Source of the DNA: Anaeromyxobacter paludicola
Lineage (GTDB): Bacteria; Myxococcota; Myxococcia; Myxococcales; Anaeromyxobacteraceae
Length of the DNA stretch: 64,000 bases
Direction: 5' to 3'
NCBI RefSeq assembly: GCF_023169965.1
Contig: NZ_AP025592.1
Coordinates: 4,486,001 to 4,550,000 of the forward strand
A model generated the notes under the pieces. That model saw nothing but the letters and a program-made list of their open reading frames with translations. It was not told where the DNA came from and searched no databases. Numbering within the stretch: position 1 is the first letter of the stretch; the number at the start of each line of letters is the position of its first letter. The translations under genes and the position numbers were made by a program. Shown piece by piece: positions 1 through 64,000 of the stretch.

Positions 1-14
1 GCAGGCAGGACTGC

Positions 15-455
15 ATGGGCGAGGTGCGCGATAGGGACTACGACGCTGTGGTCGGTGTCGGGGGCGTAGGCCGAGAGCCGATTTCTCACAGCTTGGACGG
101 CAAGGTTCTGTGGATCGGGATCGGTCCCAAGTCTTGGACCGGCGGCCGGGGATGGCGCGGCAAGATCGTGACGTTCGATCATTACGTGTGGCTGGGGACG
201 AAGGGCCCTTCGTTCCTTCAGCTCGCGCCGAACCTTGCCAAGCGAATGCTCGGGGACAACGCGCGTGTTGTTATGTCCCTCTCTTCGGAGGAGAGGAAAG
301 AGGTCGCAGCCATTCTCCAGATGGCCGTTGACGCTCCGGCGTGCCACCCGCAGTCGGGCGACCAGCCTCAAGCGAACATGGGTTCAGCCAAGGGGCACTG
401 TGGGTGCAGGGCCGCGGGTTGCGGCACTGATGACGATGCCCCCGCGTGCTCCTAA
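15..455 (+). CDS. Hypothetical protein in atypical left-edge DNA
   Basis: This 146-residue reading frame opens with ATG after a purine-rich GGCAGGA, but the frame has no stop before the window edge, so it may be a C-terminal part of a longer gene. I recognise no domain. It has a Gly-rich start, a central SLSSEERKEVAAILQ segment that looks helical, and a C-terminal tail with six cysteines after residue 105. Base composition is visibly less G+C-rich, with weaker GC3 bias, than the genes to the right. It ends about 45 bp before the terminator of ssrA. That position and composition suggest it belongs to an integrated element rather than the core chromosome; this is inference. Confidence 0.4.
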   Translation: MGEVRDRDYDAVVGVGGVGREPISHSLDGKVLWIGIGPKSWTGGRGWRGKIVTFDHYVWLGTKGPSFLQLAPNLAKRMLGDNARVVMSLSSEERKEVAAILQMAVDAPACHPQSGDQPQANMGSAKGHCGCRAAGCGTDDDAPACS

Positions 456-497
456 AACGCGCCCTCACGAAGTTCGTCAGGGACCTGCTCGCGGCCA

Positions 498-530
498 GAA
501 AAGAGAAAGCCCGCGTTCCCGCGGGCTTTT
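498..530 (-). terminator. Intrinsic terminator of ssrA
   Basis: A perfect 9-bp inverted repeat (506-514 with 521-529) is separated by a six-base loop. Read on the minus strand it is followed by TTTCTCTTTTC. It lies immediately downstream of the tmRNA 3' end and could also act on plus-strand transcripts because the stem is flanked by T's on both sides. Confidence 0.8.
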
Positions 531-532
531 GA

Positions 533-881
<349 letters not shown>

Positions 882-898
882 ATGACGAACCTGCCCTT

Positions 899-926
899 CA
901 TGTAACGCCCGGGGGGGACACGTCAA
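899..926 (-). promoter_or_regulatory. Sigma-70-type promoter of ssrA
   Basis: On the minus strand TTGACG (926-921) is followed after 15-16 bases by TTACAT/TACATG (905-899). The -35 matches consensus at five of six positions. It lies about 18 bases upstream of the mature tmRNA 5' end, which fits a short leader removed by RNase P. Confidence 0.6.
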
Positions 927-970
927 GCGCGGCGAGCGGGTGCCTAAGTTTCAGGGAGGGGGAAGACCGC

Positions 971-1240
971 GTGAACCACAAGCGACTCGTCCGCTCGCTC
1001 TGCTTGCTGCTCGGCCTCTCGCTTGCGCTGCCAGCGGCAGGGGGAGACCTGAAGGATTCCGCCGATCAGGCGGAGCACGACACCCGCAAAGCGGTACGGC
1101 AGCACAAGCCAGGGGGCGAGGACCTGGGCGACAGGGTCGAGGACGCGAAGGACTCGGCCGCGTCCCACCGGGACAAGGCCCGGAAGAAGGGGCGGAAGGG
1201 GAAGAGCAAGCTGCGGAAGGACATCCACTCCGAGCGGTAG
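971..1240 (+). CDS. Small secreted, highly charged protein
   Basis: GTG at 971 is chosen because an AGGGAGGGGG tract precedes it by about 8 bases and the following residues form a signal peptide (VNHKRLVRSLCLLLGLSLA, then LPAAGG as a likely cleavage region). The mature part, about 63 residues, is almost wholly charged: an Asp/Glu/Lys/His-rich first half and a Lys/Arg-rich end (residues ~73-86). No cysteine or recognisable domain remains after cleavage. Function is unknown. It looks like an intrinsically disordered periplasmic or envelope protein. Confidence 0.6.
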   Translation: MNHKRLVRSLCLLLGLSLALPAAGGDLKDSADQAEHDTRKAVRQHKPGGEDLGDRVEDAKDSAASHRDKARKKGRKGKSKLRKDIHSER

Positions 1241-1257
1241 AGGCAGCGGGGACTCCT

Positions 1258-1304
1258 GGCCGCCCCTCCCCAGCCCTCCCTGCCCGAGCGGGGAGGGGGT
1301 GGCC
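1258..1304 (-). repeat. REP-like palindrome, type 2, single copy
   Basis: GGCCGCCCCTCCCC-type sequence ending GCGGGGAGGGGGTGGCC. It is the same unit, in reverse orientation, as the right half of the composites at 5077-5203 and 14116-14306. It sits between convergent genes and can fold through its CCCTCCC/GGGAGGG arms, so it may help end transcription from either side. Confidence 0.7.
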
Positions 1305-1432
1305 GCGAGGGCGCCCGCCGGTCGCGGCTCACCTGCCAAGCCCGCGGCGCACGCGGGAACGGGGAGCACGCGCCCAGGGACGCCAGGTGGGCTCAGCGCC
1401 CGGCGAGGCGTCTGGGGCTCAGCCCCCGGCGC

Positions 1433-2179
1433 CTACACCGCGCTCACGTACCGCTGCCCCTTCTGACCCACCTCGACCTTGAGCAGCCCCTCCTTCTCCA
1501 TCGCCTCGAGGAGGCGGGTGAAGCTCGAGAAGCCGTGCTCGCGCTCGTCGAAGTCGGGCTCCTTGCGGACGATCGCCTCCTTGATGGCCGAGGGGTTCAC
1601 GGGCCCGGTGGCGCGGCCGAGGATCGACGACACGGCCTCGCGGGCGATCTCGGGGATCTCCTGCGGCTTCGCCTTGGGCTGCTCCTTCTTCTCGCCCTGG
1701 CGCCGCTGCCGCTCGGGCGGGCGGAGGTAGACGAACTCGTCGCAGGCCTTCACGAAGAGGGGGCTCGTGGCCTCCTTCACGGCGAGCCCGATGACGTACC
1801 GGCCGTTCTCGCGGAGCTTGTACGCGAGCGGGCAGAAGTCGGAGTCGCCGGAGGCGATGGCGAAGATGTCGATGTGCTCGCGCAGGTAGGCGAGCTCGAG
1901 GGCGTCGATGACGAGCCGCATGTCGGCGCCGTTCTTGCCGGCGCGCGTGGACGGGGGCACCTCGATGAGCTCCACGCCGCGGTCGTGCAGGTTCTGCTTC
2001 GCCCCGCCGAACCGGCTCCAGTCGCAGTAGGCGCGCCGGTAGACGACCTTCCCCTTCTCGAGGAGGAGGTCGAGCGCGGGCTGGATGTCGAACTTCTCTG
2101 GCGCGAGCCCGGTGCGGGTGACGAGGTTCTCGAAGTCGATGAAGAGGGCGATGCGGTGATCGCCCGGTTCGTTTCTCAT
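1433..2179 (-). CDS. NYN-domain (PIN-like) ribonuclease-type protein with C-terminal OST-HTH/LOTUS domain
   Basis: The first ~150 residues form an NYN/LabA (DUF88) domain of the PIN-like nuclease fold. Acidic residues expected at the metal site are present: D15 in FIDFEN, D86 in NGADMRLVID, and D112/D114 in SGDSDF. A charged Gln/Lys/Pro linker (~152-170) leads to a C-terminal helix-turn-helix of about 75 residues (PSAIKEAIVRKEPDF...FSSFTRLLEAME) that resembles the OST-HTH/LOTUS RNA-binding module. This pairing is common in bacteria and suggests RNA processing or decay in the cytoplasm; the substrate is unknown. It starts at ATG 2179, divergent from the next gene. Confidence 0.85.
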   Translation of the reverse strand: MRNEPGDHRIALFIDFENLVTRTGLAPEKFDIQPALDLLLEKGKVVYRRAYCDWSRFGGAKQNLHDRGVELIEVPPSTRAGKNGADMRLVIDALELAYLREHIDIFAIASGDSDFCPLAYKLRENGRYVIGLAVKEATSPLFVKACDEFVYLRPPERQRRQGEKKEQPKAKPQEIPEIAREAVSSILGRATGPVNPSAIKEAIVRKEPDFDEREHGFSSFTRLLEAMEKEGLLKVEVGQKGQRYVSAV

Positions 2180-2350
2180 GGCGCGGACCTTACCTCAACG
2201 TGAGCCGTTCGCCCACGAACGCGCCGGGAGGGCGGCCGAGCGGGCGGCGGCGGGGGCCCGGGGAGGGGCCCGGCGGCGGGCGTTCGCAGCGCGGGCCGGC
2301 GGCGTTGCGGCCCCGCGCCGCCGTGCGGAAAGTGACCGCGGAGGTGGCCC

Positions 2351-3485
2351 TTGGCGAGCGCGACGAGGACGGGGAGCCGGCGGGAGCAGCGGAGCGTGGG
2401 GTACGCGGTGGTGGGGCTCGGGCACATCGCCCAGGTGGCGGTCCTGCCGGCCTTCCAGCACGCGCGCGCCAACTCGCGCCTCGCCGCGCTGGTGTCGGGC
2501 GACTCCAAGAAGCGGCAGGCGCTCGGGAAGCAGTACGGCGCCCCGGCGTTCCGGTACGAGGATCTCGACGAGGTGCTGGCGCGTGAGGACGTGGACGCGG
2601 TCTACCTGGCCTTGCCCAACGGCATGCACCACGACTGCGCCGTCCGCGCCGCCCGGGCCGGCGTCCACGTGCTCACCGAGAAGCCCATGGCCACGAGCGA
2701 GGCGCAGTGCCTCGAGATGATCCGCGCCGCCGAGGAGAGCGACGTGAAGCTGATGGTGGCCTACCGGCTCCACTTCGAGCCGGCCAACCTCGAGGCGCAG
2801 CAGGTCGCCTGGTCGGGCCGCATCGGCACGCCGCGCTTCTTCAGCTCCACCTTCAGCTACCAGGTGAAGCCGGGGAACGTCCGCATCGAGGCGGAGCTGG
2901 GCGGCGGCGCCATCTGGGACCTGGGCGTCTACTGCATCAACGCCGCCCGCTACCTCTTCCGCGCCGAGCCGGTCGAGGTGATGGCGATGGCGGCGGCCGG
3001 CTCGGATCCGGCGCTTCGAGGGCGTGCACGAGGCCTGGTCGGCGCTGCTCCGGTTCCCCGAGGAGCGGCTCGCGGCGTTCACCTGCAGCTTCGGCGCGGC
3101 GGCCACGGGGAACTACCGGCTCGTCTGCACCCAGGGCGAGCTGCACCTCGATCCGGCGTACGAGTACGTGGGCGAGCTCGTCCGCTACCTCTCTCTCGGC
3201 GAGAAGAAGACCTCGCGCAAGCCCTACCGGCAGAAGGACCAGTTCGCGCCGGAGCTGCTCCACTTCTCCGACTGCATCCTGCGCGACCGCGAGCCGGAGC
3301 CGTCCGGGTGGGAGGGGCTCGCCGACGTGCGGGTCATCGAGGCGGTGCTCCGCTCGGCGCGCGAGCACCGGCCGGTGAACGTGGAGCCGGTTGAGCGGAC
3401 CCGGCACCCGAGCCGGGAGCTCGAGCAGCGGCTCCCGGCGGTGGAGAAGCCGGAGACGGTGGACGTCCAGGCGCCGAGCGAGTAG
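2351..3485 (+). pseudogene. Gfo/Idh/MocA-family NAD(P)-dependent oxidoreductase, frameshifted
   Basis: The first part (from TTG 2351, preceded by GGAGG) has an N-terminal Rossmann motif VVGLGHIAQ, the EKPMA motif of the family and the conserved LGVYCINAARYLF segment. Homology stops near residue 220 and resumes in the +1 frame from about 3016 (RFEGVHEAWSALLRFPEER) to the stop at 3485. Removing one G at 3010/3011 restores a continuous protein of about 377 residues (GSDPRFEGVHEAW). The family oxidises or reduces sugars and related polyols. Either the gene is inactivated by a single-base insertion or this is a sequencing error. No slippery sequence for programmed shifting is visible. The substrate is not predictable. 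Confidence 0.8.
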
Positions 3486-3505
3486 GGCCGCCCGGCTCCG
3501 CCCGC

Positions 3506-5071
3506 TCAGCGCCAGGCGCCCTCGCGCGCGTAGACCTCGACGAGCGGCACCTCCTCGAGCCAGGCGCCTGCGACCGGCCGGCGCGTGCCGAGCTCGGTCC
3601 AGGTGCGGAACTGCTTGTCCATGAACTCGCGGTGGTGCTGCCAGAGCGAGAGGTCGGCGTCCTCCGGCCCCTCCGCCTCCCGGAGGTCGGGCCGCAAGAG
3701 GCCTTCGCGCCGGTACGCGCGCACGTCGAGCGAGGTCGCCTCCTGCCACCAGATCCGCGCGCCGGGCGCGGCGTGGGCGTTCACGGCCGGGAGCACGGCG
3801 CGGACGTCGTCGCCCCAGAACTGGCGCTGCAGGCCGAGGCTGGCCGCGCCGGGCGGGCCGCCGGCGAGATCGCCGTAGGAGGCGGTGCCGAAGGGGTGCT
3901 GGCGCGCCACCGACCAGGCGGCGGGCGCCAGCGCCAGCGCGGCGAGCGAGAGGGTGGCGAGCGCGGCCCTCCGCGGCGCGAGCGCCCGCCCGGCCTCCGC
4001 GAGCGCCCGCGCCCCGAGCAGCGCCAGGAAGGGCATCGCCGGGAGCCAGTGCTTCACGCCGCCGAAGTGCGGCACGGTGGGCCACGCGATGAGCGCCATG
4101 GGGAAGAGCGCGTTCAGGGCCAGGAGGAGCTCGAGCGAGCAGTCGCCGGCGCCGCGCGCGGCGCGCCAGGCGGCCTGGGCGAGGCCGCCGACGTAGGTCG
4201 CGAGCACGGCCCCGGGCACGGTGAGCGCGGTGACCACGAACGGATAGGCGACGGGGAAGGGCGGCTCGCGCAGGAGCGTCCCGAAGTAGAGCCAGGCGTA
4301 GTTCTCGTGGTGCAGGTGGAACGCCAGGTACGCCTGCGCGCGGGCCAGGGTGTCGTGCCAGAGCCAGGGCCAGGTGAGGACGAAGACCGCCGGCCCGAGG
4401 AGCACCATGAGCGGGATCGCGCGAGGGAAGGGCGGCGCGCGCTCGCGGTCGAGCAGCCGGAGCGCGACCCAGTGCGCGAGGAGCAGCGGCGGGAGGAACC
4501 AGGCGTTGTGCTTCACCCCGAGCGCGGCGCCGAACGCGAGCGCCGGGACGAGCGCGCGCCGCCAGCCGCCCCGGAGCGACCACCGGTAGGCCTCCACCAC
4601 CGCGAACCAGAGCGCGGCGATGGCGAGGTCGAAGACGGCCGGGTGCAGGTGGTAGAAGTGGCGCGGGGCGCACCAGAAGAGCGCGGGCGCGAGGAGCGCC
4701 CCCGGCCACCCTGCGAGCTCGCCGCCGGCCCGGGCGAGCAGGAATGAGAGCAGGGCGCCGAAGAGGAAGGCGCCGGCGCGGAAGCCCTGGGCGTGGCTCG
4801 CCACGCCGAGCCCATCCGTGAGGACCGCGTGCGTGAGCCCGAAGAGCCCCTTCGCGAGGGCGGGGTGCTCGTGGTTCACCGCGTAGCGCGCGTCGATGCG
4901 CCCGAGCGCGCCCGAGGGGTGCGCCAGCGCGCCGCGCCACCAGCTCGCGTAGGACTCGGCGGCGACGAAGTAGATCCCCTCGTCGCGCGAGAAGCCGACC
5001 GCCGGCGCGGTGGTCCAGGCGACCGCAATGGTGAGGGCGGCCCAGGCGAGCGGAAGCGCGAGCCGCCTCAT
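3506..5071 (-). CDS. Polytopic membrane glycosyltransferase, PMT/ArnT-like
   Basis: This is a 521-residue protein with roughly eleven hydrophobic segments in its first ~400 residues and a soluble C-terminal tail. Family features are visible: SRDEGIYFVAAE in the first loop, an Asp-containing luminal motif typical of GT-C enzymes, and NHEHPALAKGLFG, close to the HPP/HPAL motif of mannosyl/aminoarabinose transferases. Such enzymes move sugars from polyprenyl-phosphate carriers onto envelope acceptors. The ATG at 5071 is preferred over an upstream in-frame start because the longer version would read through a repeat element. It follows a hypothetical envelope protein on the same strand. The donor and acceptor are unknown. 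Confidence 0.75.
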   Translation of the reverse strand: MRRLALPLAWAALTIAVAWTTAPAVGFSRDEGIYFVAAESYASWWRGALAHPSGALGRIDARYAVNHEHPALAKGLFGLTHAVLTDGLGVASHAQGFRAGAFLFGALLSFLLARAGGELAGWPGALLAPALFWCAPRHFYHLHPAVFDLAIAALWFAVVEAYRWSLRGGWRRALVPALAFGAALGVKHNAWFLPPLLLAHWVALRLLDRERAPPFPRAIPLMVLLGPAVFVLTWPWLWHDTLARAQAYLAFHLHHENYAWLYFGTLLREPPFPVAYPFVVTALTVPGAVLATYVGGLAQAAWRAARGAGDCSLELLLALNALFPMALIAWPTVPHFGGVKHWLPAMPFLALLGARALAEAGRALAPRRAALATLSLAALALAPAAWSVARQHPFGTASYGDLAGGPPGAASLGLQRQFWGDDVRAVLPAVNAHAAPGARIWWQEATSLDVRAYRREGLLRPDLREAEGPEDADLSLWQHHREFMDKQFRTWTELGTRRPVAGAWLEEVPLVEVYAREGAWR

Positions 5072-5076
5072 GGCGA

Positions 5077-5203
5077 GCGCCCCCTCCCTGTCCCTCCCCC
5101 GCTCCGCGGGAGAGGGGAAGAGGGGCGCGAGGTGGGCAGCGCCGAGGAGCACCGAGCGGCTCTCCCTCCCCGCTCGGGCGGGGAGGGCAGGGGAGGGGCG
5201 GCC
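5077..5203 (+). repeat. Composite REP-like element (type 1 + type 2)
   Basis: Two imperfect palindromes stand about 35 bases apart. The left unit has CCCTCCCTGTCCCTCCCC then GCGGGAGAGGGGAAGAGGGG; the right unit has CTCCCTCCCCGC then GCGGGGAGGGCAGGGGAGG. The same pair recurs at 14116-14306 and, inverted, at 21884-22010. It lies between two genes on the minus strand. Confidence 0.75.
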
Positions 5204-5219
5204 ATGGGCTCCGGGCGGC

Positions 5220-6110
5220 TCACCGCGCCCCCACCGTCATCGCGTCGAAGCAGAACCAGCGCCGCGCCGGGTCGGCGCTCGTCACGGTGAACGCGACCGC
5301 CGCCTCCCGGCCCGCGAGCCCCGCGGTGTCGAACGAGAAGCCCTGCCAGCCGAGCCGGCGCGGCGACGCCTCTGCGGCCCCGAGCGGCCTCCCCGCGACG
5401 GCGACCTCGAGCCGCACCGGCGCGGCGCCGTCGTACGCGGCCTCGCCGATGATGCCGACGTGCCCTCGGAGCGCCCGCCCCAGTCGCACGCGAGGGAAGC
5501 GGATCCGCAGCGGCGCCCCCGCCGCCGGGTGCGCCAGGATGCAGGCGCGCGGCCGGAGCGCGATCTCGCGGGTCTCCGCGGCCACCCGGAGCCAGGGTGG
5601 TCCCGGGCAGCGGAAGCCGCCCGCGCCGCCCGCCGGGCAGGGCCGGCCGCCCAGCGTCACCTCCGCCCCCTCGAGCAGGTCGGGCAGGAAGGCGAGCGGC
5701 AGGAGCGGCTCGCGCAGGTCCACGCGCGTGAGCCGCAGGGCCCCGAACCGCCGCGGCGCTCCCGCGACCTCGCCGCGCGCGCGCAGCTCCCGCGCCTCGC
5801 GCCCGTCCCACCGCGGCGCCTCCGGGAGCTCCACCAGGAACACCCGGCGGACGCCCGCGAGGTCTTCCCCTTCGTACCCGGGGAGCGCCAGCACCGGCAG
5901 CCGCTCGGGGAGGTAGAGCCGCCCCCGCTCCGCCCACCAGGGCGCGAGCGCCGCCGCGTCGCCCGGCGCGCCCTCGCGCGCGACCGCAGCGGCGACGGCG
6001 CGCCAGTCGGCCTCGGTGGGGAGACGGCGGGGGATGGTGGCCTGGAACCAGAGCCCGTGCGCGCCGAGCGCGCCGACGAGGAGCGCGAAGGCGGCGGCGG
6101 GCCACCTCAC
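5220..6110 (-). CDS. Hypothetical membrane-anchored envelope protein
   Basis: This 296-residue protein begins with a single hydrophobic segment (AAAFALLVGALGAHGLWF, residues ~4-22), so it is either anchored in the inner membrane or exported. The rest is soluble and beta-rich in appearance, with a few cysteines and a C-terminal RRWFCFDAMTV. I do not recognise a family. It lies 4 bp downstream of carG and about 150 bp upstream of the membrane glycosyltransferase on the same strand, so it may act with that enzyme in surface polysaccharide or glycoprotein work. That role is inferred from position only. Confidence 0.6.
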   Translation of the reverse strand: MRWPAAAFALLVGALGAHGLWFQATIPRRLPTEADWRAVAAAVAREGAPGDAAALAPWWAERGRLYLPERLPVLALPGYEGEDLAGVRRVFLVELPEAPRWDGREARELRARGEVAGAPRRFGALRLTRVDLREPLLPLAFLPDLLEGAEVTLGGRPCPAGGAGGFRCPGPPWLRVAAETREIALRPRACILAHPAAGAPLRIRFPRVRLGRALRGHVGIIGEAAYDGAAPVRLEVAVAGRPLGAAEASPRRLGWQGFSFDTAGLAGREAAVAFTVTSADPARRWFCFDAMTVGAR

Positions 6111-6114
6111 GGCC

Positions 6115-6660
6115 CTACGTCTTCGACATCCGGATCCGCCGCTCGCTCTTCTCGCGGCAGAAGGTGCAGAGGTGCTGCTCCGGGTGCTCCGGGAGGTTCG
6201 GCGACCACGACGGGTGCATCGCGCAGCGCGGGTCGTAGCAGTGGTGCAGCTCCCACAGGTGACCGACCGAGTGGATCGCCTCGCGCGCCAGGCGCTGCCG
6301 GTAGTCCTCGATCGACGCCTCGGTGGCGCCGCGCGCGGGGATGCGGCCGGTCGAGAGCACGGCCCGGTCGCCGCCGAACACGGCGTAGCACCAGCTCGGC
6401 GGCTCGCCCAGCGGGCCTGGCTTCACGCGGATCGGCGCGCTCGTGAGGTAGAGCACCTTGTCGTCGGCGAAGGTCTTGATGGGCTCGACCTCCGACAGGA
6501 TCCGCGCGGCGTCGTACCGCCCGTCGTTGGTCTCGGCCTCGGCCGGCAGCGGCTTCGAGCCGGCGTGCTCGGTCCCGAGCCCGTAGGCCTGGAACAGCGT
6601 CCGCGAGAGCGCGGCGAGGTCCTCGGGGTCGTACGGCTCGAGGGTGACGATGCGGATCAC
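6115..6660 (-). CDS. carG: CarG-like zinc protein with non-catalytic archaemetzincin motif
   Basis: The protein has 181 residues. The archaemetzincin signature is HExxHxxGxxHC followed by CxM and a distal CxxC. Here it reads HSVGHLWELHHC, then YDPRCAM and finally CTFC. The zinc-binding His and Cys residues remain, but the catalytic Glu is Ser and the usual Gly is Glu, so peptidase activity is unlikely. In Myxococcus xanthus CarG is a zinc-bound, non-proteolytic partner of CarD and is encoded directly after it, which is the arrangement here. Its GTG start (6660) overlaps the carD stop within GTGA, implying translational coupling. The CarG assignment rests on context plus motif. Confidence 0.8.
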   Translation of the reverse strand: MIRIVTLEPYDPEDLAALSRTLFQAYGLGTEHAGSKPLPAEAETNDGRYDAARILSEVEPIKTFADDKVLYLTSAPIRVKPGPLGEPPSWCYAVFGGDRAVLSTGRIPARGATEASIEDYRQRLAREAIHSVGHLWELHHCYDPRCAMHPSWSPNLPEHPEQHLCTFCREKSERRIRMSKT

Positions 6661-7778
6661 TTCTTCTTCCCCTTGGCCGCCTTGGCCGGCTTCTTCTCCG
6701 GCTTGGGCGCGGTCTTCTTCGGGGCGAGCTTCTTCGCGGGGGACGCCGCCTTCTTCTCGGGCTTCGCGGCCGCCTTCTTCGCGGTGGGCGCCGGCTTCTT
6801 CTCCGGCTTCTCCTCGCGCGCCTTGGGCGCCGGCTTCTTCGGCGGGGGCGCCTTCTTCGCGGGCGCAGCCTTGGCGGGCGTCGCCTTGGTGGGCGTCGCC
6901 TTGGCGGCGGCGGCCCTGGCCGGCTTCGGCGCCGGGCGGGGAGGGGCGACGGCCTTCTCCGCCGCCTCCTCGTCCTCGTCCGCCTCGTCCTCCGCCTCGG
7001 CGGGCTCCTCGGCGTCGGCCGCGCCCTCCTTCGCCTCCTCGTCGGGCACGCCGGCGCCGCCCAGCCCCTCGGGCTCCGGGATGTCCTCGAGCCCCGGGAT
7101 GCCCAGCTCCCCGAGATCGAGCGCCTCGTCCTCGGCGTCGGTCCGGACGACCTTGTGGCGCGGGCGGACCGGGAGCACCACCGGCTTGGGTGGCGGCTTG
7201 AGCTTGAACACGGTGCCGGCGGGCGGCATCAGCGCGTAGTCGAGGTAGTCCTCGGCGAGCGTCGGCTCCACGTTGAGCGACACGGCCACCTCGTGGACGA
7301 GCAGGTGGCGCGCGTTGTCGTACTGCTCGCGCTCCTTGGTCGGGAGCGGGCGGATGCGCGAGAGCGCGTGGAGCCCCTTCACCACCTCGGCCACGCCGAG
7401 CACGCCGCCCGCGATGAGCCGGTCGGCGTTGTCGCGGTGGCGGACCTTCCAGTCGAGCTCCGGGTCGTCGTACTGGGCGGCGAGGTAGTGGAAGACGCCC
7501 TCGATCTGGTCGCTCGAGGCGACCCGGCGCAGGCCGATGGAGGGCACCTTGCCCCGCGGCACCATCACGACGGCGCCGTCCTCCTCGCGCGCCATCTCGA
7601 CGAACTCGAGGTGCTGGCCGGCGATGTCCTTGGTGGAGCGGCCGGTGATCCGGCAGACGCCCTGGTTGGGATAGACGACCCGGTCGTTGATCTTCAGCTC
7701 GACCGCATCGGCGATGATTCCCTCCACCGCGGGAAGCTGTTCCTTCGGCTCCTCGTGTCGCGCAGGCGGGCCTCTCAC
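6657..7778 (-). CDS. carD: CarD-type global regulator with acidic region and histone-H1-like basic tail
   Basis: Residues ~25-185 form the CarD/CdnL domain that contacts the RNA polymerase beta subunit (INDRVVYPNQGVC, ...LEFVEMA, ...VPRGKV). They are followed by an acidic stretch (~235-280) and a tail of about 95 residues made almost entirely of Lys, Ala and Pro (repeats such as KPEKKPA and KATPTKATPAK). In M. xanthus the C-terminus is acidic followed by AT-hooks. Here I see no RGRP hooks, so the tail looks more like histone H1. The furthest start is GTG 7778; a second GTG near 7728 would remove about 17 residues. carG is coupled downstream. Confidence 0.85.
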   Translation of the reverse strand: MRGPPARHEEPKEQLPAVEGIIADAVELKINDRVVYPNQGVCRITGRSTKDIAGQHLEFVEMAREEDGAVVMVPRGKVPSIGLRRVASSDQIEGVFHYLAAQYDDPELDWKVRHRDNADRLIAGGVLGVAEVVKGLHALSRIRPLPTKEREQYDNARHLLVHEVAVSLNVEPTLAEDYLDYALMPPAGTVFKLKPPPKPVVLPVRPRHKVVRTDAEDEALDLGELGIPGLEDIPEPEGLGGAGVPDEEAKEGAADAEEPAEAEDEADEDEEAAEKAVAPPRPAPKPARAAAAKATPTKATPAKAAPAKKAPPPKKPAPKAREEKPEKKPAPTAKKAAAKPEKKAASPAKKLAPKKTAPKPEKKPAKAAKGKKK

Positions 7779-7836
7779 CCTGGTTGGCTTAGCATGCGAC
7801 CTTCGGGCGGACCAGCCCGAAAAGGGGTGCAGGCCT

Positions 7837-8673
7837 TCACGGACCGTAGCGGGCGTCGCGCCGCTCGACCAGCCTCAGCGTGGGGGCGCGCGAGCCTCCC
7901 CGGTCGGTCCGCTCCAGCGCGGACAGCGCGCCGTGGATGCTCACCGCGCGCCGCAGGGCGGTGCCGGCGGAGAGCACCGCCACGGCCGTGAGCGCCGCGC
8001 CCACGAAGGTGCGGGCACCGCCCGGGCCGGCCCACGCCTCGGCGAGGGGCGAGAGCACGCAGGCGAGGCCGGTGAAGGCGATCCGCTCCGGCCGCTGCAT
8101 CCCGCCCACCCGTGCCGCCTCCCCGGCGCCGAGCGACTCGCCGCGGGCCCGCGCGTAGGAGACGAGCACCGAGGCGAACGCGGCCGCCAGCGCCGCGTAG
8201 AGGATCTGCGAGCCGCGGAAGTGGACCGCGAGCCCGCCGAACGCGAGCAGCTCGGCGACGCGGTCGAGCGTGGAGTCGAGGAACGCGCCGGCGCGGGTCG
8301 CGCGGCCGGTGGCGCGCGCCACGCGACCGTCCACGAGATCGAGGCTCGCGCCGAAGAGGTAGATCCAGCCGCCGGTGGGCAGGTCGCCGGTGGCGAGGAG
8401 CACCGCGGCGACCGCCACCACCACCGCGCTCGACGCCGTGATGGCGTCGGGGCCGACGCCGGCCCGCACGCAGAGGCGCACCAGCGGATCGAAGAGCCAG
8501 ATCCACCACTCCTGGAGCCACTTGCCGAACGGCGACGGCCCGCGCGACTCGACGGCCGGGGTGTGGGGGCGACCGAGGAGCGCGCAGCGGGCCGCGAAGA
8601 CGAGGAGCGTCCCGAAGAGCGCCACCGCGATGGCGAGGAGCGGCGCGAGCGAGCCCAGGGAAGATCCGGTCAC
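7837..8673 (-). CDS. CDP-alcohol phosphatidyltransferase family membrane protein
   Basis: This enzyme family transfers a phosphatidyl or related group from a CDP-activated donor to an alcohol, making phospholipids. The complete signature D-x2-D-G-x2-A-R-x8-G-x3-D-x3-D is present (DLVDGRVAR ... GAFLDSTLD, about residues 111-136), with four acidic metal ligands. About six hydrophobic segments surround it. The length, 278 residues, is somewhat above the ~200 typical of PgsA or PssA because of an N-terminal extension with its own membrane segment (~10-30). It starts with GTG 8673. Which alcohol is used (glycerol phosphate, inositol phosphate, serine) cannot be told. Confidence 0.85.
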   Translation of the reverse strand: MTGSSLGSLAPLLAIAVALFGTLLVFAARCALLGRPHTPAVESRGPSPFGKWLQEWWIWLFDPLVRLCVRAGVGPDAITASSAVVVAVAAVLLATGDLPTGGWIYLFGASLDLVDGRVARATGRATRAGAFLDSTLDRVAELLAFGGLAVHFRGSQILYAALAAAFASVLVSYARARGESLGAGEAARVGGMQRPERIAFTGLACVLSPLAEAWAGPGGARTFVGAALTAVAVLSAGTALRRAVSIHGALSALERTDRGGSRAPTLRLVERRDARYGP

Positions 8674-8712
8674 GCGGACAAGGTAGGGCGAACCGGCCCG
8701 GGCAGCAGGGCT

Positions 8713-8756
8713 GCCCCCTCCCTGTTCCTCCCCCGCGGAGCGGGAGAGGGAGGAGG
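8713..8756 (+). repeat. REP-like palindrome, type 1, single copy
   Basis: CCCTCCCTGTTCCTCCCC followed by GCGGAGCGGGAGAGGGAGG. It matches the left half of the composite at 5077-5203. It lies between two minus-strand genes. Confidence 0.65.
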
Positions 8757-8812
8757 TTCACGGGCCGGGCGCCTCGGGGCCGCTCCGGAGGACCGCGGGG
8801 CGCGCGCGAGCC

Positions 8813-9727
8813 TTACGGCCGCAAGTCGCTGCCGGCGACGGCGAGCGCCGGCCGGGGCAGCGCGCCGAGCGTCTCGTCGCCCGCCTCGACGGCGGTGAGG
8901 CGCCGCGCCGCCAGGTCGAGGTACCTGGGGTCCATCTCGAGCCCGAGGAAGCGGCAGCCGGCGCGGACCGCGGCGACGCCGGTGGTGCCGGAGCCGCAGA
9001 ACGGGTCGAGGACCAGGTCGCCCGGCGCGGCGCTCGCGGCCACCACGCGCTCGAGCAGCGCCACCGGCTTCTGCGTCGGGTGGCGGCCGTGCAGCTTCTC
9101 GCGCGGGCCGGGCGTGGGGATGCCCCAGACCACCTGCTCGCCCTCGGGCTCCGGCCGCTCGCAGATCGACCAGAGGTCGCGCATCTGCTTGCCGCCGTTC
9201 TCGGCCTTCATGTCCCGGTAGTTGAAGCGGTGGGCGAGCGGCTTCGACTTCATCGGGCTCGCCCAGAGCAGGAGCTCGGTCGAGTGCGTGAAGAAGCGGC
9301 AGGCGAGGTTGGGCGAGGCGTTCGGCTTGTACCAGGTGACGGTGTTGAGCAGGTGGAAGCCGAGCCGCTGCATGGCGTACCCGACCCCGAAGATCACGTG
9401 CTGGGTGCCGGAGATCCAGATGGTCCCCGAGGGCTTGAGCGCGCGGCGGCAGGCGGCGAGCCAGCGGGTGTGGAAGTCGAGGTCGCCCTCGAGGCCGCGC
9501 GACGCGTCCCACTCGCCCTTGTTGACGCTCACCCGCTTGCCACCCTGGCAGGTGGTGCCGCCGTTGGAGAGCATGTACGGGGGGTCGGCGAAGATCAGAT
9601 CCACCGAGCGAGGCGGCAGGCGCTCGAGCGCGGCGATGCAGTCCCCCTCCACGAGCGCCCAGCTCTGGCCGGCGCGGGAGGTGTTCGGGAGGTCGTTCCA
9701 GTCGTGCAGGTCGAGCCGTCTCGCCAT
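8813..9727 (-). CDS. Solitary type II DNA methyltransferase (N6-adenine/N4-cytosine, beta class)
   Basis: The order of motifs is circularly permuted as in beta-class enzymes: DPPY (motif IV, residues 48-51) comes first and the SAM-binding DPFCGSGTT (motif I) comes near residue 245, followed by GLEMDPRYLDLA. The segment after DPPY (LSNGGTTCQGGKRVSVNKG then EWD) closely resembles DpnA/DpnM-II-type enzymes that modify GATC, so GATC is a plausible but unproven target. No restriction endonuclease gene is adjacent, so it may be an orphan, regulatory methyltransferase. ATG 9727 is chosen because homology begins there; the longer frame upstream is antisense to the next gene. Length is 304 residues. 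Confidence 0.85.
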   Translation of the reverse strand: MARRLDLHDWNDLPNTSRAGQSWALVEGDCIAALERLPPRSVDLIFADPPYMLSNGGTTCQGGKRVSVNKGEWDASRGLEGDLDFHTRWLAACRRALKPSGTIWISGTQHVIFGVGYAMQRLGFHLLNTVTWYKPNASPNLACRFFTHSTELLLWASPMKSKPLAHRFNYRDMKAENGGKQMRDLWSICERPEPEGEQVVWGIPTPGPREKLHGRHPTQKPVALLERVVAASAAPGDLVLDPFCGSGTTGVAAVRAGCRFLGLEMDPRYLDLAARRLTAVEAGDETLGALPRPALAVAGSDLRP

Positions 9728-9736
9728 GGTCAACCC

Positions 9737-9764
9737 AGGATATGGGCGATATCGATCCTGTCGA
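9737..9764 (-). promoter_or_regulatory. Promoter of the DNA methyltransferase
   Basis: On the minus strand TCGACA (9764-9759), a 16-base spacer and TATCCT (9742-9737). Transcription would begin near 9730, only about three bases before the ATG. The spacer contains GATC and ATCGAT, which could be targets of the enzyme itself if it recognises GATC. Confidence 0.5.
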
Positions 9765-9832
9765 ATTTCCTGCCGCGAGCCGCTATTCTCGCCCGCCTTT
9801 TCGGGCCCCCGCCCTCCCTGGAGAACCTCGAC

Positions 9833-10789
9833 ATGGCCGACCCCACCGGACCCTCGCCCCTGGCCTACTGGCTCGAGGAGGCGCTCACGAGCTGGATCCT
9901 GCCGCTCGCCGCGCTCGCGATCGCCGTCATCGCGGGGCTGCTCTCCTTCGCGGGCGTCCTCTCGGAGCAGGCGACCGGAGCGGTGGTGGTGGTGGCGGCG
10001 CCCTTCGCGGCGGCCTTCTTCATGCTGCGCCCGCTCGGCGAGGGCGGGCACTCCTCGCTCGCGCGCGGGCTCGTCGCCGCGGCCGCGCTCGCGACGCTCG
10101 TCCTCACCGCCTGGCCGGCCCTCTCGGCGGTGGCGCCCGGGGAGCCGCTCTTCCGGGGCGAGCTCGCGCGAGAGGGCGACGCGATGGCGCTGCCGGACGG
10201 CTTCTCCGGGAAGGCGCGGCTGCTCGTCGCCGGCCCGCTGCGCCAGGGCGGCGAGCCGCAGGTGAGCTTCGGCATCTCCGGCGCCGCCGAGCCGGTGGAC
10301 GGCAAGCTCGAGCGCACCTTCAGCACCGCGCGCGTGGGCCGGAGCGGGCGCGCCCGGGTCGCGCACGACCACACCGCCGACTGGTTCGAGGCCTCCATCC
10401 CGCCCGGCACGCGCGAGCTGAAGCTCACGCGGCTCAACGGCCAGCTCGCGGGGCCGCTCCTGGTGGCGGGCTACCGCGACCTCCTGCCGCACGGCCTCCT
10501 GCTCGCGCTCTGCGCGGCGGCGCTCCTCCTCGCCGCCGCGGCCGACGCGCGCTTCGGGCTCAAGGGCAACACCGCGGTGGCCTCCGGCATGTCCCTCTCG
10601 TTCGGGCTCCTGGTCGCCTTCAACGCCACGCCGAGCGGCGCCGTCGGGCCGGCGGTGGGCGGCGTGGTCCTCGGCGCCATCGTCGGCTCGCTCGCCGGCT
10701 GGATCGCGGAGCTCGTCATGCGCCGGCTGGTGCGGCCCGAGCAGCGGCTCGCCGCGAAGAAGAAGCGGCCGGGCGCGGAGGCCGCCTAG
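9833..10789 (+). CDS. Hypothetical integral membrane protein
   Basis: The protein has 318 residues. Hydrophobic segments are visible at about 22-42, 48-66 and 78-98, then a soluble domain (~105-215, beta-rich, with KARLLVAGPLRQGG and SFGISG), then three or four more membrane segments (~218-300), the last Gly-rich (VGGVVLGAIVGSLAGW). It ends with a Lys-rich cytoplasmic tail. CTGGAG lies a few bases before the ATG. I do not recognise a family. It is followed 23 bp later by queG on the same strand, but no functional link is evident. Confidence 0.65.
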   Translation: MADPTGPSPLAYWLEEALTSWILPLAALAIAVIAGLLSFAGVLSEQATGAVVVVAAPFAAAFFMLRPLGEGGHSSLARGLVAAAALATLVLTAWPALSAVAPGEPLFRGELAREGDAMALPDGFSGKARLLVAGPLRQGGEPQVSFGISGAAEPVDGKLERTFSTARVGRSGRARVAHDHTADWFEASIPPGTRELKLTRLNGQLAGPLLVAGYRDLLPHGLLLALCAAALLLAAAADARFGLKGNTAVASGMSLSFGLLVAFNATPSGAVGPAVGGVVLGAIVGSLAGWIAELVMRRLVRPEQRLAAKKKRPGAEAA

Positions 10790-10812
10790 ATGCCTGGGTG
10801 GGAGCACTGAGC

Positions 10813-11859
10813 TTGGCCGCGCTCGACGCCGCCTTCGTGAAGCGGGCCGCGCTCGAGTGCGGCTTCCACAAGGTGGGCGTCGCCCGCGCCGATCCGCTCG
10901 ATCCCCGGCCGCTCGACCGCTTCCTGGCGCACGGCTGGCAGGCCGACATGGCCTGGCTCGGCGCGCAGCGCGAGGTGCGGCTCGACCCGGCGAAGCTCCT
11001 CCCCGGCGCGCGGAGCGTGGTGGCGCTCGCGGTCGGCTACGCCGTGCCGGGCCTCGTCGGGCCGGAGGAGGGCTTCGGGCGGGTGGCGCGCTACGCCCGC
11101 GGCCGCGACTACCACGCGGTCCTCAAGAAGAAGCTCAAGGCCTTCCGCGCGCGGCTCGCCGAGCGGGACCCGGAGGCGCGCACCTTCGCCGGCGCCGACC
11201 TCGGCCCGATCATGGAGAAGGCCTGGGCGGCCCGCGCCGGGATCGGGTGGGTGGGGAAGAACGGCTGCCTGCTCACCACCGATCTCGGGAGCTGGGTGCT
11301 CCTGGCCGCGCTCATCATCGACCGCGAGCTCGAGCCCGACGCTCCGCACCCGGAGCGCTGCGGCTCCTGCGCCGCCTGCCTCGACGCCTGCCCCACCGGC
11401 GCCATCCCGGAGCCGGGGTTCGTGGACGCGCGCCGCTGCCTCTCGTTCTGGACCATCGAGCGGCGCGGCGACGTGCCCGCCGAGGTGGCCGCGCGGCTCG
11501 GCCCCTGGGGCTTCGGCTGCGACGACTGCCAGACGGTCTGCCCCTGGAACCTGGCCGCCGGCGAGCGCTGCGACCCGGAGCTCCTGCCGCGCGAGGGGCG
11601 GGCGGCCCTCGACCTCGACGCGGTGCTGCGGCTCACGGAGGAGGAGTACCGGGCCCGCTTCTACGGGACCTCGCTCGCGCGGGCCCGCTACGAGGGGCTC
11701 GTGCGCAACGCCGCCCTCGCCGCGGCGCAGGCGGGCGACGCCCGGCGCGTGCCGCTCCTGCGCCCGCTCCTCGCGAGCCCGTTCGAGGGGGTTCGCGCGG
11801 CGGCCCGCTTCGCCCTCGCGCGGCTCGATCCCGCCGCGGCGGGGCCGGGACCGGACTAG
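10813..11859 (+). CDS. queG: Epoxyqueuosine reductase
   Basis: QueG carries out the last step of queuosine synthesis in tRNA, reducing epoxyqueuosine with a cobalamin and two [4Fe-4S] clusters. Both ferredoxin-type motifs are present in the expected order: CGSCAACLDACPTGAI and, about 50 residues later, CDDCQTVCPWN. The N-terminal region carries the family segments VGVARADPLD and WLGAQREVRLDP. The C-terminus ends in a HEAT-like stretch (RVPLLRPLLASPFEGVRAAARFAL). TTG 10813 is preferred because GGGAG lies eight bases upstream; GTG 10798 is an alternative. Length is 348 residues, normal for the family. A YgfZ-type protein follows directly. Confidence 0.9.
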   Translation: MAALDAAFVKRAALECGFHKVGVARADPLDPRPLDRFLAHGWQADMAWLGAQREVRLDPAKLLPGARSVVALAVGYAVPGLVGPEEGFGRVARYARGRDYHAVLKKKLKAFRARLAERDPEARTFAGADLGPIMEKAWAARAGIGWVGKNGCLLTTDLGSWVLLAALIIDRELEPDAPHPERCGSCAACLDACPTGAIPEPGFVDARRCLSFWTIERRGDVPAEVAARLGPWGFGCDDCQTVCPWNLAAGERCDPELLPREGRAALDLDAVLRLTEEEYRARFYGTSLARARYEGLVRNAALAAAQAGDARRVPLLRPLLASPFEGVRAAARFALARLDPAAAGPGPD

Positions 11860-11860
11860 G

Positions 11861-12805
11861 ATGCCTTTCGCCATGACGCTCACCGAGAAGCTCGCCGCCG
11901 CTCGCGCCTGCGCCGCCGTCGCCCCGATCTCCCGGCGCGGGGTGCTCCGCTTCACCGGCCAGGACCGCCAGGACTACCTGCACCGGATGCTGACGCAGGA
12001 CGTCGCCTCGCTCCGGCCCGGCCAGTCGGCCTACACCGCCGTCCTCGAGGCCAAGGGGCACCTCGTCGCGGAGGGCTTCCTCCTCGTGCTCCCGGAGGCG
12101 CTCCTGCTCGCGGTGGATCCGGCCGCGCTCGCGGGGGCGCGGGCCCACCTCGAGAAGTTCGTGATCATGGACGACGTGGTGGTGGAGGACGCCTCGGAGG
12201 CCTTCCGGGTGCTGACCGCGCTCGGGCCGTCCGGCGTGGAGCGGGCGCGCGCGCTCGCCCCGGAGGCGCCGGCCATCGCCGAGCCCCGCCGCGGCGCCCC
12301 GGCCCTGGACCTCCTCGTCCCGCCCGAGGCGGCGGAGCGGCTCCGGGCCGCGCTCCTCGAGGGCGGGGCGGCGGCGCTCGACGAGGCCGACCTCGAGGTG
12401 CTGCGCGTCGCCGCCGGCGTGGCGCGCTGGGGCGCGGAGCTCGACGGCAAGCGGCTGCCGATGGAGGCGGGGCTCACGCGCGCCGCGATCCACTTCGGCA
12501 AGGGCTGCTACCAGGGGCAGGAGATCGTGATCCGCGCCACCGTCCGCGGCCACCTGCAGCGCGGCCTCGTGGCCCTCGCCCTCCCGCCCGGCGCCGCGGC
12601 CGGCGCGCCGCTCACCGCGGACGGGCAGGAGGTGGGGCAGGTGACGAGCGCCGCCGACGCGCCGGAGGGGCGCATCGGCCTGGGCTACGTTCGCCGGGCC
12701 CACTGGAAGGAAGGCGAGCGGCTCGGCTGCGCCGGGGGCGAGGCGACGGTCACGCGCGTGGTGGTCGAGGACGGGCTGCCCGTCGAGCGGGGCGCGCCCT
12801 GCTGA
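11861..12805 (+). CDS. ygfZ: YgfZ/GcvT-like folate-binding protein (Fe-S cluster maintenance)
   Basis: This 314-residue protein belongs to the aminomethyltransferase-like family whose Escherichia coli member YgfZ helps assemble or repair certain iron-sulfur enzymes with tetrahydrofolate. The diagnostic KGCYQGQE motif is intact (about residue 213), and the N-terminal LRFTGQDRQDYLHRMLTQDV segment fits the family. The start is ATG 11861 or ATG 11873; the second has AGGA at better spacing. It lies one base after queG, whose product needs two [4Fe-4S] clusters, so co-expression would make sense. It is convergent with the alcohol dehydrogenase, 28 bp away. Confidence 0.85.
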   Translation: MPFAMTLTEKLAAARACAAVAPISRRGVLRFTGQDRQDYLHRMLTQDVASLRPGQSAYTAVLEAKGHLVAEGFLLVLPEALLLAVDPAALAGARAHLEKFVIMDDVVVEDASEAFRVLTALGPSGVERARALAPEAPAIAEPRRGAPALDLLVPPEAAERLRAALLEGGAAALDEADLEVLRVAAGVARWGAELDGKRLPMEAGLTRAAIHFGKGCYQGQEIVIRATVRGHLQRGLVALALPPGAAAGAPLTADGQEVGQVTSAADAPEGRIGLGYVRRAHWKEGERLGCAGGEATVTRVVVEDGLPVERGAPC

Positions 12806-12833
12806 CCGGCGAGCGCCCGGCGCGGTGGCGCGT

Positions 12834-14054
12834 TCAGCTCGCCGCCGCGCCCGCGCCCGCCGCGAGGCCCGGCTTGATGAGCACCTTGGTGTACCCCGGC
12901 TCGCGGCGGTCGAACTTCTGGTAGGCGTCCGGCGCCTCGCTGAGCGGGATGCGGCGCGAGACGATGAAGCTCGGCCGGGCGCGGCCCGCGATGATGAGGT
13001 CGCGCAGGAGCAGGCTGTAGGCCCGCACCGGCGTCTGCCCCATCCCGAGCTGGATCCCCTTCTGCCAGAGCTGACCCCAGGGCAGCTGGAACTCGCCGTT
13101 CTGCGCGGCGCGCCCCTTGGCGCCGGGGTCCTGCGGCAGGAACACGCCGATGAAGCCGAGGTGTCCGGTCGGGTTGATGATGTCCACGAGCTGCTCGGTG
13201 AGGGACATCGGGGACTCCTTGCTCGGGTCCTCGAAGTCCTTCGCCTGGTAGCCGACGGCGTCGATGCCGCACATGACGCCGGCCATCTTCTCCTCGCCCC
13301 GCCGCATGGCGCCGCGCACGAGCGGGTTCTGCATGCGGATGTTCCGGATCTGCTCCGCCGGCGGCCCCTTGGTGAAGTCGATGGGGATGGCGCCGATCCG
13401 CTGCGCCTTCTCGAGCCGCTCCGGGACGGCGTCCACCACGTACACCTCGGCCGCGCCGCGGATCATGGCGCTGTACGCGGCGAGGAGCCCGACCGGTCCG
13501 GCGCCGAAGATGGCGACGGTGGTGCCCGGCTTCACGTTCGCGAGCTCGGCGGCGTGGTAGCCGGTGGGGAAGATGTCGGAGAGGAGGAGGAAGTCGTCCT
13601 CCAGCTCGTCGCCCGGCGTGCCCGGCAGCTTGATGCAGTTGGCCTCGCCCCAGGGCACGCGCAAGAGCTCGGCCTGCCCGCCGCGGTAGGGTCCCATCCC
13701 CACGTACCCGTACGCCGCGCCGGCCGCCTCGTCGTTGGTGACGAGGCAGGCGTTGCTGTAGCCGCGGGCGCAGTTGAAGCAGGTGCCGCAGGAGACGTTG
13801 AAGGGGAGGACCACCCGGTCGCCCTTCTGCAGCTGCTGGACCGCGCTCCCGACCTCCTCGATCACCCCCATGTTCTCGTGGCCCATCACCACGCCGGGCT
13901 TGGCCGCGGTGCGCCCCTCGTACATGTGCAGGTCGCTCCCGCAGATCCCGGCGGTGCTGATGCGCACCAGCACGTCGGTCGCGCTCTCGATCCGGGGATC
14001 GTCCACCTTGTCGACCGAGACCTTGCCCGGCCCCTTCCAGACGACGGCTCTCAT
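12834..14054 (-). CDS. Zinc-dependent formaldehyde/alcohol dehydrogenase (glutathione-independent type)
   Basis: This is a 406-residue medium-chain dehydrogenase. Catalytic zinc ligands are visible as C38 in GICGSDLHM, the His of MGHEN, and the Asp of LLSDIFPTGYHA; the last motif is typical of formaldehyde-dismutase-like enzymes of the Pseudomonas FdhA type. Four structural zinc cysteines lie in CGTCFNCARGYSNAC. The NAD-binding motif is FGAGPVGLLAA. The chain is longer than ordinary alcohol dehydrogenases (~340) because of an insertion around residues 250-310, as in that subfamily. It likely oxidises formaldehyde or a short aldehyde or alcohol in the cytoplasm. It lies downstream of the candidate selenoprotein peroxiredoxin, beyond a repeat element. 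Confidence 0.85.
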   Translation of the reverse strand: MRAVVWKGPGKVSVDKVDDPRIESATDVLVRISTAGICGSDLHMYEGRTAAKPGVVMGHENMGVIEEVGSAVQQLQKGDRVVLPFNVSCGTCFNCARGYSNACLVTNDEAAGAAYGYVGMGPYRGGQAELLRVPWGEANCIKLPGTPGDELEDDFLLLSDIFPTGYHAAELANVKPGTTVAIFGAGPVGLLAAYSAMIRGAAEVYVVDAVPERLEKAQRIGAIPIDFTKGPPAEQIRNIRMQNPLVRGAMRRGEEKMAGVMCGIDAVGYQAKDFEDPSKESPMSLTEQLVDIINPTGHLGFIGVFLPQDPGAKGRAAQNGEFQLPWGQLWQKGIQLGMGQTPVRAYSLLLRDLIIAGRARPSFIVSRRIPLSEAPDAYQKFDRREPGYTKVLIKPGLAAGAGAAAS

Positions 14055-14115
14055 CGCGTTCGCTCCTCCATGCGGAGGAACGTCGTCACTGGACGGGGCG
14101 TTTGGCCCGGCCGGC

Positions 14116-14306
14116 GCGCCCCCTCCCTGTCCCTCCCCCGCTGCGCGGGAGAGGGGAAGAGGGGCGCGGGGTGGGCCGGTCGGGACCTCGAGCCGCAGCC
14201 TGAGCGCGCGGCGCTCCCTCCCCGCCGGATCGCGCGGCGCTCGGTCCCCGCAGGATCGCGCGGCGCTCCCTCCCCGCCGGGCGGGGAGGGCGGGGGAGGG
14301 GCGGCC
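14116..14306 (+). repeat. Expanded composite REP-like element
   Basis: It has the same left and right palindromic units as 5077-5203, but between them a short unit (GATCGCGCGGCGCTC followed by a CCCCGC arm) is partly repeated about three times. The right half ends in the same GGGGAGGGGCGGCC sequence. It lies between the peroxiredoxin and the dehydrogenase, both on the minus strand. Confidence 0.7.
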
Positions 14307-14328
14307 AGCGGCCCCCGACGCCGCTCTC

Positions 14329-14817
14329 TCAGCGCCCCCGCATCGGGCAGGAGGTGATCGCGCCCGCGGGGTCGATGGCGTCCGACCCGCTGCGCACCTC
14401 CTTGACCATCCCGTCCTGCGCCACGACGTAGGTGGCGCGGTTGGCGAGCCCGACCACCGGGATGGTGCCGCCGTACTGCCTCGCCACCTTGCCGCCGTCG
14501 TCCGAGAGGAGCGGGTACGGGAGCTTCAGCTCCTCCTTGAACTTCTTCTGGTTCTCGATCGAGTCGGTGGAGATGCCCACCACCTGCGCGCCCTTCGTCG
14601 CGACGTCCGCGTACCGGTCCCGGTACGCCGAGAGCTCGCGCCGTCAGCCGGGGGTGAAGTCCTTCACGTAGAACGCCAGGATGACCGGCCCCTCGGCGAG
14701 CAGCTTCGAGAGCGTGACCGGCCGCCCTTCGGTGTCGGGCAGCGTGAAGTCGGGGGCCTTGTCGCCGGCCTTGAGCGGGGAGGCGCCGAGGAGGATGGCG
14801 AGCAGCGGGGCGGTCAT
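14329..14817 (-). CDS. Peroxiredoxin (AhpC/TSA) with in-frame UGA at the peroxidatic position: candidate selenoprotein
   Basis: Read from ATG 14817, the chain begins [28 protein letters not shown], then [13 protein letters not shown]. It meets TGA at 14646-14644 and continues without another stop to TGA 14331-14329 ([35 protein letters not shown]). In this family the residue after TPG is the peroxidatic Cys, so the UGA (codon 58) lies exactly where a catalytic Cys or Sec belongs. A hairpin follows 15 bases later (14609-14628). Only one Cys remains, near the C-terminus (ITSCPM), and could be the resolving residue. The product, 162 residues, would reduce peroxides. The alternative is a Cys-to-stop mutation (TGC/TGT to TGA). 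Confidence 0.75.
14609..14628 (-). promoter_or_regulatory. Candidate bacterial SECIS hairpin
   Basis: GCGTACCGG-GA-CCGGTACGC starts 15 bases after the UGA. With the two top pairs open it becomes a 7-bp stem with a six-base loop GGGACC, so G occupies the first two loop positions, and the loop begins 22 bases from UGA. These match the general bacterial SECIS rules. Caution: it encodes AYRDRYA, a motif whose high-GC codons are palindromic by themselves. Confidence 0.55.
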
Positions 14818-14922
14818 TCCCTGGCTCTAGCGCCGGGCGGGGCGGGACGCACGACTCTCGCGGGCCCGACGCGTTCACCCGCCGTGTCGATGCGCGTCGC
14901 GGGTCCGCGGGCGGCGGGCGGC

Positions 14923-15336
14923 TCAGCCGCGCAGCTTCTCGTACCGGCTCGCCAGGAGCGCGATCTCGTCCCGGTGGTAGAACCCGGTCTGGTCGGGCAG
15001 CTCGCCCACGGGCCGGGCCGAGTAGCCGGAGAGGGGCGGGTGGGGCTCCGGCTCGCCGCCCGAGACCGCGCCCGCCAGGACCAGCGCGAGGTGCCAGTCC
15101 GGGCCGACCTGGTGCTGGCGGGTGCCGACCACCTGCACGTCCTCGAGCTCCAGGCCGAGCTGCCCGGCGAGGACGCGCGCCGCCGCCTCGCGCGGCTGCT
15201 CGCCCTCGCGGAGGAGATCGCAGGGGAGCCACCAGCGTCCGAGCTGGGCCTGCCCGAAGAAGCCGCCCATCACCTCGGCGACGAAGACGCGCCGGGCCTC
15301 GAGCAGCAGCGGCAGGACGTCCACCCGGATCACCAT
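14923..15336 (-). CDS. Nudix-fold protein with degenerate Nudix box
   Basis: The protein has 137 residues. Residues ~33-60 (GRWWLPCDLLREGEQPREAA, then ARVLAGQLGL) align with the Nudix box GX5EX7REUXEEXGU. The first Gly, one Glu and RE are kept, but the two glutamates of EEXG that bind metal are replaced (AGQLG). The fold is therefore likely but hydrolysis doubtful. Its ATG lies inside the last codons of the upstream 3-hydroxyacyl-CoA dehydrogenase (ATG overlaps TGG TGA, seven-base overlap), so the two are translationally coupled. The C-terminus has HRDEIALLASRYEKL. Substrate or ligand is unknown. Confidence 0.65.
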   Translation of the reverse strand: MVIRVDVLPLLLEARRVFVAEVMGGFFGQAQLGRWWLPCDLLREGEQPREAAARVLAGQLGLELEDVQVVGTRQHQVGPDWHLALVLAGAVSGGEPEPHPPLSGYSARPVGELPDQTGFYHRDEIALLASRYEKLRG

Positions 15337-16184
15337 TCGTAGAACCCCCGTCCCGACTTCTTGCCGAGCTTCCCCTCGGCCACGAGGCGTCGCAGGATCG
15401 CGGGGGGCTCGAAGCGGGCGCTCCCGAGCTTCTGGTGGAGGTACTCGGCGATGGCGAGGCGGACGTCGAGGCCGACGAGGTCGGTGAGCCGCAGCGGGCC
15501 CATCGGGTGGCGGTAGCCGAGCTCCATCGCCCGGTCGATGTCGGCGGCGCTGGCGACCCCCTCCTCGAGGAGGCGCATCGCCTCGAGCCCGAGCGCCACG
15601 CCGAGCCGGCTCGTGGCGAACCCCGGCGAGTCCCGCACCTCGATGGCGGTCTTGCCGAGCCGCGCGGCGAAGGCGCGGGCGGCCTCGACGGCGTGGGCGG
15701 CGGTGTCCGGCGCGCGCACGATCTCGAGGAGCTCCATCACCGGCACCGGGTTGAAGAAGTGGAGCCCGAGGAAGCGGCCCGGCTGCGGGAGGCCGGCCGA
15801 GAGGTCGGCGATGGCGATGGAGCTGGTGTTGCTCGCGATGAGCGCCGAGGCGCGGCAGAGGCCGGCGACGCGCGCGAGGAGGGCCCGCTTCAGCGCGAGG
15901 TCCTCCGGGACGGCCTCGACGACGAGGTCGGCGCTGGTGACCGCCTCCTCGAGATCGGTGGTGACGAGGATGCCGTCGAGGGTCCGCTGCTTCTCCGCCG
16001 GGGTGAGGCGCCCCTTCTCGAGCGCCCGCTCGACGCCGTCGCGGATGCGGGCGACCGCCCCGTCGAGCGCCTCCTGCCGCTCGTCGCAGAGCCGGACGGA
16101 GAAGCCGGCCAGCGAGGCGACCTGGGCGATGCCGTGCCCCATCGTCCCCGCCCCGATCACCGCCACGTTCTCGAGGTCGAACAT
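15330..16184 (-). CDS. 3-hydroxyacyl-CoA dehydrogenase (PaaH/Hbd type)
   Basis: This is a stand-alone 284-residue enzyme that oxidises (S)-3-hydroxyacyl-CoA with NAD in fatty-acid beta-oxidation or butanoate metabolism. The N-terminal Rossmann motif is VAVIGAGTMGHGIAQV. The catalytic segment LGLHFFNPVPVMELLEIV contains the conserved His and the NPVP motif, and DSPGFATSRL marks the start of the C-terminal dimer domain, as does GYRHPMGPLRLTDLVGLD. Length is typical of the short, single-function form (~282-290). ATG 16184 has GGGGAG nine bases upstream. A coupled Nudix-like gene follows. The chain-length preference cannot be read from sequence. Confidence 0.9.
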   Translation of the reverse strand: MFDLENVAVIGAGTMGHGIAQVASLAGFSVRLCDERQEALDGAVARIRDGVERALEKGRLTPAEKQRTLDGILVTTDLEEAVTSADLVVEAVPEDLALKRALLARVAGLCRASALIASNTSSIAIADLSAGLPQPGRFLGLHFFNPVPVMELLEIVRAPDTAAHAVEAARAFAARLGKTAIEVRDSPGFATSRLGVALGLEAMRLLEEGVASAADIDRAMELGYRHPMGPLRLTDLVGLDVRLAIAEYLHQKLGSARFEPPAILRRLVAEGKLGKKSGRGFYEW

Positions 16185-16494
16185 GCTGGCGTCGCTCCCC
16201 TCTGAAGCCGGTCCCTTTCCAGCCTTAGCGCTCCGCCCCCGCGCGTGGCAAGGAAAGCCCGGATGCGGGAAAAGGCCTACATTTCGCGACCTGCGGGGCC
16301 GGCGGACCGGAGGCGGCCGGGGCGGCACCTCTCCCCTCGGCGCCGCTCGCCCCTCCCAGGGCCGGCGCGTCGCCGGCCGGCGGTGAGAGAATCCCGGTCC
16401 AGCCGGCGCGCGGCGGGTGAATGCCGGCCGGGCCGGGTTCGTCGGAACGGGGACGGGCCGAAGTGGTAGTACAGCGGGAAGGGGAACGGACGAC
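16185..16494 (+). other. Intergenic region between divergent genes
   Basis: About 310 bases separate the dehydrogenase (minus) from the lipoprotein (plus). On the minus strand TTGCCA and TAAGGC, 18 bases apart, form only a weak promoter match. I see no gene, repeat unit or strong hairpin. A start-like AAGGGGAA Shine-Dalgarno is at the right end. Confidence 0.4.
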
Positions 16495-16950
16495 ATGAAC
16501 AAGGTCATCGCTTTCTTCGCCGTGGTGGGGGCGCTCTCGCTCGCGGGGTGCGGCAGCGAGGCCGCGAGCTGCTCCGGGCCGGTCACCGAGCCCGCGCCGC
16601 CGGCCAACAAGACCATCCAGTCCTGCACGCTCCAGACCGGCGCGCAGGCGACGCTGCACGTGCAGCTCTGCCCGTCCTGCGCGGACACCAACCCGCACTG
16701 CCAGGCGGAGTTCAACGGGAGCGCGCTCGAGGTGAACACCACCTTCTACACGTGCGACGAGACCCGCAGCTGCGCCGAGACCGGCTCCTGCGGCTTCCAG
16801 TTCAACAGCGTGACCTGCAGCATCATCGGCAACGTCCCGGCGCCGGGCGCCTACGACGTGCAGATCATCGGCGACAAGGCCGGCAACTTCATCTCGGCCG
16901 GCACCGTGCAGGTGGTGGCCGCGTCGGGCTCGACGAGCTGCAGCATCTAG
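16495..16950 (+). CDS. Cysteine-rich lipoprotein, unknown function
   Basis: The protein has 151 residues. It opens with a lipoprotein signal peptide ending in the lipobox LAGC (Cys at residue 18), preceded by AAGGGGAA at proper spacing. The mature part has about twelve further cysteines, several paired at short distances (CPSC, DTNPHC, TCDETRSC, SCGF, TCSI, SCSI), so a disulfide-rich periplasmic or outer-membrane-associated domain is likely. A C-terminal strand segment GAYDVQIIGDKAGNF suggests a small beta sandwich. I do not recognise the family. It is followed 17 bp later by a DCC-family gene on the same strand, which might supply thiol-disulfide chemistry; that link is speculative. Confidence 0.75.
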   Translation: MNKVIAFFAVVGALSLAGCGSEAASCSGPVTEPAPPANKTIQSCTLQTGAQATLHVQLCPSCADTNPHCQAEFNGSALEVNTTFYTCDETRSCAETGSCGFQFNSVTCSIIGNVPAPGAYDVQIIGDKAGNFISAGTVQVVAASGSTSCSI

Positions 16951-16967
16951 CGGCCGGCGGGTGAACC

Positions 16968-17411
16968 TTGGCCGGGCCGTCGGTGCCCGAGGCGCTCCGA
17001 GCCGCGCTCCCCCAGGGGACGCGGCTCGTGCTGTATGACGGCGAGTGCGGCCTCTGCCGGCGGTCGGTGCGGTGGCTGCTGGCGCGCGATCCCCGCGGCC
17101 GGCTCCGGTTCGCGCCGCTGCAGGGCGAGACCGCGCGGGCGCTCGGGGTGGCCCCGCGCGAACTCGAGACCGTGCTGCTCGTCGAGGTCGGCCCTGGCGG
17201 CGCGGCGGCGGTGCACGAGCGGAGCGCCGCGATCGCCCGCGCCCTCGGCGCCCTCGGCGGCGGGTGGGCGCTCGCCGGCCGGGCGCTGCGGCTCGCGCCC
17301 CGGCCGCTCGCCGACGCCGGCTACCGGCTCGTCGCGGCGCACCGGCACCGGCTCGGGCCGGCGGCCTGCGCGCTGCCGGGCCCGGACGAGCGGGCCCGCT
17401 TCCTGCCCTAG
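16968..17411 (+). CDS. DCC-family (DUF393) thiol-disulfide oxidoreductase-like protein
   Basis: This 147-residue protein carries the family signature near the N-terminus: VLYDGECGLCRRSVRWLLARD, residues ~21-41, including the D-G-x-C-x-x-C motif. The rest fits the compact thioredoxin-related fold of the family (FAPLQGETARALGV and a C-terminal helical part). The in-frame start is TTG 16968, with a possible GTG at 16983; both leave the motif intact. Members are thought to act in redox reactions through the CxxC pair, but substrates are unknown. It is convergent with htpX. Confidence 0.8.
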   Translation: MAGPSVPEALRAALPQGTRLVLYDGECGLCRRSVRWLLARDPRGRLRFAPLQGETARALGVAPRELETVLLVEVGPGGAAAVHERSAAIARALGALGGGWALAGRALRLAPRPLADAGYRLVAAHRHRLGPAACALPGPDERARFLP

Positions 17412-17423
17412 CGGACCGCGCCG

Positions 17424-18347
17424 CTACGCGTAGCGGACGCCGCGGCGCATCTCGCGCAGCCGGCGCACCCGCTCCTCGATCGGCGGGTGGGTCGAGAGCA
17501 GGTTCATGATGCTCGCGCCCATGCCGTGGAACGGGTTCACGATGAAGAGGTGCGCGGTGGCCGGGCCGCCGTACTCGTAGGGCTGCACCTCGTTGCCGCG
17601 CTCGAGCGCGAGAAGCGCCTCGGCGAGCGGCTCCGGGTCCCCCACCAGCTCGGCGCCCGAGGCGTCGGCGCCGTACTCGCGGGAGCGGGAGACGGCGAGC
17701 TGGATCACCATGGCCACGAGCGGCGCCAGGATGGCCCAGGCGAGCATCTCGAACATGCTGCCGCCGCGGTCGTCGTCGCGGCGCATCCCGCCGAGCATGG
17801 CGCCCCAGCGCACCGCGTAGCCGAGCGAGGAGATGAGGCCGGCCACCGCGGCGGCGATGGTGGAGATGAGGATGTCGCGGTTGCGGACGTGGGAGAGCTC
17901 GTGCGCGAGCACGCCCTCGAGCTGCCGCTTGTCGAGGAGCCGCAGGATGCCCTCGGTGACCGCCACCGCCGCGTGCGACGGGTTCCGGCCCGTGGCGAAG
18001 GCGTTCGGGGTCATCGAGGGGATGACGTAGATGCGCGGCATGGGCATGCCGGCCTTGCGCGTGAGCCGCTCCACGATCTCGTACACGTCGGGGAGCTGCT
18101 CGCGGGTGGCCTCCTGCGCCCGGTGCATCATGAGCGCGATGCGGTCGGAGAACCAGTAGGAGACGAAGTTGAAGACGAGCCCGATGCCGCCGAAGAGCAG
18201 CATCCCGCCCCCGCCGCCGAACGCGTACCCGCCGATGGCGAGCAGCGCGATGAGGAAGCTCATCAGCAGCGCCGTCTTGAAGTAGTTGCGGCCGACCCCC
18301 ATCGAGCGGGGCATGCCGCGGACTGCAGTCGCTTCGTCCCAGGCCAT
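17424..18347 (-). CDS. htpX: HtpX-type membrane zinc metalloprotease (M48)
   Basis: HtpX degrades misfolded membrane proteins. The 307-residue chain has two N-terminal membrane segments (~23-43 and ~48-66), the zinc motif HELSH at 149-153, two later hydrophobic segments (~160-180 and ~200-220), and a downstream Glu-containing SRSREYGADASGAEL that gives the third zinc ligand. The C-terminal STHPPIEERVRRLREM is a family hallmark. ATG 18347 fits a promoter whose predicted transcription start falls on the ATG itself, suggesting a leaderless mRNA. A Gly-rich stretch (FGGGGGML) lies between the first two membrane segments. Confidence 0.92.
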   Translation of the reverse strand: MAWDEATAVRGMPRSMGVGRNYFKTALLMSFLIALLAIGGYAFGGGGGMLLFGGIGLVFNFVSYWFSDRIALMMHRAQEATREQLPDVYEIVERLTRKAGMPMPRIYVIPSMTPNAFATGRNPSHAAVAVTEGILRLLDKRQLEGVLAHELSHVRNRDILISTIAAAVAGLISSLGYAVRWGAMLGGMRRDDDRGGSMFEMLAWAILAPLVAMVIQLAVSRSREYGADASGAELVGDPEPLAEALLALERGNEVQPYEYGGPATAHLFIVNPFHGMGASIMNLLSTHPPIEERVRRLREMRRGVRYA

Positions 18348-18353
18348 GCGCGC

Positions 18354-18381
18354 AACATAACCAGCCAGGGGGCCGGGTCAA
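18354..18381 (-). promoter_or_regulatory. Promoter of htpX
   Basis: On the minus strand TTGACC (18381-18376), a 16-base spacer and TATGTT (18359-18354). The expected start point is at or within a base of the htpX ATG at 18347, so the transcript is probably leaderless. Confidence 0.65.
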
Positions 18382-18509
18382 ACGCCAACCGGCGGCCAGG
18401 CGGCGCGCCGGCCGTCACGCGCCCGTCACACGGCGAAAGGAGGCCCGCGATCTCGCGCGGTTGGCCCTTCCGTGCTAGATGCGAGACCGCGATATCGCAG
18501 AGGTGGGAG

Positions 18510-20561
18510 ATGGGCGTGAAGAGGTCCAAGGCGGAGCGGGTGGCGGGGCGGGGCGACGACGTGCTCCCGGGGCAGCTCGAGCTGGTCCCGGGGGGCGGCG
18601 GAACGCGGAAGCGGGCGTCCGAGAAGGTGGTCGTCCCGGTGGCCCGCTCGCCCCGGAATGCGGCGGCCGAGGTGGTGGAGGAGCCGGCGGTGGAGGCCGC
18701 GCCGGCCCCGGCGCCGAGGCAGAAGCGGCGCGCCACCGCCGAGCAGATGGCGTCGAAGCAGCGCGAGATCTCGATCTCCGAGTTCTTCACCAAGAACCGG
18801 CACCTGCTCGGCTTCGACAACCCGTCGAAGGCGCTCCTCACCACCATCAAGGAGGCGGTGGACAACTCGCTCGACGCCTGCGAGGAGGCCGGCATCCTCC
18901 CGGAGATCACCATCGAGGTGCACGACCTCGGGTTCGAGCAGGCCGGGAAGGCGGACTCGGAGCTCACCAAGGGCGAGGGGCGCTTCCGGGTGGTGATCGA
19001 GGACAACGGCCCGGGCATCGTGAAGGAGCAGGCCCCCAAGATCTTCGGGAAGCTGCTCTACGGCTCCAAGTTCCACCGGCTGAAGCAGAGCCGCGGCCAG
19101 CAGGGCATCGGCATCAGCGCGGCCGCCATGTACGGCCAGCTCACCACCGGGCAGCCCATCGCGGTCACGAGCCGCACCGGGAAGGGCAAGCCGACCCACT
19201 ACTTCGAGATCCAGATCGACACCCGGAAGAACAACCCGGTGGTCACCCGCGACGACAAGCTCGCCGAGTGGCACCAGGAGCACGGCACCCGGGTCGAGCT
19301 CGAGATCGTCGCCAACTGGCAGCAGGGGCAGCGGTTCGTGAACCGCTACGTCGAGCACACCGCGCTCGCGAACCCGCACGCCACCGTCCACTACGTCCGG
19401 CCGAAGCAGCAGCGGCTCAGCTTCCCCCGGGCCACCGACGAGCTCCCCAAGGAGGCGGCCGAGATCAAGCCGCACCCGCACGGCGTGGAGCTCGGCTCGC
19501 TGATGCTCATGGCGGCCGAGTCGAAGAGCCACGACGTGAAGGGCTTCCTCACGAGCGCGTTCAGCCGCGTCTCGCCCATGGTGGCGGACGAGATCCTGAA
19601 GCGCACCGGCTGGAAGAAGAAGGTGCGGCCGCGCGACCTCGCCGAGGACCGCGATCTGGCCGAGGGGCTCCAGAAGGCGATCCAGGCGACGAAGATCATG
19701 GCGCCGCCCACCAACTGCCTCTCGCCCATCGGCGACGCCCTCATGAAGAAGGGGCTCGTCTCCTTCCTCTCGGTCATCGAGACCGAGGGGCCGGAGGAGG
19801 ACCAGCAGCTCGACCTCGACCAGGCGGCCAAGAAGAAGGCCTCCAAGAAGGAGAAGCAGGCCAGGGCCGAGGCGCCGCTCGTCCCCGACGCGCCGCCGGA
19901 GGAGGGGGTCGAGAAGATCAAGGGGCACAACTACTTCATCGCCACCGTGACCCGGCCGCCCAAGGTCTACCGCGGCAACCCCTTCCAGGTGGAGGTGGGG
20001 CTCGCCTACGGCGGCAGCTGGCCGGCCGACAAGTCGATCGAGCTCTTCCGCTTCGCGAACCGCGTGCCGCTGCTCTTCCAGCGCGGCGCCTGCGGGGTCA
20101 CCGAGGCGGTGGTGAAGACCGACTGGCGCAACTACCTCCTGTCGCAGCCCAAGAACTCGCTGCCGGTCGGGCCGATGGCGCTGCTCGTCCACATCGCCAG
20201 CGTCTGGGTGCCGTTCACGAGCGAGTCGAAGGAGGCGGTGGCGCACTACCCGGAGATCATCCGGGAGATCCAGCTCGCGGCGCAGGAGTGCGGCCGCAAG
20301 CTGGCGGCCCACATCCGCAAGCGGCAGCACGCCGACTACGAGGCCAAGCGGCGCAGCCTGTTCGAGCTCTACATCGAGGAGGTGGCGCAGGCGCTCGGCA
20401 AGATCACCGGCAAGAGCCCGCTGCCCATCAAGCGCGACCTGGTGAAGGTGGCGCGCGAGGTGACGGCCACCGAGCTCGAGGAGCAGGACCGCGAGCTCGA
20501 GGAGGCCAGCGAGAAGACGAGCAGGCGCCCGCGCCGGCGCAGCGACGAGGAGGCGGAGTAA
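18510..20561 (+). CDS. top6B: DNA topoisomerase VI subunit B
   Basis: This is the ATPase subunit of the type IIB topoisomerase, which passes one duplex through another with subunit A. GHKL motifs are clear: EAVDNSLDAC (N box, ~115-124), EDNGPGI (G1, ~164-170) and SRGQQGIGIS (G2, ~195-204). Downstream come the helix-2-turn-helix and transducer regions (QATKIMAPPTNCLSPIGD, KVYRGNPFQVEVGLAYGG, FANRVPLLFQ), the expected archaeal-type layout. There is a low-complexity N-terminal extension of about 85 residues and a Lys-rich insert (~445-470). ATG 18510 directly follows GGTGGGAG, so GTG 18516 may be the true start. Subunit A follows 3 bp later. Confidence 0.93.
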   Translation: MGVKRSKAERVAGRGDDVLPGQLELVPGGGGTRKRASEKVVVPVARSPRNAAAEVVEEPAVEAAPAPAPRQKRRATAEQMASKQREISISEFFTKNRHLLGFDNPSKALLTTIKEAVDNSLDACEEAGILPEITIEVHDLGFEQAGKADSELTKGEGRFRVVIEDNGPGIVKEQAPKIFGKLLYGSKFHRLKQSRGQQGIGISAAAMYGQLTTGQPIAVTSRTGKGKPTHYFEIQIDTRKNNPVVTRDDKLAEWHQEHGTRVELEIVANWQQGQRFVNRYVEHTALANPHATVHYVRPKQQRLSFPRATDELPKEAAEIKPHPHGVELGSLMLMAAESKSHDVKGFLTSAFSRVSPMVADEILKRTGWKKKVRPRDLAEDRDLAEGLQKAIQATKIMAPPTNCLSPIGDALMKKGLVSFLSVIETEGPEEDQQLDLDQAAKKKASKKEKQARAEAPLVPDAPPEEGVEKIKGHNYFIATVTRPPKVYRGNPFQVEVGLAYGGSWPADKSIELFRFANRVPLLFQRGACGVTEAVVKTDWRNYLLSQPKNSLPVGPMALLVHIASVWVPFTSESKEAVAHYPEIIREIQLAAQECGRKLAAHIRKRQHADYEAKRRSLFELYIEEVAQALGKITGKSPLPIKRDLVKVAREVTATELEEQDRELEEASEKTSRRPRRRSDEEAE

Positions 20562-20564
20562 GGC

Positions 20565-21668
20565 ATGGCACGCATGGACGCAGTCTCGAAGCAGACCGCC
20601 GCCAAGATCGAGAAGCTGGCGGAGGCGGTGATGCGGACGGTGAAGGGGGGCAACAACCCCTTCGTCGAGATCCCCATCCGCAGCCTCGCCAACGTGAGGT
20701 GGAGCGAGAAGAAGCGGCTCGTCGAGCTCGGGAACCAGCGGCAGAAGCGCTACTTCTTCAACGTCTCGATGGCCAAGAAGTTCATGCAGACGTTCCTGGT
20801 CTCGGACGCCTGCAAGGAGCTCGTCGAGTCCGGCAAGACCACCAGCATCCGTGACCTGTACTACGTCACGAAGCACACCATCGGCGACACGAAGCAGAAC
20901 ACCTTCGAGGAGCAGGACGAGTCGGACCCCATCATCGAGGACCTCGAGGTGGCGCTCGACTCGCTGCGCGAGGAGCTGCACCTCTTCGCCTCGCGCAAGG
21001 GCTCGATGGTCGGCCCCATCACCATCCGCGACTCGGGCGACACCATCGACCTGCGCCGCATGGGCTCGGGCGGCTGGGCGGTGCCCTCCATCGTGGAGGA
21101 GAACATCATCCAGTTCGTCCGCCACGAGGCGAAGTACATCCTGCTCATCGAGAAGGACGCGGTCTGGACCCGCTTCAACGAGGACAAGTTCTGGAAGCGG
21201 GAGCGGTGCATCATCCTCCAGGGCGGAGGCCAGCCGCCGCGCGGGGTGCGGCGCCTCGTGCAGCGACTCCACTCGGAGCTGAAGCTGCCGGTCTACGTGC
21301 TCGTCGACAACGATCCCTGGGGCTTCTACATCTACTCGGTGATGAAGCAGGGCTCCATCAACCTGGCCTACGAGTCGATGCGGATGGCGGTGCCGGACGC
21401 GCGCTTCGTGGGGCTCTCGTCGTTCGACAAGCAGAAGTACAAGCTGCCCGACAACGTGGCCATCAAGATGGACGACGGGGACAACGCCCGGGCGAAGCAG
21501 ATGCTCGCGTACCCCTGGTTCAAGCACGCGAAGTGGCAGCGCGAGATCGCCGAGATGGTGAGCTCGGGGATGAAGTACGAGCTCGAGGCGCTGTCGCGCC
21601 GCGGGATCAGCTTCATCACCGAGGAGTACCTGCCGAAGAAGCTCAAGGACCGGGACTGGCTCGAGTAG
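20565..21668 (+). CDS. top6A: DNA topoisomerase VI subunit A (Spo11-like)
   Basis: This is the DNA-cutting subunit, homologous to eukaryotic Spo11. The 5Y-CAP domain carries the active-site tyrosine in SIRDLYYVTKH (Tyr99 or Tyr100). The Toprim domain has ILLIEKDAVW (Glu ~174) and VLVDNDPWGFYIYS (the DxD-type acidic pair near 223-225) for magnesium. The length, 367 residues, is normal. It starts three bases after top6B, so the two are expressed together. Topoisomerase VI is mainly archaeal and plant, and only scattered bacteria have it, so the pair was probably acquired by transfer; its codon use now matches the neighbours. Confidence 0.93.
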   Translation: MARMDAVSKQTAAKIEKLAEAVMRTVKGGNNPFVEIPIRSLANVRWSEKKRLVELGNQRQKRYFFNVSMAKKFMQTFLVSDACKELVESGKTTSIRDLYYVTKHTIGDTKQNTFEEQDESDPIIEDLEVALDSLREELHLFASRKGSMVGPITIRDSGDTIDLRRMGSGGWAVPSIVEENIIQFVRHEAKYILLIEKDAVWTRFNEDKFWKRERCIILQGGGQPPRGVRRLVQRLHSELKLPVYVLVDNDPWGFYIYSVMKQGSINLAYESMRMAVPDARFVGLSSFDKQKYKLPDNVAIKMDDGDNARAKQMLAYPWFKHAKWQREIAEMVSSGMKYELEALSRRGISFITEEYLPKKLKDRDWLE

Positions 21669-21677
21669 CGGGCGCGG

Positions 21678-21705
21678 TTGACGCGGCGCGCGGCCTGACT
21701 AGACT
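21678..21705 (+). promoter_or_regulatory. Promoter of the small basic protein gene
   Basis: TTGACG (21678-21683), a 16-base spacer and TAGACT (21700-21705). Start of transcription is predicted near 21712, giving a leader of about 30 bases that contains a strong AGGAG. Confidence 0.65.
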
Positions 21706-21741
21706 GCGCGCCACCTCAGGAAACTTTCAGGAGAAACCCCA

Positions 21742-21870
21742 ATGGCCGTCCAGCGCACCAACCGCAGCAAGAAGAAGGTCTCGAACCGCAGCAAGCTCAA
21801 GCGCACCGCCGCCAAGCGGAACCGCAACCTCGGCCTCAAGCGGCGCCGGTCGGCCAAGAAGGCGAAGTAA
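21742..21870 (+). CDS. Very basic 42-residue protein
   Basis: ATG 21742 follows AGGAG at eight bases and has its own promoter. The product starts MAVQRTNRSKKKVSNRSKLK and ends RRRSAKKAK. About 20 of 42 residues are Lys or Arg, there are no acidic residues, and Asn and Ser fill many other places. It has no membrane segment. Such composition implies binding to RNA or DNA, for example ribosome-associated or nucleoid-associated, but I recognise no named family. It lies just downstream of the topoisomerase VI genes. The strong promoter and Shine-Dalgarno argue that it is a real, highly expressed gene. Confidence 0.75.
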   Translation: MAVQRTNRSKKKVSNRSKLKRTAAKRNRNLGLKRRRSAKKAK

Positions 21871-21883
21871 GCCAGGTCCGCGT

Positions 21884-22010
21884 GGCCGCCCCTCCCCCGC
21901 CCTCCCCGCGCGGGCGGGGAGGGAGTGCCGCGGGTCATCTCGCCAGCACTGCGTGAGGAATCGCGGGGTCACCCTCTCCCGCGAAGCGGGGGAGGGCCGG
22001 GGAGGGGGCG
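21884..22010 (-). repeat. Composite REP-like element, inverted orientation
   Basis: GGCCGCCCCTCCCC...GCGGGGAGGGAG followed about 50 bases later by CCCTCTCCCGCGAAGCGGGG...GGGGAGGGGGCGC. This is the reverse complement of the order seen at 5077-5203. It occupies the whole space between two convergent genes and may terminate both. Confidence 0.75.
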
Positions 22011-22011
22011 C

Positions 22012-22833
22012 TCAGCCGACCCGCGCCGCCCGCTCCGGCTCCTCGCCGAAGAAGGGCGCGCAGCGCTCCAGGAACTCCAGCACCAGCGCCCGCTCCTCCG
22101 GCGCGAGCCGCGCCGCGGCCAGCCGGGGGACGGCGTCGCGCGCCTGCGCCACGCTCCGCTCGTAGCCCTCCGGCGCGAGCGTGCCGTCCACGAGCCGGTG
22201 GCGCAGGTAGATGAGCCAGGTCTGCAGGACGTCGGTCATGCAGTAGGCGCCGATGCGGCCGTGGGCGCCGGCGGCGTAGAGCCCCTGCACGTCCGCGCCC
22301 CCGACCCCCGACTTGCCGGGGAGCCCCACCAGCTTGGCGTAGAGGTCGAGCGGGGCCGAGGTGGCCGCCCCGTCGCAGTTGAGCCGCTCGAGCAGGTCCA
22401 CGTGACCGGCGGCGCCCTCGCCGCGCGCCTCGCGGAAGTAGGCCGGGGCCGGAACGCCGAGCTTGAGCGAGCGGAGCTCCAGCACCGGGAGATCGAAGCC
22501 CCGCCCGTGGAAGGTGACCGTGGTCGCGCCCGCGAGCCGCGCCCAGAGCTCCTCGAGGAAGGCCCGCTCGCCCGCGCCGCCGCGCCGGTCGGTCCAGCAG
22601 GCGAGGTCCCGCACCTCGAGGACGCCGTCCCGCTCCACCGCCTCGAGCGTGCAGGCCGCCACCGGGCGGTGGAAGGGCAGGGGCAAGAAGTCGCTCCGGC
22701 CGCCGCGCGCCCGCCGGTCGGCCACGATGCGCCGGACCTGCTCGGCGTAGGGCCGCTCCGGCTCGCCGTCCACCGCGCGCACCAGCGCTTCGTCGGGCAC
22801 CGTCTCGAGGTCGAGGACGAGGTAGCGCGTCAC
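22012..22833 (-). CDS. Predicted 3'-5' exonuclease of the PolB-exonuclease-like family
   Basis: The 273-residue protein matches the DEDDy exonuclease fold of the family related to the proofreading domain of DNA polymerase B. Exo I is VLDLETVPDE (acidic pair in DLE, residues ~8-10), Exo II is VTFHGRGFDLPVLELRS (~105-121), and Exo III is GAYCMTDVLQTWLIYLR with the Tyr-x3-Asp pattern. A conserved HVDLLERL precedes it. It would remove nucleotides from a DNA or RNA 3' end with two metal ions. ATG 22833. No polymerase part is present. The true substrate is unknown. Confidence 0.8.
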   Translation of the reverse strand: MTRYLVLDLETVPDEALVRAVDGEPERPYAEQVRRIVADRRARGGRSDFLPLPFHRPVAACTLEAVERDGVLEVRDLACWTDRRGGAGERAFLEELWARLAGATTVTFHGRGFDLPVLELRSLKLGVPAPAYFREARGEGAAGHVDLLERLNCDGAATSAPLDLYAKLVGLPGKSGVGGADVQGLYAAGAHGRIGAYCMTDVLQTWLIYLRHRLVDGTLAPEGYERSVAQARDAVPRLAAARLAPEERALVLEFLERCAPFFGEEPERAARVG

Positions 22834-22863
22834 GGAGAGGAGTATCGATCCTCCCCCTGACAG

Positions 22864-23976
22864 TCACTGCGGCAGGTGCGCCGGGGCCGCGTCGGCGTAC
22901 CCCTCGCCGTCGAGCGCCTCCATGAACGCGACGAGGTCGTCGGCGTCGCGCTCCGAGAGCGGGAAGCGGAAGATCGCCTCGTCGAGCCCGGGGTTCGGGG
23001 TCCCGCCGCGGGCGTAGTGGAACATCACCTCGCGCAGCGTGGCCATCGACCCGTCGTGCATGTAGGGCGCGTGCCTCGAGCAGTCGCGCAGGGTGGGGGT
23101 CTTGAAGGCACCGAGGTCGCGCGGGTCGTGGGTCACCTCGTAGCGGCCCCGGTCGGCGAACCCCTCCAGCGCCGGCCGGCCCGGCCCGGGATCCTTCCAG
23201 CCCACGCCCAGGTTGTGGAACCTGCCGTCGGTGAAGTTCTGGCCGAGGTGGCACTGGTTGCAGCGGCCGTAGGAGAAGAAGATCGCGAGCCCCCGCCGCG
23301 CCGAGGGCGTCAGCGCCGCCTCGTCGCCGGCGTCGAACCGGTCGAAGGCGGAGTTGCCCGAGAGCCGCGTCGCCTCGTAGGCCGCGAGCGCGTCGACCAC
23401 GCGGTCGAGGGTGATCCGCTCGTCCCCGAACGCCTCGGCGAAGTAGCGCCGGTAGCCCCCGATGCGCGAGACGGTCGCGACCACCTCGTCGTGCGAGGGC
23501 CGGCCCATCTCCACCGGGTTCACCATCGGCCCCTTGGCCTGCTCCTGGAGCGAGGCGGCGCGGCCGTCCCAGAAGTACCGGGGGTAGACGGGGAAGGCGC
23601 CGTTCACGAAGCTCGGCGACTTGCGCGTGCCGGTCTTGCCGGCGATGCCGGTGGAGTGGGGCGTGGTCTCGGAGAAGGCGTGCTCGGGCTTGTGGCAGGT
23701 GGCGCAGGAGACGGTGCCGTCGGCGCTGAGGCGCGGGTCGTAGAAGAGCCAGCGGCCGAGCCGGACCTTCTCCGGGGTGACCGTCACCTGGCCGGCCTTC
23801 CAGTCCACCTCGATGCCGAGCGGGGCCGCCGGGAGCGGCCGGAGCGGGTTGTCGCGCTCCCAGGCCGGGGCGGCGCCGGCCCGCGCCGGGTCGGGCGCGC
23901 CGGTGGAGCGGCAGGCGGCGAGCGCCAGCGCCGCCAGGGCGGCGAGGCGCGCCGCGTGGGTGCGCGACGGAAGCAT
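22864..23976 (-). CDS. Di-haem cytochrome c peroxidase / MauG-family lipoprotein
   Basis: The protein has 370 residues. A lipoprotein signal ends in LAAC (Cys21). Two haem-c sites are present: CATCH (91-95) and CNQCH (239-243). The region between has the family's LFYDPRLSADGTVSCATCH, the KSPSFVNGAFP segment and WDGRAASLQEQAKGP. After the second haem come TPTLRDCSRHAPYMHDGSM and EVMFHYARGG, the usual distal-ligand and calcium-loop region. It would reduce hydrogen peroxide, or modify a partner as MauG does, at the periplasmic face of a membrane. CCGGAGGGAG precedes ATG 23976. It stands alone and does not join the larger redox cluster at 26.9-41.5 kb. Confidence 0.9.
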   Translation of the reverse strand: MLPSRTHAARLAALAALALAACRSTGAPDPARAGAAPAWERDNPLRPLPAAPLGIEVDWKAGQVTVTPEKVRLGRWLFYDPRLSADGTVSCATCHKPEHAFSETTPHSTGIAGKTGTRKSPSFVNGAFPVYPRYFWDGRAASLQEQAKGPMVNPVEMGRPSHDEVVATVSRIGGYRRYFAEAFGDERITLDRVVDALAAYEATRLSGNSAFDRFDAGDEAALTPSARRGLAIFFSYGRCNQCHLGQNFTDGRFHNLGVGWKDPGPGRPALEGFADRGRYEVTHDPRDLGAFKTPTLRDCSRHAPYMHDGSMATLREVMFHYARGGTPNPGLDEAIFRFPLSERDADDLVAFMEALDGEGYADAAPAHLPQ

Positions 23977-24020
23977 GGCTCTCCCTCCGGGGCTTCCCTT
24001 GGCCCACTCGACACGGAGCG

Positions 24021-25535
24021 TCAAGGACCGTTCGGGGCCGGCGCGGGGCCGGGGCGCAGATCCCAGCCGATCCAGAGCGGGCTCCGGTGCAGGAGCCGCG
24101 CGCCGGGGTCGGCCTGTAGCGCGTCGAAGAGCGGCCAGAAGGCGGGGTGGCCGGTGTCGCAGACCACGAAGTCGGCCCCGAAGCCCTCGCGGATGGCGAG
24201 GGCCGGGTGCGGCGGGGGCTGGTGGTCGAGCTGCCACCAGAGCCGGTAGCGCTCCGGATCGTTCTTCAGGAACAGCACCGGGTCGAGCGCCACGAGGAAG
24301 CGCCGCTCCGGCAGGGCCAGCATGAGCTCGCCGGTGGTGAGCCAGTCGCAGGCGAAGACCTGGGCGCCCTCGGGGATGCGGGCGCGCAGGTGCGCCTCCA
24401 CCTCCGGCGAGAAGTCCCGCAGGCGCAGCCGCATCAGCTCGAGCGGCCCGCGGCCGACGAGGCCGGTGAAGGCGAGCGCGATCCCGAGCGCCGCCGCCGG
24501 GAGGGCGCGCCCGCCGCGGCCGCGCAGCGCGAGCGCCAGCGCCGCGAAGGAGAACGGCACGAAGTACTCGACGAAGCGCTGGGTGCGGAAGGTGAGCGCG
24601 CCGAAGGCGAGGGCCGGGAGCGCGAAGGCGAGCGGCACCCAGCCCTCGCGCCGCTCCCGCCAGGCGAGCGCCGCGCCCGCGAGCGCCGCCAGGCCCGGGA
24701 GGAGGGCGAAGCGGAGCGCCTCGGCCGGCGTGAAGGGCAGGTACTCGGTGCCGAGCTCCACGCCGGCCATGCCCGTCCAGGCGGTGCCCATCAGGATCTG
24801 GAAGTTCTGGATCCAGAAGAAGGACAGGATGGCGGGGAAGTTCGGGTGGACGAGCAGCCCGACCGCGAGCCCGCCCGCGGCGGCGAGCGGGGCGCCCCAG
24901 CGCGGCCGCTGCCCGGCGGCGACGCGGGCGAGCTCGGCCAGCGCCACGAGCCCGAGGGCGGTGTGCCAGGCGGTGTAGGCGAGCGGGTAGGCGACGCAGG
25001 CCGCGAAGAGGAGCCCGTGCCGACGGCGCGCCGCCGCCCAGGTGACCGCGGGCGCGAGCGCCATCGAGAGCAGGTGCGGCCGGACCAGCCCGAGCCGCAT
25101 CGCGAAGTAGCCCGAGGAGGCGAGCGCGGCGAGCGCCCAGACGGCGCCGAGCCGCACCCGCTCCGCCCGGAGCACGAGGTAGAGCGAGGAGAGGGCGGCG
25201 AAGCCGCAGAGCGCGCCCACCACCTTGGCGTCCGTCACCCAGTCGAGCCCGGAGAGCGGGACGAGCAGCAGGTGGAAGAGCAGCTCCTTGTCGGCGTAGT
25301 GGCGCGCCAGCCAGCTGAAGGGCGTCCAGGGGAAGGCGTGCAGGAGCCCCTGCGCCCGGATGAGCCGGGCCACGGCGACGTGGTAGGCGGTGTCGGCGTC
25401 CCAGGGGATGGGCGTCCAGGCCTGCAGCGCGGCCGCGGCCGCGAGGAGGGCGAGGAGCCCGCCGGCGAGCGCGAGCCGGGCCCGCGCCGGCGAGGCGTGG
25501 GGGACCGGGGGCAGCGGCGAGGAGGTCGCGTCCAA
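24021..25535 (-). CDS. Polytopic membrane protein, GT-C-like
   Basis: The 504-residue protein has about 11-12 hydrophobic segments in residues ~20-385 and a soluble C-terminal domain of about 115 residues (EGAQVFACDWLTTGELMLAL ... DFVVCDTGHPAFWPLF). The first exterior loop holds WDADTAYHVAVARLI, an Asp motif typical of GT-C glycosyltransferases, and later RHYADKELLFHLLLVP. That pattern and topology suggest a lipid-linked sugar transferase, though no named family is certain. TTG 25535 is chosen because AGGA lies nine bases before it and the longer frame would overlap the divergent DUF1015 gene. Confidence 0.65.
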   Translation of the reverse strand: MDATSSPLPPVPHASPARARLALAGGLLALLAAAAALQAWTPIPWDADTAYHVAVARLIRAQGLLHAFPWTPFSWLARHYADKELLFHLLLVPLSGLDWVTDAKVVGALCGFAALSSLYLVLRAERVRLGAVWALAALASSGYFAMRLGLVRPHLLSMALAPAVTWAAARRRHGLLFAACVAYPLAYTAWHTALGLVALAELARVAAGQRPRWGAPLAAAGGLAVGLLVHPNFPAILSFFWIQNFQILMGTAWTGMAGVELGTEYLPFTPAEALRFALLPGLAALAGAALAWRERREGWVPLAFALPALAFGALTFRTQRFVEYFVPFSFAALALALRGRGGRALPAAALGIALAFTGLVGRGPLELMRLRLRDFSPEVEAHLRARIPEGAQVFACDWLTTGELMLALPERRFLVALDPVLFLKNDPERYRLWWQLDHQPPPHPALAIREGFGADFVVCDTGHPAFWPLFDALQADPGARLLHRSPLWIGWDLRPGPAPAPNGP

Positions 25536-25608
25536 GCCGCGGCATCCTAGCCGATGCGGGGCGTCCGGGGGCGTCGCGCCGGGCCGGGCGTTGGTGTAGG
25601 AGAACGTG

Positions 25609-26823
25609 ATGGCCACCCTCCGCCCGTTCCGCGCCCTCCGCCCCGCTCCCCAGAACGCCGAGCGCGTCGCCGCGCCGCCCTACGACGTCATCAACACCGC
25701 CGAGGCCCGCGCCCTCGCCGCCGGCAACCCCGACAGCTACCTGCGGGTGTCGCGCCCGGAGATCGATCTCCCCGAGGGGACCGACGAGCACGACGAGCGG
25801 GTCTACGCCAAGGGGAAGGAGAACCTGGAGGAGCTCCTGGCCCGCGGGGTGCTCCGCGAGGACCCGGCGCCGCGCTTCTACGTCTACGCGCAGCGGATGG
25901 GCGCGCACCGCCAGACCGGGCTCGTCGCCTGCGCGTCGGTGCAGGAGTACGTGGACGACGTCATCAAGAAGCACGAGAAGACGCGCGCCGACAAGGAGGA
26001 CGACCGCACCCATCACATCGACGTGCTCGGCGCGCACGACGAGCCGGTGTTCCTCACCTATCGCGCCAGGGGCGAGATCGACGCGCTGGTCGAGGAGGTG
26101 AAGCGCGCCGCGCCGGAGTACGACCTCGTCACGAAGGACGGGGTGGCCCACCAGCTCTGGGTGGTGCCGGAGCAGGCCGGAGCGCGGCTCGAGGCGCTCT
26201 TCCGCGAGGTGCCGGCGCTCTACGTGGCCGACGGCCACCACCGCTCCGCCGCCGCCGCCCGCGTGCACGCGCAGCGGGCCGGCCAGCCGGGAGAGCACGG
26301 CGCCTTCCTCGCCGTGGTCTTCCCGCACGACCAGATGCAGATCCTGGCCTACAACCGGCTCGTGAAGGACGCGCGCGGCCGCGCGCCGGCCGAGCTCCTC
26401 GCCGAGGTGGGCAAGGTGATGGACGTGGCGCCCGCGTCGTCGCCGGCGCCCGAGGCGCCGCTCTCCTTCGGGCTCTTCGTCGAGGGGCGCTGGTACCGCG
26501 CCCGGGTCCGCCCCGGCAGCTACGACGCCAAGGACCCGGTCGCCTCGCTCGACTGCTCCATCGTGCAGGACCAGCTCCTCGCGCCCATCTTCGGGATCGC
26601 CGATCCCCGGCGCGACAAGAACGTGGACTTCGTGGGCGGCATCCGCGGCGCCGGCGAGCTCGAGCGGCGGGTGAAGGAGGAGGGCTGGTCGATGGCCATC
26701 CACCTCTTCCCGACCCGCATCGAGCAGCTCATCGCGGTCTCCGACGCCGGGCTGCTCATGCCGCCCAAGAGCACCTGGTTCGAGCCGAAGCTGCGGAGCG
26801 GGCTGTTCGTGCACCGGTTCTAG
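25609..26823 (+). CDS. DUF1015 family protein
   Basis: The 404-residue protein has the conserved features of the DUF1015 family: an opening LRPFRALRPAPQNAERVAAPPYDVI, the YADGHHRSAAA motif (about residue 205-215, YVADGHHR), and HEKTRADKEDDRTHH in the middle. The His-rich motifs suggest a nucleotide or metal site; the family is related by fold to HPr(Ser)-kinase-like or SerK-type proteins, and some members phosphorylate serine, but function here is not established. ATG 25609 has AGGAG six bases upstream; GTG 25606 is an alternative. It is divergent from the membrane protein and convergent with the cytochrome fusion gene. Confidence 0.85.
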   Translation: MATLRPFRALRPAPQNAERVAAPPYDVINTAEARALAAGNPDSYLRVSRPEIDLPEGTDEHDERVYAKGKENLEELLARGVLREDPAPRFYVYAQRMGAHRQTGLVACASVQEYVDDVIKKHEKTRADKEDDRTHHIDVLGAHDEPVFLTYRARGEIDALVEEVKRAAPEYDLVTKDGVAHQLWVVPEQAGARLEALFREVPALYVADGHHRSAAAARVHAQRAGQPGEHGAFLAVVFPHDQMQILAYNRLVKDARGRAPAELLAEVGKVMDVAPASSPAPEAPLSFGLFVEGRWYRARVRPGSYDAKDPVASLDCSIVQDQLLAPIFGIADPRRDKNVDFVGGIRGAGELERRVKEEGWSMAIHLFPTRIEQLIAVSDAGLLMPPKSTWFEPKLRSGLFVHRF

Positions 26824-26874
26824 GGGGCGGGCGCTGCACCCGGCCGCCGCCCAGCCCAGCGACGCGGCCCCGCC

Positions 26875-28554
26875 TCACGGCACCGCCCACCCGCCCTCCG
26901 AGACCACCCGCGTCCCGGCGCCCTGCGCGAACCGGACCACCTGGCCGCCCTTCGAGGCGAAGCGCTGCCCCGGCGCGAGGCCGAGGCGCGGGTAGTAGCC
27001 GTTCACCAGCCGGTGGCTGAGGAGCGCCTCCATCCGCTCCACGAGGTAGTCGCGCACGAAGCTGTCGAGCATGTGCCCGAGGGTCTCGGAGAGGATGGCG
27101 CAGGCGAGCCAGGTGTCGGTCTGGACGCGCTCGGCCACCACCGGCAGGCGCCGCACCTGGAACCAGCCGAGCGGGAAGCTCATGCGCACCCGCCGCTCCT
27201 CGGGCAGGTCGAACGGGTAGGCGAGCCGCGCCCGGGCGCGCCAGGCGGGGGGGAGCGGCGCCCGCTCCAGGCCGCCCATCCGGCCGGAGGCGTACACGGC
27301 GGCGACGGGGCCGGGATCGGCGGGGAGCGCCGCGACGTCGCCGGGGCGGAGCCAGAGCACCACCGCGTCGCCCGGCCCGAGGCCGGTGAGCGCCGCCGCG
27401 AGCGCGGCCCGGGGCTCGCCCGCACCGACCGTCCGCGTCACCGAGGCGAGCCCCGGCGGCGCCGCCTTCGCGAGCGCCGCGGCGGCCTCCTCGCCCACGT
27501 CGCCGGGCCGGACCACCTGCACGAGCCGCCGCACCGCCGCCCGCTCCTGCTCCCGCGCCAGCTCGCGCGAGAGGAGCGCGGCCTCGAGCAGCACGCCCTT
27601 CGAGAAGTAGACCGGGTAGAAGTCCCCCTCCGCGACCACCGGCAGGTCCACGTTGGGCAACAGGCAGGGGAGGGCGGCCCGCTCGCAGAACCGGTGCACG
27701 GGGGCCCAGGTCCGGCCGCCCAGCCCCGAGATCACGGCGAGCACCGGCTCCGCGGCGAGCCGCTCGTGGAGCTGCGCCTCCCAGCTGTCGGGCGACCCCG
27801 ACAGCTCCCAGACGTGGAGCTGCCACTTGCGGTTCACCCGGTACATGATCCCGCGCGACGACTGCATGGGCGGGGTGGCGCCGCGGTAGCCGGCGTTCTT
27901 GTCGTGGAAGAACTGGCGCAGGACGTCGAGCATCCCCTGGCGCGCCACCGGGTCGGCGTCGGGCGTGACGATGGTGGCGAAGTGGAGCGTGTCGCGCGTC
28001 ACCCCCGGCTCGGGCGCGGCGCCGAGCTGCTTCAGATACGCGATGAGCGAGGCCATGCTGGCGTCGTCGAGCGCGTAGCGCGGCATGAGGTAGCCGAGCG
28101 GCCGGCCCTCGCGATCCTTGCCCTCGCGGATGGCGCGGGCCAGCGTGGCGTCGGTGTAGGCGCCCCGCCGCGCCACGTAACCCTGCACGTGCGGGAGGTC
28201 GAGGTCGTCCACGTTCCGCGCGCCGGGCCGGAAGAGATAGCGGCCGAGGATGGGCGGGATGACGGTCTGCCCCTCCCAGCTCCCGAGGCCGCTCCGCCGG
28301 TGGCAGGTGGCGCAGGCCGCGAGCGCGCCCTCCACGCCGCCGCCGCCCTCCCGCGCGCCGCGCACCGGCCGGCCCGAGGGCAGCAGCCCCTCGCGGTAGA
28401 TGCGCTCGCCGGCGCCGGGCGAGGCGGGCGCAGGCGCGGCGGGGCGGGCGCCGGCCGCCGCGGGCGCGAGGAGGCCGGCCGCCGCGAGCAGGGCGAGGAG
28501 CCCCGGCCTCGCGCCGGGGCCGCGCCGGGCCGCGGGGGAGGTCGGCGGCCGCAT
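26875..28554 (-). CDS. Monohaem cytochrome c fused to a periplasmic-binding-protein-like domain
   Basis: The 559-residue protein begins with a signal peptide (~1-37). Residues ~48-180 form a class I cytochrome c: haem site CATCH at 81-85, and a C-terminal GYLMPRYALDDASMASLIAY, where the Met is the likely sixth ligand. From ~190 to ~500 the chain resembles type 1 periplasmic binding proteins of the Leu/Ile/Val receptor kind (LHFATIVTPDADPVARQGML ... AVISGLGG ... ETLGHMLDSFVRDYLVERME), without any transporter gene nearby. The fusion suggests a ligand-responsive or substrate-docking electron carrier. Its ATG lies four bases after the stop of the SCO1-like gene; it is the last gene of the eight-gene run. 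Confidence 0.8.
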   Translation of the reverse strand: MRPPTSPAARRGPGARPGLLALLAAAGLLAPAAAGARPAAPAPASPGAGERIYREGLLPSGRPVRGAREGGGGVEGALAACATCHRRSGLGSWEGQTVIPPILGRYLFRPGARNVDDLDLPHVQGYVARRGAYTDATLARAIREGKDREGRPLGYLMPRYALDDASMASLIAYLKQLGAAPEPGVTRDTLHFATIVTPDADPVARQGMLDVLRQFFHDKNAGYRGATPPMQSSRGIMYRVNRKWQLHVWELSGSPDSWEAQLHERLAAEPVLAVISGLGGRTWAPVHRFCERAALPCLLPNVDLPVVAEGDFYPVYFSKGVLLEAALLSRELAREQERAAVRRLVQVVRPGDVGEEAAAALAKAAPPGLASVTRTVGAGEPRAALAAALTGLGPGDAVVLWLRPGDVAALPADPGPVAAVYASGRMGGLERAPLPPAWRARARLAYPFDLPEERRVRMSFPLGWFQVRRLPVVAERVQTDTWLACAILSETLGHMLDSFVRDYLVERMEALLSHRLVNGYYPRLGLAPGQRFASKGGQVVRFAQGAGTRVVSEGGWAVP

Positions 28555-28557
28555 CGC

Positions 28558-29184
28558 TCACCGCGCCGCGAGGAGCTCCCGCAGCTCCCGCGCCAGCTCC
28601 TCGGCCGTGGCGAAGCCGTCGAGGCGCACCCAGCGCCGCCCCGGACCCGCCCGCAGGAAGGTGGCCGGCGTGTGGTCCATCTTGTCACCGCGCCAGGCGT
28701 CGAAGGCCCGCTGGGCGGCGACGCTCGCCTCGACCGTGCCGGTGTAGAGCCGCCACTGCGGGCCGGCCCCCATCCTCTTGCCATAGGCGCGCAGCCGCTC
28801 GGGGGTGTCCTGCTCCGGGTCGATGGAGATCGACACCAGGTGCACGCGGTCGCGGTCGCGCCCGAGCGCCTGCTGGAGCTGGGCGAAGGTCCGGCTCATC
28901 ACCGGACAGATGGTGGTGCAGGTGGTGAAGACGAAGTCGAGGACCACCGGCCGGCCATCGTCGAGCTCCTCGGGCAGCGTGACCACTTTGCCGTCGTCGC
29001 GGACGAGCGGCACGCGCGGCAGGACGTAGTCGGCGGTGGAGCGCCGGGCCCGCTTCAGCTCCTGGGACCCGCCGTGGTGGCAGGGAGGCTCGGCCCCGTC
29101 CTCCCCGCGGGCGGCGCGGGCCGGGAGAGCCAGGGCAGCGGCGACGAGGGCGGAGAAGAAGAGGGGATGCGCGGAGCGGCTCAT
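28558..29184 (-). CDS. SCO1/SenC-type copper chaperone, exported
   Basis: The 208-residue protein has a signal peptide and a thioredoxin fold. The copper-binding CxxxC motif lies in FVFTTCTTICPVMSRTF and the matching His is in KMDHTPATFL, giving the Cys-Cys-His site of Sco proteins. VSISIDPEQDTPERLRAYG is also characteristic. A short PCHHGG sequence after the signal could bind another metal ion. Sco proteins deliver copper to CuA sites or act as thiol reductases. Here no oxidase subunit is adjacent, so the nearby multicopper-oxidase-like proteins are the likely clients (inference). ATG 29184 is preferred over 29211 because GAGG lies eight bases before it and the signal peptide begins there. 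Confidence 0.9.
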   Translation of the reverse strand: MSRSAHPLFFSALVAAALALPARAARGEDGAEPPCHHGGSQELKRARRSTADYVLPRVPLVRDDGKVVTLPEELDDGRPVVLDFVFTTCTTICPVMSRTFAQLQQALGRDRDRVHLVSISIDPEQDTPERLRAYGKRMGAGPQWRLYTGTVEASVAAQRAFDAWRGDKMDHTPATFLRAGPGRRWVRLDGFATAEELARELRELLAAR

Positions 29185-29207
29185 GGCAGGCACCTCGGGG
29201 GTTCGGG

Positions 29208-30077
29208 TCAATCGGCCTTGGCGAAGCGGGCGTCGTCGAGCTCCGGGTTCACCGCCACGCGCTCCACGGTGAGCTTCTCGGACCCGGGCGCGCCCTCCAC
29301 GGTCGTCTCGAGGGCCATCGGGAAGAGCAGCCCGTCCACGGCGCGGTAGTCGCGCAGGTACGTGAAGACCGGCCGCACCTTGCCGTCGATCCGCCGGCTC
29401 CCCTCGACCTTCACGTCGAGGTAGCTCTTCGCGTCCACCCAGACGTGCCGCACCTCGCCGTCGCGCGAGGTCACCGCGAGCTTGTAGGCGTCCCGCCCGT
29501 CCACGGGCTCGGTGCCCACGAGCCGCACCCGGCTGCCCTGCGCCTCGTAGTCGAGGAGCGGCCCCTCGAGCTCCGACTGCTGCGAGGCGACGCGCAGCTC
29601 CTCGGCGGTGAAGGGCTCGACCTCGCGGCGGCCGAGGAACGGGCGCAGCTTGAAGCCCCGGGTGCCGTCGAAGACCTGCACCGCCGTCTGGCCCTGGAAC
29701 TTCACCTCGACGCGCGACATGCGTGGCCGCTTCAGCTCCATCGCGAAGGGGAGCTGGACCTGCCGCTCCGGGTCCCCCCGCCGCGCCAGCGCGCGCCTCG
29801 CGCCGGGCTCGAGCCGGGCCTGCGACGGCAGGTAGGACCTCGCGAGGCGCGCCGGGTCCCGCGGCCTGCCGGCCTCGAGCCGTCCCGAGATCGAGAGCGC
29901 GCGGACCTTGCGCCAGGCGGCGAGCCCGCCGCGCGCGGCGGCGTTCCGCTCGGCGATGGTGGCCGCCTCCCGCTCGTCCCGTGAGAGGTGGCAGCCCGCG
30001 GCGAGGAGCGCGAGCGGGGCGGCGAGGCGGACGAGCGCGGCGGCGGGGTGAAGGTGCTGCGAGAGGCGTCCTGGCAT
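29208..30077 (-). CDS. Outer-membrane-type lipoprotein, LolA/LolB-like fold suspected
   Basis: The 289-residue protein ends its signal in LLAAGC (Cys29). The mature part has alternating short strands (ALSISGRLEAGR, RVEVKFQGQTAVQVFDGTRG, KLAVTSRDGEVRHVWVDAKS, YLDVKVEGSRRIDGKVRPVF), a pattern like outer-membrane lipoprotein-sorting relatives that bind lipid in a half-barrel. The link with LolA is by look only. GGAG lies nine bases before ATG 30077. It lies 66 bp after the preceding gene and 23 bp before the SCO1-like gene on the same strand, so it is part of the redox run. Confidence 0.7.
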   Translation of the reverse strand: MPGRLSQHLHPAAALVRLAAPLALLAAGCHLSRDEREAATIAERNAAARGGLAAWRKVRALSISGRLEAGRPRDPARLARSYLPSQARLEPGARRALARRGDPERQVQLPFAMELKRPRMSRVEVKFQGQTAVQVFDGTRGFKLRPFLGRREVEPFTAEELRVASQQSELEGPLLDYEAQGSRVRLVGTEPVDGRDAYKLAVTSRDGEVRHVWVDAKSYLDVKVEGSRRIDGKVRPVFTYLRDYRAVDGLLFPMALETTVEGAPGSEKLTVERVAVNPELDDARFAKAD

Positions 30078-30143
30078 GGTGAGTGGCTCCCGATGTGCTC
30101 CGTCTGCGTGTCCCGCGGGCGCGGCGCCGGCCGGCCCGCGGCG

Positions 30144-30638
30144 CTACTCCACGACCAGCCCTTCCGCCCGCAGGTCGCCCACGGCGAGGGTGACGCGGCC
30201 GCCCCGCTTCACCAGGCCGCCCGGGTTCCCGAAGATCATGAAGTAGGTGCGGTGGCGCTCGAGCGGCGCGACCTGCCGCAGCTCGCCCACCTTCTCCATC
30301 GCCGGCACCGCGAGCGCGGTCCGGGTGGCCTCGTCGATGAGGAACGGCCGCGTCCGCCGGTCGGTGAGGGCCGCCGCCCGCGCCGGGTCCACCACCCGGT
30401 AGTCGAAGCGCAGCATGGAGCCGGAGGCGACCCGCCGGACGCCGACCACGTCCACGCCCCAGCTGCGCTGGAGCTGCCGGCCGCGGCGGGCGCGCCAGGC
30501 CGCGGCGGCGCCGGTCGCCGACGAGGACCCGGGCAGCGCCCCCGCCCCGCCGGAGCGGGCCGGGGCCCCGGCGCCCGCGGTCGGGGCCGCGAGCAGGAGG
30601 AGGAGCCCCGCCAGCCCCGCCGCGCCGCCGGCGCTCAC
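30144..30638 (-). CDS. Exported hypothetical protein of the redox cluster
   Basis: The 164-residue protein starts with GTG 30638, which overlaps the stop of the 2486-residue gene (GTGA), so the two are translationally coupled. The first ~22 residues are a signal peptide (GLAGLLLLLAAPTAGAGA). The mature part holds WGVDVVGVRRVASGSMLRF, DYRVVDPARAAALTDRRTRP and YFMIFGNPGGLVKRGGRVTL, suggesting a beta-sandwich that ends in GDLRAEGLVVE. It has no Cys and few His after cleavage, so it is unlikely to hold metal. The obligate coupling suggests it assists export, folding or surface attachment of the giant protein; that is inference. Confidence 0.75.
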   Translation of the reverse strand: MSAGGAAGLAGLLLLLAAPTAGAGAPARSGGAGALPGSSSATGAAAAWRARRGRQLQRSWGVDVVGVRRVASGSMLRFDYRVVDPARAAALTDRRTRPFLIDEATRTALAVPAMEKVGELRQVAPLERHRTYFMIFGNPGGLVKRGGRVTLAVGDLRAEGLVVE

Positions 30639-33600
30639 CGGACCACCCCCGCCGCCCGGTTCGCCGCGGCGACGAGCGGCGCCGCGCCCTGGTACTCGTC
30701 GGCCCCGATGTCGTAGGCGCCGGCGAGCGGCCTGGGCTGGCCGTCGTAGTCGTGGTTGGGCACGGACCCGTTCGCGGTCCCGGCGTTGTAGGCCGAGGAG
30801 GCGGTCCCGGAGAGGTGGTAGTCGCCGAACGCGGTCCCGGTCACCGGGCTCGCGAGGTAGAGCGGCCCGAAGCGGAGGGTGACGTAGTTGTTCCCCTCGT
30901 CCACGGTGGCGGCCACCTGCAGGTTCTTCACGTTCGGCGGGTCGATGACGCTCGGGAGCTCGGGGGCGGCCCGCGCGCCGTTGCAGTACGGGGTCACGAG
31001 GCGCGGGTCGCCGGAGGTGTTCCCGCTCCCGGCGTAGCCGGCCGTGCTGGTGAGCACCGCGAAGGACGGCGCCAGCCGGCGCGTGCCGGGCGTGGCCGCG
31101 GCGGCGTCGCCGAGGACGCCCAGATCCCAGTACTTCGCGCCCGCCGGGCACTGGCCGCTCGTCGCCTGGTCGGCCAGGACGGTGCACCCGGCGCGCACGT
31201 CGGCGAGGCTGTTGCCGACGCAGAGCCGGCCGTCGCCCGAGTAGAAGAACGACCGGTTGCGCCAGATGACGTCGTTGAACAGCTCCGGCTGCGAGATGGC
31301 GTTCGAGCTCCGCAGGCCGCTCGTCGCGAACTGGGCCAGCAGCGCCGGGCTGGTGGGCTCGGAGACGATGCCGGAGGGGCCGGGGCGGCCCACGCCCGCG
31401 GTGCCGGTGGTGGCCGCCGGGAGCGGCACGCCGCCCGCGAGCACCACGCCGGCGGTGCCGGTGCTGTCGTTGCCGGCGATGGTGTCGTTGTCCACGAAGG
31501 CGCGCACGGTGTCGGCGAGCGAGATCCCGCCGCCGGCCCAGGCGGCGATGTTGTCCACGATGAGGTTGTTGGTGACCGTGACCCGGTGCCAGCGCGCCGG
31601 CTGGGGGAAGGCGGTCACGTCGGCGCCGTTGACCTGCTGCAGCCGGAGGCCGCCGCCCTGGCCGCCCTCTGCGAGGTTGCCGCGGATGAGGTTGGCGTCG
31701 ATGGTCAGGTCGCCCGCGCCGAGCGAGACCGTCCCGGCCACCGGCGGCTCGCCGCCCACGAAGATGCCGCCGCCGTGCGTGGCGCCGGTCTGCTGGAAGC
31801 TCTGGTTGAAGAGGATCTGGTTGTTGGCGATGACGCCGCCCTGGCTGAACCCGAGGTGGCCCACGCCGCCGCCGTCCGAGGCGCTGTAGTTCCCGCAGAT
31901 GAAGTTGTGGTCCAGGCTGTAGCCGTCGGTGCCGGTGCAGATCGAGACGCCGCCGCCCGCGCCGCCGAAGCCGTTCGGGCCCTCGACCGTGCCGTTCTTG
32001 GTGATGGCGTTGTGGTGGATGCGGACCCCCACGTCGTAGCCGAAGCCGGCGATCCGCTGGTTGTGCAGGAGCACCCGGCCGGCCGCGTCGCTCGGCAGGG
32101 CCTCGAGCTCCAGGTAGGGGACGCCCACCCGCACGCCGCCGTTGAAGGCGCCGGCGTTGCCGTAGATCCGGTCGTTCGCGATCTCGAGCCCGTGGGCCCA
32201 GCCGTTCACGTACACGCCGCCGCCGGCGTCCCCGCCCGTGACGCTCAGGCCGTCGATGCGGGAGGGGGCGCAGAGGAAGTTGCTCTCCGAGCCGACCGTC
32301 CCGGCCGACCCGCAGTCGCTCGCCGGCAGGTTCTTCGCGAGCACGGTGACGCCGGCGCCCTCCTCGCTGCCGAGCACGGTCGGCTCGAGGAGCACCACGC
32401 CGCCCGTGATCTCCTGGGTCGGGAGCGGGTCCACCTGCGCCGGGCCGAGCTGGTTGCCGGTGATCGGGTCCACGTTGAAGAGCTGGTTGATGCGGGGGCG
32501 CCACTGGTCGAGCTTGGAGGTCGGGTACTTGGCGGCGTTGATGACCACCGAGGCGGCGCCGACGCCCTGCAGCCGCACCGGCTTCCACATGATGACCAGC
32601 TCGTTGTACGTGCCGGCGTCCACCAGGATGAGGTCGCCCGGGCGCGCCAGGTCGATGGCGTCCTGGATGGTCTGCCCGGCGGCGGCGCTCACGTAGGTCG
32701 GCGCGCGGCCGCCCACGGTGACGGTGACCGCGTCCACGGTGGACTTGCCGGCGGCGGTGGTGATGGAGAGCTCGCCCGTGGGCGTGCCCGCGGGGACGCG
32801 GACGGTGATGGCGCCGTCGCTCCAGGCGCTGACGCTGGCGGTGAGGTCGCGGGCGCCGATCCTGAGCTGGCCGCGCGCGCTCCCGAAGCCGTAGTGGCGC
32901 GTCACGGTGGCCTGGCTCGCGAGCCCGCCCGTCGCGAAGGGGCCGGCGTAGGCCGGGTTCGGGACCCGCTGGTCGCCGAGCGCGAGGATGGTGAGCGTGC
33001 CGCCGGCGGCCGGGACCCAGGGCCCGAAGCCGCTGCTCCCGTCCACGCGGAGGACGGCCGGGGTGGCGTCGGGGTAGGCGCAGTCGGCGGGGTTGTACCC
33101 GGCGGCGAAGGCGGCGATGGGGACGACCGGCGTGTCGAGGTAGGTCGTCTGCCCCGGCATGTACGGGTTCGTGTAGCAGAAGTTGCTGTAGGCCGGGTTG
33201 TAGCTCGGGTCGGTGATCATCTTCCCGGTCGCCGGGTCGGCGATGGGGCCCGGGTCGTTGATGCAGGTGACGAGCATGTTCGGGCCGTAGCCGGAGGGCG
33301 TCGGCGGGTTCACGAGCCAGCTCGAGGGGGTCATCATGTTGTAGGCGCCCCACTGGTCGCTGTAGGTGCGGGCGATCTCGTTCCCGGTGAAGTCCTTGAT
33401 CGACACCGGCACGAAGGGCACGGAGGCCTTCTCGCCGAAGTCGGGCGCGAACGCGTTGAACTCGGAGGTGGCGTCGTCGAGGATGATGCCGGTGTTGTTC
33501 GAGGCCACCGGCACCTCGGTGAAGACGAAGAAGTTGGCGCTCGACTGCATCTGATCGTTCAGCACCACCTTCTTGCGGTCGCAGAGCGGGCGGTCCATCC

Positions 33601-36600
33601 CGGCGAAGGGCGCCACCTGCTGCGCCTGCGGGAAGAGGCTCAGGTAGTCGGGCACGCGGTGGAGGCTGCCGACGCACTCCGGGAAGGTGGCGGCGTTGCT
33701 CACCGTGAAGGACCCCAGGTTGGTGGTGGGATCGCTCTGGAAGCCGGGGTCGCCGGTGCCGGGGTTGTTCGGGTTGGCGTTACCGAGCGTGGCCTGGTCG
33801 GGGAGGATGAAGATGCTCGCCAGCGCGCCGAACTGCTGGGTGGCCGGGGCGACGAAGGTGTCGCCGATGAGGATGTTCTTGTCCTCCTCCTTCACCACCT
33901 CGTAGCCGGGCGGCGTGACCGCCTCGACCACGTAGGTCCCCGGCGGCAGGCTCACCAGCGTCTGGCCGGCGGCCTTCTGCGCCGCGGTGAGCGGGTGGGC
34001 GGCGACGTAGGCGGCGCTCGGGAAGGTGTAGCGGCCGTCGTACGGCGCCGCCTGCACCTGGTTCCAGGAGTGCCAGCCGTCGTAGCAGCGCTTCCGGTCG
34101 GTGCCGCCGAGCGTGTACTGCGTGAAGGGATCGGTGGGGCTCTGGCCGGGGCACTGGAGGTTGACCTGCGCGCCGGCCGGGTAGGCGGCGGCGGGCGCGA
34201 CCGCGCCGGTGGCGGGGACGCGCAGCAGGCCGTCCGAGCCGAGCAGGTACTGCTGGCCGTTCGCGCCCTGCACCAGGTTCACGTAGTCGTCCCAGCTCGT
34301 GGTCCGGGTGGTGTCCACGAGCGCCAGCGTCTCGGAGCCGTCGGCGAGGGTCTGCTTCGCGTAGAGGTTCACGGTGACGCGCGGGACGAGCGGCTCCCAG
34401 ATGGTCTGCACGTTGAACCGCATGTCGTCGAACGGGCGGGTGGAGGAGTAGACGACCGTCCCCTGGATGCCGCCGTTCTCGCCCACGGCGTAGGGAGCGC
34501 GGCCCCACTCGACGCGCGAGCGCTGGCTGATGAAGCCCTGGAGGCCGTAGCTGAGCGCGCCGGGCTGCTCCACCCGCTCGGACGTGCCGTCGGGCGCGTA
34601 GGCGTAGGTGGACGTCCAGAGGCCGGCGCCCGGGCCGGAGGCGTCGGGCTTGCCGCCGCCGTCCACGTAGATGTGCACGCCGGTCTGCTTGAAGCGGGTC
34701 GTGTCCGCCTCGGCGACGTACCAGTTGAAGAGCGGGAAGAGCTCGGCCAGGAGCCCGTTGCCGTTGCTGTCGGTCAGCGTGGCGTTCGAGGGGGCGCCGT
34801 TGCGGTAGCGGACCGTGAGCGGCACGTTCGAGATGCCCTGCTCGCCGGCGTCGAAGCGGCCGTTGCCGTTCGCGTCCATGAAGATGTTCTGGTCGTACTG
34901 CGTGAACCAGCTCAGCACCGGGATGTTCCCGAGCGCGACGGTGGTGGTGTTCGGCGGCACCGTGACCGCGACGTTCTGGATGATCTGGTCGAGCCACTGG
35001 TCGAAGACGGCCAGGTCGTAGCTACCGGCCGGCACGCCCGCGAGGCTGAAGTTGCCGTCGGGGTCGCACTGGGCGGCGGCGACCGCCGGGCCGTTCCCGC
35101 CCTGCGAGTTGAGCACCACCTGGCAGGTGGTGGAGGCGAGGAGGTCGTAGGAGCCCGAGTCCCAGAGCGTGACGTCGGAGGGGCGGGACATGTGCTGGTT
35201 CGTCACCTTGCCGGTGACGACGCCCGTGCCCTGGAAGCCGTTCGCCGCGGCGTAGCTCGCCACGTGGGCCGGGTTCACGAAGCCGATGGTGACGTGCGGG
35301 CCGGGCGGGCCGAACTCCTGGAAGTAGACCGGCTCGTTCACGCCCACGAAGGCGTCCTGCGCCTGGGTGCCCTCGAGCGTCTCGGTCTGCCACCAGACCT
35401 CGCCCGCCCCCTCGCGCGCCGCGCCGGGGTGGGCGATGACGTCGTAGCGGGCCGGGGTGAGGTTCTTGATGAGGGCGTGGCCGGCGAGGGCGTAGACCGC
35501 GGGGTCGCCGGTGTAGCCGGGCGGCGGGTTGGGGCAGGTGTAGACCACGCCGACCAGGTTGCCGGTCGCGCTCGTGCCGGTGCCGTTGGTGGCCCGGTTC
35601 TGGTCGTCCGGGCAGCCGGGGCGGCCGAGCAGCGCGTTCGAGAGCGGCATGTTGAAGGCGTCGTAGGTCTGCTGGCCGGCGACGTCGCCGGTGCGCCCGG
35701 CGGGGTCGTTGAGGATGATGTTGAAGCCGCCGAGGCCGCTCTCGGTCGGCTCGTCCTGGCCGTTGGTGGGGGAGGAGTCCTCGTAGACGTAGATGCTCAT
35801 CTGCGCGGTGGGCAGCGGGGTCGCCTGGAGCTTCACCTTGAGCGCCGCCCACTTGCCATTCACGAACCGCACCTGCGCGCCGCCCATGGTGTGGCCGGGA
35901 GGGCTGCCGTCGCCGGGGAGGATCGAGAGGTAGTAGCGCTTCGTCGGATCGAGGGCCGCCTGGTCCGGCGTCGCCTGCTTCGCGAGCGCCTCGGCGTCGG
36001 TGACCACGTGGCGCGTCCCGCTGGCGGGGTCGAGGACCGACTGGCCGCTGCCGCAGCTCGTCGGGCCGACGCAGCCGGTCGCCACCACCGTCATGTGGCT
36101 GCGGTGGAAGCTCGTCGCCAGCGTGCGGGTGGAGAGGGCGGGGGTGGCGCTGGTGTCGTGCTGGAAGGTGAGGTCCTCCTGCATCGTCCAGCGGTAGTCG
36201 CCGAGGGCCGCGCCGGTCGAGGCGTCGGCCACGGTCACCGGCAGGCCGGCCACGCTGCCCGGCGCGCCGAAGGTGACGGTGACGGTCGCGGGGGCGCTCG
36301 GCGTCCCCTGCGAGTTGGTGGCGACGTAGGAGAAGCTGCACGAGGCGCCGCTGCCGGTGGCGGTGAAGGAGCCGTCGGCGGCGAGCGAGACCGTGCCGCA
36401 GGTGCTGCCGGTGACGCCGCCGGCGGTGAGGGCGTAGCCGCCCGGATCGACGTCGTTGGCGAGCACGCCGGGGCGCGGGGTGGTGAAGCGGCCGAGGAGG
36501 GCGCTCGTGTAGGCGTCGGCGTTGGCGGTGGGGGCGGCGCCCTTCGCGCCGACGGTCAGGGTCACCGCCGCGGTGAGCGTGGCGACGCCGTTGCCGAAGT

Positions 36601-38095
36601 AGGTGAAGCCGTCGGTCCCGCTGTAGCCGGGGGCGGGCGCGTACTGGAAGCTGCCGTCGGCGTTCAGTGTCAGCACGCCGTGGCTCGGGCCCGAGCCGGT
36701 CACCAGCGCGACGCGCGAGACGCCGACGTCGTTGGCGGTGACGTTCCCGGAGATGGCGGTGTTGTAGGGCACCTTGAAGGCGTCCGGGTTGGCGGCCGGG
36801 GTGATCGCCACCGGCAGGTTGCCCGGCGTGCCCGGGATGGTGAGCCCGCCCGCGGCGGCGACGGCGCCGGCCTGGTTCACGAGCAGGAACCCCTGCATGC
36901 CGCCGTCGGGGTGGTTGGCGGTGCTGAGGCTGAGCTGCCGGTCGAAGACGGGGTAGGTGGCGGGGGCGAACGACTTGCCGTCGGCGCTCGCCGCCGGCTT
37001 CACGAGGACGTCGAAGGTCTTGCCGGCGGTGAGGAGCACCTCGTTCTGCACCTTGGGCAGGCCCGGGGCCGGGTTGCCGTCCTCGGCGAGGAGCGACATG
37101 GGGAGCCCCACCACGGCCGGCACGTGGGTGCGGGAGCCGGCGTTGAGGAGCCGCAGCAGGGCGTTGCCGCTCGAGTACGCGGCGCCGCTCGCGAGGGAGA
37201 AGGCCGACTTGCCGGGCGCGGTCCGGTCGAACGACGCCCCGTTGATCATGAAGTAGGTGGGGGCGTAGTTGACCGCCGCCGGGTAGCAGCTGGGCTTGCA
37301 GGTGGGGTCGTCGAACCGGAGGTTCACGTCGGTCCTCGCCTGCGCCGCCGCGTCCACCGCGGCGTTCTGCACCGGGTCGAGCTCGCTGAAGAGCAGCGCG
37401 GCGTCGGCGTCGTAGGCGGCGCCGGGGTAGGCGAGGCCCGGCCCCGCGGTGACCACCAGCACGCCGTAGAGCCCCATCGGCACCTGGAGCGAGGGGAGCG
37501 TGCCGGTCTCGTAGAGGTAGGTGCCCGGGCGCAGGCTCGGCCAGGTGAGCGTGGCCGTGCTCGCGGCCGCCACCTCGGCGCCGAAGGAGCGCACGCGCTG
37601 CCCCTGCGCGGGCGGCACGAAGGGCGCCGGGGCGGGGGCGTTGCCGGGGAAGGTGGTGAAGGCCTGGCCGGAGTGGACCGGGCCGTCCATCATCTGCGGC
37701 GCGCCGACGCCGCCGCCGAGCTGGCCCAGGATCACGAAGGAGGTCGGGACCGGGAGCTCGTTGGTGAGCGTGATCTGGAGCGAGTCGCCGGCGGCGGCGA
37801 CGATGGTCGGGCCCGGCGCCCAGTCGGTGCCGCACGAGCCGGTGGCGCAGTAGCCCCACATCGGCGCCGGGGTGCCGTCGCGCAGGCCGGTGGTCATCCG
37901 GCGCGCGGTGAGCGCGATGGCCGTGCCGTTCACGTTGGCGACGGTGAGGCGCGCGGCGGCCTTCGCCGTCGCCGCGAGCGGCGTCGCCTGGGAGCTCCGG
38001 GTCCCGGACCGCTCACACGAGACGCCTGTGACCAGCATCGCCGCGGCGCCCGCGAGGGCCGCCCGGCTCACACCACGAGGGAGGCTGCGCAGCAT
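30635..38095 (-). CDS. Giant exported protein: degenerate multicopper-oxidase region, Ig/SdrD-B-like modules, beta-helix
   Basis: The 2486-residue chain has an N-terminal signal with a possible lipoprotein Cys27. Residues ~50-430 align by order with the 488-residue neighbour and keep the cupredoxin layout, yet copper ligands are missing: YLYETGT replaces AYHSGT, and RTHVPAVVG replaces HPFHFHG. Then follow two cadherin/Ig-like repeats with VTANDV and VLANDVDP (~450 and ~530), SdrD-B/Cna-B-like modules (~765 YEDSSPTNGQDEPTESGLGG; ~1070 FMDANGNGRFDAGEQGIS), an IPT-like domain (~1740-1798), and a right-handed beta-helix (~1805-2480, beginning AGQTIQDAIDLARPGDLI). It is probably surface-displayed or secreted. 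GAGGAG precedes ATG 38095. Confidence 0.85.
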   Translation of the reverse strand: MLRSLPRGVSRAALAGAAAMLVTGVSCERSGTRSSQATPLAATAKAAARLTVANVNGTAIALTARRMTTGLRDGTPAPMWGYCATGSCGTDWAPGPTIVAAAGDSLQITLTNELPVPTSFVILGQLGGGVGAPQMMDGPVHSGQAFTTFPGNAPAPAPFVPPAQGQRVRSFGAEVAAASTATLTWPSLRPGTYLYETGTLPSLQVPMGLYGVLVVTAGPGLAYPGAAYDADAALLFSELDPVQNAAVDAAAQARTDVNLRFDDPTCKPSCYPAAVNYAPTYFMINGASFDRTAPGKSAFSLASGAAYSSGNALLRLLNAGSRTHVPAVVGLPMSLLAEDGNPAPGLPKVQNEVLLTAGKTFDVLVKPAASADGKSFAPATYPVFDRQLSLSTANHPDGGMQGFLLVNQAGAVAAAGGLTIPGTPGNLPVAITPAANPDAFKVPYNTAISGNVTANDVGVSRVALVTGSGPSHGVLTLNADGSFQYAPAPGYSGTDGFTYFGNGVATLTAAVTLTVGAKGAAPTANADAYTSALLGRFTTPRPGVLANDVDPGGYALTAGGVTGSTCGTVSLAADGSFTATGSGASCSFSYVATNSQGTPSAPATVTVTFGAPGSVAGLPVTVADASTGAALGDYRWTMQEDLTFQHDTSATPALSTRTLATSFHRSHMTVVATGCVGPTSCGSGQSVLDPASGTRHVVTDAEALAKQATPDQAALDPTKRYYLSILPGDGSPPGHTMGGAQVRFVNGKWAALKVKLQATPLPTAQMSIYVYEDSSPTNGQDEPTESGLGGFNIILNDPAGRTGDVAGQQTYDAFNMPLSNALLGRPGCPDDQNRATNGTGTSATGNLVGVVYTCPNPPPGYTGDPAVYALAGHALIKNLTPARYDVIAHPGAAREGAGEVWWQTETLEGTQAQDAFVGVNEPVYFQEFGPPGPHVTIGFVNPAHVASYAAANGFQGTGVVTGKVTNQHMSRPSDVTLWDSGSYDLLASTTCQVVLNSQGGNGPAVAAAQCDPDGNFSLAGVPAGSYDLAVFDQWLDQIIQNVAVTVPPNTTTVALGNIPVLSWFTQYDQNIFMDANGNGRFDAGEQGISNVPLTVRYRNGAPSNATLTDSNGNGLLAELFPLFNWYVAEADTTRFKQTGVHIYVDGGGKPDASGPGAGLWTSTYAYAPDGTSERVEQPGALSYGLQGFISQRSRVEWGRAPYAVGENGGIQGTVVYSSTRPFDDMRFNVQTIWEPLVPRVTVNLYAKQTLADGSETLALVDTTRTTSWDDYVNLVQGANGQQYLLGSDGLLRVPATGAVAPAAAYPAGAQVNLQCPGQSPTDPFTQYTLGGTDRKRCYDGWHSWNQVQAAPYDGRYTFPSAAYVAAHPLTAAQKAAGQTLVSLPPGTYVVEAVTPPGYEVVKEEDKNILIGDTFVAPATQQFGALASIFILPDQATLGNANPNNPGTGDPGFQSDPTTNLGSFTVSNAATFPECVGSLHRVPDYLSLFPQAQQVAPFAGMDRPLCDRKKVVLNDQMQSSANFFVFTEVPVASNNTGIILDDATSEFNAFAPDFGEKASVPFVPVSIKDFTGNEIARTYSDQWGAYNMMTPSSWLVNPPTPSGYGPNMLVTCINDPGPIADPATGKMITDPSYNPAYSNFCYTNPYMPGQTTYLDTPVVPIAAFAAGYNPADCAYPDATPAVLRVDGSSGFGPWVPAAGGTLTILALGDQRVPNPAYAGPFATGGLASQATVTRHYGFGSARGQLRIGARDLTASVSAWSDGAITVRVPAGTPTGELSITTAAGKSTVDAVTVTVGGRAPTYVSAAAGQTIQDAIDLARPGDLILVDAGTYNELVIMWKPVRLQGVGAASVVINAAKYPTSKLDQWRPRINQLFNVDPITGNQLGPAQVDPLPTQEITGGVVLLEPTVLGSEEGAGVTVLAKNLPASDCGSAGTVGSESNFLCAPSRIDGLSVTGGDAGGGVYVNGWAHGLEIANDRIYGNAGAFNGGVRVGVPYLELEALPSDAAGRVLLHNQRIAGFGYDVGVRIHHNAITKNGTVEGPNGFGGAGGGVSICTGTDGYSLDHNFICGNYSASDGGGVGHLGFSQGGVIANNQILFNQSFQQTGATHGGGIFVGGEPPVAGTVSLGAGDLTIDANLIRGNLAEGGQGGGLRLQQVNGADVTAFPQPARWHRVTVTNNLIVDNIAAWAGGGISLADTVRAFVDNDTIAGNDSTGTAGVVLAGGVPLPAATTGTAGVGRPGPSGIVSEPTSPALLAQFATSGLRSSNAISQPELFNDVIWRNRSFFYSGDGRLCVGNSLADVRAGCTVLADQATSGQCPAGAKYWDLGVLGDAAAATPGTRRLAPSFAVLTSTAGYAGSGNTSGDPRLVTPYCNGARAAPELPSVIDPPNVKNLQVAATVDEGNNYVTLRFGPLYLASPVTGTAFGDYHLSGTASSAYNAGTANGSVPNHDYDGQPRPLAGAYDIGADEYQGAAPLVAAANRAAGVVR

Positions 38096-38119
38096 GGGAA
38101 TCTCCTCGGCCGAAGGGCG

Positions 38120-39586
38120 CTAGAGCGTCTCGTCGATGAACCAGGCGGGCGGGTCGATGAGCAGCATCGACATGATGCCGCCCGGGAAGACGTCGTTCGT
38201 CGTGATCTCGCGCTCGTTGTGCGAGTGCCACATGTACGCGTAGCCGGCCTGCGGGTTCTGGTTCAGCGTGCCGGGCGGCTCGTTGGTGCCGGTGAAGGAG
38301 CCGGTGCTCTGGATGCCGAGGTAGGGCGTCCCGCCGTACCACTGGCCGATGGCGACGATGGTCGGATCGGGCGGCGTCACCGGGATGGGCTTCAGGTGAT
38401 CGGCGCACCACTCGCCGGCGTTCGGGTCGGTCTTGATCGCGTGGTAGCCGGAGGCGTCGGGGATGCAGCGGCTGCCGTCCCCGGCGCGGTGGTTGTAGAC
38501 GTCCCAGTTCAGCCCCTTGCCGGTCCAGGTGAAGATCTGGTCCTGCGTCTGGCCGGAGACGGTGGGCGTGGTGAAGAGCAGCGGGCCGGCGAGCGAGGTG
38601 CCGTCGGCGGCGCTCAGGAGGAGGTTGCCGTCGCGCGCCAGCACGCGGGCGTGGTTGCCGTGGAAGTGGAACGGGTGCTGCCAGCGCCCCTGGCCCACCA
38701 TCCGCATCAGCACCTTCTCGCCCGGGTGCATGTGCGGGTTGGCGTTGTAGGGCTGGTGCGGGTAGCCGGCCGCGTAGGGCGTGTCCATGTCGTCCGGCAG
38801 CGAGCGGCCGTTCAGGAGGAAGTAGTTGGGGTGGTAGGGCTCGGTGACGGCCTGGATCGCGGGGCACGGCCCCACCGGGCAGGCCTGCACCTGCGCCAGC
38901 GCCTGGTCGTGGATCCGCGAGTCGAGCTCGCTCAGCTGGAACAGGTACTCGCGGTCGTAGCAGGTGGCGGCGTGGCCGTACGCGGCGGGCGCGAGCGAGA
39001 ACGGCCCGCGGACGCAGCCGCCGGGCGGCGTCGCCGGGAGCACCACGATCGCCCCGTAGAGCCCCATCTCGATCTGCAGGTCGGCCTGGGTGCCGCTGTG
39101 GTACGCGTGCGTGCCCGGCGTGCTCGCCACGAAGGTGTAGGTCACCGTCCCGCCGCCCGGCGCCTCCTGGGCCAGCAGCCCGGCCACGCCGCCGGCGCTC
39201 GTCACCTGGAAGCCGGGGAAGACGATCGAGGTGTTGCCGGCGGCCGGGGGCAGGGCGTTCCGCAGCGTCACCGTCACCGACTGTCCCTGGGTGACGATGA
39301 GCGTCGGCCCGGGCAGCTGCATGGTCTGCGGGCAGGTGGGGGCGGGGCCCTGGGCGCCGTTCGGGCGCGCCGGCAGGAAGCCCGCGGGCGCGCCGTCGCA
39401 GCCGTAGCCGAAGGCGTAGATCGAGGCGCCGTCGGGCTGGCTCACGAAGTCGGCGCTGGCGACGAGGTGGAAGGAGGGACCGGTGATGCCGGGGACCGCC
39501 GCGCGGGCGGGGGCGGCGGGGAGGGCCGCGCCGGCCGCCGCGACCAGCGCCGCGAGGGCGCGCGTCCGATTCGTCGAGGGCGTCAT
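38120..39586 (-). CDS. Multicopper-oxidase-like protein, HSH instead of HCH
   Basis: The 488-residue protein has a signal peptide (~1-30). Cupredoxin motifs occur in order: PGTHAYHSGTQADLQIEMGL (His160, His163), HMHPGEKV, QHPFHFHGNHARVL (His304, His307, His309) and, at the C-terminus, YMWHSHNEREITTND (His454, His456). In canonical enzymes the last motif is HCH with the type 1 copper Cys; here Ser replaces Cys, and the usual His and Met that follow are also absent. Histidines suited to a type 2/3 centre remain, but no ordinary blue copper site. It lies 11 bp after the 532-residue gene, with AGGAG before ATG 39586. Confidence 0.85.
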   Translation of the reverse strand: MTPSTNRTRALAALVAAAGAALPAAPARAAVPGITGPSFHLVASADFVSQPDGASIYAFGYGCDGAPAGFLPARPNGAQGPAPTCPQTMQLPGPTLIVTQGQSVTVTLRNALPPAAGNTSIVFPGFQVTSAGGVAGLLAQEAPGGGTVTYTFVASTPGTHAYHSGTQADLQIEMGLYGAIVVLPATPPGGCVRGPFSLAPAAYGHAATCYDREYLFQLSELDSRIHDQALAQVQACPVGPCPAIQAVTEPYHPNYFLLNGRSLPDDMDTPYAAGYPHQPYNANPHMHPGEKVLMRMVGQGRWQHPFHFHGNHARVLARDGNLLLSAADGTSLAGPLLFTTPTVSGQTQDQIFTWTGKGLNWDVYNHRAGDGSRCIPDASGYHAIKTDPNAGEWCADHLKPIPVTPPDPTIVAIGQWYGGTPYLGIQSTGSFTGTNEPPGTLNQNPQAGYAYMWHSHNEREITTNDVFPGGIMSMLLIDPPAWFIDETL

Positions 39587-39597
39587 GGGGGCGGCTC

Positions 39598-41196
39598 CTA
39601 GAAGACCTGGATCTCGGTCATCATCCCGCCGAAGTTCTCGGCGTCGTTCGACAGGTGGTCGAGGTTGGTGGAGTAGAGGTAGTAGGTGCCCGCCGGGACG
39701 TTGCTGGCGTCGAGGATCACGTCGGCCGACTCGCCGCCGCCGAGCGTGAGGGAGTTGGTGTCGTAGTAGAGGTTCCGGCCGGCGAGGTCGCGCAGCAGCC
39801 GGGCGTTCTGGGCGATGACCGTCATCGGGATGCCGACCGTGCCGAGGGTGGTGAACTCGGTGACGCTCAGGTCGGAGATGCGCAGGAGCGCCCGCGTCTG
39901 CCCCTGCGACTTGGCGATGCGGATCACGCTCGGGAGCGGCTGGGCCGGGCGGGCCACCCCGTCGGCGGCGACGGTGGAGATGGCCTTCGGGTTGACGGTG
40001 TCCGGGTAGCCGCGGCCGCTCAGGAGGAAGTACTTGTCCTTCATGTCCGCGAACGGCTCGGGGTTGAAGGTCATCCCGACGTAGTGGAAGTTCGGGTCGA
40101 ACCCCATCATCTGGATCGGGTACTCGACGTCGTAGCGGGTGGAGCCGTCGCCGTCGTTGTAGGCGTACTTGCCGCCGCCCCTCGCGCCCGTGTCCACCGC
40201 CGGCGCCGGCGTCTGCCCGGTGCAGAGGAGGTCGGAGCAGCTGAGGCCGGTGGCCGAGGGATCGACCGCGGCCCGCTTGTTGGCGGCGATCAGCGCGTCG
40301 CGGAGCGCGTCGTTCGGGCCGAGCCGGTCCTGGCGCGGGCGCACGTAGAGCTGCCCCACCATGCCCATCTGCAGGTGCTCGGGCGGGGTGATGTGGCAGT
40401 GCCAGAAGTAGGTCCCAGCGTCGGGGGCCGTGTAGTAGTAGGTGAAGCTCCCGGCGATGTTGATGGCCACCGAGGCGTCCGGCACGCCGTCGAAGTAGGA
40501 CGAGGCGTTCGGGTAGCCGTGGAAGTGGACCGTGTGCTGCTCGAAGAGGTCCGGGCGCATGATCATCCCGGGGTTGCTGAGGGTGAGGAAGAACTCGTCG
40601 TCCTCGTCGATGGCCATGAGCGGCGCCGGCGCGTTCCCGGCGAGCACGCCCATGTCCATGATCCCGGCCGGCTCGGTGATGCCGCCGTTGTTGGGCGTCG
40701 GCGCCCAGTTGGGCGCGTGGGCGCAGGTGCCGGTGACGTCCGGGCAGTCGGCGACCGTGACGCAGGCCTCCCCGGCGTTGGTCCCGCCGCCGCAGGTGCC
40801 CGCGCCGGCGCTCGAGTAGTTCGGCCCGAGGTAGCCGAGGTTGAACACGTCGGCCGGCTGCGTGCCCGGGAGCCCGGCCTGGACGTCGGCGAGCCCGGAG
40901 AGCGGGCTGAAGCCGAACAGGTAGATCTGGTGGCCGTCGGCCATGGTGGCGAAGCCGTCGCCGCCGCCGACCTCCTGGCACTTGATCTGCCCGGGGTAGC
41001 GCGCGTCGGGGGCGCAGGCGCCGCCGGGGCAGTCGGAGGCGGCGGAGCAGGCGGCGCCCGCCTTCGTCCCGCCGGAGCAGGCGCGCGGGTGGAGCGCGGT
41101 GGCGGAGGGGCACTGGACGCGGAAGGACTGGGCGCGCGCGGCGGTCGCGGACAGGCCGAGCGCGAGGAGGAGGGCGAGGCGCGGGATCCGGTGCAT
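39598..41196 (-). CDS. Multicopper-oxidase-like protein with intact type 1 copper motif in the first cupredoxin domain
   Basis: The 532-residue protein has a signal peptide (~1-22). Two disulfide-type Cys clusters (residues ~40-61 and ~135-158), each of the form C-GGT-x-AG-x2-C-x5-DCP-x-C, precede the copper domains. HTVHFHGYP (His221, 224, 226) and TYFWHCHITPPEHLQMGM (His266, Cys267, His268, His274, Met277/279) supply Cys, His and Met for a type 1 site plus His for other coppers. The second cupredoxin region ends GTYYLYSTNLDHLSND without the usual HxH. GAGAGGAG precedes ATG 41196 and overlaps the stop of the upstream small gene. Confidence 0.88.
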   Translation of the reverse strand: MHRIPRLALLLALGLSATAARAQSFRVQCPSATALHPRACSGGTKAGAACSAASDCPGGACAPDARYPGQIKCQEVGGGDGFATMADGHQIYLFGFSPLSGLADVQAGLPGTQPADVFNLGYLGPNYSSAGAGTCGGGTNAGEACVTVADCPDVTGTCAHAPNWAPTPNNGGITEPAGIMDMGVLAGNAPAPLMAIDEDDEFFLTLSNPGMIMRPDLFEQHTVHFHGYPNASSYFDGVPDASVAINIAGSFTYYYTAPDAGTYFWHCHITPPEHLQMGMVGQLYVRPRQDRLGPNDALRDALIAANKRAAVDPSATGLSCSDLLCTGQTPAPAVDTGARGGGKYAYNDGDGSTRYDVEYPIQMMGFDPNFHYVGMTFNPEPFADMKDKYFLLSGRGYPDTVNPKAISTVAADGVARPAQPLPSVIRIAKSQGQTRALLRISDLSVTEFTTLGTVGIPMTVIAQNARLLRDLAGRNLYYDTNSLTLGGGESADVILDASNVPAGTYYLYSTNLDHLSNDAENFGGMMTEIQVF

Positions 41197-41210
41197 GGGG
41201 CGGGCTCCTC

Positions 41211-41465
41211 TCAGGGGCGGGGCGGCGAGGACTTCGAGGCCGTCGCGGGGCTGGCGGGGGCGGCGGTGGCGCAGCCGGCGCCGGCGCAGCGCGCCTTGCC
41301 GGCGGGCCGCGCGGCGCGCTTCAGGCGCGCGTGGTGGGCGGCGGCCCGGTGGAGCCGGTGCCCGCGGGCGGCGAGCGCCGGGCGGGGCGCCAGCGCCAGC
41401 GCCAGGGCCAGCGCGGCGGCGAGCGTGGACGGGAACGGCAGGCGGCGCCTCGGGCGGGTGGTCAT
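41211..41465 (-). CDS. Small exported His/Cys protein, first gene of the redox run
   Basis: The 84-residue protein has a signal peptide (~10-32, STLAAALALALALAPRPALA). The mature part, about 52 residues, has five histidines in GHRLHRAAAHHARLKR and two cysteines in ARCAGAGCATA, with an Ala/Pro/Ser tail. GGGAG lies a few bases upstream of ATG 41465, and its stop overlaps the Shine-Dalgarno of the next gene. The His and Cys content suggests a small periplasmic metal-binding peptide, perhaps copper, but no family is recognised. It opens the eight-gene minus-strand series and faces the histidine kinase gene. Confidence 0.65.
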   Translation of the reverse strand: MTTRPRRRLPFPSTLAAALALALALAPRPALAARGHRLHRAAAHHARLKRAARPAGKARCAGAGCATAAPASPATASKSSPPRP

Positions 41466-41486
41466 GCGGTCTCCCTCGATCTCCTT

Positions 41487-41504
41487 CGCGCGTCGCGACG
41501 CGCG
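41487..41504 (-). promoter_or_regulatory. Perfect 18-bp palindrome before the redox run
   Basis: CGCGCGTCGCGACGCGCG lies 22 bases upstream of ATG 41465, in the space between the redox run and the divergent kinase gene. It could be an operator for the neighbouring LuxR-type response regulator or a leader hairpin. No clear -10/-35 pair is visible on either strand nearby. Confidence 0.4.
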
Positions 41505-41693
41505 GCGGCGTGGCCCCCCGGCGGCTGCATCCGCTCGCAGGACGTGCGGGGGGCAGGTCGGCTGCTGATGTGCCCCTCGCGCCGCCGGGCGGCCTCCGGT
41601 CGCTCCCCGACCTCAGAAGGGGAGGGGGCCTTGACTGACTCGGGGTTCCCTTGGTCGCGGGACGTGCTTTCGACCGACCCCGCGCTAGCTTTG

Positions 41694-42503
41694 ATGAGGA
41701 TCAAGCCGGCGAGAGGGGCGCCAGGCCGATCCTCGGGAGCCGACGTGCTTCACGAGCTGCGCAGGGAAGACGCGCACACCGGTCCGGGCCGCCGCTCGGC
41801 GCCCGGAACGGGGGGGGGCTCCCGGCGCGGCAGCGAGCGGCGGCGCCGGCTCCAGGCCCGGGAGGACGAGCGGTCGCGCATCTCGCGAGAGCTGCACGAC
41901 ACCACCGCCCAGAACCTCTCCGCCGCCGTGCTGGGCCTCTCCCGGGCCCTCGGGGTGCTCGGCGACGGGGCCGGACCGGCCGCCCCCATCCTGGTGGACG
42001 CCCTCGCGCTCTGCTCGGCGAGCCTGGAGGAGGTCCGGACGCTCTCGTACCAGCTCCGGCCGCCGCTCCTCGAGGAGGGGGGCCTCGGGCCGGCGCTGGA
42101 GTGGTACGCGGGGGTCTTCTCCCGGCGCTCCGGGATCCCGGTGGAGCTCACGCTCCCCCGCGAGGCGCGGCGACTCCCCCGCGCCCTCGAGTCGGCGCTC
42201 TTCCGGATCGCCCAGGAGGCGCTCTCGAACGCGCAGCGCCACTCGGGCTGCGCGCGGGTCGCGCTGCGGCTCGCCGTCGAGGAGCGCGCCGCCCGGCTCG
42301 AGATCGAGGACGACGGCCCGGCGGCCTCCGGCCTGCAGCTCGTCTCCGGCGCCCGGCCACCTGGAAAAGGGCTCCAGGGGATGCGCGAGCGGGCCCGGGC
42401 CGTCGGCGGGCGGCTCGCGCTCGAGCGCCCCGCCGGCCTGCTCGTCCGCGTCGTCGTGCCCCGACGGAGGTGCGCCCGTGCTCCAGATCCTGCTGGCCGA
42501 TGA
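41694..42503 (+). CDS. NarL-type sensor histidine kinase (HisKA_3), no input domain visible
   Basis: This 269-residue kinase has its phosphoacceptor in SRISRELHDTTAQNLSAAV (His68) and an ATP-binding domain toward the end (ALFRIAQEALSNAQRHS as N box; EDDGPAASG and GKGLQGMRERARAVGG as G boxes). No membrane segment or PAS/GAF domain precedes it, so it is probably cytoplasmic and needs another sensor. The start is uncertain: ATG 41694 is the first reasonable codon, and a GTG 54 bases on is possible. Its end overlaps the response regulator start by 26 bp, implying coupling. It is divergent from the copper/haem run, which it likely regulates (inference). Confidence 0.8.
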   Translation: MRIKPARGAPGRSSGADVLHELRREDAHTGPGRRSAPGTGGGSRRGSERRRRLQAREDERSRISRELHDTTAQNLSAAVLGLSRALGVLGDGAGPAAPILVDALALCSASLEEVRTLSYQLRPPLLEEGGLGPALEWYAGVFSRRSGIPVELTLPREARRLPRALESALFRIAQEALSNAQRHSGCARVALRLAVEERAARLEIEDDGPAASGLQLVSGARPPGKGLQGMRERARAVGGRLALERPAGLLVRVVVPRRRCARAPDPAGR

Positions 42504-43107
42504 TCACCCGGTGCTCCGGGCCGGCGTCCGCGCGCTCCTCGAGTCGCACGAGGGCTGGCGGGTCTGCGCCGAGTGCGGCGACGGGGCCGAGGCGGTGCGG
42601 CTCGCCGGCGCGCTTCGGCCGGACGTCGCCATCGTGGACCTGTCGCTGCCCGGCCTCGACGGGCTCGAGGCGACCCGCCGCGTCTGCCGGGCGAGCCCGG
42701 GCACGGCGGTGCTGCTCTACACCATGCACGCCTCCGAGCTCCTCGGAGAGCAGGTGCGCCGCGCCGGGGGGCGCGCCTACGTCCTCAAAGGGACGCCGGC
42801 GGCGCAGCTCGTCGAGGCGGTGGAGGCGCTCGCGGCGCGGGGCACCTGGTGGGCCTCCGGCGCGGCGCTCCGGCCGCCGAACGTCGCGGCGCGTCCGTCG
42901 GGGGACCTCGCCCGCCTCACGGCGCGGGAGCGGGAGGTGCTGCTGCTCCTCGCGGAGGGGAACAGCAACGCCGCGGCGGCGCGGGCCCTCGGGATCGGGG
43001 TGAAGACCGTCGAGACCCACCGCGGGAACCTCATGCTCAAGCTGGGGCTCGCGTCGGCGGTGGAGCTCGTTCACTACGCGGTGAGGAACCGGCTCGTCAC
43101 GCCCTGA
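42478..43107 (+). CDS. NarL/FixJ-family response regulator
   Basis: The 209-residue protein has an N-terminal receiver with the acidic pair ADDH (residues 7-10), phosphorylation site Asp54 in IVDLSLPG, and the conserved Lys of YVLKG. The C-terminal LuxR-type helix-turn-helix (~145-205) begins LTAREREVLLLLAEGNSNAAA and includes GIGVKTVETHRGNLMLKL. It starts with GTG 42478 inside the kinase gene. A partner of the preceding HisKA_3 kinase is expected. The 18-bp palindrome at 41487-41504 is a candidate target. Confidence 0.9.
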   Translation: MLQILLADDHPVLRAGVRALLESHEGWRVCAECGDGAEAVRLAGALRPDVAIVDLSLPGLDGLEATRRVCRASPGTAVLLYTMHASELLGEQVRRAGGRAYVLKGTPAAQLVEAVEALAARGTWWASGAALRPPNVAARPSGDLARLTAREREVLLLLAEGNSNAAAARALGIGVKTVETHRGNLMLKLGLASAVELVHYAVRNRLVTP

Positions 43108-43214
43108 GCGAGCGGCGCGAGCGACGGCTCAGATCGGAGCCTCCCGGGGGGCCGGGGATGCTAAGCTCGCCCGGGCGCCGGGCCGCGAACGCGGAGCCCG
43201 CGCCGGGGGGTGTC

Positions 43215-45767
43215 ATGGCCGGGAAGGACCCTGCTCGAGAGGCTCTCGGACCGTCCGCGGCGGCGCCGCCCGCGCCGGAGGCGCGCTACCCGATGAGCTC
43301 CGGCGCCTGGGCCTACCTCGCCGCGGTGGGCGTGTCCGGCCTCGCCCTGGCGCTGCGGGTGTTGACGGCGCCGTTCTTCGGCGGCGGCGTCGCCTACCTC
43401 ACCTTCTACCCGGCGGTCATGTTCGCCGCGACGCTGGGCGGCCTGGGGCCCGGGCTCGTCTCCACCGCCCTCTGTGCCGCCGGCGCCGCCGCGTTCGTGC
43501 TGCCGCGCGCCGCGCACCTGCTGGCCCCGCCGGCGGCGGCGAGCCTGGCGGTGTTCGCGCTCATGGGGATCGCGATGAGCCTCACCGCCGGGCTCCACCG
43601 CCGCTCGCGCCAGCGGCTCGCCGACGACGAGAAGGAACGGGCCGTGCGGGCGCGCGAGGAGGAGCTGGCGGCCGCGGAGGCGGGCCGGCTGCGCGAGCAG
43701 GAGGAGGAGGCCCGCGCCCGGGCGGTGCAGCTCGAGGCGGTCCTCGACTGCATCGGCGACGGCGTGATCGTCTACGACCGCGAGGGGCGGACGGTCCGCT
43801 CCTCGCCGGCGGCCGACGCGATCCTGGGGGTGCCGGCGGAGGCGCGCGCCGGGCCGGTGGCCGACCGGGCGATGCGCCAGTACGAGGTCCTCACCGAGGA
43901 CGGGCGGCGGCAGGGGCCGAGCGAGATGGCGGCGGTGCGGGCCGCGGTCCACGGAGAGCGGATCCCGGCGGCGCTCTACCAAGTCCGGGCCTTCGGCCTC
44001 GCGCCGCGCTGGCTCATGATCAGCGCCACGCCGCTCTTCGTCGGCGGGCGGCACACCGGCGCGGTGCTGTCGCTCTCCGACGTCACCGCGCGCAAGCGGG
44101 CCGAGGAGGAGCTCCGGGTCGTGACCCGGCTCTACGCCGTGCTGAGCCGGGTCAACGAGGCGATCGTCCGGATCCGGGACGAGCGGCGGCTCTTCGAGGC
44201 GGTCTGCCGCATCGTCACCGAGGACGGGGTCTTCCCGCTCGCCTGGGTGGGAGAGGTGCGGGGGCGGAAGGTGGTCCCGGCGGCCGCCTGGGGTCCGGCC
44301 GTGGACTACGTGCGCTCGCTCGAGGTGGAGGTGGACGGTCCGCTCGGCCAGGGGCCGACCGGGACCTGCGTCCGCGAGGGCCGGGTCATCATCAACGAGG
44401 ACTTCGACAGCAACCCGGCCACCACGCCGTGGCGCGAGGCGACCCTCGCGCACGGGCTGCGGGCCTCGGCGGCCTTCCCGCTGCGCCGCGCGGGCGAGGT
44501 GGTGGGCGCGCTCACGTTCTACGCCGGCGAGCCCGGCGCCTTCACCGCGAAGCAGGTGCAGCTCCTCGAGGCGCTCTGCGCCGACCTCTCCTACGCGCTC
44601 GACGCGCTCCAGCACGAGCGGCTCCGGGCGGAGGCGGAGCGGGGGCTGCGCGAGGCCGACCGCCACAAGGACGAGTTCCTCCGGATGCTCTCGCACGAGC
44701 TGCGCAACCCGCTCGCGCCGATCCGCAACTCGGTCCAGGTGCTCCGGCTGGCCGAGGCCGGGGGCGAGCAGGCGGCGCGCGCGGCGGGGGTGATCGAGCG
44801 GCAGGCGGCGCACCTGACCCGGCTCGTGGACGACCTGCTCGACGTGACCCGCATCGCCAGCGGCAAGTTCGCCTTGCGGCGCGCGCGGCTCGACCTGCGC
44901 GACCTGGTCCGGCGGACCGCGGACGACTTCCGGGCGGTGATGTCGGAGCGGGGGCTCGCGCTCGAGGTCGCGCTGCCGGCGACGGAGGCCTGGGTGGACG
45001 CGGACGCCACCCGCCTCACGCAGATCCTGGGGAACCTGCTCCACAACGCGGCCAAGTTCAGCGAGCGCGGGGAGACGGTGCGCGTGGAGCTCCGGAGCGT
45101 CGACGGCCGCGCGGAGCTGTCGGTGCGCGACTCCGGCGTGGGCATCGACCCCGAGCTGCTCCCCGCCATCTTCGACCCCTTCGTCCAGTCCGACCGGACG
45201 CTGGCGCGCAGCGAGGGCGGCCTCGGCCTCGGGCTCGCCCTGGTGAGGGGGATCGCCGAGCTCCACGGCGGCACGGCGCGGGGCGAGAGCCCCGGCCCGG
45301 GCCGCGGGGCGGAGCTGGTGGTGACGCTCCCGCTGGCGGAGGCGCCGGCCGCCCCCGCCCCGGCCCCGGTCCCCGCCGCGGGTCGGGCCCCCTCGGACGC
45401 GTCCCGCGGCCGCCGGGTGCTGGTGGTGGACGACAACCAGGACGCGGCCCGCTCGATGGCCGACGTCCTCGAGCTGCTCGGGCACGCCCCGCGGGTGGCC
45501 CACGACGGCCCGAGCGCCCTCGCCCTCGCGCGCGAGAGCGCGCCGGAGGTGGTGCTCTGCGACATCGGGCTGCCCGGGATGAGCGGGTACGACGTGGCGC
45601 GGGCGCTCCGGGCCGACGGGGGGCGGGACGCGCGGCTCATCGCGGTCACCGGGTACGCGCAGGCGGAGGACGTCCGGCGCGCCGTCGAGGCCGGCTTCGA
45701 CGCCCACCTGGCGAAGCCGTGCGACCTCGCCGAGCTGCAGCGGCTGCTCGCGGCGCCGCGGGCTTGA
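43215..45767 (+). CDS. Hybrid sensor histidine kinase (DUF4118-PAS-GAF-HisKA-HATPase-REC)
   Basis: The 850-residue protein has N-terminal membrane segments of the DUF4118 (KdpD-like) kind (~35-130: VAYLTFYPAVMFAATLGG), a short coiled-coil stretch (~135-175), a PAS domain (~176-300), a GAF domain (~315-470), the HisKA box (EFLRMLSHELRNPLAPIRNS, His ~490), HATPase motifs (LGNLLHNAAKFSE, RDSGVGID, EGGLGLGLALV), and a receiver domain at the end (VLVVDDNQDAA, phosphosite Asp in LCDIGLPGMSGYD). ATG 43215 follows a GGGGGG tract. It lies 107 bp after the response regulator and could act upstream of it. Signal unknown. Confidence 0.9.
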   Translation: MAGKDPAREALGPSAAAPPAPEARYPMSSGAWAYLAAVGVSGLALALRVLTAPFFGGGVAYLTFYPAVMFAATLGGLGPGLVSTALCAAGAAAFVLPRAAHLLAPPAAASLAVFALMGIAMSLTAGLHRRSRQRLADDEKERAVRAREEELAAAEAGRLREQEEEARARAVQLEAVLDCIGDGVIVYDREGRTVRSSPAADAILGVPAEARAGPVADRAMRQYEVLTEDGRRQGPSEMAAVRAAVHGERIPAALYQVRAFGLAPRWLMISATPLFVGGRHTGAVLSLSDVTARKRAEEELRVVTRLYAVLSRVNEAIVRIRDERRLFEAVCRIVTEDGVFPLAWVGEVRGRKVVPAAAWGPAVDYVRSLEVEVDGPLGQGPTGTCVREGRVIINEDFDSNPATTPWREATLAHGLRASAAFPLRRAGEVVGALTFYAGEPGAFTAKQVQLLEALCADLSYALDALQHERLRAEAERGLREADRHKDEFLRMLSHELRNPLAPIRNSVQVLRLAEAGGEQAARAAGVIERQAAHLTRLVDDLLDVTRIASGKFALRRARLDLRDLVRRTADDFRAVMSERGLALEVALPATEAWVDADATRLTQILGNLLHNAAKFSERGETVRVELRSVDGRAELSVRDSGVGIDPELLPAIFDPFVQSDRTLARSEGGLGLGLALVRGIAELHGGTARGESPGPGRGAELVVTLPLAEAPAAPAPAPVPAAGRAPSDASRGRRVLVVDDNQDAARSMADVLELLGHAPRVAHDGPSALALARESAPEVVLCDIGLPGMSGYDVARALRADGGRDARLIAVTGYAQAEDVRRAVEAGFDAHLAKPCDLAELQRLLAAPRA

Positions 45768-45798
45768 CCGGGCGCGGCCCCGGCGGCATGAACCGGGC

Positions 45799-46692
45799 GT
45801 GATCCGCTTCGGCCCCGCCGGCTGGGACTACGAGGACTGGTCGGGGAAGGTCTACCCCAGGCCGGCGCCGCGCGGGTTCGACCCCCTCGCCTACCTCGCC
45901 CGGTACTTCGACGCGGTGGAGCTCAACGCCTCCTTCTACCGGCCGCCGGCCGCGAAGGTGGCCGAGTCGTGGCTGCGGCGCGTCGAGGACCGGCCCGACT
46001 TCCGCTTCACCCTGAAGCTCTGGCAGCGCTTCACCCACGAGCGCGAGAGCGCCTGGAGCGCGGACGACGTGAAGGCCGCCCGCGCCGCGCCCGACGCCTT
46101 CGCCCGCGCCGGGCGGCTCGGGGCGGTGCTGCTCCAGTTCCCCTGGTCGTTCAAGCGCGAGGAGGCGAACGAGGAGTGGCTGCGCGACCTCCTCGCCCGC
46201 TTCGGCGACCTGCCGCTCGTGGTCGAGGTCCGCCACGCCTCCTGGAACGTGCCCGAGACCTACGGGCTGCTCGCCGAGCGCGGCGCCGGGTTCGTGAACC
46301 TCGACCAGCCCATGTTCCGCCACTCCCTCGGCCCCTCCGCGGTGGCCACCTCGGCGGTGGGCTACGTGCGCGTCCACGGGCGCAACCACCAGGACTGGTT
46401 CCGCGAGGGGGCGGGGCGCGACGCGCGCTACGACTACCTCTACCCGGCCGCCGAGCTCGCGCCCTGGGCCGAGCGCGTCGGCGCCCTCGCCGCGGCGCCC
46501 GGGGTGAAGGACGTGTTCGTCGTCACCAACAACCACTTCGAGGGCAAGGCGGTGGCGAACGCCGCCATGCTGGCGTCGATGGTGCGGGGCGAGCGGGTGG
46601 CCGCGCCGCCGGACCTCGTGGCGGCCTACCGCGACGCGCTCGCGCCGTACGCGGACGCGGTGGGGCAGGGGCAGCAGGCGCTGCTGCGGTAG
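45799..46692 (+). CDS. DUF72 family protein
   Basis: The 297-residue protein has the DUF72 hallmarks: the opening FGPAGWDYEDWSGKVYP, a VELNASFYRPP strand, LLQFPWSFK, VVEVRHASW near the middle, YVRVHGRN and the terminal VFVVTNNHFEGKAVANA. The family folds as a TIM barrel and is found with nucleotide or metal enzymes, but its reaction is not known. GTG 45799 is the natural start; an upstream ATG is out of frame. It is convergent with the DUF3761-type gene, 13 bp away. Confidence 0.88.
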   Translation: MIRFGPAGWDYEDWSGKVYPRPAPRGFDPLAYLARYFDAVELNASFYRPPAAKVAESWLRRVEDRPDFRFTLKLWQRFTHERESAWSADDVKAARAAPDAFARAGRLGAVLLQFPWSFKREEANEEWLRDLLARFGDLPLVVEVRHASWNVPETYGLLAERGAGFVNLDQPMFRHSLGPSAVATSAVGYVRVHGRNHQDWFREGAGRDARYDYLYPAAELAPWAERVGALAAAPGVKDVFVVTNNHFEGKAVANAAMLASMVRGERVAAPPDLVAAYRDALAPYADAVGQGQQALLR

Positions 46693-46705
46693 GGCCGGCG
46701 CGGCG

Positions 46706-47431
46706 CTACTGCTTGTCGAGCCACTCCGCCACGCCGCCGTGGCGGGAGCAGGCGCCGGTGTGGTGCTTCGCGTACGAGAAGCTGCCGTCCTTGCAGCGGG
46801 CCGTGGGCGGCCCCTTGGCCGGGTCGGGCGCGGCGCCGGTCCCGCCGGTGGTGGGCGCGGCGGGGGCGGCGCCGGTGGTGGGCGCCGGCGGGGCGCGGGT
46901 GGTCCGCTCCGCGGGCGCCGGCGGCGGGACCACGGGCGGCGGCGTGACCGCGGCCGGGGTCTGCGCCGGCGACGGCACCGCGCCCGTCTGCGCGCGCGCC
47001 GTGGCGGCCCTGTCCACGCCGCCGTGGCCGCGGCAGGCGCCGCGACCGCCGCGGGAGGTCGCGCCGTCCTTGCAGATCACGGTCGCCTCGGCGGCCTTCG
47101 ACTCGCCGCGGGCCCGCGCCTCGTCCCCCTTCTCGCGCGCCTTCTCCTCGGCGCGCCCGGCCTTCTCGTCGGCCTGCTTCGCCTTGCGCTCCGCCTTCTC
47201 CTGCGCCTTGGCCGCCTTGTCCTGGGCCTTCGCGGCCTTTTCCTGGGCCTTGGTGGCCGCCTTGTCCACGCCGCCGTGGCCGCTGCAGGCGCCCCGGCCG
47301 CCCTGGGCGGTCGTGCCATCCTTGCAGACGACGCTCCTCTCGGCGTCGGCGGCGAGGGCGGAGCGGGGGTAGAGCGCGGCGGCCGCGGCGATCGCCGCGA
47401 GCGCCACCAGGCTGCGGAGGTGCAGGGTCAT
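46706..47431 (-). CDS. Exported protein with three DUF3761-type repeats and a Lys/Ala/Glu spacer
   Basis: The 241-residue protein has a signal peptide (~1-27). Three copies of a short domain occur: VVCKDGTTAQGGRGACSGHG (~34-55), VICKDGATSRGGRGACRGHG (~117-138) and ARCKDGSFSYAKHHTGACSR (~212-235), each with two cysteines that could form one disulfide and a GHGGV ending. The first and second are joined by a charged, helical spacer (KAQEKAAKAQDKAAKAQEKA-type repeats, ~60-112); the second and third by a Pro/Ala/Thr-rich link (~145-205). The layout resembles a rigid rod plus a flexible tether between binding modules, perhaps cell-wall-directed. Function unknown. Confidence 0.8.
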   Translation of the reverse strand: MTLHLRSLVALAAIAAAAALYPRSALAADAERSVVCKDGTTAQGGRGACSGHGGVDKAATKAQEKAAKAQDKAAKAQEKAERKAKQADEKAGRAEEKAREKGDEARARGESKAAEATVICKDGATSRGGRGACRGHGGVDRAATARAQTGAVPSPAQTPAAVTPPPVVPPPAPAERTTRAPPAPTTGAAPAAPTTGGTGAAPDPAKGPPTARCKDGSFSYAKHHTGACSRHGGVAEWLDKQ

Positions 47432-47546
47432 GGGGTTCCCTCCCGGGGCAGCGGCCGGCGCGACGGCGCCTGGCCCGCCCCGCTCCCGTTAGCGGCCGGT
47501 GGTCCGAGGGCGCGCGCCCGAGGGGGTGCCGACCCGTGCAGGCCGC

Positions 47547-48497
47547 TCAGGACAGCCCGAGCCCCGCGGGCTCGTACGCCGCCCACCCCGAGCCGGCCCG
47601 GGACGCCGGCTCGGGGCGCTCCAGGGCCTGGCGGTCCCACCGGCCGAGCTCCGCCCCGAGCGCGTAGGCCGACTCGAAGAAGGCGAGGAGCGCCTGGTCG
47701 GGCGCGCCGCTCCGCCGCACCGCCTCGTAGGGCAGCAGGAACTCCTTGAGCTGCGGGTCGTAGCGGCCGCCGGCGACCTCCCCGTCGGCGAAGCCGGGCG
47801 GCTCGGGCGCCGCGTAGGCGTAGAAGCTCGCGTCCACGCCGCCGCCCCCCGGCCAGAACCCGACGCTCACCACCTCGTGCGAGTAGGCCTCGCGGGTGAC
47901 GGCGTCGGCGCCGGCCCGCTCCGGCGCGCGGCGCCCGGAGAAGAAGGTCAGCGCGAGGTCGAAGGAGCCCCAGAAGAACTGGATCGGGCTCGCCTTGCCG
48001 AGGAACCGCCCGCGGGCGCGCGCCATCACCTCCGAGGTCCGCGCCAGCACCTGGAAGAAGCGCCGCACGGCGGCCGCGTCGTAGCTCGCGTGGACGCGGT
48101 CCTCGTCGAGGCCCAGCCGCTCGTCCGGGATCTCGCAGGTGGCGGGCCGGATCGACACCGCGATCCCCAGCCCGCCGAGCGCGCCGAGCAGCCGGTCGTG
48201 GAAGTCGGCCACGGCCATCGGCTCGAGCGCGAACCCGGCGCGCGCGCCGTCGCTCGTCTCCACCCGGACCTCGTGCGCCACGAGGTCGAGCCGGATCTCG
48301 AAGAGCCGCTCGCCGTCCGGGACGGTCGAGGTGGTGAGGCCGCGGGCGGTCACGTAGAGCGGCACCTGCCACCAGTGGTTCACCGGGTGCGCGCGCGCGA
48401 GCCGGATCTTCCCGACCACCTGGGCCATCCGGTGCAGCGTCTCCTTCGTGTCCGACCAGTCCTCGAGGTGCAGCGCGGGCCAGGGTTCGAGCGCCAT
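47547..48497 (-). CDS. DUF5996 family protein
   Basis: The 316-residue protein fits DUF5996 from its first residues: WPALHLEDWSDTKETLHRMAQ, then RLARAHPVNHWWQVPLYVTA and later PIQFFWGSFDLALTFFSGRR and HEVVSVGFWPGGG. It has no signal or membrane segment. Function in the family is not known. GGAGGAG at about six bases before ATG 48497 supports this start over the much longer frame upstream. Its neighbours on both sides point elsewhere, so it is a single-gene unit. Confidence 0.85.
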   Translation of the reverse strand: MALEPWPALHLEDWSDTKETLHRMAQVVGKIRLARAHPVNHWWQVPLYVTARGLTTSTVPDGERLFEIRLDLVAHEVRVETSDGARAGFALEPMAVADFHDRLLGALGGLGIAVSIRPATCEIPDERLGLDEDRVHASYDAAAVRRFFQVLARTSEVMARARGRFLGKASPIQFFWGSFDLALTFFSGRRAPERAGADAVTREAYSHEVVSVGFWPGGGGVDASFYAYAAPEPPGFADGEVAGGRYDPQLKEFLLPYEAVRRSGAPDQALLAFFESAYALGAELGRWDRQALERPEPASRAGSGWAAYEPAGLGLS

Positions 48498-48802
48498 GAT
48501 CTCCTCCGGCGGGTGGCGGTAACGGCGCGAGCGGGCCCGTTCCTCGCCCCGGCCGCGCCGCACCCCGAAGAGATGGGAGGGCCTGCCCGCCCGCTCGCCC
48601 CCCGCGGCGCGGCGCGGCTGGCGGGGCCGCGCGCTCGCGCGGCTGCGTCGCGAGGCCCCTCGCTGCTCGAGGACGCGGCAGCCCCGGGCCTGCGCTGCGC
48701 GCAGCGTGCGCCGGCTCCGGGTGTCGCCGGCGCGGCGCGGCGCGGCCGGAACCCCGCCGCGCCGGGCGCCACCGGCGGGCGCGCGCGTCGCGGAACGCGC
48801 GG
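48498..48802 (+). other. GC-rich intergenic region before draG
   Basis: About 305 bases between divergent genes. I see several short GC hairpins (for example GCCGCGCGCTCGCGCGGC) but no -24/-12 element with the right spacing, no repeat unit of the REP family and no small ORF that I would trust. Confidence 0.4.
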
Positions 48803-49766
48803 GTGGCCCGCCCTTCCCGCGACCCGGCACGCCCGCTGCAACCGCGTTCGCGCGTGCAGGGGCTCCGCTTCCACCTGGACGACGTCCGGGCGCGCGCCCG
48901 CGCGGCCTTCCTGGGCTTCGCCGTCGGCGACGCCCTGGGCGCGCCGGTCGAGTTCATGACCGCCGGCGAGATCCGGGCGCGGGGCGAGCACCGGGAGATG
49001 ACCGGCGGGGGCTGGCTGCGGCTCGCGCCGGGGCGGGTCACCGACGACACCGAGATGGCGCTCTGCGTGGCCCGCGCCCTCGACGAGGCGGGCGGCTTCG
49101 AGCTGCGCCGGGTGGCGGACCGGCTCGCCGAGTGGCTGAAGCGCGGCCCGATCGACGTGGGCAACACCTGCCGCCGCGGCCTGCGCGCCTACCTCCTCGA
49201 GGGGCGGCTCGAGGCCCCGCCGGGCGAGTGGGACGCCGGCAACGGCGCCGCCATGCGCGTGCTGCCGGTGGCGCTCCGGACCTTGGGCGACTTCGGCCTG
49301 CTCGCCGAGTGGGCCGTGGCCCAGGGCCACCTCACCCACAACCACCCGCTCTCCGACGCCGCCTCGGTGCTGCTCGGGAAGCTCGTCCAGGTGGCGGTGC
49401 TGGGGCTCTCGCTCGAGCGGATGCGCAAGGAGTGCCGCGCGCTCGCCGAGGCGCACCGCGCCTTCGCCTTCGAGCCGTACCGGGGCGGCGCGAGCGGCTA
49501 CGTCGCCGACTCGGTGCGCACCGTGCTCCACCACTTCTTCCGGGCGCGCGGCTTCGAGGAGTGCCTGGTGGGGGTGGTGAACGAGGGGGGCGACGCCGAC
49601 ACCAACGGCGCCATCGCCGGGATGCTGGCCGGCGCCTACTGGGGCCGGGAGGAGATCCCGGAGCGCTGGACCCGGCGGATGGACCCGGCGCTCCTCGCCG
49701 AGCTCGACGCGCTCGCGCTGCGGCTCGTCGAGGCCTCGCCGCTCCTCGGCGCGCGGGCCGAGGCGG

Positions 49767-49792
<26 letters not shown>
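48803..49792 (+). CDS. draG: ADP-ribosyl-[dinitrogen reductase] glycohydrolase
   Basis: DraG removes ADP-ribose from nitrogenase Fe protein and so restores activity. The family's dimetal (Mn) ligands are visible: [12 protein letters not shown] near residue 88-99 and [16 protein letters not shown] near 265-280, with GDALGAP at the start of the fold. [15 protein letters not shown] and [13 protein letters not shown] are also typical. The start may be GTG 48803 or GTG 48854; the second gives a 312-residue protein closer to known DraG (~295). It is not in the usual draT-draG order: it converges on draT, and the two reading frames overlap by 26 bp. Confidence 0.9.
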
Positions 49793-53320
<3,528 letters not shown>

Positions 53321-53348
53321 CGCAGCGAACGGAAAAGGAGACGGGACC

Positions 53349-54791
53349 ATGTCGCAGGTGAAGAAGGTCGAGGGGATCACCCGGGAGTCGACGCAGTCGA
53401 TGATCGACCGGGCCCTGGAGGCCTACCCCGAGAAGGGCAAGAAGAAGCGCGCGCCGCACCTCGCCCCCAACGACCAGGCGCTCGGGAAGGCCTGCGTCAA
53501 GTCGAACCGCAAGACGGTCCCCGGGGTCATGAGCGCCCGCGGCTGCGCCTACGCCGGCGCCAAGGGCGTGGTCTGGGGCCCGATCCGCGACATGGTCCAC
53601 GTCTCCCACGGCCCGGTGGGCTGCGGCTGGTACTCCTGGGGCACGCGCCGGAACCTCGTCTCCGGCAGGAACGGCGTCTCCAACTTCTCCATGCAGTTCA
53701 CCTCGGACTTCCAGGAGAAGGACATCGTCTACGGCGGCGACAAGAAGCTCGCCCAGCTGCTCACCGAGGCGAAGGAGCTCTTCCCGCTCGCCAAGGGCAT
53801 CTCGGTCCTCTCCGAGTGCCCGGTGGGGCTCATCGGCGACGACATCAACGCCGTCGCGAAGAAGATGTCGAAGGAGCTCGACCTCCCGGTCGTCCCCTGC
53901 AACTGCGAGGGCTTCCGCGGCGTGTCGCAGTCGCTCGGGCACCACATCTCGAACGACACCATCCGCGACTACATCATCGAGACCCGCGAGTTCGCCGAGC
54001 CGGCCGGCCCGTACGACATCGCCCTCATCGGCGACTACAACATCGGCGGCGACGTCTGGTCGGTGAAGTCGCTGCTCGAGTCCTGCGGGCTCAACGTGAA
54101 GGCCACCTGGACCGGCGACGGCGAGATGGAGCGGATCGCCGCCACCCACCAGGTGAAGCTCAACGTGATCCACTGCTACCGGTCCATGAACTACATGTGC
54201 AAGGTCATGGAGGAGAAGCACGGGATCCCCTGGATCGAGCTGAACTTCTTCGGCCCCACCAAGATCAAGCAGAGCCTGCGCGCCCTGGCGGAGCGCTTCG
54301 ACGACGAGATCAAGGAGCGCGTCGAGGCGGTCATCGCCGAGTGGGAGCCGAAGATGAAGGCCATCGTGGACGAGTACCGCCCGCGGCTCGAGGGCAAGAA
54401 GGTGATGCTCTACGTCGGCGGCCTCCGCCCGCGCCACACCGTGGGCGCCTACGAGGACCTCGGCATGACGGTGGTCGGCTCGGGCTACGAGTTCGCCCAC
54501 TCCGACGACTACGACCGCACCTCCCCCGAGATGCCCGACGCGACCGTCATCTACGACGACGCCTCGGAGTACGAGCTCGAGCAGTTCGTGCACGAGCTCA
54601 AGCCGGACCTCGTCGCCTCCGGCATCAAGGAGAAGTACGTCTTCCAGAAGATGGGGCTGCCGTTCCGGCAGATGCACAGCTGGGACTACTCCGGCCCGTA
54701 CCACGGCTACGAGGGCTTCTCGGTGTTCGCCCGCGACATCGACCTCGCGGTGAACAGCCCGACCTGGAAGCTGGTCAAGTCGCCGTTCTAG
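53349..54791 (+). CDS. nifD: Nitrogenase molybdenum-iron protein alpha chain
   Basis: The 480-residue alpha subunit carries P-cluster cysteines Cys66 (SARGCAYAG), Cys92 (GPVGCGWY) and Cys157 (SECPVG), the FeMo-cofactor ligands Cys276 (IHCYRSMN) and His443 ([16 protein letters not shown]), and the substrate-site region VSQSLGHHI with the equivalent of His195. These match a molybdenum enzyme rather than VnfD or AnfD, and the length is also that of NifD. AAAAGGAGA precedes ATG 53349. A strong hairpin lies between its stop and nifK. Confidence 0.97.
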
Positions 54792-54798
54792 CCATCGC

Positions 54799-54825
54799 GG
54801 CGCCGGCGGCGGGTCCGCCGGCGCC
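54799..54825 (+). other. Hairpin between nifD and nifK
   Basis: GGCGCCGGCGG and CCGCCGGCGCC, a perfect 11-bp stem with a five-base loop CGGGT, lie 8 bases after nifD. There is no T run, so it is more likely an mRNA-stabilising or processing element than a terminator. Confidence 0.65.
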
Positions 54826-54881
54826 ACCACCACCTCCTACCCCCGAACTCACGGGCCCACCGGCCCGCGCAGGAGCGCTGC

Positions 54882-56351
54882 ATGTCCAATGAACTGGGTC
54901 TCACGGTGAAGCCGGTGTGCGGGATCTCGCCCGAGGACGAGGCGCGGGTCGCGGCCTGGATCGACACCGAGGAGTACAGGCAGAAGAACTTCGCCCGCCA
55001 GGCGCTCACCATCAACCCGGCCCACGCCTGCCAGCCGCTCGGGGCCGAGCTGGCGGCGCACGGCTTCGAGGGGACCCTGCCCTTCGTGCACGGCTCGCAG
55101 GGCTGCGCCTCCTACTACCGCTCCACCCTGAACCGCCACTTCCGCGAGCCGGCCCCGGCCGTCTCCGACTCCATGACCGAGGACGGCGCGGTGTTCGGCG
55201 GCCAGAACAACCTGCACGAGGGGCTCGAGAACGCGCTCGCGCTCTACAAGCCGAAGATGGTGGCGGTCTTCACCTCCTGCATGCCGGAGATCATCGGCGA
55301 CGACCTCACCGCCTTCATCAAGAACGCCCGCGCCAAGGGGATCGTGCCGAAGGACCTCCCGGTCCCGTTCGCCAACACGCCCTCCTTCAACGGCTCGCAC
55401 GTCCAGGGCTACGACGCGATGGTGCTCGCCATCCTCCAGACCCTCACCGCGGGCCGCAAGGTGGAGGGGCGCTGCACCGGGCGCCTGAACCTCCTGCCGG
55501 GCTTCGACGCCAACACCGGCAACTACCGCGAGTACAAGCGGATCCTGGAGGCGTTCGGCATCCCCTACACGCTCGTCGCCGACATCTCCGACACCTTCGA
55601 CTCGCCCAACGACGGCACCTACCGGCTCTACCCGGGCGGCACGAAGCTCGAGGACGCCGCCGACTCGGTGAACGGCAAGGCGACCCTCACCCTCGGCGCC
55701 TACGCCACCGCGAAGACCTTCGCCTGGATCAAGGAGGAGTACTCGGGCGTCCACGCCTCCCTGCCGATGCCCATCGGCGTCGCCAAGACCGACGCCTTCC
55801 TCCTCAAGCTGTCCCAGCTCTTCGGCAAGCCGGTGCCCGAGTCGCTCAAGGCCGAGCGCGGCCGCGCCGTGGACGCGATGACCGACGCCCAGCAGTACCT
55901 GCACGGGAAGAAGTTCGCCGTGTACGGCGACGCCGATCTCCTGCTCGGCTACGTCTCCTTCCTCCTCGAGATGGGCGCGACGCCGTACCACGTCCTCTGC
56001 TCGAAGGGCTCGAAGAAGCTCGAGAAGGAGCTCCAGGCGCTGCTCGACGCCTCGCCCTATGGCAAGGCCGGCAAGGTCTACATGAACCGCGATCTCTGGC
56101 ACCTGCGCAGCCTGCTGGTGACCGATCCGGTGGACGCCGTCATCGGCGACACCCACGGCAAGTTCGCCGCCCGCGACGCCAAGGTGCCGCTCTTCCGCCT
56201 CGGCTTCCCGATCTTCGACCGGGTCAACAAGCACCGCGTGCCGCTCGTCGGCTACCAGGGCGCGATCAACCTGGTCACCGAGCTCGTGAACAAGTTCCTC
56301 GATCTCAAGGACGAGACCTGTGAGGAGCGCTTCTTCGAGATGATGCGCTAG
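54882..56351 (+). CDS. nifK: Nitrogenase molybdenum-iron protein beta chain
   Basis: The 489-residue beta subunit pairs with NifD. The P-cluster cysteines are at Cys50 (NPAHACQPLG), Cys75 (GSQGCASYYR) and Cys133 (FTSCMPEIIGDD). Family segments such as SDSMTEDGAVFGGQNNLHEGL, YDAMVLAIL and VPLVGYQGAINLVTELVN are intact. The N-terminus is somewhat shorter than in the Azotobacter type (~520), which is usual for a subgroup of NifK. GCAGGAGCGCTGC precedes ATG 54882. Confidence 0.97.
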   Translation: MSNELGLTVKPVCGISPEDEARVAAWIDTEEYRQKNFARQALTINPAHACQPLGAELAAHGFEGTLPFVHGSQGCASYYRSTLNRHFREPAPAVSDSMTEDGAVFGGQNNLHEGLENALALYKPKMVAVFTSCMPEIIGDDLTAFIKNARAKGIVPKDLPVPFANTPSFNGSHVQGYDAMVLAILQTLTAGRKVEGRCTGRLNLLPGFDANTGNYREYKRILEAFGIPYTLVADISDTFDSPNDGTYRLYPGGTKLEDAADSVNGKATLTLGAYATAKTFAWIKEEYSGVHASLPMPIGVAKTDAFLLKLSQLFGKPVPESLKAERGRAVDAMTDAQQYLHGKKFAVYGDADLLLGYVSFLLEMGATPYHVLCSKGSKKLEKELQALLDASPYGKAGKVYMNRDLWHLRSLLVTDPVDAVIGDTHGKFAARDAKVPLFRLGFPIFDRVNKHRVPLVGYQGAINLVTELVNKFLDLKDETCEERFFEMMR

Positions 56352-56373
56352 CGCCGCACGCCCGAGACCCGTC

Positions 56374-59124
56374 ATGGCGCGCCCCGACTACTACGACGCC
56401 CCCGACTGCGAGACCCAGGAGAAGGGGGCGCCCAAGTTCTGCAAGAAGTCGGAGCCCGGCGAGGGCACCGAGCGGAGCTGCGCCTACGACGGGGCCCGGG
56501 TGGTGCTGATGCCCATCACCGACGCCATCCACCTCGTGCACGGGCCCATCGCCTGCGCCGGCAACTCCTGGGACAACCGCGGCGCGCGCTCCTCGGGCTC
56601 GCAGCTGTACCGGCGCGGCTTCACCACCGAGATGCTGCAGAACGACGTGGTGTTCGGGGGCGAGAAGAAGCTCGAGGCCGCCATCCTGGAGCTCTGCGAG
56701 CGCTACGGGGGCGAGGCGAAGGCGATGTTCGTCTACGCCACCTGCGTCACCGCCATGACCGGCGACGACCTGGAGGCGGTCTGCCGGGCGGCGGCGAAGC
56801 GGGTGGCGATCCCGATCATCCCGGTCAACACCCCGGGGTTCATCGGCGACAAGAACATCGGCAACCGGCTCGCCGGCGAGCTCCTGCTCGAGCACGTCAT
56901 CGGCACCGCCGAGCCGGAGCGGACCTCCCCCTACGACGTGAACCTCATCGGCGAGTACAACATCGCCGGCGATCTGTGGGGCATGCTGCCGCTCTTCGAG
57001 CGGCTCGGGATCCGGATCCTCTCCTGCGTGAGCGGCGACGCGAGGTTCGAGTCCTTGCGGTACGCCCACCGCGCCCGGCTCAACGTCATCATCTGCTCGA
57101 AGAGCCTCACCAACCTGGCGCGCAAGATGAAGAAGCGCTGGGGCATCCCGTACCTCGAGGAGTCGTTCTACGGGCTCACCGACACCGCCAAGGCGCTGCG
57201 CGAGATCGCGCGGGAGCTCGACGCGCAGGTCGGCAACGCGGTGATGGCGGAGCGGGTGGAGGCGCTGGTCCGGGAGGAGGAGGCCCGCTGCCGCCTGCGC
57301 CTCGCGCCGCACCGGGCGCGGCTCGAGGGGAAGCGCGCGGTGCTCTTCACCGGCGGCGTCAAGACCTGGTCGATGGTCAACGCCCTGCGCGAGCTCGGGG
57401 TCGAGGTCCTGGCCGCCGGCACCCAGAACTCCACCCTCGAGGACTTCCACCGCATGAAGTCCCTAATGCACCAGGACGCCCGCATCATCGAGGACACCTC
57501 GACCGCCGGGCTCCTGGGGGTGATGCGCGAGAAGGCGCCCGACCTCATCGTCGCCGGCGGCAAGACCAAGTTCCTGGCCCTCAAGACCCGCACGCCGTTC
57601 CTCGACATCAACCACGGGCGGTCCCACCCGTACGCCGGCTACGAGGGGATGGTCACCTTCGCGCGCCAGCTCGACCTCACCGTCACGAACCCCATCTGGC
57701 CGGCGCTCAACGCCCGCGCGCCCTGGGAGCTCTCGCCGGCCGAGCGGGCCGCCACCGCCGCCGCGGCCGCCGGCCACGCCGCCGCCTTCCTGGCGGAGGA
57801 CCTCCCGTCCTCGCGCGTGAAGCTGCCGGTCAAGGCGGCCACCGTGAACCCGCAGAAGAACTCGCCGGCGCTGGGCGCCACGCTCGCCTACCTGGGCGTG
57901 GACCGGATGCTGGGGCTGCTCCACGGCGCCCAGGGCTGCTCCACCTTCATCCGGCTGCAGCTGTCGCGGCACTTCAAGGAGTCGATCGCCCTCAACTCCA
58001 CCGCCATGAGCGAGGACGCCGCCATCTTCGGCGGCTGGGAGAACCTCAAGAAGGGGCTGGCCCGGGTGGTCGAGAAGTTCCGCCCCGGCGTGGTGGGCGT
58101 GATGACCTCGGGGCTCACCGAGACCATGGGCGACGACGTGCAGAGCGCGATCGTCCACTTCCGCAAGGAGCACCCGGAGCTCGCCGACGTCCCGGTGGTC
58201 TGGGCCTCCACCCCCGACTACTGCGGCTCCCTGCAGGAGGGCTACGCCGCCGCCGTGGAGGCCATCCTCCTGTCGCTGGCCGAGGGGGGCGAGAAGATCC
58301 CGGGCCAGGTGAACCTGCTCCCGGGCGCCCACCTCACCCCGGCCGACGTGGAGGAGGTGAAGCGGTTCGTCGAGGCCTTCGGCCTCACCGTCCTCACCGT
58401 CCCCGACATCGCCAACGCCCTCGACGGCCACATCGACGAGGAGGTCTCGCCGCTCTCCACCGGCGGGGTGCCGGTGGAGGAGATCCGCAAGGCCGGGCGG
58501 AGCGTGGCCACGCTCTACGTCGGCGACTCGCTGGCCCGCGCCGCGCGCCGCCTGGAGCGCACCCTCGGCGTGCCGGCCTTCGGCTTCACCTCGCTCACCG
58601 GGCTCTCCGAGGTGGACGACTTCGCCACCACGCTCTCCGAGCTCTCGGGCCGCCCCATCCCGCCCGAGCTGCGCCGCTGGCGCAGCCGCCTCGCCGACGC
58701 GCTGGTGGACAGCCACTACCAGTTCGGCCGCAAGAAGGTCGCGCTGGCGCTGGAGGCCGACCACCTCAAGGGGATGACCCGCTTCCTCCACGGCATGGGC
58801 TGCGAGGTGATCGCCGCCCTCTCCGCCACCCGCACCCGCGGCCTCGACGCGCTCCCCTGCGAGCGGGTCTTCGTGGGGGATCTCGAGGACCTCGAGCAGG
58901 CGGGCCGCGGCGCCGACCTCCTCGTCGCCAACTCGAACGGCCGCCAGGCGGCGGCGAAGCTCGGGGTCCGCGCCCACCTGCGCACCGGGCTCCCGGTGTT
59001 CGACCGACTGGGCGCGCACCAGAAGGTCTGGGTCGGCTACCGCGGGACCATGAACCTGGTGTTCGAGGTCGCCAACCTCTTCCAGTCCACCGCCACCGAG
59101 GCGCAGAAGCTCGCGCACAACTGA
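56374..59124 (+). CDS. nifEN: NifE-NifN fusion: FeMo-cofactor assembly scaffold
   Basis: The 916-residue protein joins both scaffold subunits on which the NifB cofactor is matured to FeMo-co. The NifE half (~1-445) has Cys36 (RSCAYDG), Cys61 (GPIACAGNSW), Cys124 (YATCVTAMTGDD) and the cofactor-side Cys241 (IICSKSL). A linker rich in Ala, Pro and Glu (~446-478) leads to the NifN half (~480-916), which begins VKLPVKAATVNPQKNSP and carries Cys522 (GAQGCSTFIRLQ) and SEDAAIFGGWENLK. There is no stop, frameshift site or start signal at the junction, so it is a true fusion. It is 22 bp from nifK. Confidence 0.95.
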   Translation: MARPDYYDAPDCETQEKGAPKFCKKSEPGEGTERSCAYDGARVVLMPITDAIHLVHGPIACAGNSWDNRGARSSGSQLYRRGFTTEMLQNDVVFGGEKKLEAAILELCERYGGEAKAMFVYATCVTAMTGDDLEAVCRAAAKRVAIPIIPVNTPGFIGDKNIGNRLAGELLLEHVIGTAEPERTSPYDVNLIGEYNIAGDLWGMLPLFERLGIRILSCVSGDARFESLRYAHRARLNVIICSKSLTNLARKMKKRWGIPYLEESFYGLTDTAKALREIARELDAQVGNAVMAERVEALVREEEARCRLRLAPHRARLEGKRAVLFTGGVKTWSMVNALRELGVEVLAAGTQNSTLEDFHRMKSLMHQDARIIEDTSTAGLLGVMREKAPDLIVAGGKTKFLALKTRTPFLDINHGRSHPYAGYEGMVTFARQLDLTVTNPIWPALNARAPWELSPAERAATAAAAAGHAAAFLAEDLPSSRVKLPVKAATVNPQKNSPALGATLAYLGVDRMLGLLHGAQGCSTFIRLQLSRHFKESIALNSTAMSEDAAIFGGWENLKKGLARVVEKFRPGVVGVMTSGLTETMGDDVQSAIVHFRKEHPELADVPVVWASTPDYCGSLQEGYAAAVEAILLSLAEGGEKIPGQVNLLPGAHLTPADVEEVKRFVEAFGLTVLTVPDIANALDGHIDEEVSPLSTGGVPVEEIRKAGRSVATLYVGDSLARAARRLERTLGVPAFGFTSLTGLSEVDDFATTLSELSGRPIPPELRRWRSRLADALVDSHYQFGRKKVALALEADHLKGMTRFLHGMGCEVIAALSATRTRGLDALPCERVFVGDLEDLEQAGRGADLLVANSNGRQAAAKLGVRAHLRTGLPVFDRLGAHQKVWVGYRGTMNLVFEVANLFQSTATEAQKLAHN

Positions 59125-59132
59125 GGAGCGTC

Positions 59133-59510
59133 ATGAGGGTCGCGTTCACCAGCAGCGACGGCGAGACCATCGACCAGCACTTCGCGGCGGCCGAGCACTT
59201 CCACGTCTGGGAGATCGACCCGGACCGCGCCGCCTTCGTCGAGCGGCTCAGCGCCATCACCCGCGCCGAGGACGAGGAGGACCGGATCTCCGCCCGCGCC
59301 AGCGCCCTGGCCGGCTGCACCATCGTCTACACGCTGCAGATCGGCGGGCCCGCGGCGGCCAAGCTGGTCTCGCGCCGCATCCACCCCATGAAGACCGGGG
59401 CCGAGCGGCCCATCGCCGAGGTGGTGGGCCGCCTGCAGGAGGTGCTGCGCGGCACGCCGCCCCCCTGGCTCCGCAAGGCGCTCGCCGCGCCCGCCCCCGA
59501 CGCCGACTGA
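59133..59510 (+). CDS. nifX: NifX-like FeMo-cofactor carrier
   Basis: The 125-residue protein has the NifX/NafY fold, which binds NifB-co or FeMo-co intermediates. Recognisable are VAFTSSDGETIDQHFAAAEH, GCTIVYTLQIGG, RRIHPMKTG and RGTPPPWLRKAL. GAGGAG lies before ATG 59133, eight bases after the nifEN stop. The C-terminal GTPPPWLR is shared almost exactly with the product at 59865-60284, so the two are probably duplicates. Confidence 0.92.
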   Translation: MRVAFTSSDGETIDQHFAAAEHFHVWEIDPDRAAFVERLSAITRAEDEEDRISARASALAGCTIVYTLQIGGPAAAKLVSRRIHPMKTGAERPIAEVVGRLQEVLRGTPPPWLRKALAAPAPDAD

Positions 59511-59554
59511 CCCCGCCGCGCCCCCCGCGCCCACCACCCTGGAGGAAACGAGAG

Positions 59555-59818
59555 ATGGCCTACGTCACCGGACTCACCCGCGGCAAGAAGGAGTGGACCC
59601 CGCAGTTCGTCAACGCCATCGACGACGAGCTCTGCATCGGCTGCGGCCGCTGCTTCAAGATCTGCGCGCACGACGTCCTCGCGCCCAAGGAGGTGGACGA
59701 GGAGGAGTCGGCGAAGATGTTCATCACCGTCGCCAACCCCGAGAACTGCATCGGCTGCGAGGCCTGCGGGCGCACCTGCAAGAAGGGCGCGTTCAGCTTC
59801 GAGCCGATCGCCGCCTAG
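59555..59818 (+). CDS. fdxB: Nif-associated 2[4Fe-4S] ferredoxin (ferredoxin III, FdxB type)
   Basis: The 87-residue protein has two cluster motifs, CIGCGRCFKIC (Cys27, 30, 33, 37) and CIGCEACGRTC (Cys65, 68, 71, 75), and the insertion between them (PKEVDEEESAKMFITVANPEN) that marks the nif-specific ferredoxin III group. It probably gives electrons for cofactor synthesis. The opening MAYVTGLTRGKKEWTPQFV is also diagnostic. GGAGGAAAC precedes the ATG. It is set between two NifX-type genes. Confidence 0.93.
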   Translation: MAYVTGLTRGKKEWTPQFVNAIDDELCIGCGRCFKICAHDVLAPKEVDEEESAKMFITVANPENCIGCEACGRTCKKGAFSFEPIAA

Positions 59819-59864
59819 GCGCGGGACCGCAGCAGGGGCCCCGCCGCACCCACGGGAGGACGTC

Positions 59865-60284
59865 ATGAAGGTCGCCTTCACCACGCAGGACCTCGAGACG
59901 GTGGACGCCCACTTCGGCTGGACGCCGCACCTCGCCATCTACGACGTGCGCCCGAGCGGGCACCGGCACCTCGTCACCGTGGACCTGCCGCAGGCGGCCG
60001 AGGACGGCGGGGAGGAGAAGCTCGCCGCGCGGCTCGAGGCGCTCGAGGGCTGCGCGGTGCTCGTCACCAGCGCCATCGGGACCGGCGCCGTGGCCCGGGT
60101 GTCGGCGCGCGGGGTCCACCCGATCAAGGTGCCGGATCGCGAGCCCATCCTGCGCTCGCTCGACCGGCTCTGCGCGGTGCTGGCCGGCACGCCGCCGCCC
60201 TGGCTGCGCCGCCTCCTCCTGCGCGAGGAGGTGTCGGCGCTCGACCTCTCCCGGCGCGCCGGGGGAGAGGAGGGGACGCCGTGA
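59865..60284 (+). CDS. Second NifX/NafY-fold protein
   Basis: The 139-residue protein resembles NifX along its length: VAFTTQDLETVDAHFGWTPH, GCAVLVTSAIG, RGVHPIKVPDREPI and AGTPPPWLRRLLL. An extra tail of about 20 residues (REEVSALDLSRRAGGEEGT) follows. It likely binds a cofactor precursor alongside NifX or NifB. GGGAGG precedes ATG 59865. Its stop overlaps the nifB GTG by the GTGA arrangement, so the two are coupled. The exact name (nifX2 or nafY-like) cannot be fixed. Confidence 0.88.
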   Translation: MKVAFTTQDLETVDAHFGWTPHLAIYDVRPSGHRHLVTVDLPQAAEDGGEEKLAARLEALEGCAVLVTSAIGTGAVARVSARGVHPIKVPDREPILRSLDRLCAVLAGTPPPWLRRLLLREEVSALDLSRRAGGEEGTP

Positions 60285-61591
60285 CCCCGAACCCGCTCGC
60301 GGTGCTCGGGCCGCCCTCGCCGGCCCAGAACTGCCGCTACGACGGCGGCTGCGGCGGCCACGGAGAGGCCGGGAGCGGGCTGCCGCCGGAGGTGCACGCC
60401 CGCGTCGCCGACCACCCCTGCTACGGCCCCGGCGCCGACCACCGCTTCGCGCGCATCCACCTCCCGGTGGCGCCGGCCTGCAACATCCAGTGCCACTACT
60501 GCAACCGCAAGTACGACTGCGCCGGCGAGAGCCGGCCCGGCGTCACGAGCCGCCGGCTCACGCCCGAGGAGGCGGTGGCGCGCGCCCGCGCCGTCGCCGC
60601 CGAGCTGCCGAAGCTCTCGGTGGTCGGCATCGCCGGCCCCGGCGATCCGCTCGCGCCCGGCAGCGTGGCCCACACCTTCGCCACGCTCGAGGGGGTGAAG
60701 CGGGCGCTCCCCGGCGTCCGGCTCTGCGTCTCCACCAACGGCCTCGCCCTCGCCGACCACGCCGACCGGCTCGCCGACCTCGGCGTGGAGCACGTCACCG
60801 TGACCGTGAACGCGCTCGACCCGGAGGTGGGCGCGCGGCTCTACGCCTGGGTGGCCTGGCGCGGCCGCCGCTACACCGGCCCCGGCGCGGCGCGGCTCCT
60901 CTCGGAGCGGCAGCTCGAGGGGCTCGCCCGGCTCGCCACCCGCGGCGTCCTCTGCAAGGTGAACTCGGTGCTCGTGCCCGGCGTGAACGACGCCCACCTC
61001 CCCGCGGTCTCGCGCGCGGTGCAGGGGCTCGGGTGCTTCGCCCACAACGTCATGCCCCTGCTCTCGGCCCCGGAGCACGGCACGCACTTCGGCCTCACCG
61101 GCCAGCGCGGCCCCACCGAGGCCGAGCTGGCGGCGGTGCGGCGGGCCTGCGGCGGCCGCCAGATGACCCACTGCCGCCAGTGCCGCGCCGACGCGGTGGG
61201 GATGCTCGGCGACGACCAGAACGCCCGCTTCGCCCACGCCGGCGAGGCGGTGCGGGTGGCGGTCGCCACGCGGGACGGCGCGCGGGTGGACCAGCACTTC
61301 GGCCACGCCACCGCCTTCCGCGTCTACGAGCTCGCCGCCGGCGGGGCGCGCCTCGTGGCCGAGCGCGAGGTGTCCCACTACTGCCGGGGCGGGGAGGGGG
61401 ACGAGGACGTGCTGCCCGCCACCCTGCGCGCCCTCGCCGACTGCCGCGCGGTGCTGGTGGCCAAGGTGGGCCGCTGCCCGCGCGAGGCGCTCCAGGCCGC
61501 CGGCATCGAGCCCTCCGAGGCGCAGGCGTTCCTGCCCATCCCGGCGGCGCTCGCCGCCTGGGAGGCGGCGCGGGCGAAGGAGGTGGCGTGA
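60281..61591 (+). CDS. nifB: Radical-SAM FeMo-cofactor core synthase NifB
   Basis: NifB makes the 8Fe-9S-C core (NifB-co). The 436-residue protein has the radical-SAM motif CNIQCHYCNRKYDC (Cys67, 71, 74, with Cys80 following), the early NCRYDGGCGGHG and HPCYGPGADHRFARIHLPVA, and a C-terminal CRQCRADAVGMLG with the second set of cluster cysteines. Residues ~320-436 are a NifX-like domain (VRVAVATRDGARVDQHFGHA), as in the long form of NifB. The start is GTG 60281 and the stop TGA overlaps the ATG of nifW by one base. Confidence 0.95.
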   Translation: MTPNPLAVLGPPSPAQNCRYDGGCGGHGEAGSGLPPEVHARVADHPCYGPGADHRFARIHLPVAPACNIQCHYCNRKYDCAGESRPGVTSRRLTPEEAVARARAVAAELPKLSVVGIAGPGDPLAPGSVAHTFATLEGVKRALPGVRLCVSTNGLALADHADRLADLGVEHVTVTVNALDPEVGARLYAWVAWRGRRYTGPGAARLLSERQLEGLARLATRGVLCKVNSVLVPGVNDAHLPAVSRAVQGLGCFAHNVMPLLSAPEHGTHFGLTGQRGPTEAELAAVRRACGGRQMTHCRQCRADAVGMLGDDQNARFAHAGEAVRVAVATRDGARVDQHFGHATAFRVYELAAGGARLVAEREVSHYCRGGEGDEDVLPATLRALADCRAVLVAKVGRCPREALQAAGIEPSEAQAFLPIPAALAAWEAARAKEVA

Positions 61592-61935
61592 TGGGCCCGT
61601 CGCCGCGGCCGGCGCGCACGCTCGCCGCCTTCCGCCTGCTCGAGACCGCGGAGGAGTACCTCGACTTCTTCGGGATCCGCTATGCGCCCGAGGTCCTCGC
61701 CGCCGGGCGCCTCGTCATCCTGCGCCAGCTCTCGCGCGAGCTCGCCGCCGTGGACGGGCTCACGCCGCCGCTCGAGGAGCCCGAGCGGCTCCGGCGCTAC
61801 GAGGAGTGCCTGCGGCGGGCCTACGCCGTCTTCCGCTGGTCGGGCCCGGAGGCGGAGCGGCTGGTCCTGCTCGGCGGGAGGACCCCGGGATCGGGCTGCG
61901 GCGGCTGCGGCGGGGGCGCCGGATGCGGCGCCTGA
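61591..61935 (+). CDS. nifW: Nitrogenase-stabilising/protective protein NifW with Cys-rich tail
   Basis: The 114-residue protein matches NifW in LLETAEEYLDFFGIRYAPEV and GRLVILRQLSRELAAVDGL and in its overall length. NifW protects the MoFe protein from oxygen or helps P-cluster assembly. Unlike usual NifW, the C-terminus ends in a Gly-Cys run (SGCGGCGGGAGCGA, Cys at three places), which could bind metal or an Fe-S intermediate. The ATG overlaps the nifB stop by one base and its end overlaps the hesA-like gene by 13 bp. Confidence 0.85.
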   Translation: MGPSPRPARTLAAFRLLETAEEYLDFFGIRYAPEVLAAGRLVILRQLSRELAAVDGLTPPLEEPERLRRYEECLRRAYAVFRWSGPEAERLVLLGGRTPGSGCGGCGGGAGCGA

Positions 61936-62738
61936 GCCTCGCGCCCGGGCTCTCGCAGGCCGAGCGGGAGCGCTACCGGCGCCAGCTCCGGCTCGCCGGG
62001 TTCGGCGAGGCGGCGCAGCTCCGGCTCCGCTCGGCGAGCGTGCTCGTGAGCGGCTGCGGCGGCGTGGGCGGGGCGGCGGCGCTCTACCTCGCGGCCGCCG
62101 GCGTGGGCCACCTCGTCCTCTCGCGCGGCGGGCCGCTGGCCCTCGAGGACCTGAACCGCCAGGTGCTCGCGACGGAGGACCGGGTCGGCTGGCCGGCCGT
62201 CTGGGAGGTGCGCGACGCCGTCCGGCGGGTGAACCGGCACGTGCAGGTGGACGCGGTCGAGGAGCCCATCCGGCGGGACGGCGCCCGGCGCCAGGTCCGC
62301 CGGGTGGACCTCGCCCTCGACGCCGCCGCCGCCTTCGCCGAGCGCGACGCCTTGAACCGCGCCTGCGTGGCCCTGCGCCGACCGATGGTGGAGGTGGCGG
62401 TGGACGACTTCGCCGGCCACCTCACCACCTTCCTCCCCGGCGAGACCCCCTGCCTCCACTGCCTCTACCGGCTGCGGGCCGAGCCCGATCCCGACGGCCC
62501 CGGCGTGCTCGGGGCCGCGGCGGGCGCCATGGGCTGCCTCGCCGCCCTCGAGGCGCTGAAGGTGCTGGGGCGCTTCGGCACGCCGCTCGCCGGGCGCATG
62601 CTGTCGGTCGATCTGGCCGCGCCGCGCTTCTCCACCTACACGGTGCGGCGGGACCCGCGGTGCGCGGTCTGCGCGCCCCCGTTCCCGGGCGGCGGCGGCA
62701 GGGCGGAGGGAGCGGCGCGGCGCACCGGGTCGTGGTAG
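61923..62738 (+). CDS. hesA: HesA/MoeB/ThiF-family adenylyltransferase
   Basis: The 271-residue E1-like protein has the nucleotide-binding SGCGGVGGAAALYLAAAGVG and the EDLNRQVLATEDRVGWP segment of MoeB/ThiF. The C-terminal PRCAVCAPP and the earlier CLHC give the CxxC pairs of a structural zinc. hesA genes occur in many nif clusters and are thought to help molybdenum or sulfur handling in cofactor synthesis, though the substrate is not settled. The Arg finger expected in the family is not certain. ATG 61923 lies within the end of nifW. Confidence 0.85.
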   Translation: MRRLSLAPGLSQAERERYRRQLRLAGFGEAAQLRLRSASVLVSGCGGVGGAAALYLAAAGVGHLVLSRGGPLALEDLNRQVLATEDRVGWPAVWEVRDAVRRVNRHVQVDAVEEPIRRDGARRQVRRVDLALDAAAAFAERDALNRACVALRRPMVEVAVDDFAGHLTTFLPGETPCLHCLYRLRAEPDPDGPGVLGAAAGAMGCLAALEALKVLGRFGTPLAGRMLSVDLAAPRFSTYTVRRDPRCAVCAPPFPGGGGRAEGAARRTGSW

Positions 62739-62780
62739 GAAAGGCGCCACCGGAGGGCGCCGCCCGGCCGGACCGCGCCC

Positions 62781-64000
62781 ATGAGAGAACCTCGCCCCTC
62801 GGCCATCGACCGACTCACCGCCGCCTCCCTCGCCCACCCCTGGAAGTTCGTCGCCGGCGCGCTCGCCCTGGCGGCGGCCGGCGGGCTCCTCGCGGCCCGC
62901 CTCGAGATCCGCTCCAGCTTCGAGGAGCTGCTCCCCTCCGACGTCCCCAGCGTCCGCGAGATCAAGCAGCTCGTGAAGCGGGTGGGCGGCGACGGGACGG
63001 TCTTCGTGAACGTCCAGTGGGACGGCAGCCCCGAGGGCATGGCCGCGGCCAAGGCCCTCGCGCCGAAGCTCGCCCAGGACTACCTCGCCATGGGACCGCG
63101 CGAGATCCGGGCGGTGGAGTGGAACGTCGCGCCGGTCGAGCGCTGGTACGCCGACCACTGGCCGCTCTTCCTCGAGCTCGCCGACATCCAGAAGGCGCAC
63201 GACCGGCTCGTCGAGGAGCTCGGCAAGGCCAAGGCCGAGGTGAACCCGCTGCTCGACCTGGGGCTCGACGACGCCGTCGCGACCTCCGGCGGGCCGCCGG
63301 TGGACGTGAAGGGGGTGGAGCTGCTCGACCCCGCGAAGCCCATGCCGCGCGAGGAGGTGGCGAAGCGGTTCGCCCAGTACTCGGACGGCTTCATGGTCTC
63401 TCAGAACGGCCCCTCGCTCCTGCTGGTGGTCCGCCCGGCCGGCACCAGCCTCGGCGTCGCCGAGGCCCGCGCGCTGCTCGACCGCATGCGGACCGTCGCC
63501 GAGCGCCACCGGGCCGAGCTCGACGCCCACCACCTGAAGCTCGGCTACGCCGGCAGCTTCCCCACCTTCGTGGCCGAGTACGAGGCGATCATCGGCGACG
63601 TCTTCTCCACCTTCTTCGCCTGCGTGGCGGTGATCCTGGCCTCGCTGGTGATCTTCTTCCGCGACCTGCGCTCGATGGCCACCCTGGGGCTCGCGGTGCT
63701 CTGCGGGGTCGCGGTCACGTTCGGCGTCACCTGGCTCGTCATCGGCTACCTCAACACCCAGACCGCCTTCCTCGGCGCCATCGTGGTGGGCAACGGCATC
63801 AACTACGGGCTCATCTACCTGGCCCGGGTCGGGCAGCTGCGCCGCCAGGGCGTGGCGCTCGCCGAGGCCTGCCACGAGGGGGCCCGCGAGGCGTTCTCGG
63901 CCACGCTGCTCGCCTCGCTCGGCACGGCGGTCTCCTTCGGCACCCTCATCGTCGCGGCCAACCGCGGCTTCCGTCACTTCGGCTTCATCGGCGGGCTCGG
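62781..64000 (+). CDS. MMPL/RND-superfamily exporter, cut by the window edge
   Basis: About 406 residues are visible. A first membrane segment (~23-40, FVAGALALAAAGGLLAAR) is followed by a large periplasmic domain (~42-275), then closely spaced segments (~275-295, ~300-325, ~330-350 and ~375-395). FEELLPSDVPSVREIKQLV is typical of the hopanoid/HpnN-like MMPL group, as is the intramembrane GNGINYGLIYLARV. Such proteins carry lipids or other hydrophobic substrates using the proton gradient. It follows hesA by 42 bases but is unlikely to be a nif gene. Confidence 0.85.
   Translation, partial: MREPRPSAIDRLTAASLAHPWKFVAGALALAAAGGLLAARLEIRSSFEELLPSDVPSVREIKQLVKRVGGDGTVFVNVQWDGSPEGMAAAKALAPKLAQDYLAMGPREIRAVEWNVAPVERWYADHWPLFLELADIQKAHDRLVEELGKAKAEVNPLLDLGLDDAVATSGGPPVDVKGVELLDPAKPMPREEVAKRFAQYSDGFMVSQNGPSLLLVVRPAGTSLGVAEARALLDRMRTVAERHRAELDAHHLKLGYAGSFPTFVAEYEAIIGDVFSTFFACVAVILASLVIFFRDLRSMATLGLAVLCGVAVTFGVTWLVIGYLNTQTAFLGAIVVGNGINYGLIYLARVGQLRRQGVALAEACHEGAREAFSATLLASLGTAVSFGTLIVAANRGFRHFGFIGGL

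Follow-up and report, generated by a model that had tools for sequence, protein, structure and literature searches.

A Predicted Heterotrimeric Multicopper Oxidase With Copper Ligands Split Between Two Gene Products in a Gene Cluster of Anaeromyxobacter paludicola

Three adjacent genes of Anaeromyxobacter paludicola encode proteins herein referred to as MCO1, MCO2, and the giant, the N-terminal part of the last being MCO3. These proteins likely form one heterotrimeric multicopper oxidase with a single trinuclear copper site between MCO1 and MCO2; a probability of about 0.77 is assigned to this reading, for which no biochemical data exist. That the trinuclear site is common to MCO1 and MCO2 is very likely, with copper content and complex formation unproven. 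The participation of MCO3 in a heterotrimer is likely, and its stoichiometry is inferred. What is new here is the reading of complementary half-sites; the gene cluster itself, its presence in Anaeromyxobacter, and its rise on magnetite were already known.

The analyzed window is a stretch of 64,000 nucleotides (contig NZ_AP025592.1, positions 4,486,001 to 4,550,000). Eight co-directional genes were found on its minus strand at positions 26875-41465, with intergenic gaps of -4 to 66 bp (Table 1). Read from 41465 to 26875, their order is small84, MCO1, MCO2, giant, p164, LolA-like, SCO1, and cytochrome-PBP. The first of these is weakly supported as a gene, having only one homologue (in locus L050, E 1.5e-5). 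Searches of the cluster proteins against NCBIfam gave only sub-threshold matches to oxidases and nitrite reductases.

Table 1. Genes and copper-ligand motifs of the cluster, with positions counted from the first letter of the window.
Feature	Position	Strand	Description
small84 (84 aa by name)	41211-41465	-	Possible small exported protein; uncertain as gene
MCO1, 532 aa	39598-41196	-	Exported two-cupredoxin protein; Pfam PF07732 1.7e-12, PF07731 2.7e-11
HTVHFHG of MCO1, residue 221	40516-40536	-	First H is the T1 His; HFH is a trinuclear HxH
HCHITPPEHLQMGM of MCO1, residue 266	40360-40401	-	Trinuclear HxH around T1 Cys, T1 His, axial Met
MCO2, 488 aa	38120-39586	-	Exported two-cupredoxin protein; Pfam PF07732 1.3e-14, PF07731 9.9e-8
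HPFHFHG of MCO2, residue 304	38657-38677	-	Trinuclear HxH; kept in 91/91
WHSH of MCO2, residue 453	38219-38230	-	Trinuclear HxH; kept in 88/88 having letters in the column
giant (MCO3 fusion), 2486 aa	30635-38095	-	About 430 N-terminal residues are MCO3; remainder is the surface module
p164, 164 aa	30144-30638	-	Exported; GTG start overlaps the stop of the giant
LolA-like, 289 aa	29208-30077	-	Outer-membrane lipoprotein-sorting-like protein; PF17131 6.9e-6
SCO1, 208 aa	28558-29184	-	SCO1/SenC copper chaperone; PF02630 2e-20; CTTIC motif
cytochrome-PBP, 559 aa	26875-28554	-	MofC-like monohaem cytochrome c plus periplasmic-binding-protein-like domain; PF00034 1.4e-4; one CATCH

The copper ligands are divided between MCO1 and MCO2 in a complementary manner. 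Domain 1 of MCO1 contains a complete type 1 Cu (T1) site together with half of the trinuclear site (4 His), and domain 2 is free of ligands. Domain 1 of MCO2 has no ligands, and domain 2 contains the other trinuclear half (4 His) and no T1 Cys. No copper ligand motif was found in the giant of the window, the MCO3 part included, and HxH is absent in 88 of the 89 sequences of the MCO3 family. The four canonical HxH motifs (8 His) thereby occur once per trio, and only when MCO1 and MCO2 are combined. Likewise, the definition of a multicopper oxidase, i.e., four HxH motifs and a His-Cys-His link to T1, is met only by these two proteins together.

This split is conserved. The consensus for domain 1 of MCO1 is HxxHxHG and HCHxxxxEHxQMGM; none of the 93 MCO1 sequences lacks any of these His, the Cys, or the +5 Met, and 92 of them have the +3 Met. 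An acidic residue two positions past HCH (HCHxE) was found in 85/93 sequences, with Thr replacing Glu in the clade of the window. The patterns used for the genome scan include part of the T1 motif of MCO1, so EH-QMGM and the first His were partly selected for. Neither the HCH motif nor the HxHG pair nor any MCO2 position is part of these patterns. The split goes beyond chance, since the Pfam Cu-oxidase matches of MCO1 and MCO2 have E-values of 1e-12 to 1e-14 and the split is kept across about 90 loci.

An earlier note on this stretch, made from the sequence alone, had described an exported eight-gene copper/haem run with ligands distributed over separate proteins. The layout, motifs, and Pfam matches bear this out, as they do the statements that MCO2 has HPFHFHG and HSH without a T1 Cys and that the third protein has neither ligand set. 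The claim that MCO1 has a type 1 site and lacks the later His motifs held only in part: MCO1 also has HFH and HCH and is more than a type 1 protein, because these motifs provide half of the trinuclear His. The description of the giant as having the same layout without ligands was corrected, as only its N-terminal part is oxidase-like. The suggestion that none of the three is a standard oxidase alone and that together they might form one is supported.

The same motifs bear on an alternative in which the cluster mediates electron transfer without oxidase chemistry. MCO1 would then be a T1 carrier to or from minerals, e.g., in Fe(III) reduction, and the His motifs of MCO2 would be merely structural or copper-storing. 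In favor of this alternative, some hosts are related to Fe(III) reducers and many are anaerobes, and OmpB of Geobacter is needed for the reduction of Fe(III) oxide (PMC5566968). Against it, all eight trinuclear His are kept, whereas the remaining ligand sites of the trio have all been lost, a pattern hard to explain without a full cluster in use; the retention of HCHxE (85/93) points the same way. This alternative is considered unlikely.

Together with MCO1 and MCO2, the N-terminal part of the giant makes up a set of three paralogues that share the fold of type C two-domain multicopper oxidases; in the giant, the Pfam Cu-oxidase match to this part is weak (0.0056). The families of MCO1, MCO2, and MCO3 are reciprocally monophyletic, with supports of 1.0, 0.979, and 0.923, respectively, and the mirror-tree correlation of MCO1 and MCO2 distances is r = 0.81. 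The closest solved relatives of MCO1 are the type C enzymes 3g5w from Nitrosomonas europaea and 2zwn of metagenomic origin, and single subunits resemble these two enzymes in fold with VIA Z of 29-30 and rmsd of 2.5-3.0. For single subunits of relatives, VIA gave Z of 28.8-30.2 for MCO2 to 2zwn/3g5w and about 26 for MCO1 to two-domain proteins.

Two-domain oxidases assemble as trimers whose protomers have the trinuclear site between them; in type C, the T1 site is located in the N-terminal domain (PMC13151041). In agreement with type C, T1 is found here in domain 1, and the trinuclear site would lie between domain 1 and domain 2 of another chain. Two cupredoxin domains are present as type C requires, T1 in the N-terminal domain is met by MCO1 only, and the presence of both trinuclear halves in one polypeptide is met by neither MCO1 nor MCO2 nor MCO3. 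In type C homotrimers each chain has both halves, whereas here each half is on a gene product of its own, which leaves room for only one site per MCO1/MCO2/MCO3 trio. When 3g5w was aligned along a whole MCO2 relative, both HxH motifs of D2 were kept and both motifs of D1 were lost; the alignment to MCO1 gave the opposite pattern, with the D1 ligands retained. Because the two halves are retained in opposite ways, the trio resembles a type C homotrimer that has diverged to one full site per trimer, which remains an inference.

Structures were predicted with AlphaFold2 for relatives and not for the chains of the window, the in-frame genes being read through, with stops as Gly, into a single artificial chain. 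The MCO1-MCO2 pair of locus L071 (829 residues) was predicted with pLDDT 78.9 and pTM 0.81, and the trio of locus L089 (1169 residues) with pLDDT 79.7 and pTM 0.83. Such pTM values require a confident relative arrangement of chains. In the VIA comparison, the pair matched the three-domain oxidase 6vow (Z 26.8, rmsd 2.9 A, 379/409 aligned, model residues 36-823) and bilirubin oxidase 7z5p (Z 25.0, rmsd 3.2 A, 402/505 aligned, residues 21-823). Since sequence order forces the placement, laccase D1 and D3, the two domains around the trinuclear site, are matched by MCO1-D1 and MCO2-D2, respectively. The interface between MCO1-D1 and MCO2-D2 is predicted by the model to be a normal trinuclear interface; no coordinates were inspected and no His-His distances are available. 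AlphaFold2 may return the known oxidase packing by default, and the pair and trio models have no control. A viral fold search gave nothing informative.

Compared with ceruloplasmin in chain order, the trio model gave TM of 0.21-0.24 and rmsd of about 34 A, leaving a ceruloplasmin-like chain order unsupported. The low TM fits a reversed ring, because MCO1-D1 must face MCO2-D2, whereas the order of ceruloplasmin would bring MCO3-D2 to this place. A reversed subunit order is thus possible, and a ring is not proven.

A further alternative is that the trinuclear site is common to MCO1 and MCO2 while MCO3 remains outside the ring, either as a mere surface anchor or as a protein of its own. This would agree with the absence of any ligand in MCO3, with its being fused, here as in Burkholderiales, to a surface module, and with the pTM of 0.81 reached by the MCO1-MCO2 pair alone. 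On the other hand, MCO3 shares the fold as a genuine third paralogue and always comes third in order, the pTM stays at 0.83 when it is added, and two-domain oxidases are trimers (PMC13151041). This alternative is regarded as unlikely, and the heterotrimer is preferred.

The gene neighborhood of the trio is constant across genomes. A profile scan of about 85,000 species genomes with MCO1 yielded 80 fetched loci, about 430 weaker matches being left out. In these loci MCO1, MCO2, and MCO3 are adjacent and in constant order wherever the contig continues: MCO2 is present in 79/80 and MCO3 in 76/80, both missing only at contig edges, and the order giant-MCO1-MCO2-MCO3 recurs. The hosts, mostly MAGs, belong to about ten phyla as named in the records: Myxococcota, Pseudomonadota, Desulfobacterota, Nitrospirota, Acidobacteriota, Planctomycetota, Hydrogenedentes, Bdellovibrionota, Chloroflexota, and CSSED10-310. 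No fusion of MCO1 with MCO2 or of MCO2 with MCO3 was found in the 80 loci. A sequencing error or a broken long gene was ruled out, as each of the three proteins has its own start and an N-terminal export signal, and the genes are separate throughout the 80 loci.

Among 195 Myxococcota genomes, strong matches to MCO1 and MCO2 occur in the same genomes and adjoin each other. In two of these genomes (G049 and G053) the matches lie on contig ends and the contigs break inside MCO1; the sole exception to the pairing is G054, where the contig starts inside MCO2. In 299 genomes around a Thiobacillus, MCO2 was found in the central genome and in one more, the latter with all three genes adjacent. Independent searches of plasmid and chromid records with MCO1 and with MCO2 converged on an identical set of eight records belonging to Cupriavidus metallidurans and Paraburkholderia. 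No lone MCO1 or MCO2 was found in Myxococcota, in the 299-genome sample of another phylum, or in the eight plasmid records.

According to the earlier note, its reading would be refuted by homologues occurring alone or by models without an inter-chain copper site. Both points were checked: the former was not met in the sets examined, and in the models the laccase D1/D3 arrangement spans MCO1 and MCO2. The joint occurrence also bears on the possibility that the proteins are independent enzymes, e.g., a copper-resistance oxidase or a protein resembling nitrite reductase. Weak matches to the copper_res_A and Cu nitrite reductase models, far under cut-off, speak for it; against it, MCO1 alone has half a cluster, MCO2 alone lacks a type 1 site, and the two were never apart in the sets examined, which makes this possibility very unlikely. 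Copper nitrite reductase (NirK), with its single type 2 Cu and three His, was ruled out, all eight trinuclear His being kept in MCO1 and MCO2.

Beyond its MCO3 part, the giant contains Big_9/cadherin-like, SdrD_B, right-handed beta-helix, and choice-of-anchor Q regions. Most relatives encode this surface module separately. Deeper Myxococcota relatives have three tandem trio genes, with an SdrD_B/beta-helix protein encoded by its own gene upstream, and the giant is upstream of the trio in 62/62 loci with room for it. Fusion of the giant to the front of MCO1 was found in L100, L113 (partly), L114, L117, and L136; fusion to the MCO3 end, as in the window, was found in L131 and also in Burkholderiales.

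In the preferred reading, MCO1, MCO2, and MCO3 would assemble 1:1:1 into a six-domain ring of one exported oxidase derived from homotrimeric type C two-domain oxidases. The one active unit would comprise domain 1 of MCO1 (T1 Cu and four trinuclear His) and domain 2 of MCO2 (four trinuclear His). Ligands would have been lost at the other two interfaces, and the role of MCO3 would therefore be in structure and anchoring; in the lineage of the window it may carry a large mineral- or matrix-binding surface module by fusion. SCO1 likely aids copper loading, and the monohaem cytochrome-PBP and p164 may be accessory. An outside donor, likely Fe(II) or Mn(II) and possibly mineral-bound, would give one electron at the type 1 site, and O2 would undergo four-electron reduction at the trinuclear site. 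Copper loading, bound copper, O2 reduction, and the substrate are all inferred. Many hosts are classed with anaerobes, an observation that makes an O2-reducing role less evident.

A cluster of similar layout, Slit_1812-1818, is known in Sideroxydans lithotrophicus ES-1, where magnetite gives higher levels of its proteins than Fe(II)-citrate does (Keffer et al., 2025; PMC12016527). The same authors noted that the third protein is larger and without MCO motifs and that similar clusters occur in Anaeromyxobacter, Paraburkholderia, and Ralstonia; the three tandem MCO genes of Sideroxydans were described by He et al. (PMC5566968). Both clusters have three tandem cupredoxin genes, the third large and ligand-free, with SCO1/SenC, a cytochrome, and small hypothetical proteins. 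This likeness rests on layout against the published description, Sideroxydans sequences being outside the comparison. Canonical MCO motifs are attributed to Slit_1817 and 1818 in both papers. Neither complementary half-sites with a shared trinuclear cluster nor a wide family with the surface module as a separate gene is described in their bearing sections, and no published heteromeric multicopper oxidase or report of a shared copper site for the cluster was found in the literature searched.

Extracellular Fe/Mn oxidation as the main role rests on magnetite proteomics, the surface module, and analogy, and the balance is slightly against it. Metal (Mn/Fe) oxidation or extracellular electron exchange, proposed in the earlier note, is still an inference, helped by the magnetite proteomics of the homologous cluster (PMC12016527). 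A bolder reading is also considered rather likely, namely an unfused heterotrimer of specialized paralogues with a two-gene trinuclear site, spread over about ten phyla and acting on extracellular minerals.

Other known oxidases resemble the trio in part. MnxG and ceruloplasmin also have three times two cupredoxin domains in total and a single trinuclear site; unlike the genes of the 80 loci, which are separate throughout, they are single-chain, and the subunit order here appears not to match that of ceruloplasmin. Bacterial six-domain oxidases differ in layout, with T1 in domain 2 and the trinuclear cluster between domains 2 and 3 (PMC3600357); in the trio, the domain with T1 is the first of its pair. 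In MofABC of Leptothrix and the OmpB cluster of Geobacter, a MofC-like cytochrome c and a periplasmic-binding protein and, in some cases, SCO1/SenC are encoded beside an extracellular MCO (PMC5566968), much as in the cluster here; unlike here, the MCO of MofA/OmpB is one long chain. He et al. (PMC5566968) reported no MofA/OmpB homology for the three tandem genes, and a search aimed at MofA-type loci in only four genomes gave nothing new.

If the heterotrimer is correct, an unexplained cluster raised during solid-iron oxidation becomes a concrete three-protein oxidase, the unfused, asymmetric equivalent of ceruloplasmin and other six-domain oxidases, and provides evidence on the evolution from homotrimer to single-site enzyme. 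Protein-by-protein annotation would count "two multicopper oxidases" where one exists, and MCO1, MCO2, and MCO3 together would be a marker for metal-cycling communities.

The p164 family, which has no Pfam or NCBIfam model, is kept directly after MCO3 in 59/71 loci with room. The LolA-like protein lies just below the curated Pfam cut-off and has homologues in Anaeromyxobacteraceae, Cupriavidus, and Paraburkholderia. A subtilase (S8) was found downstream in 37/50 loci with room; the cluster of the window has none, and the LolA-like gene is located at that place. Downstream of the trio (n = 50 loci), SCO1 was found in 12 and cytochrome-PBP in 13, and both are upstream in some other loci; many loci end before either gene could appear. 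The layout in Paraburkholderia is that of the window, with the giant fused to MCO3, followed by p164 and a pair of LolA-like genes; at the position expected for cytochrome-PBP lies a gene labeled as an ABC transporter substrate-binding protein. In Paraburkholderia, the annotation gives the products of the trio, of p164, and of the LolA-like genes as hypothetical. Cupriavidus has the same gene set with cytochrome-PBP before SCO1. The cytochrome-PBP homologue of locus L065 also matches Peripla_BP_6 (9.5e-9).

Homologues of p164 occur in about 60 loci; together with it they make up a conserved family of exported proteins for which no model was found in Pfam or NCBIfam. When the operon is of the unfused type, with a gene of its own for the surface protein, a subtilase is encoded between p164 and SCO1. 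This subtilase, matching Peptidase_S8 at 1.2e-43 in locus L066, possibly processes the surface protein. Unlike the unfused version, the window's cluster contains no subtilase.

The overlapping genes for a histidine kinase and a response regulator are divergently oriented relative to the MCO operon and are possible candidates for its control. Response regulators were also found near the Paraburkholderia cluster (L152). A different export route is suggested, from sequence alone, for the lineage of the divergent trio L061, because MCO1 there begins with a twin-arginine-type signal (RRSFLK).

Separately from the trio, an ordinary three-domain multicopper oxidase is encoded in the same A. paludicola genome, with all its His motifs carried by a single chain. 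The ARAGORN tRNA call (type unknown), located within MCO1 on the opposite strand, is very probably false. Elsewhere in the window, a nitrogenase-like gene run was inferred from the sequence only.

Features discussed in the text and their locations
Feature	Location	Strand	Remark
p164	window 30144-30638
Subtilase	L066 12993-14957; L094 12928-15192; L058 6927-9032; L059 12104-13639
NarX/DegS-like kinase, NarL-type regulator	window 41850-43107	+	RISRELHD motif in kinase
MCO1, divergent trio	L061 (genome G047) 11320-12750
CotA/bilirubin-oxidase-like oxidase	G000:C1 about 2768482 (L003)
tRNA call	window 40243-40332	+
Nitrogenase-like run	window 53349-61591	+	NifD/K/E/N-like, ferredoxin, NifX-like, NifB-like
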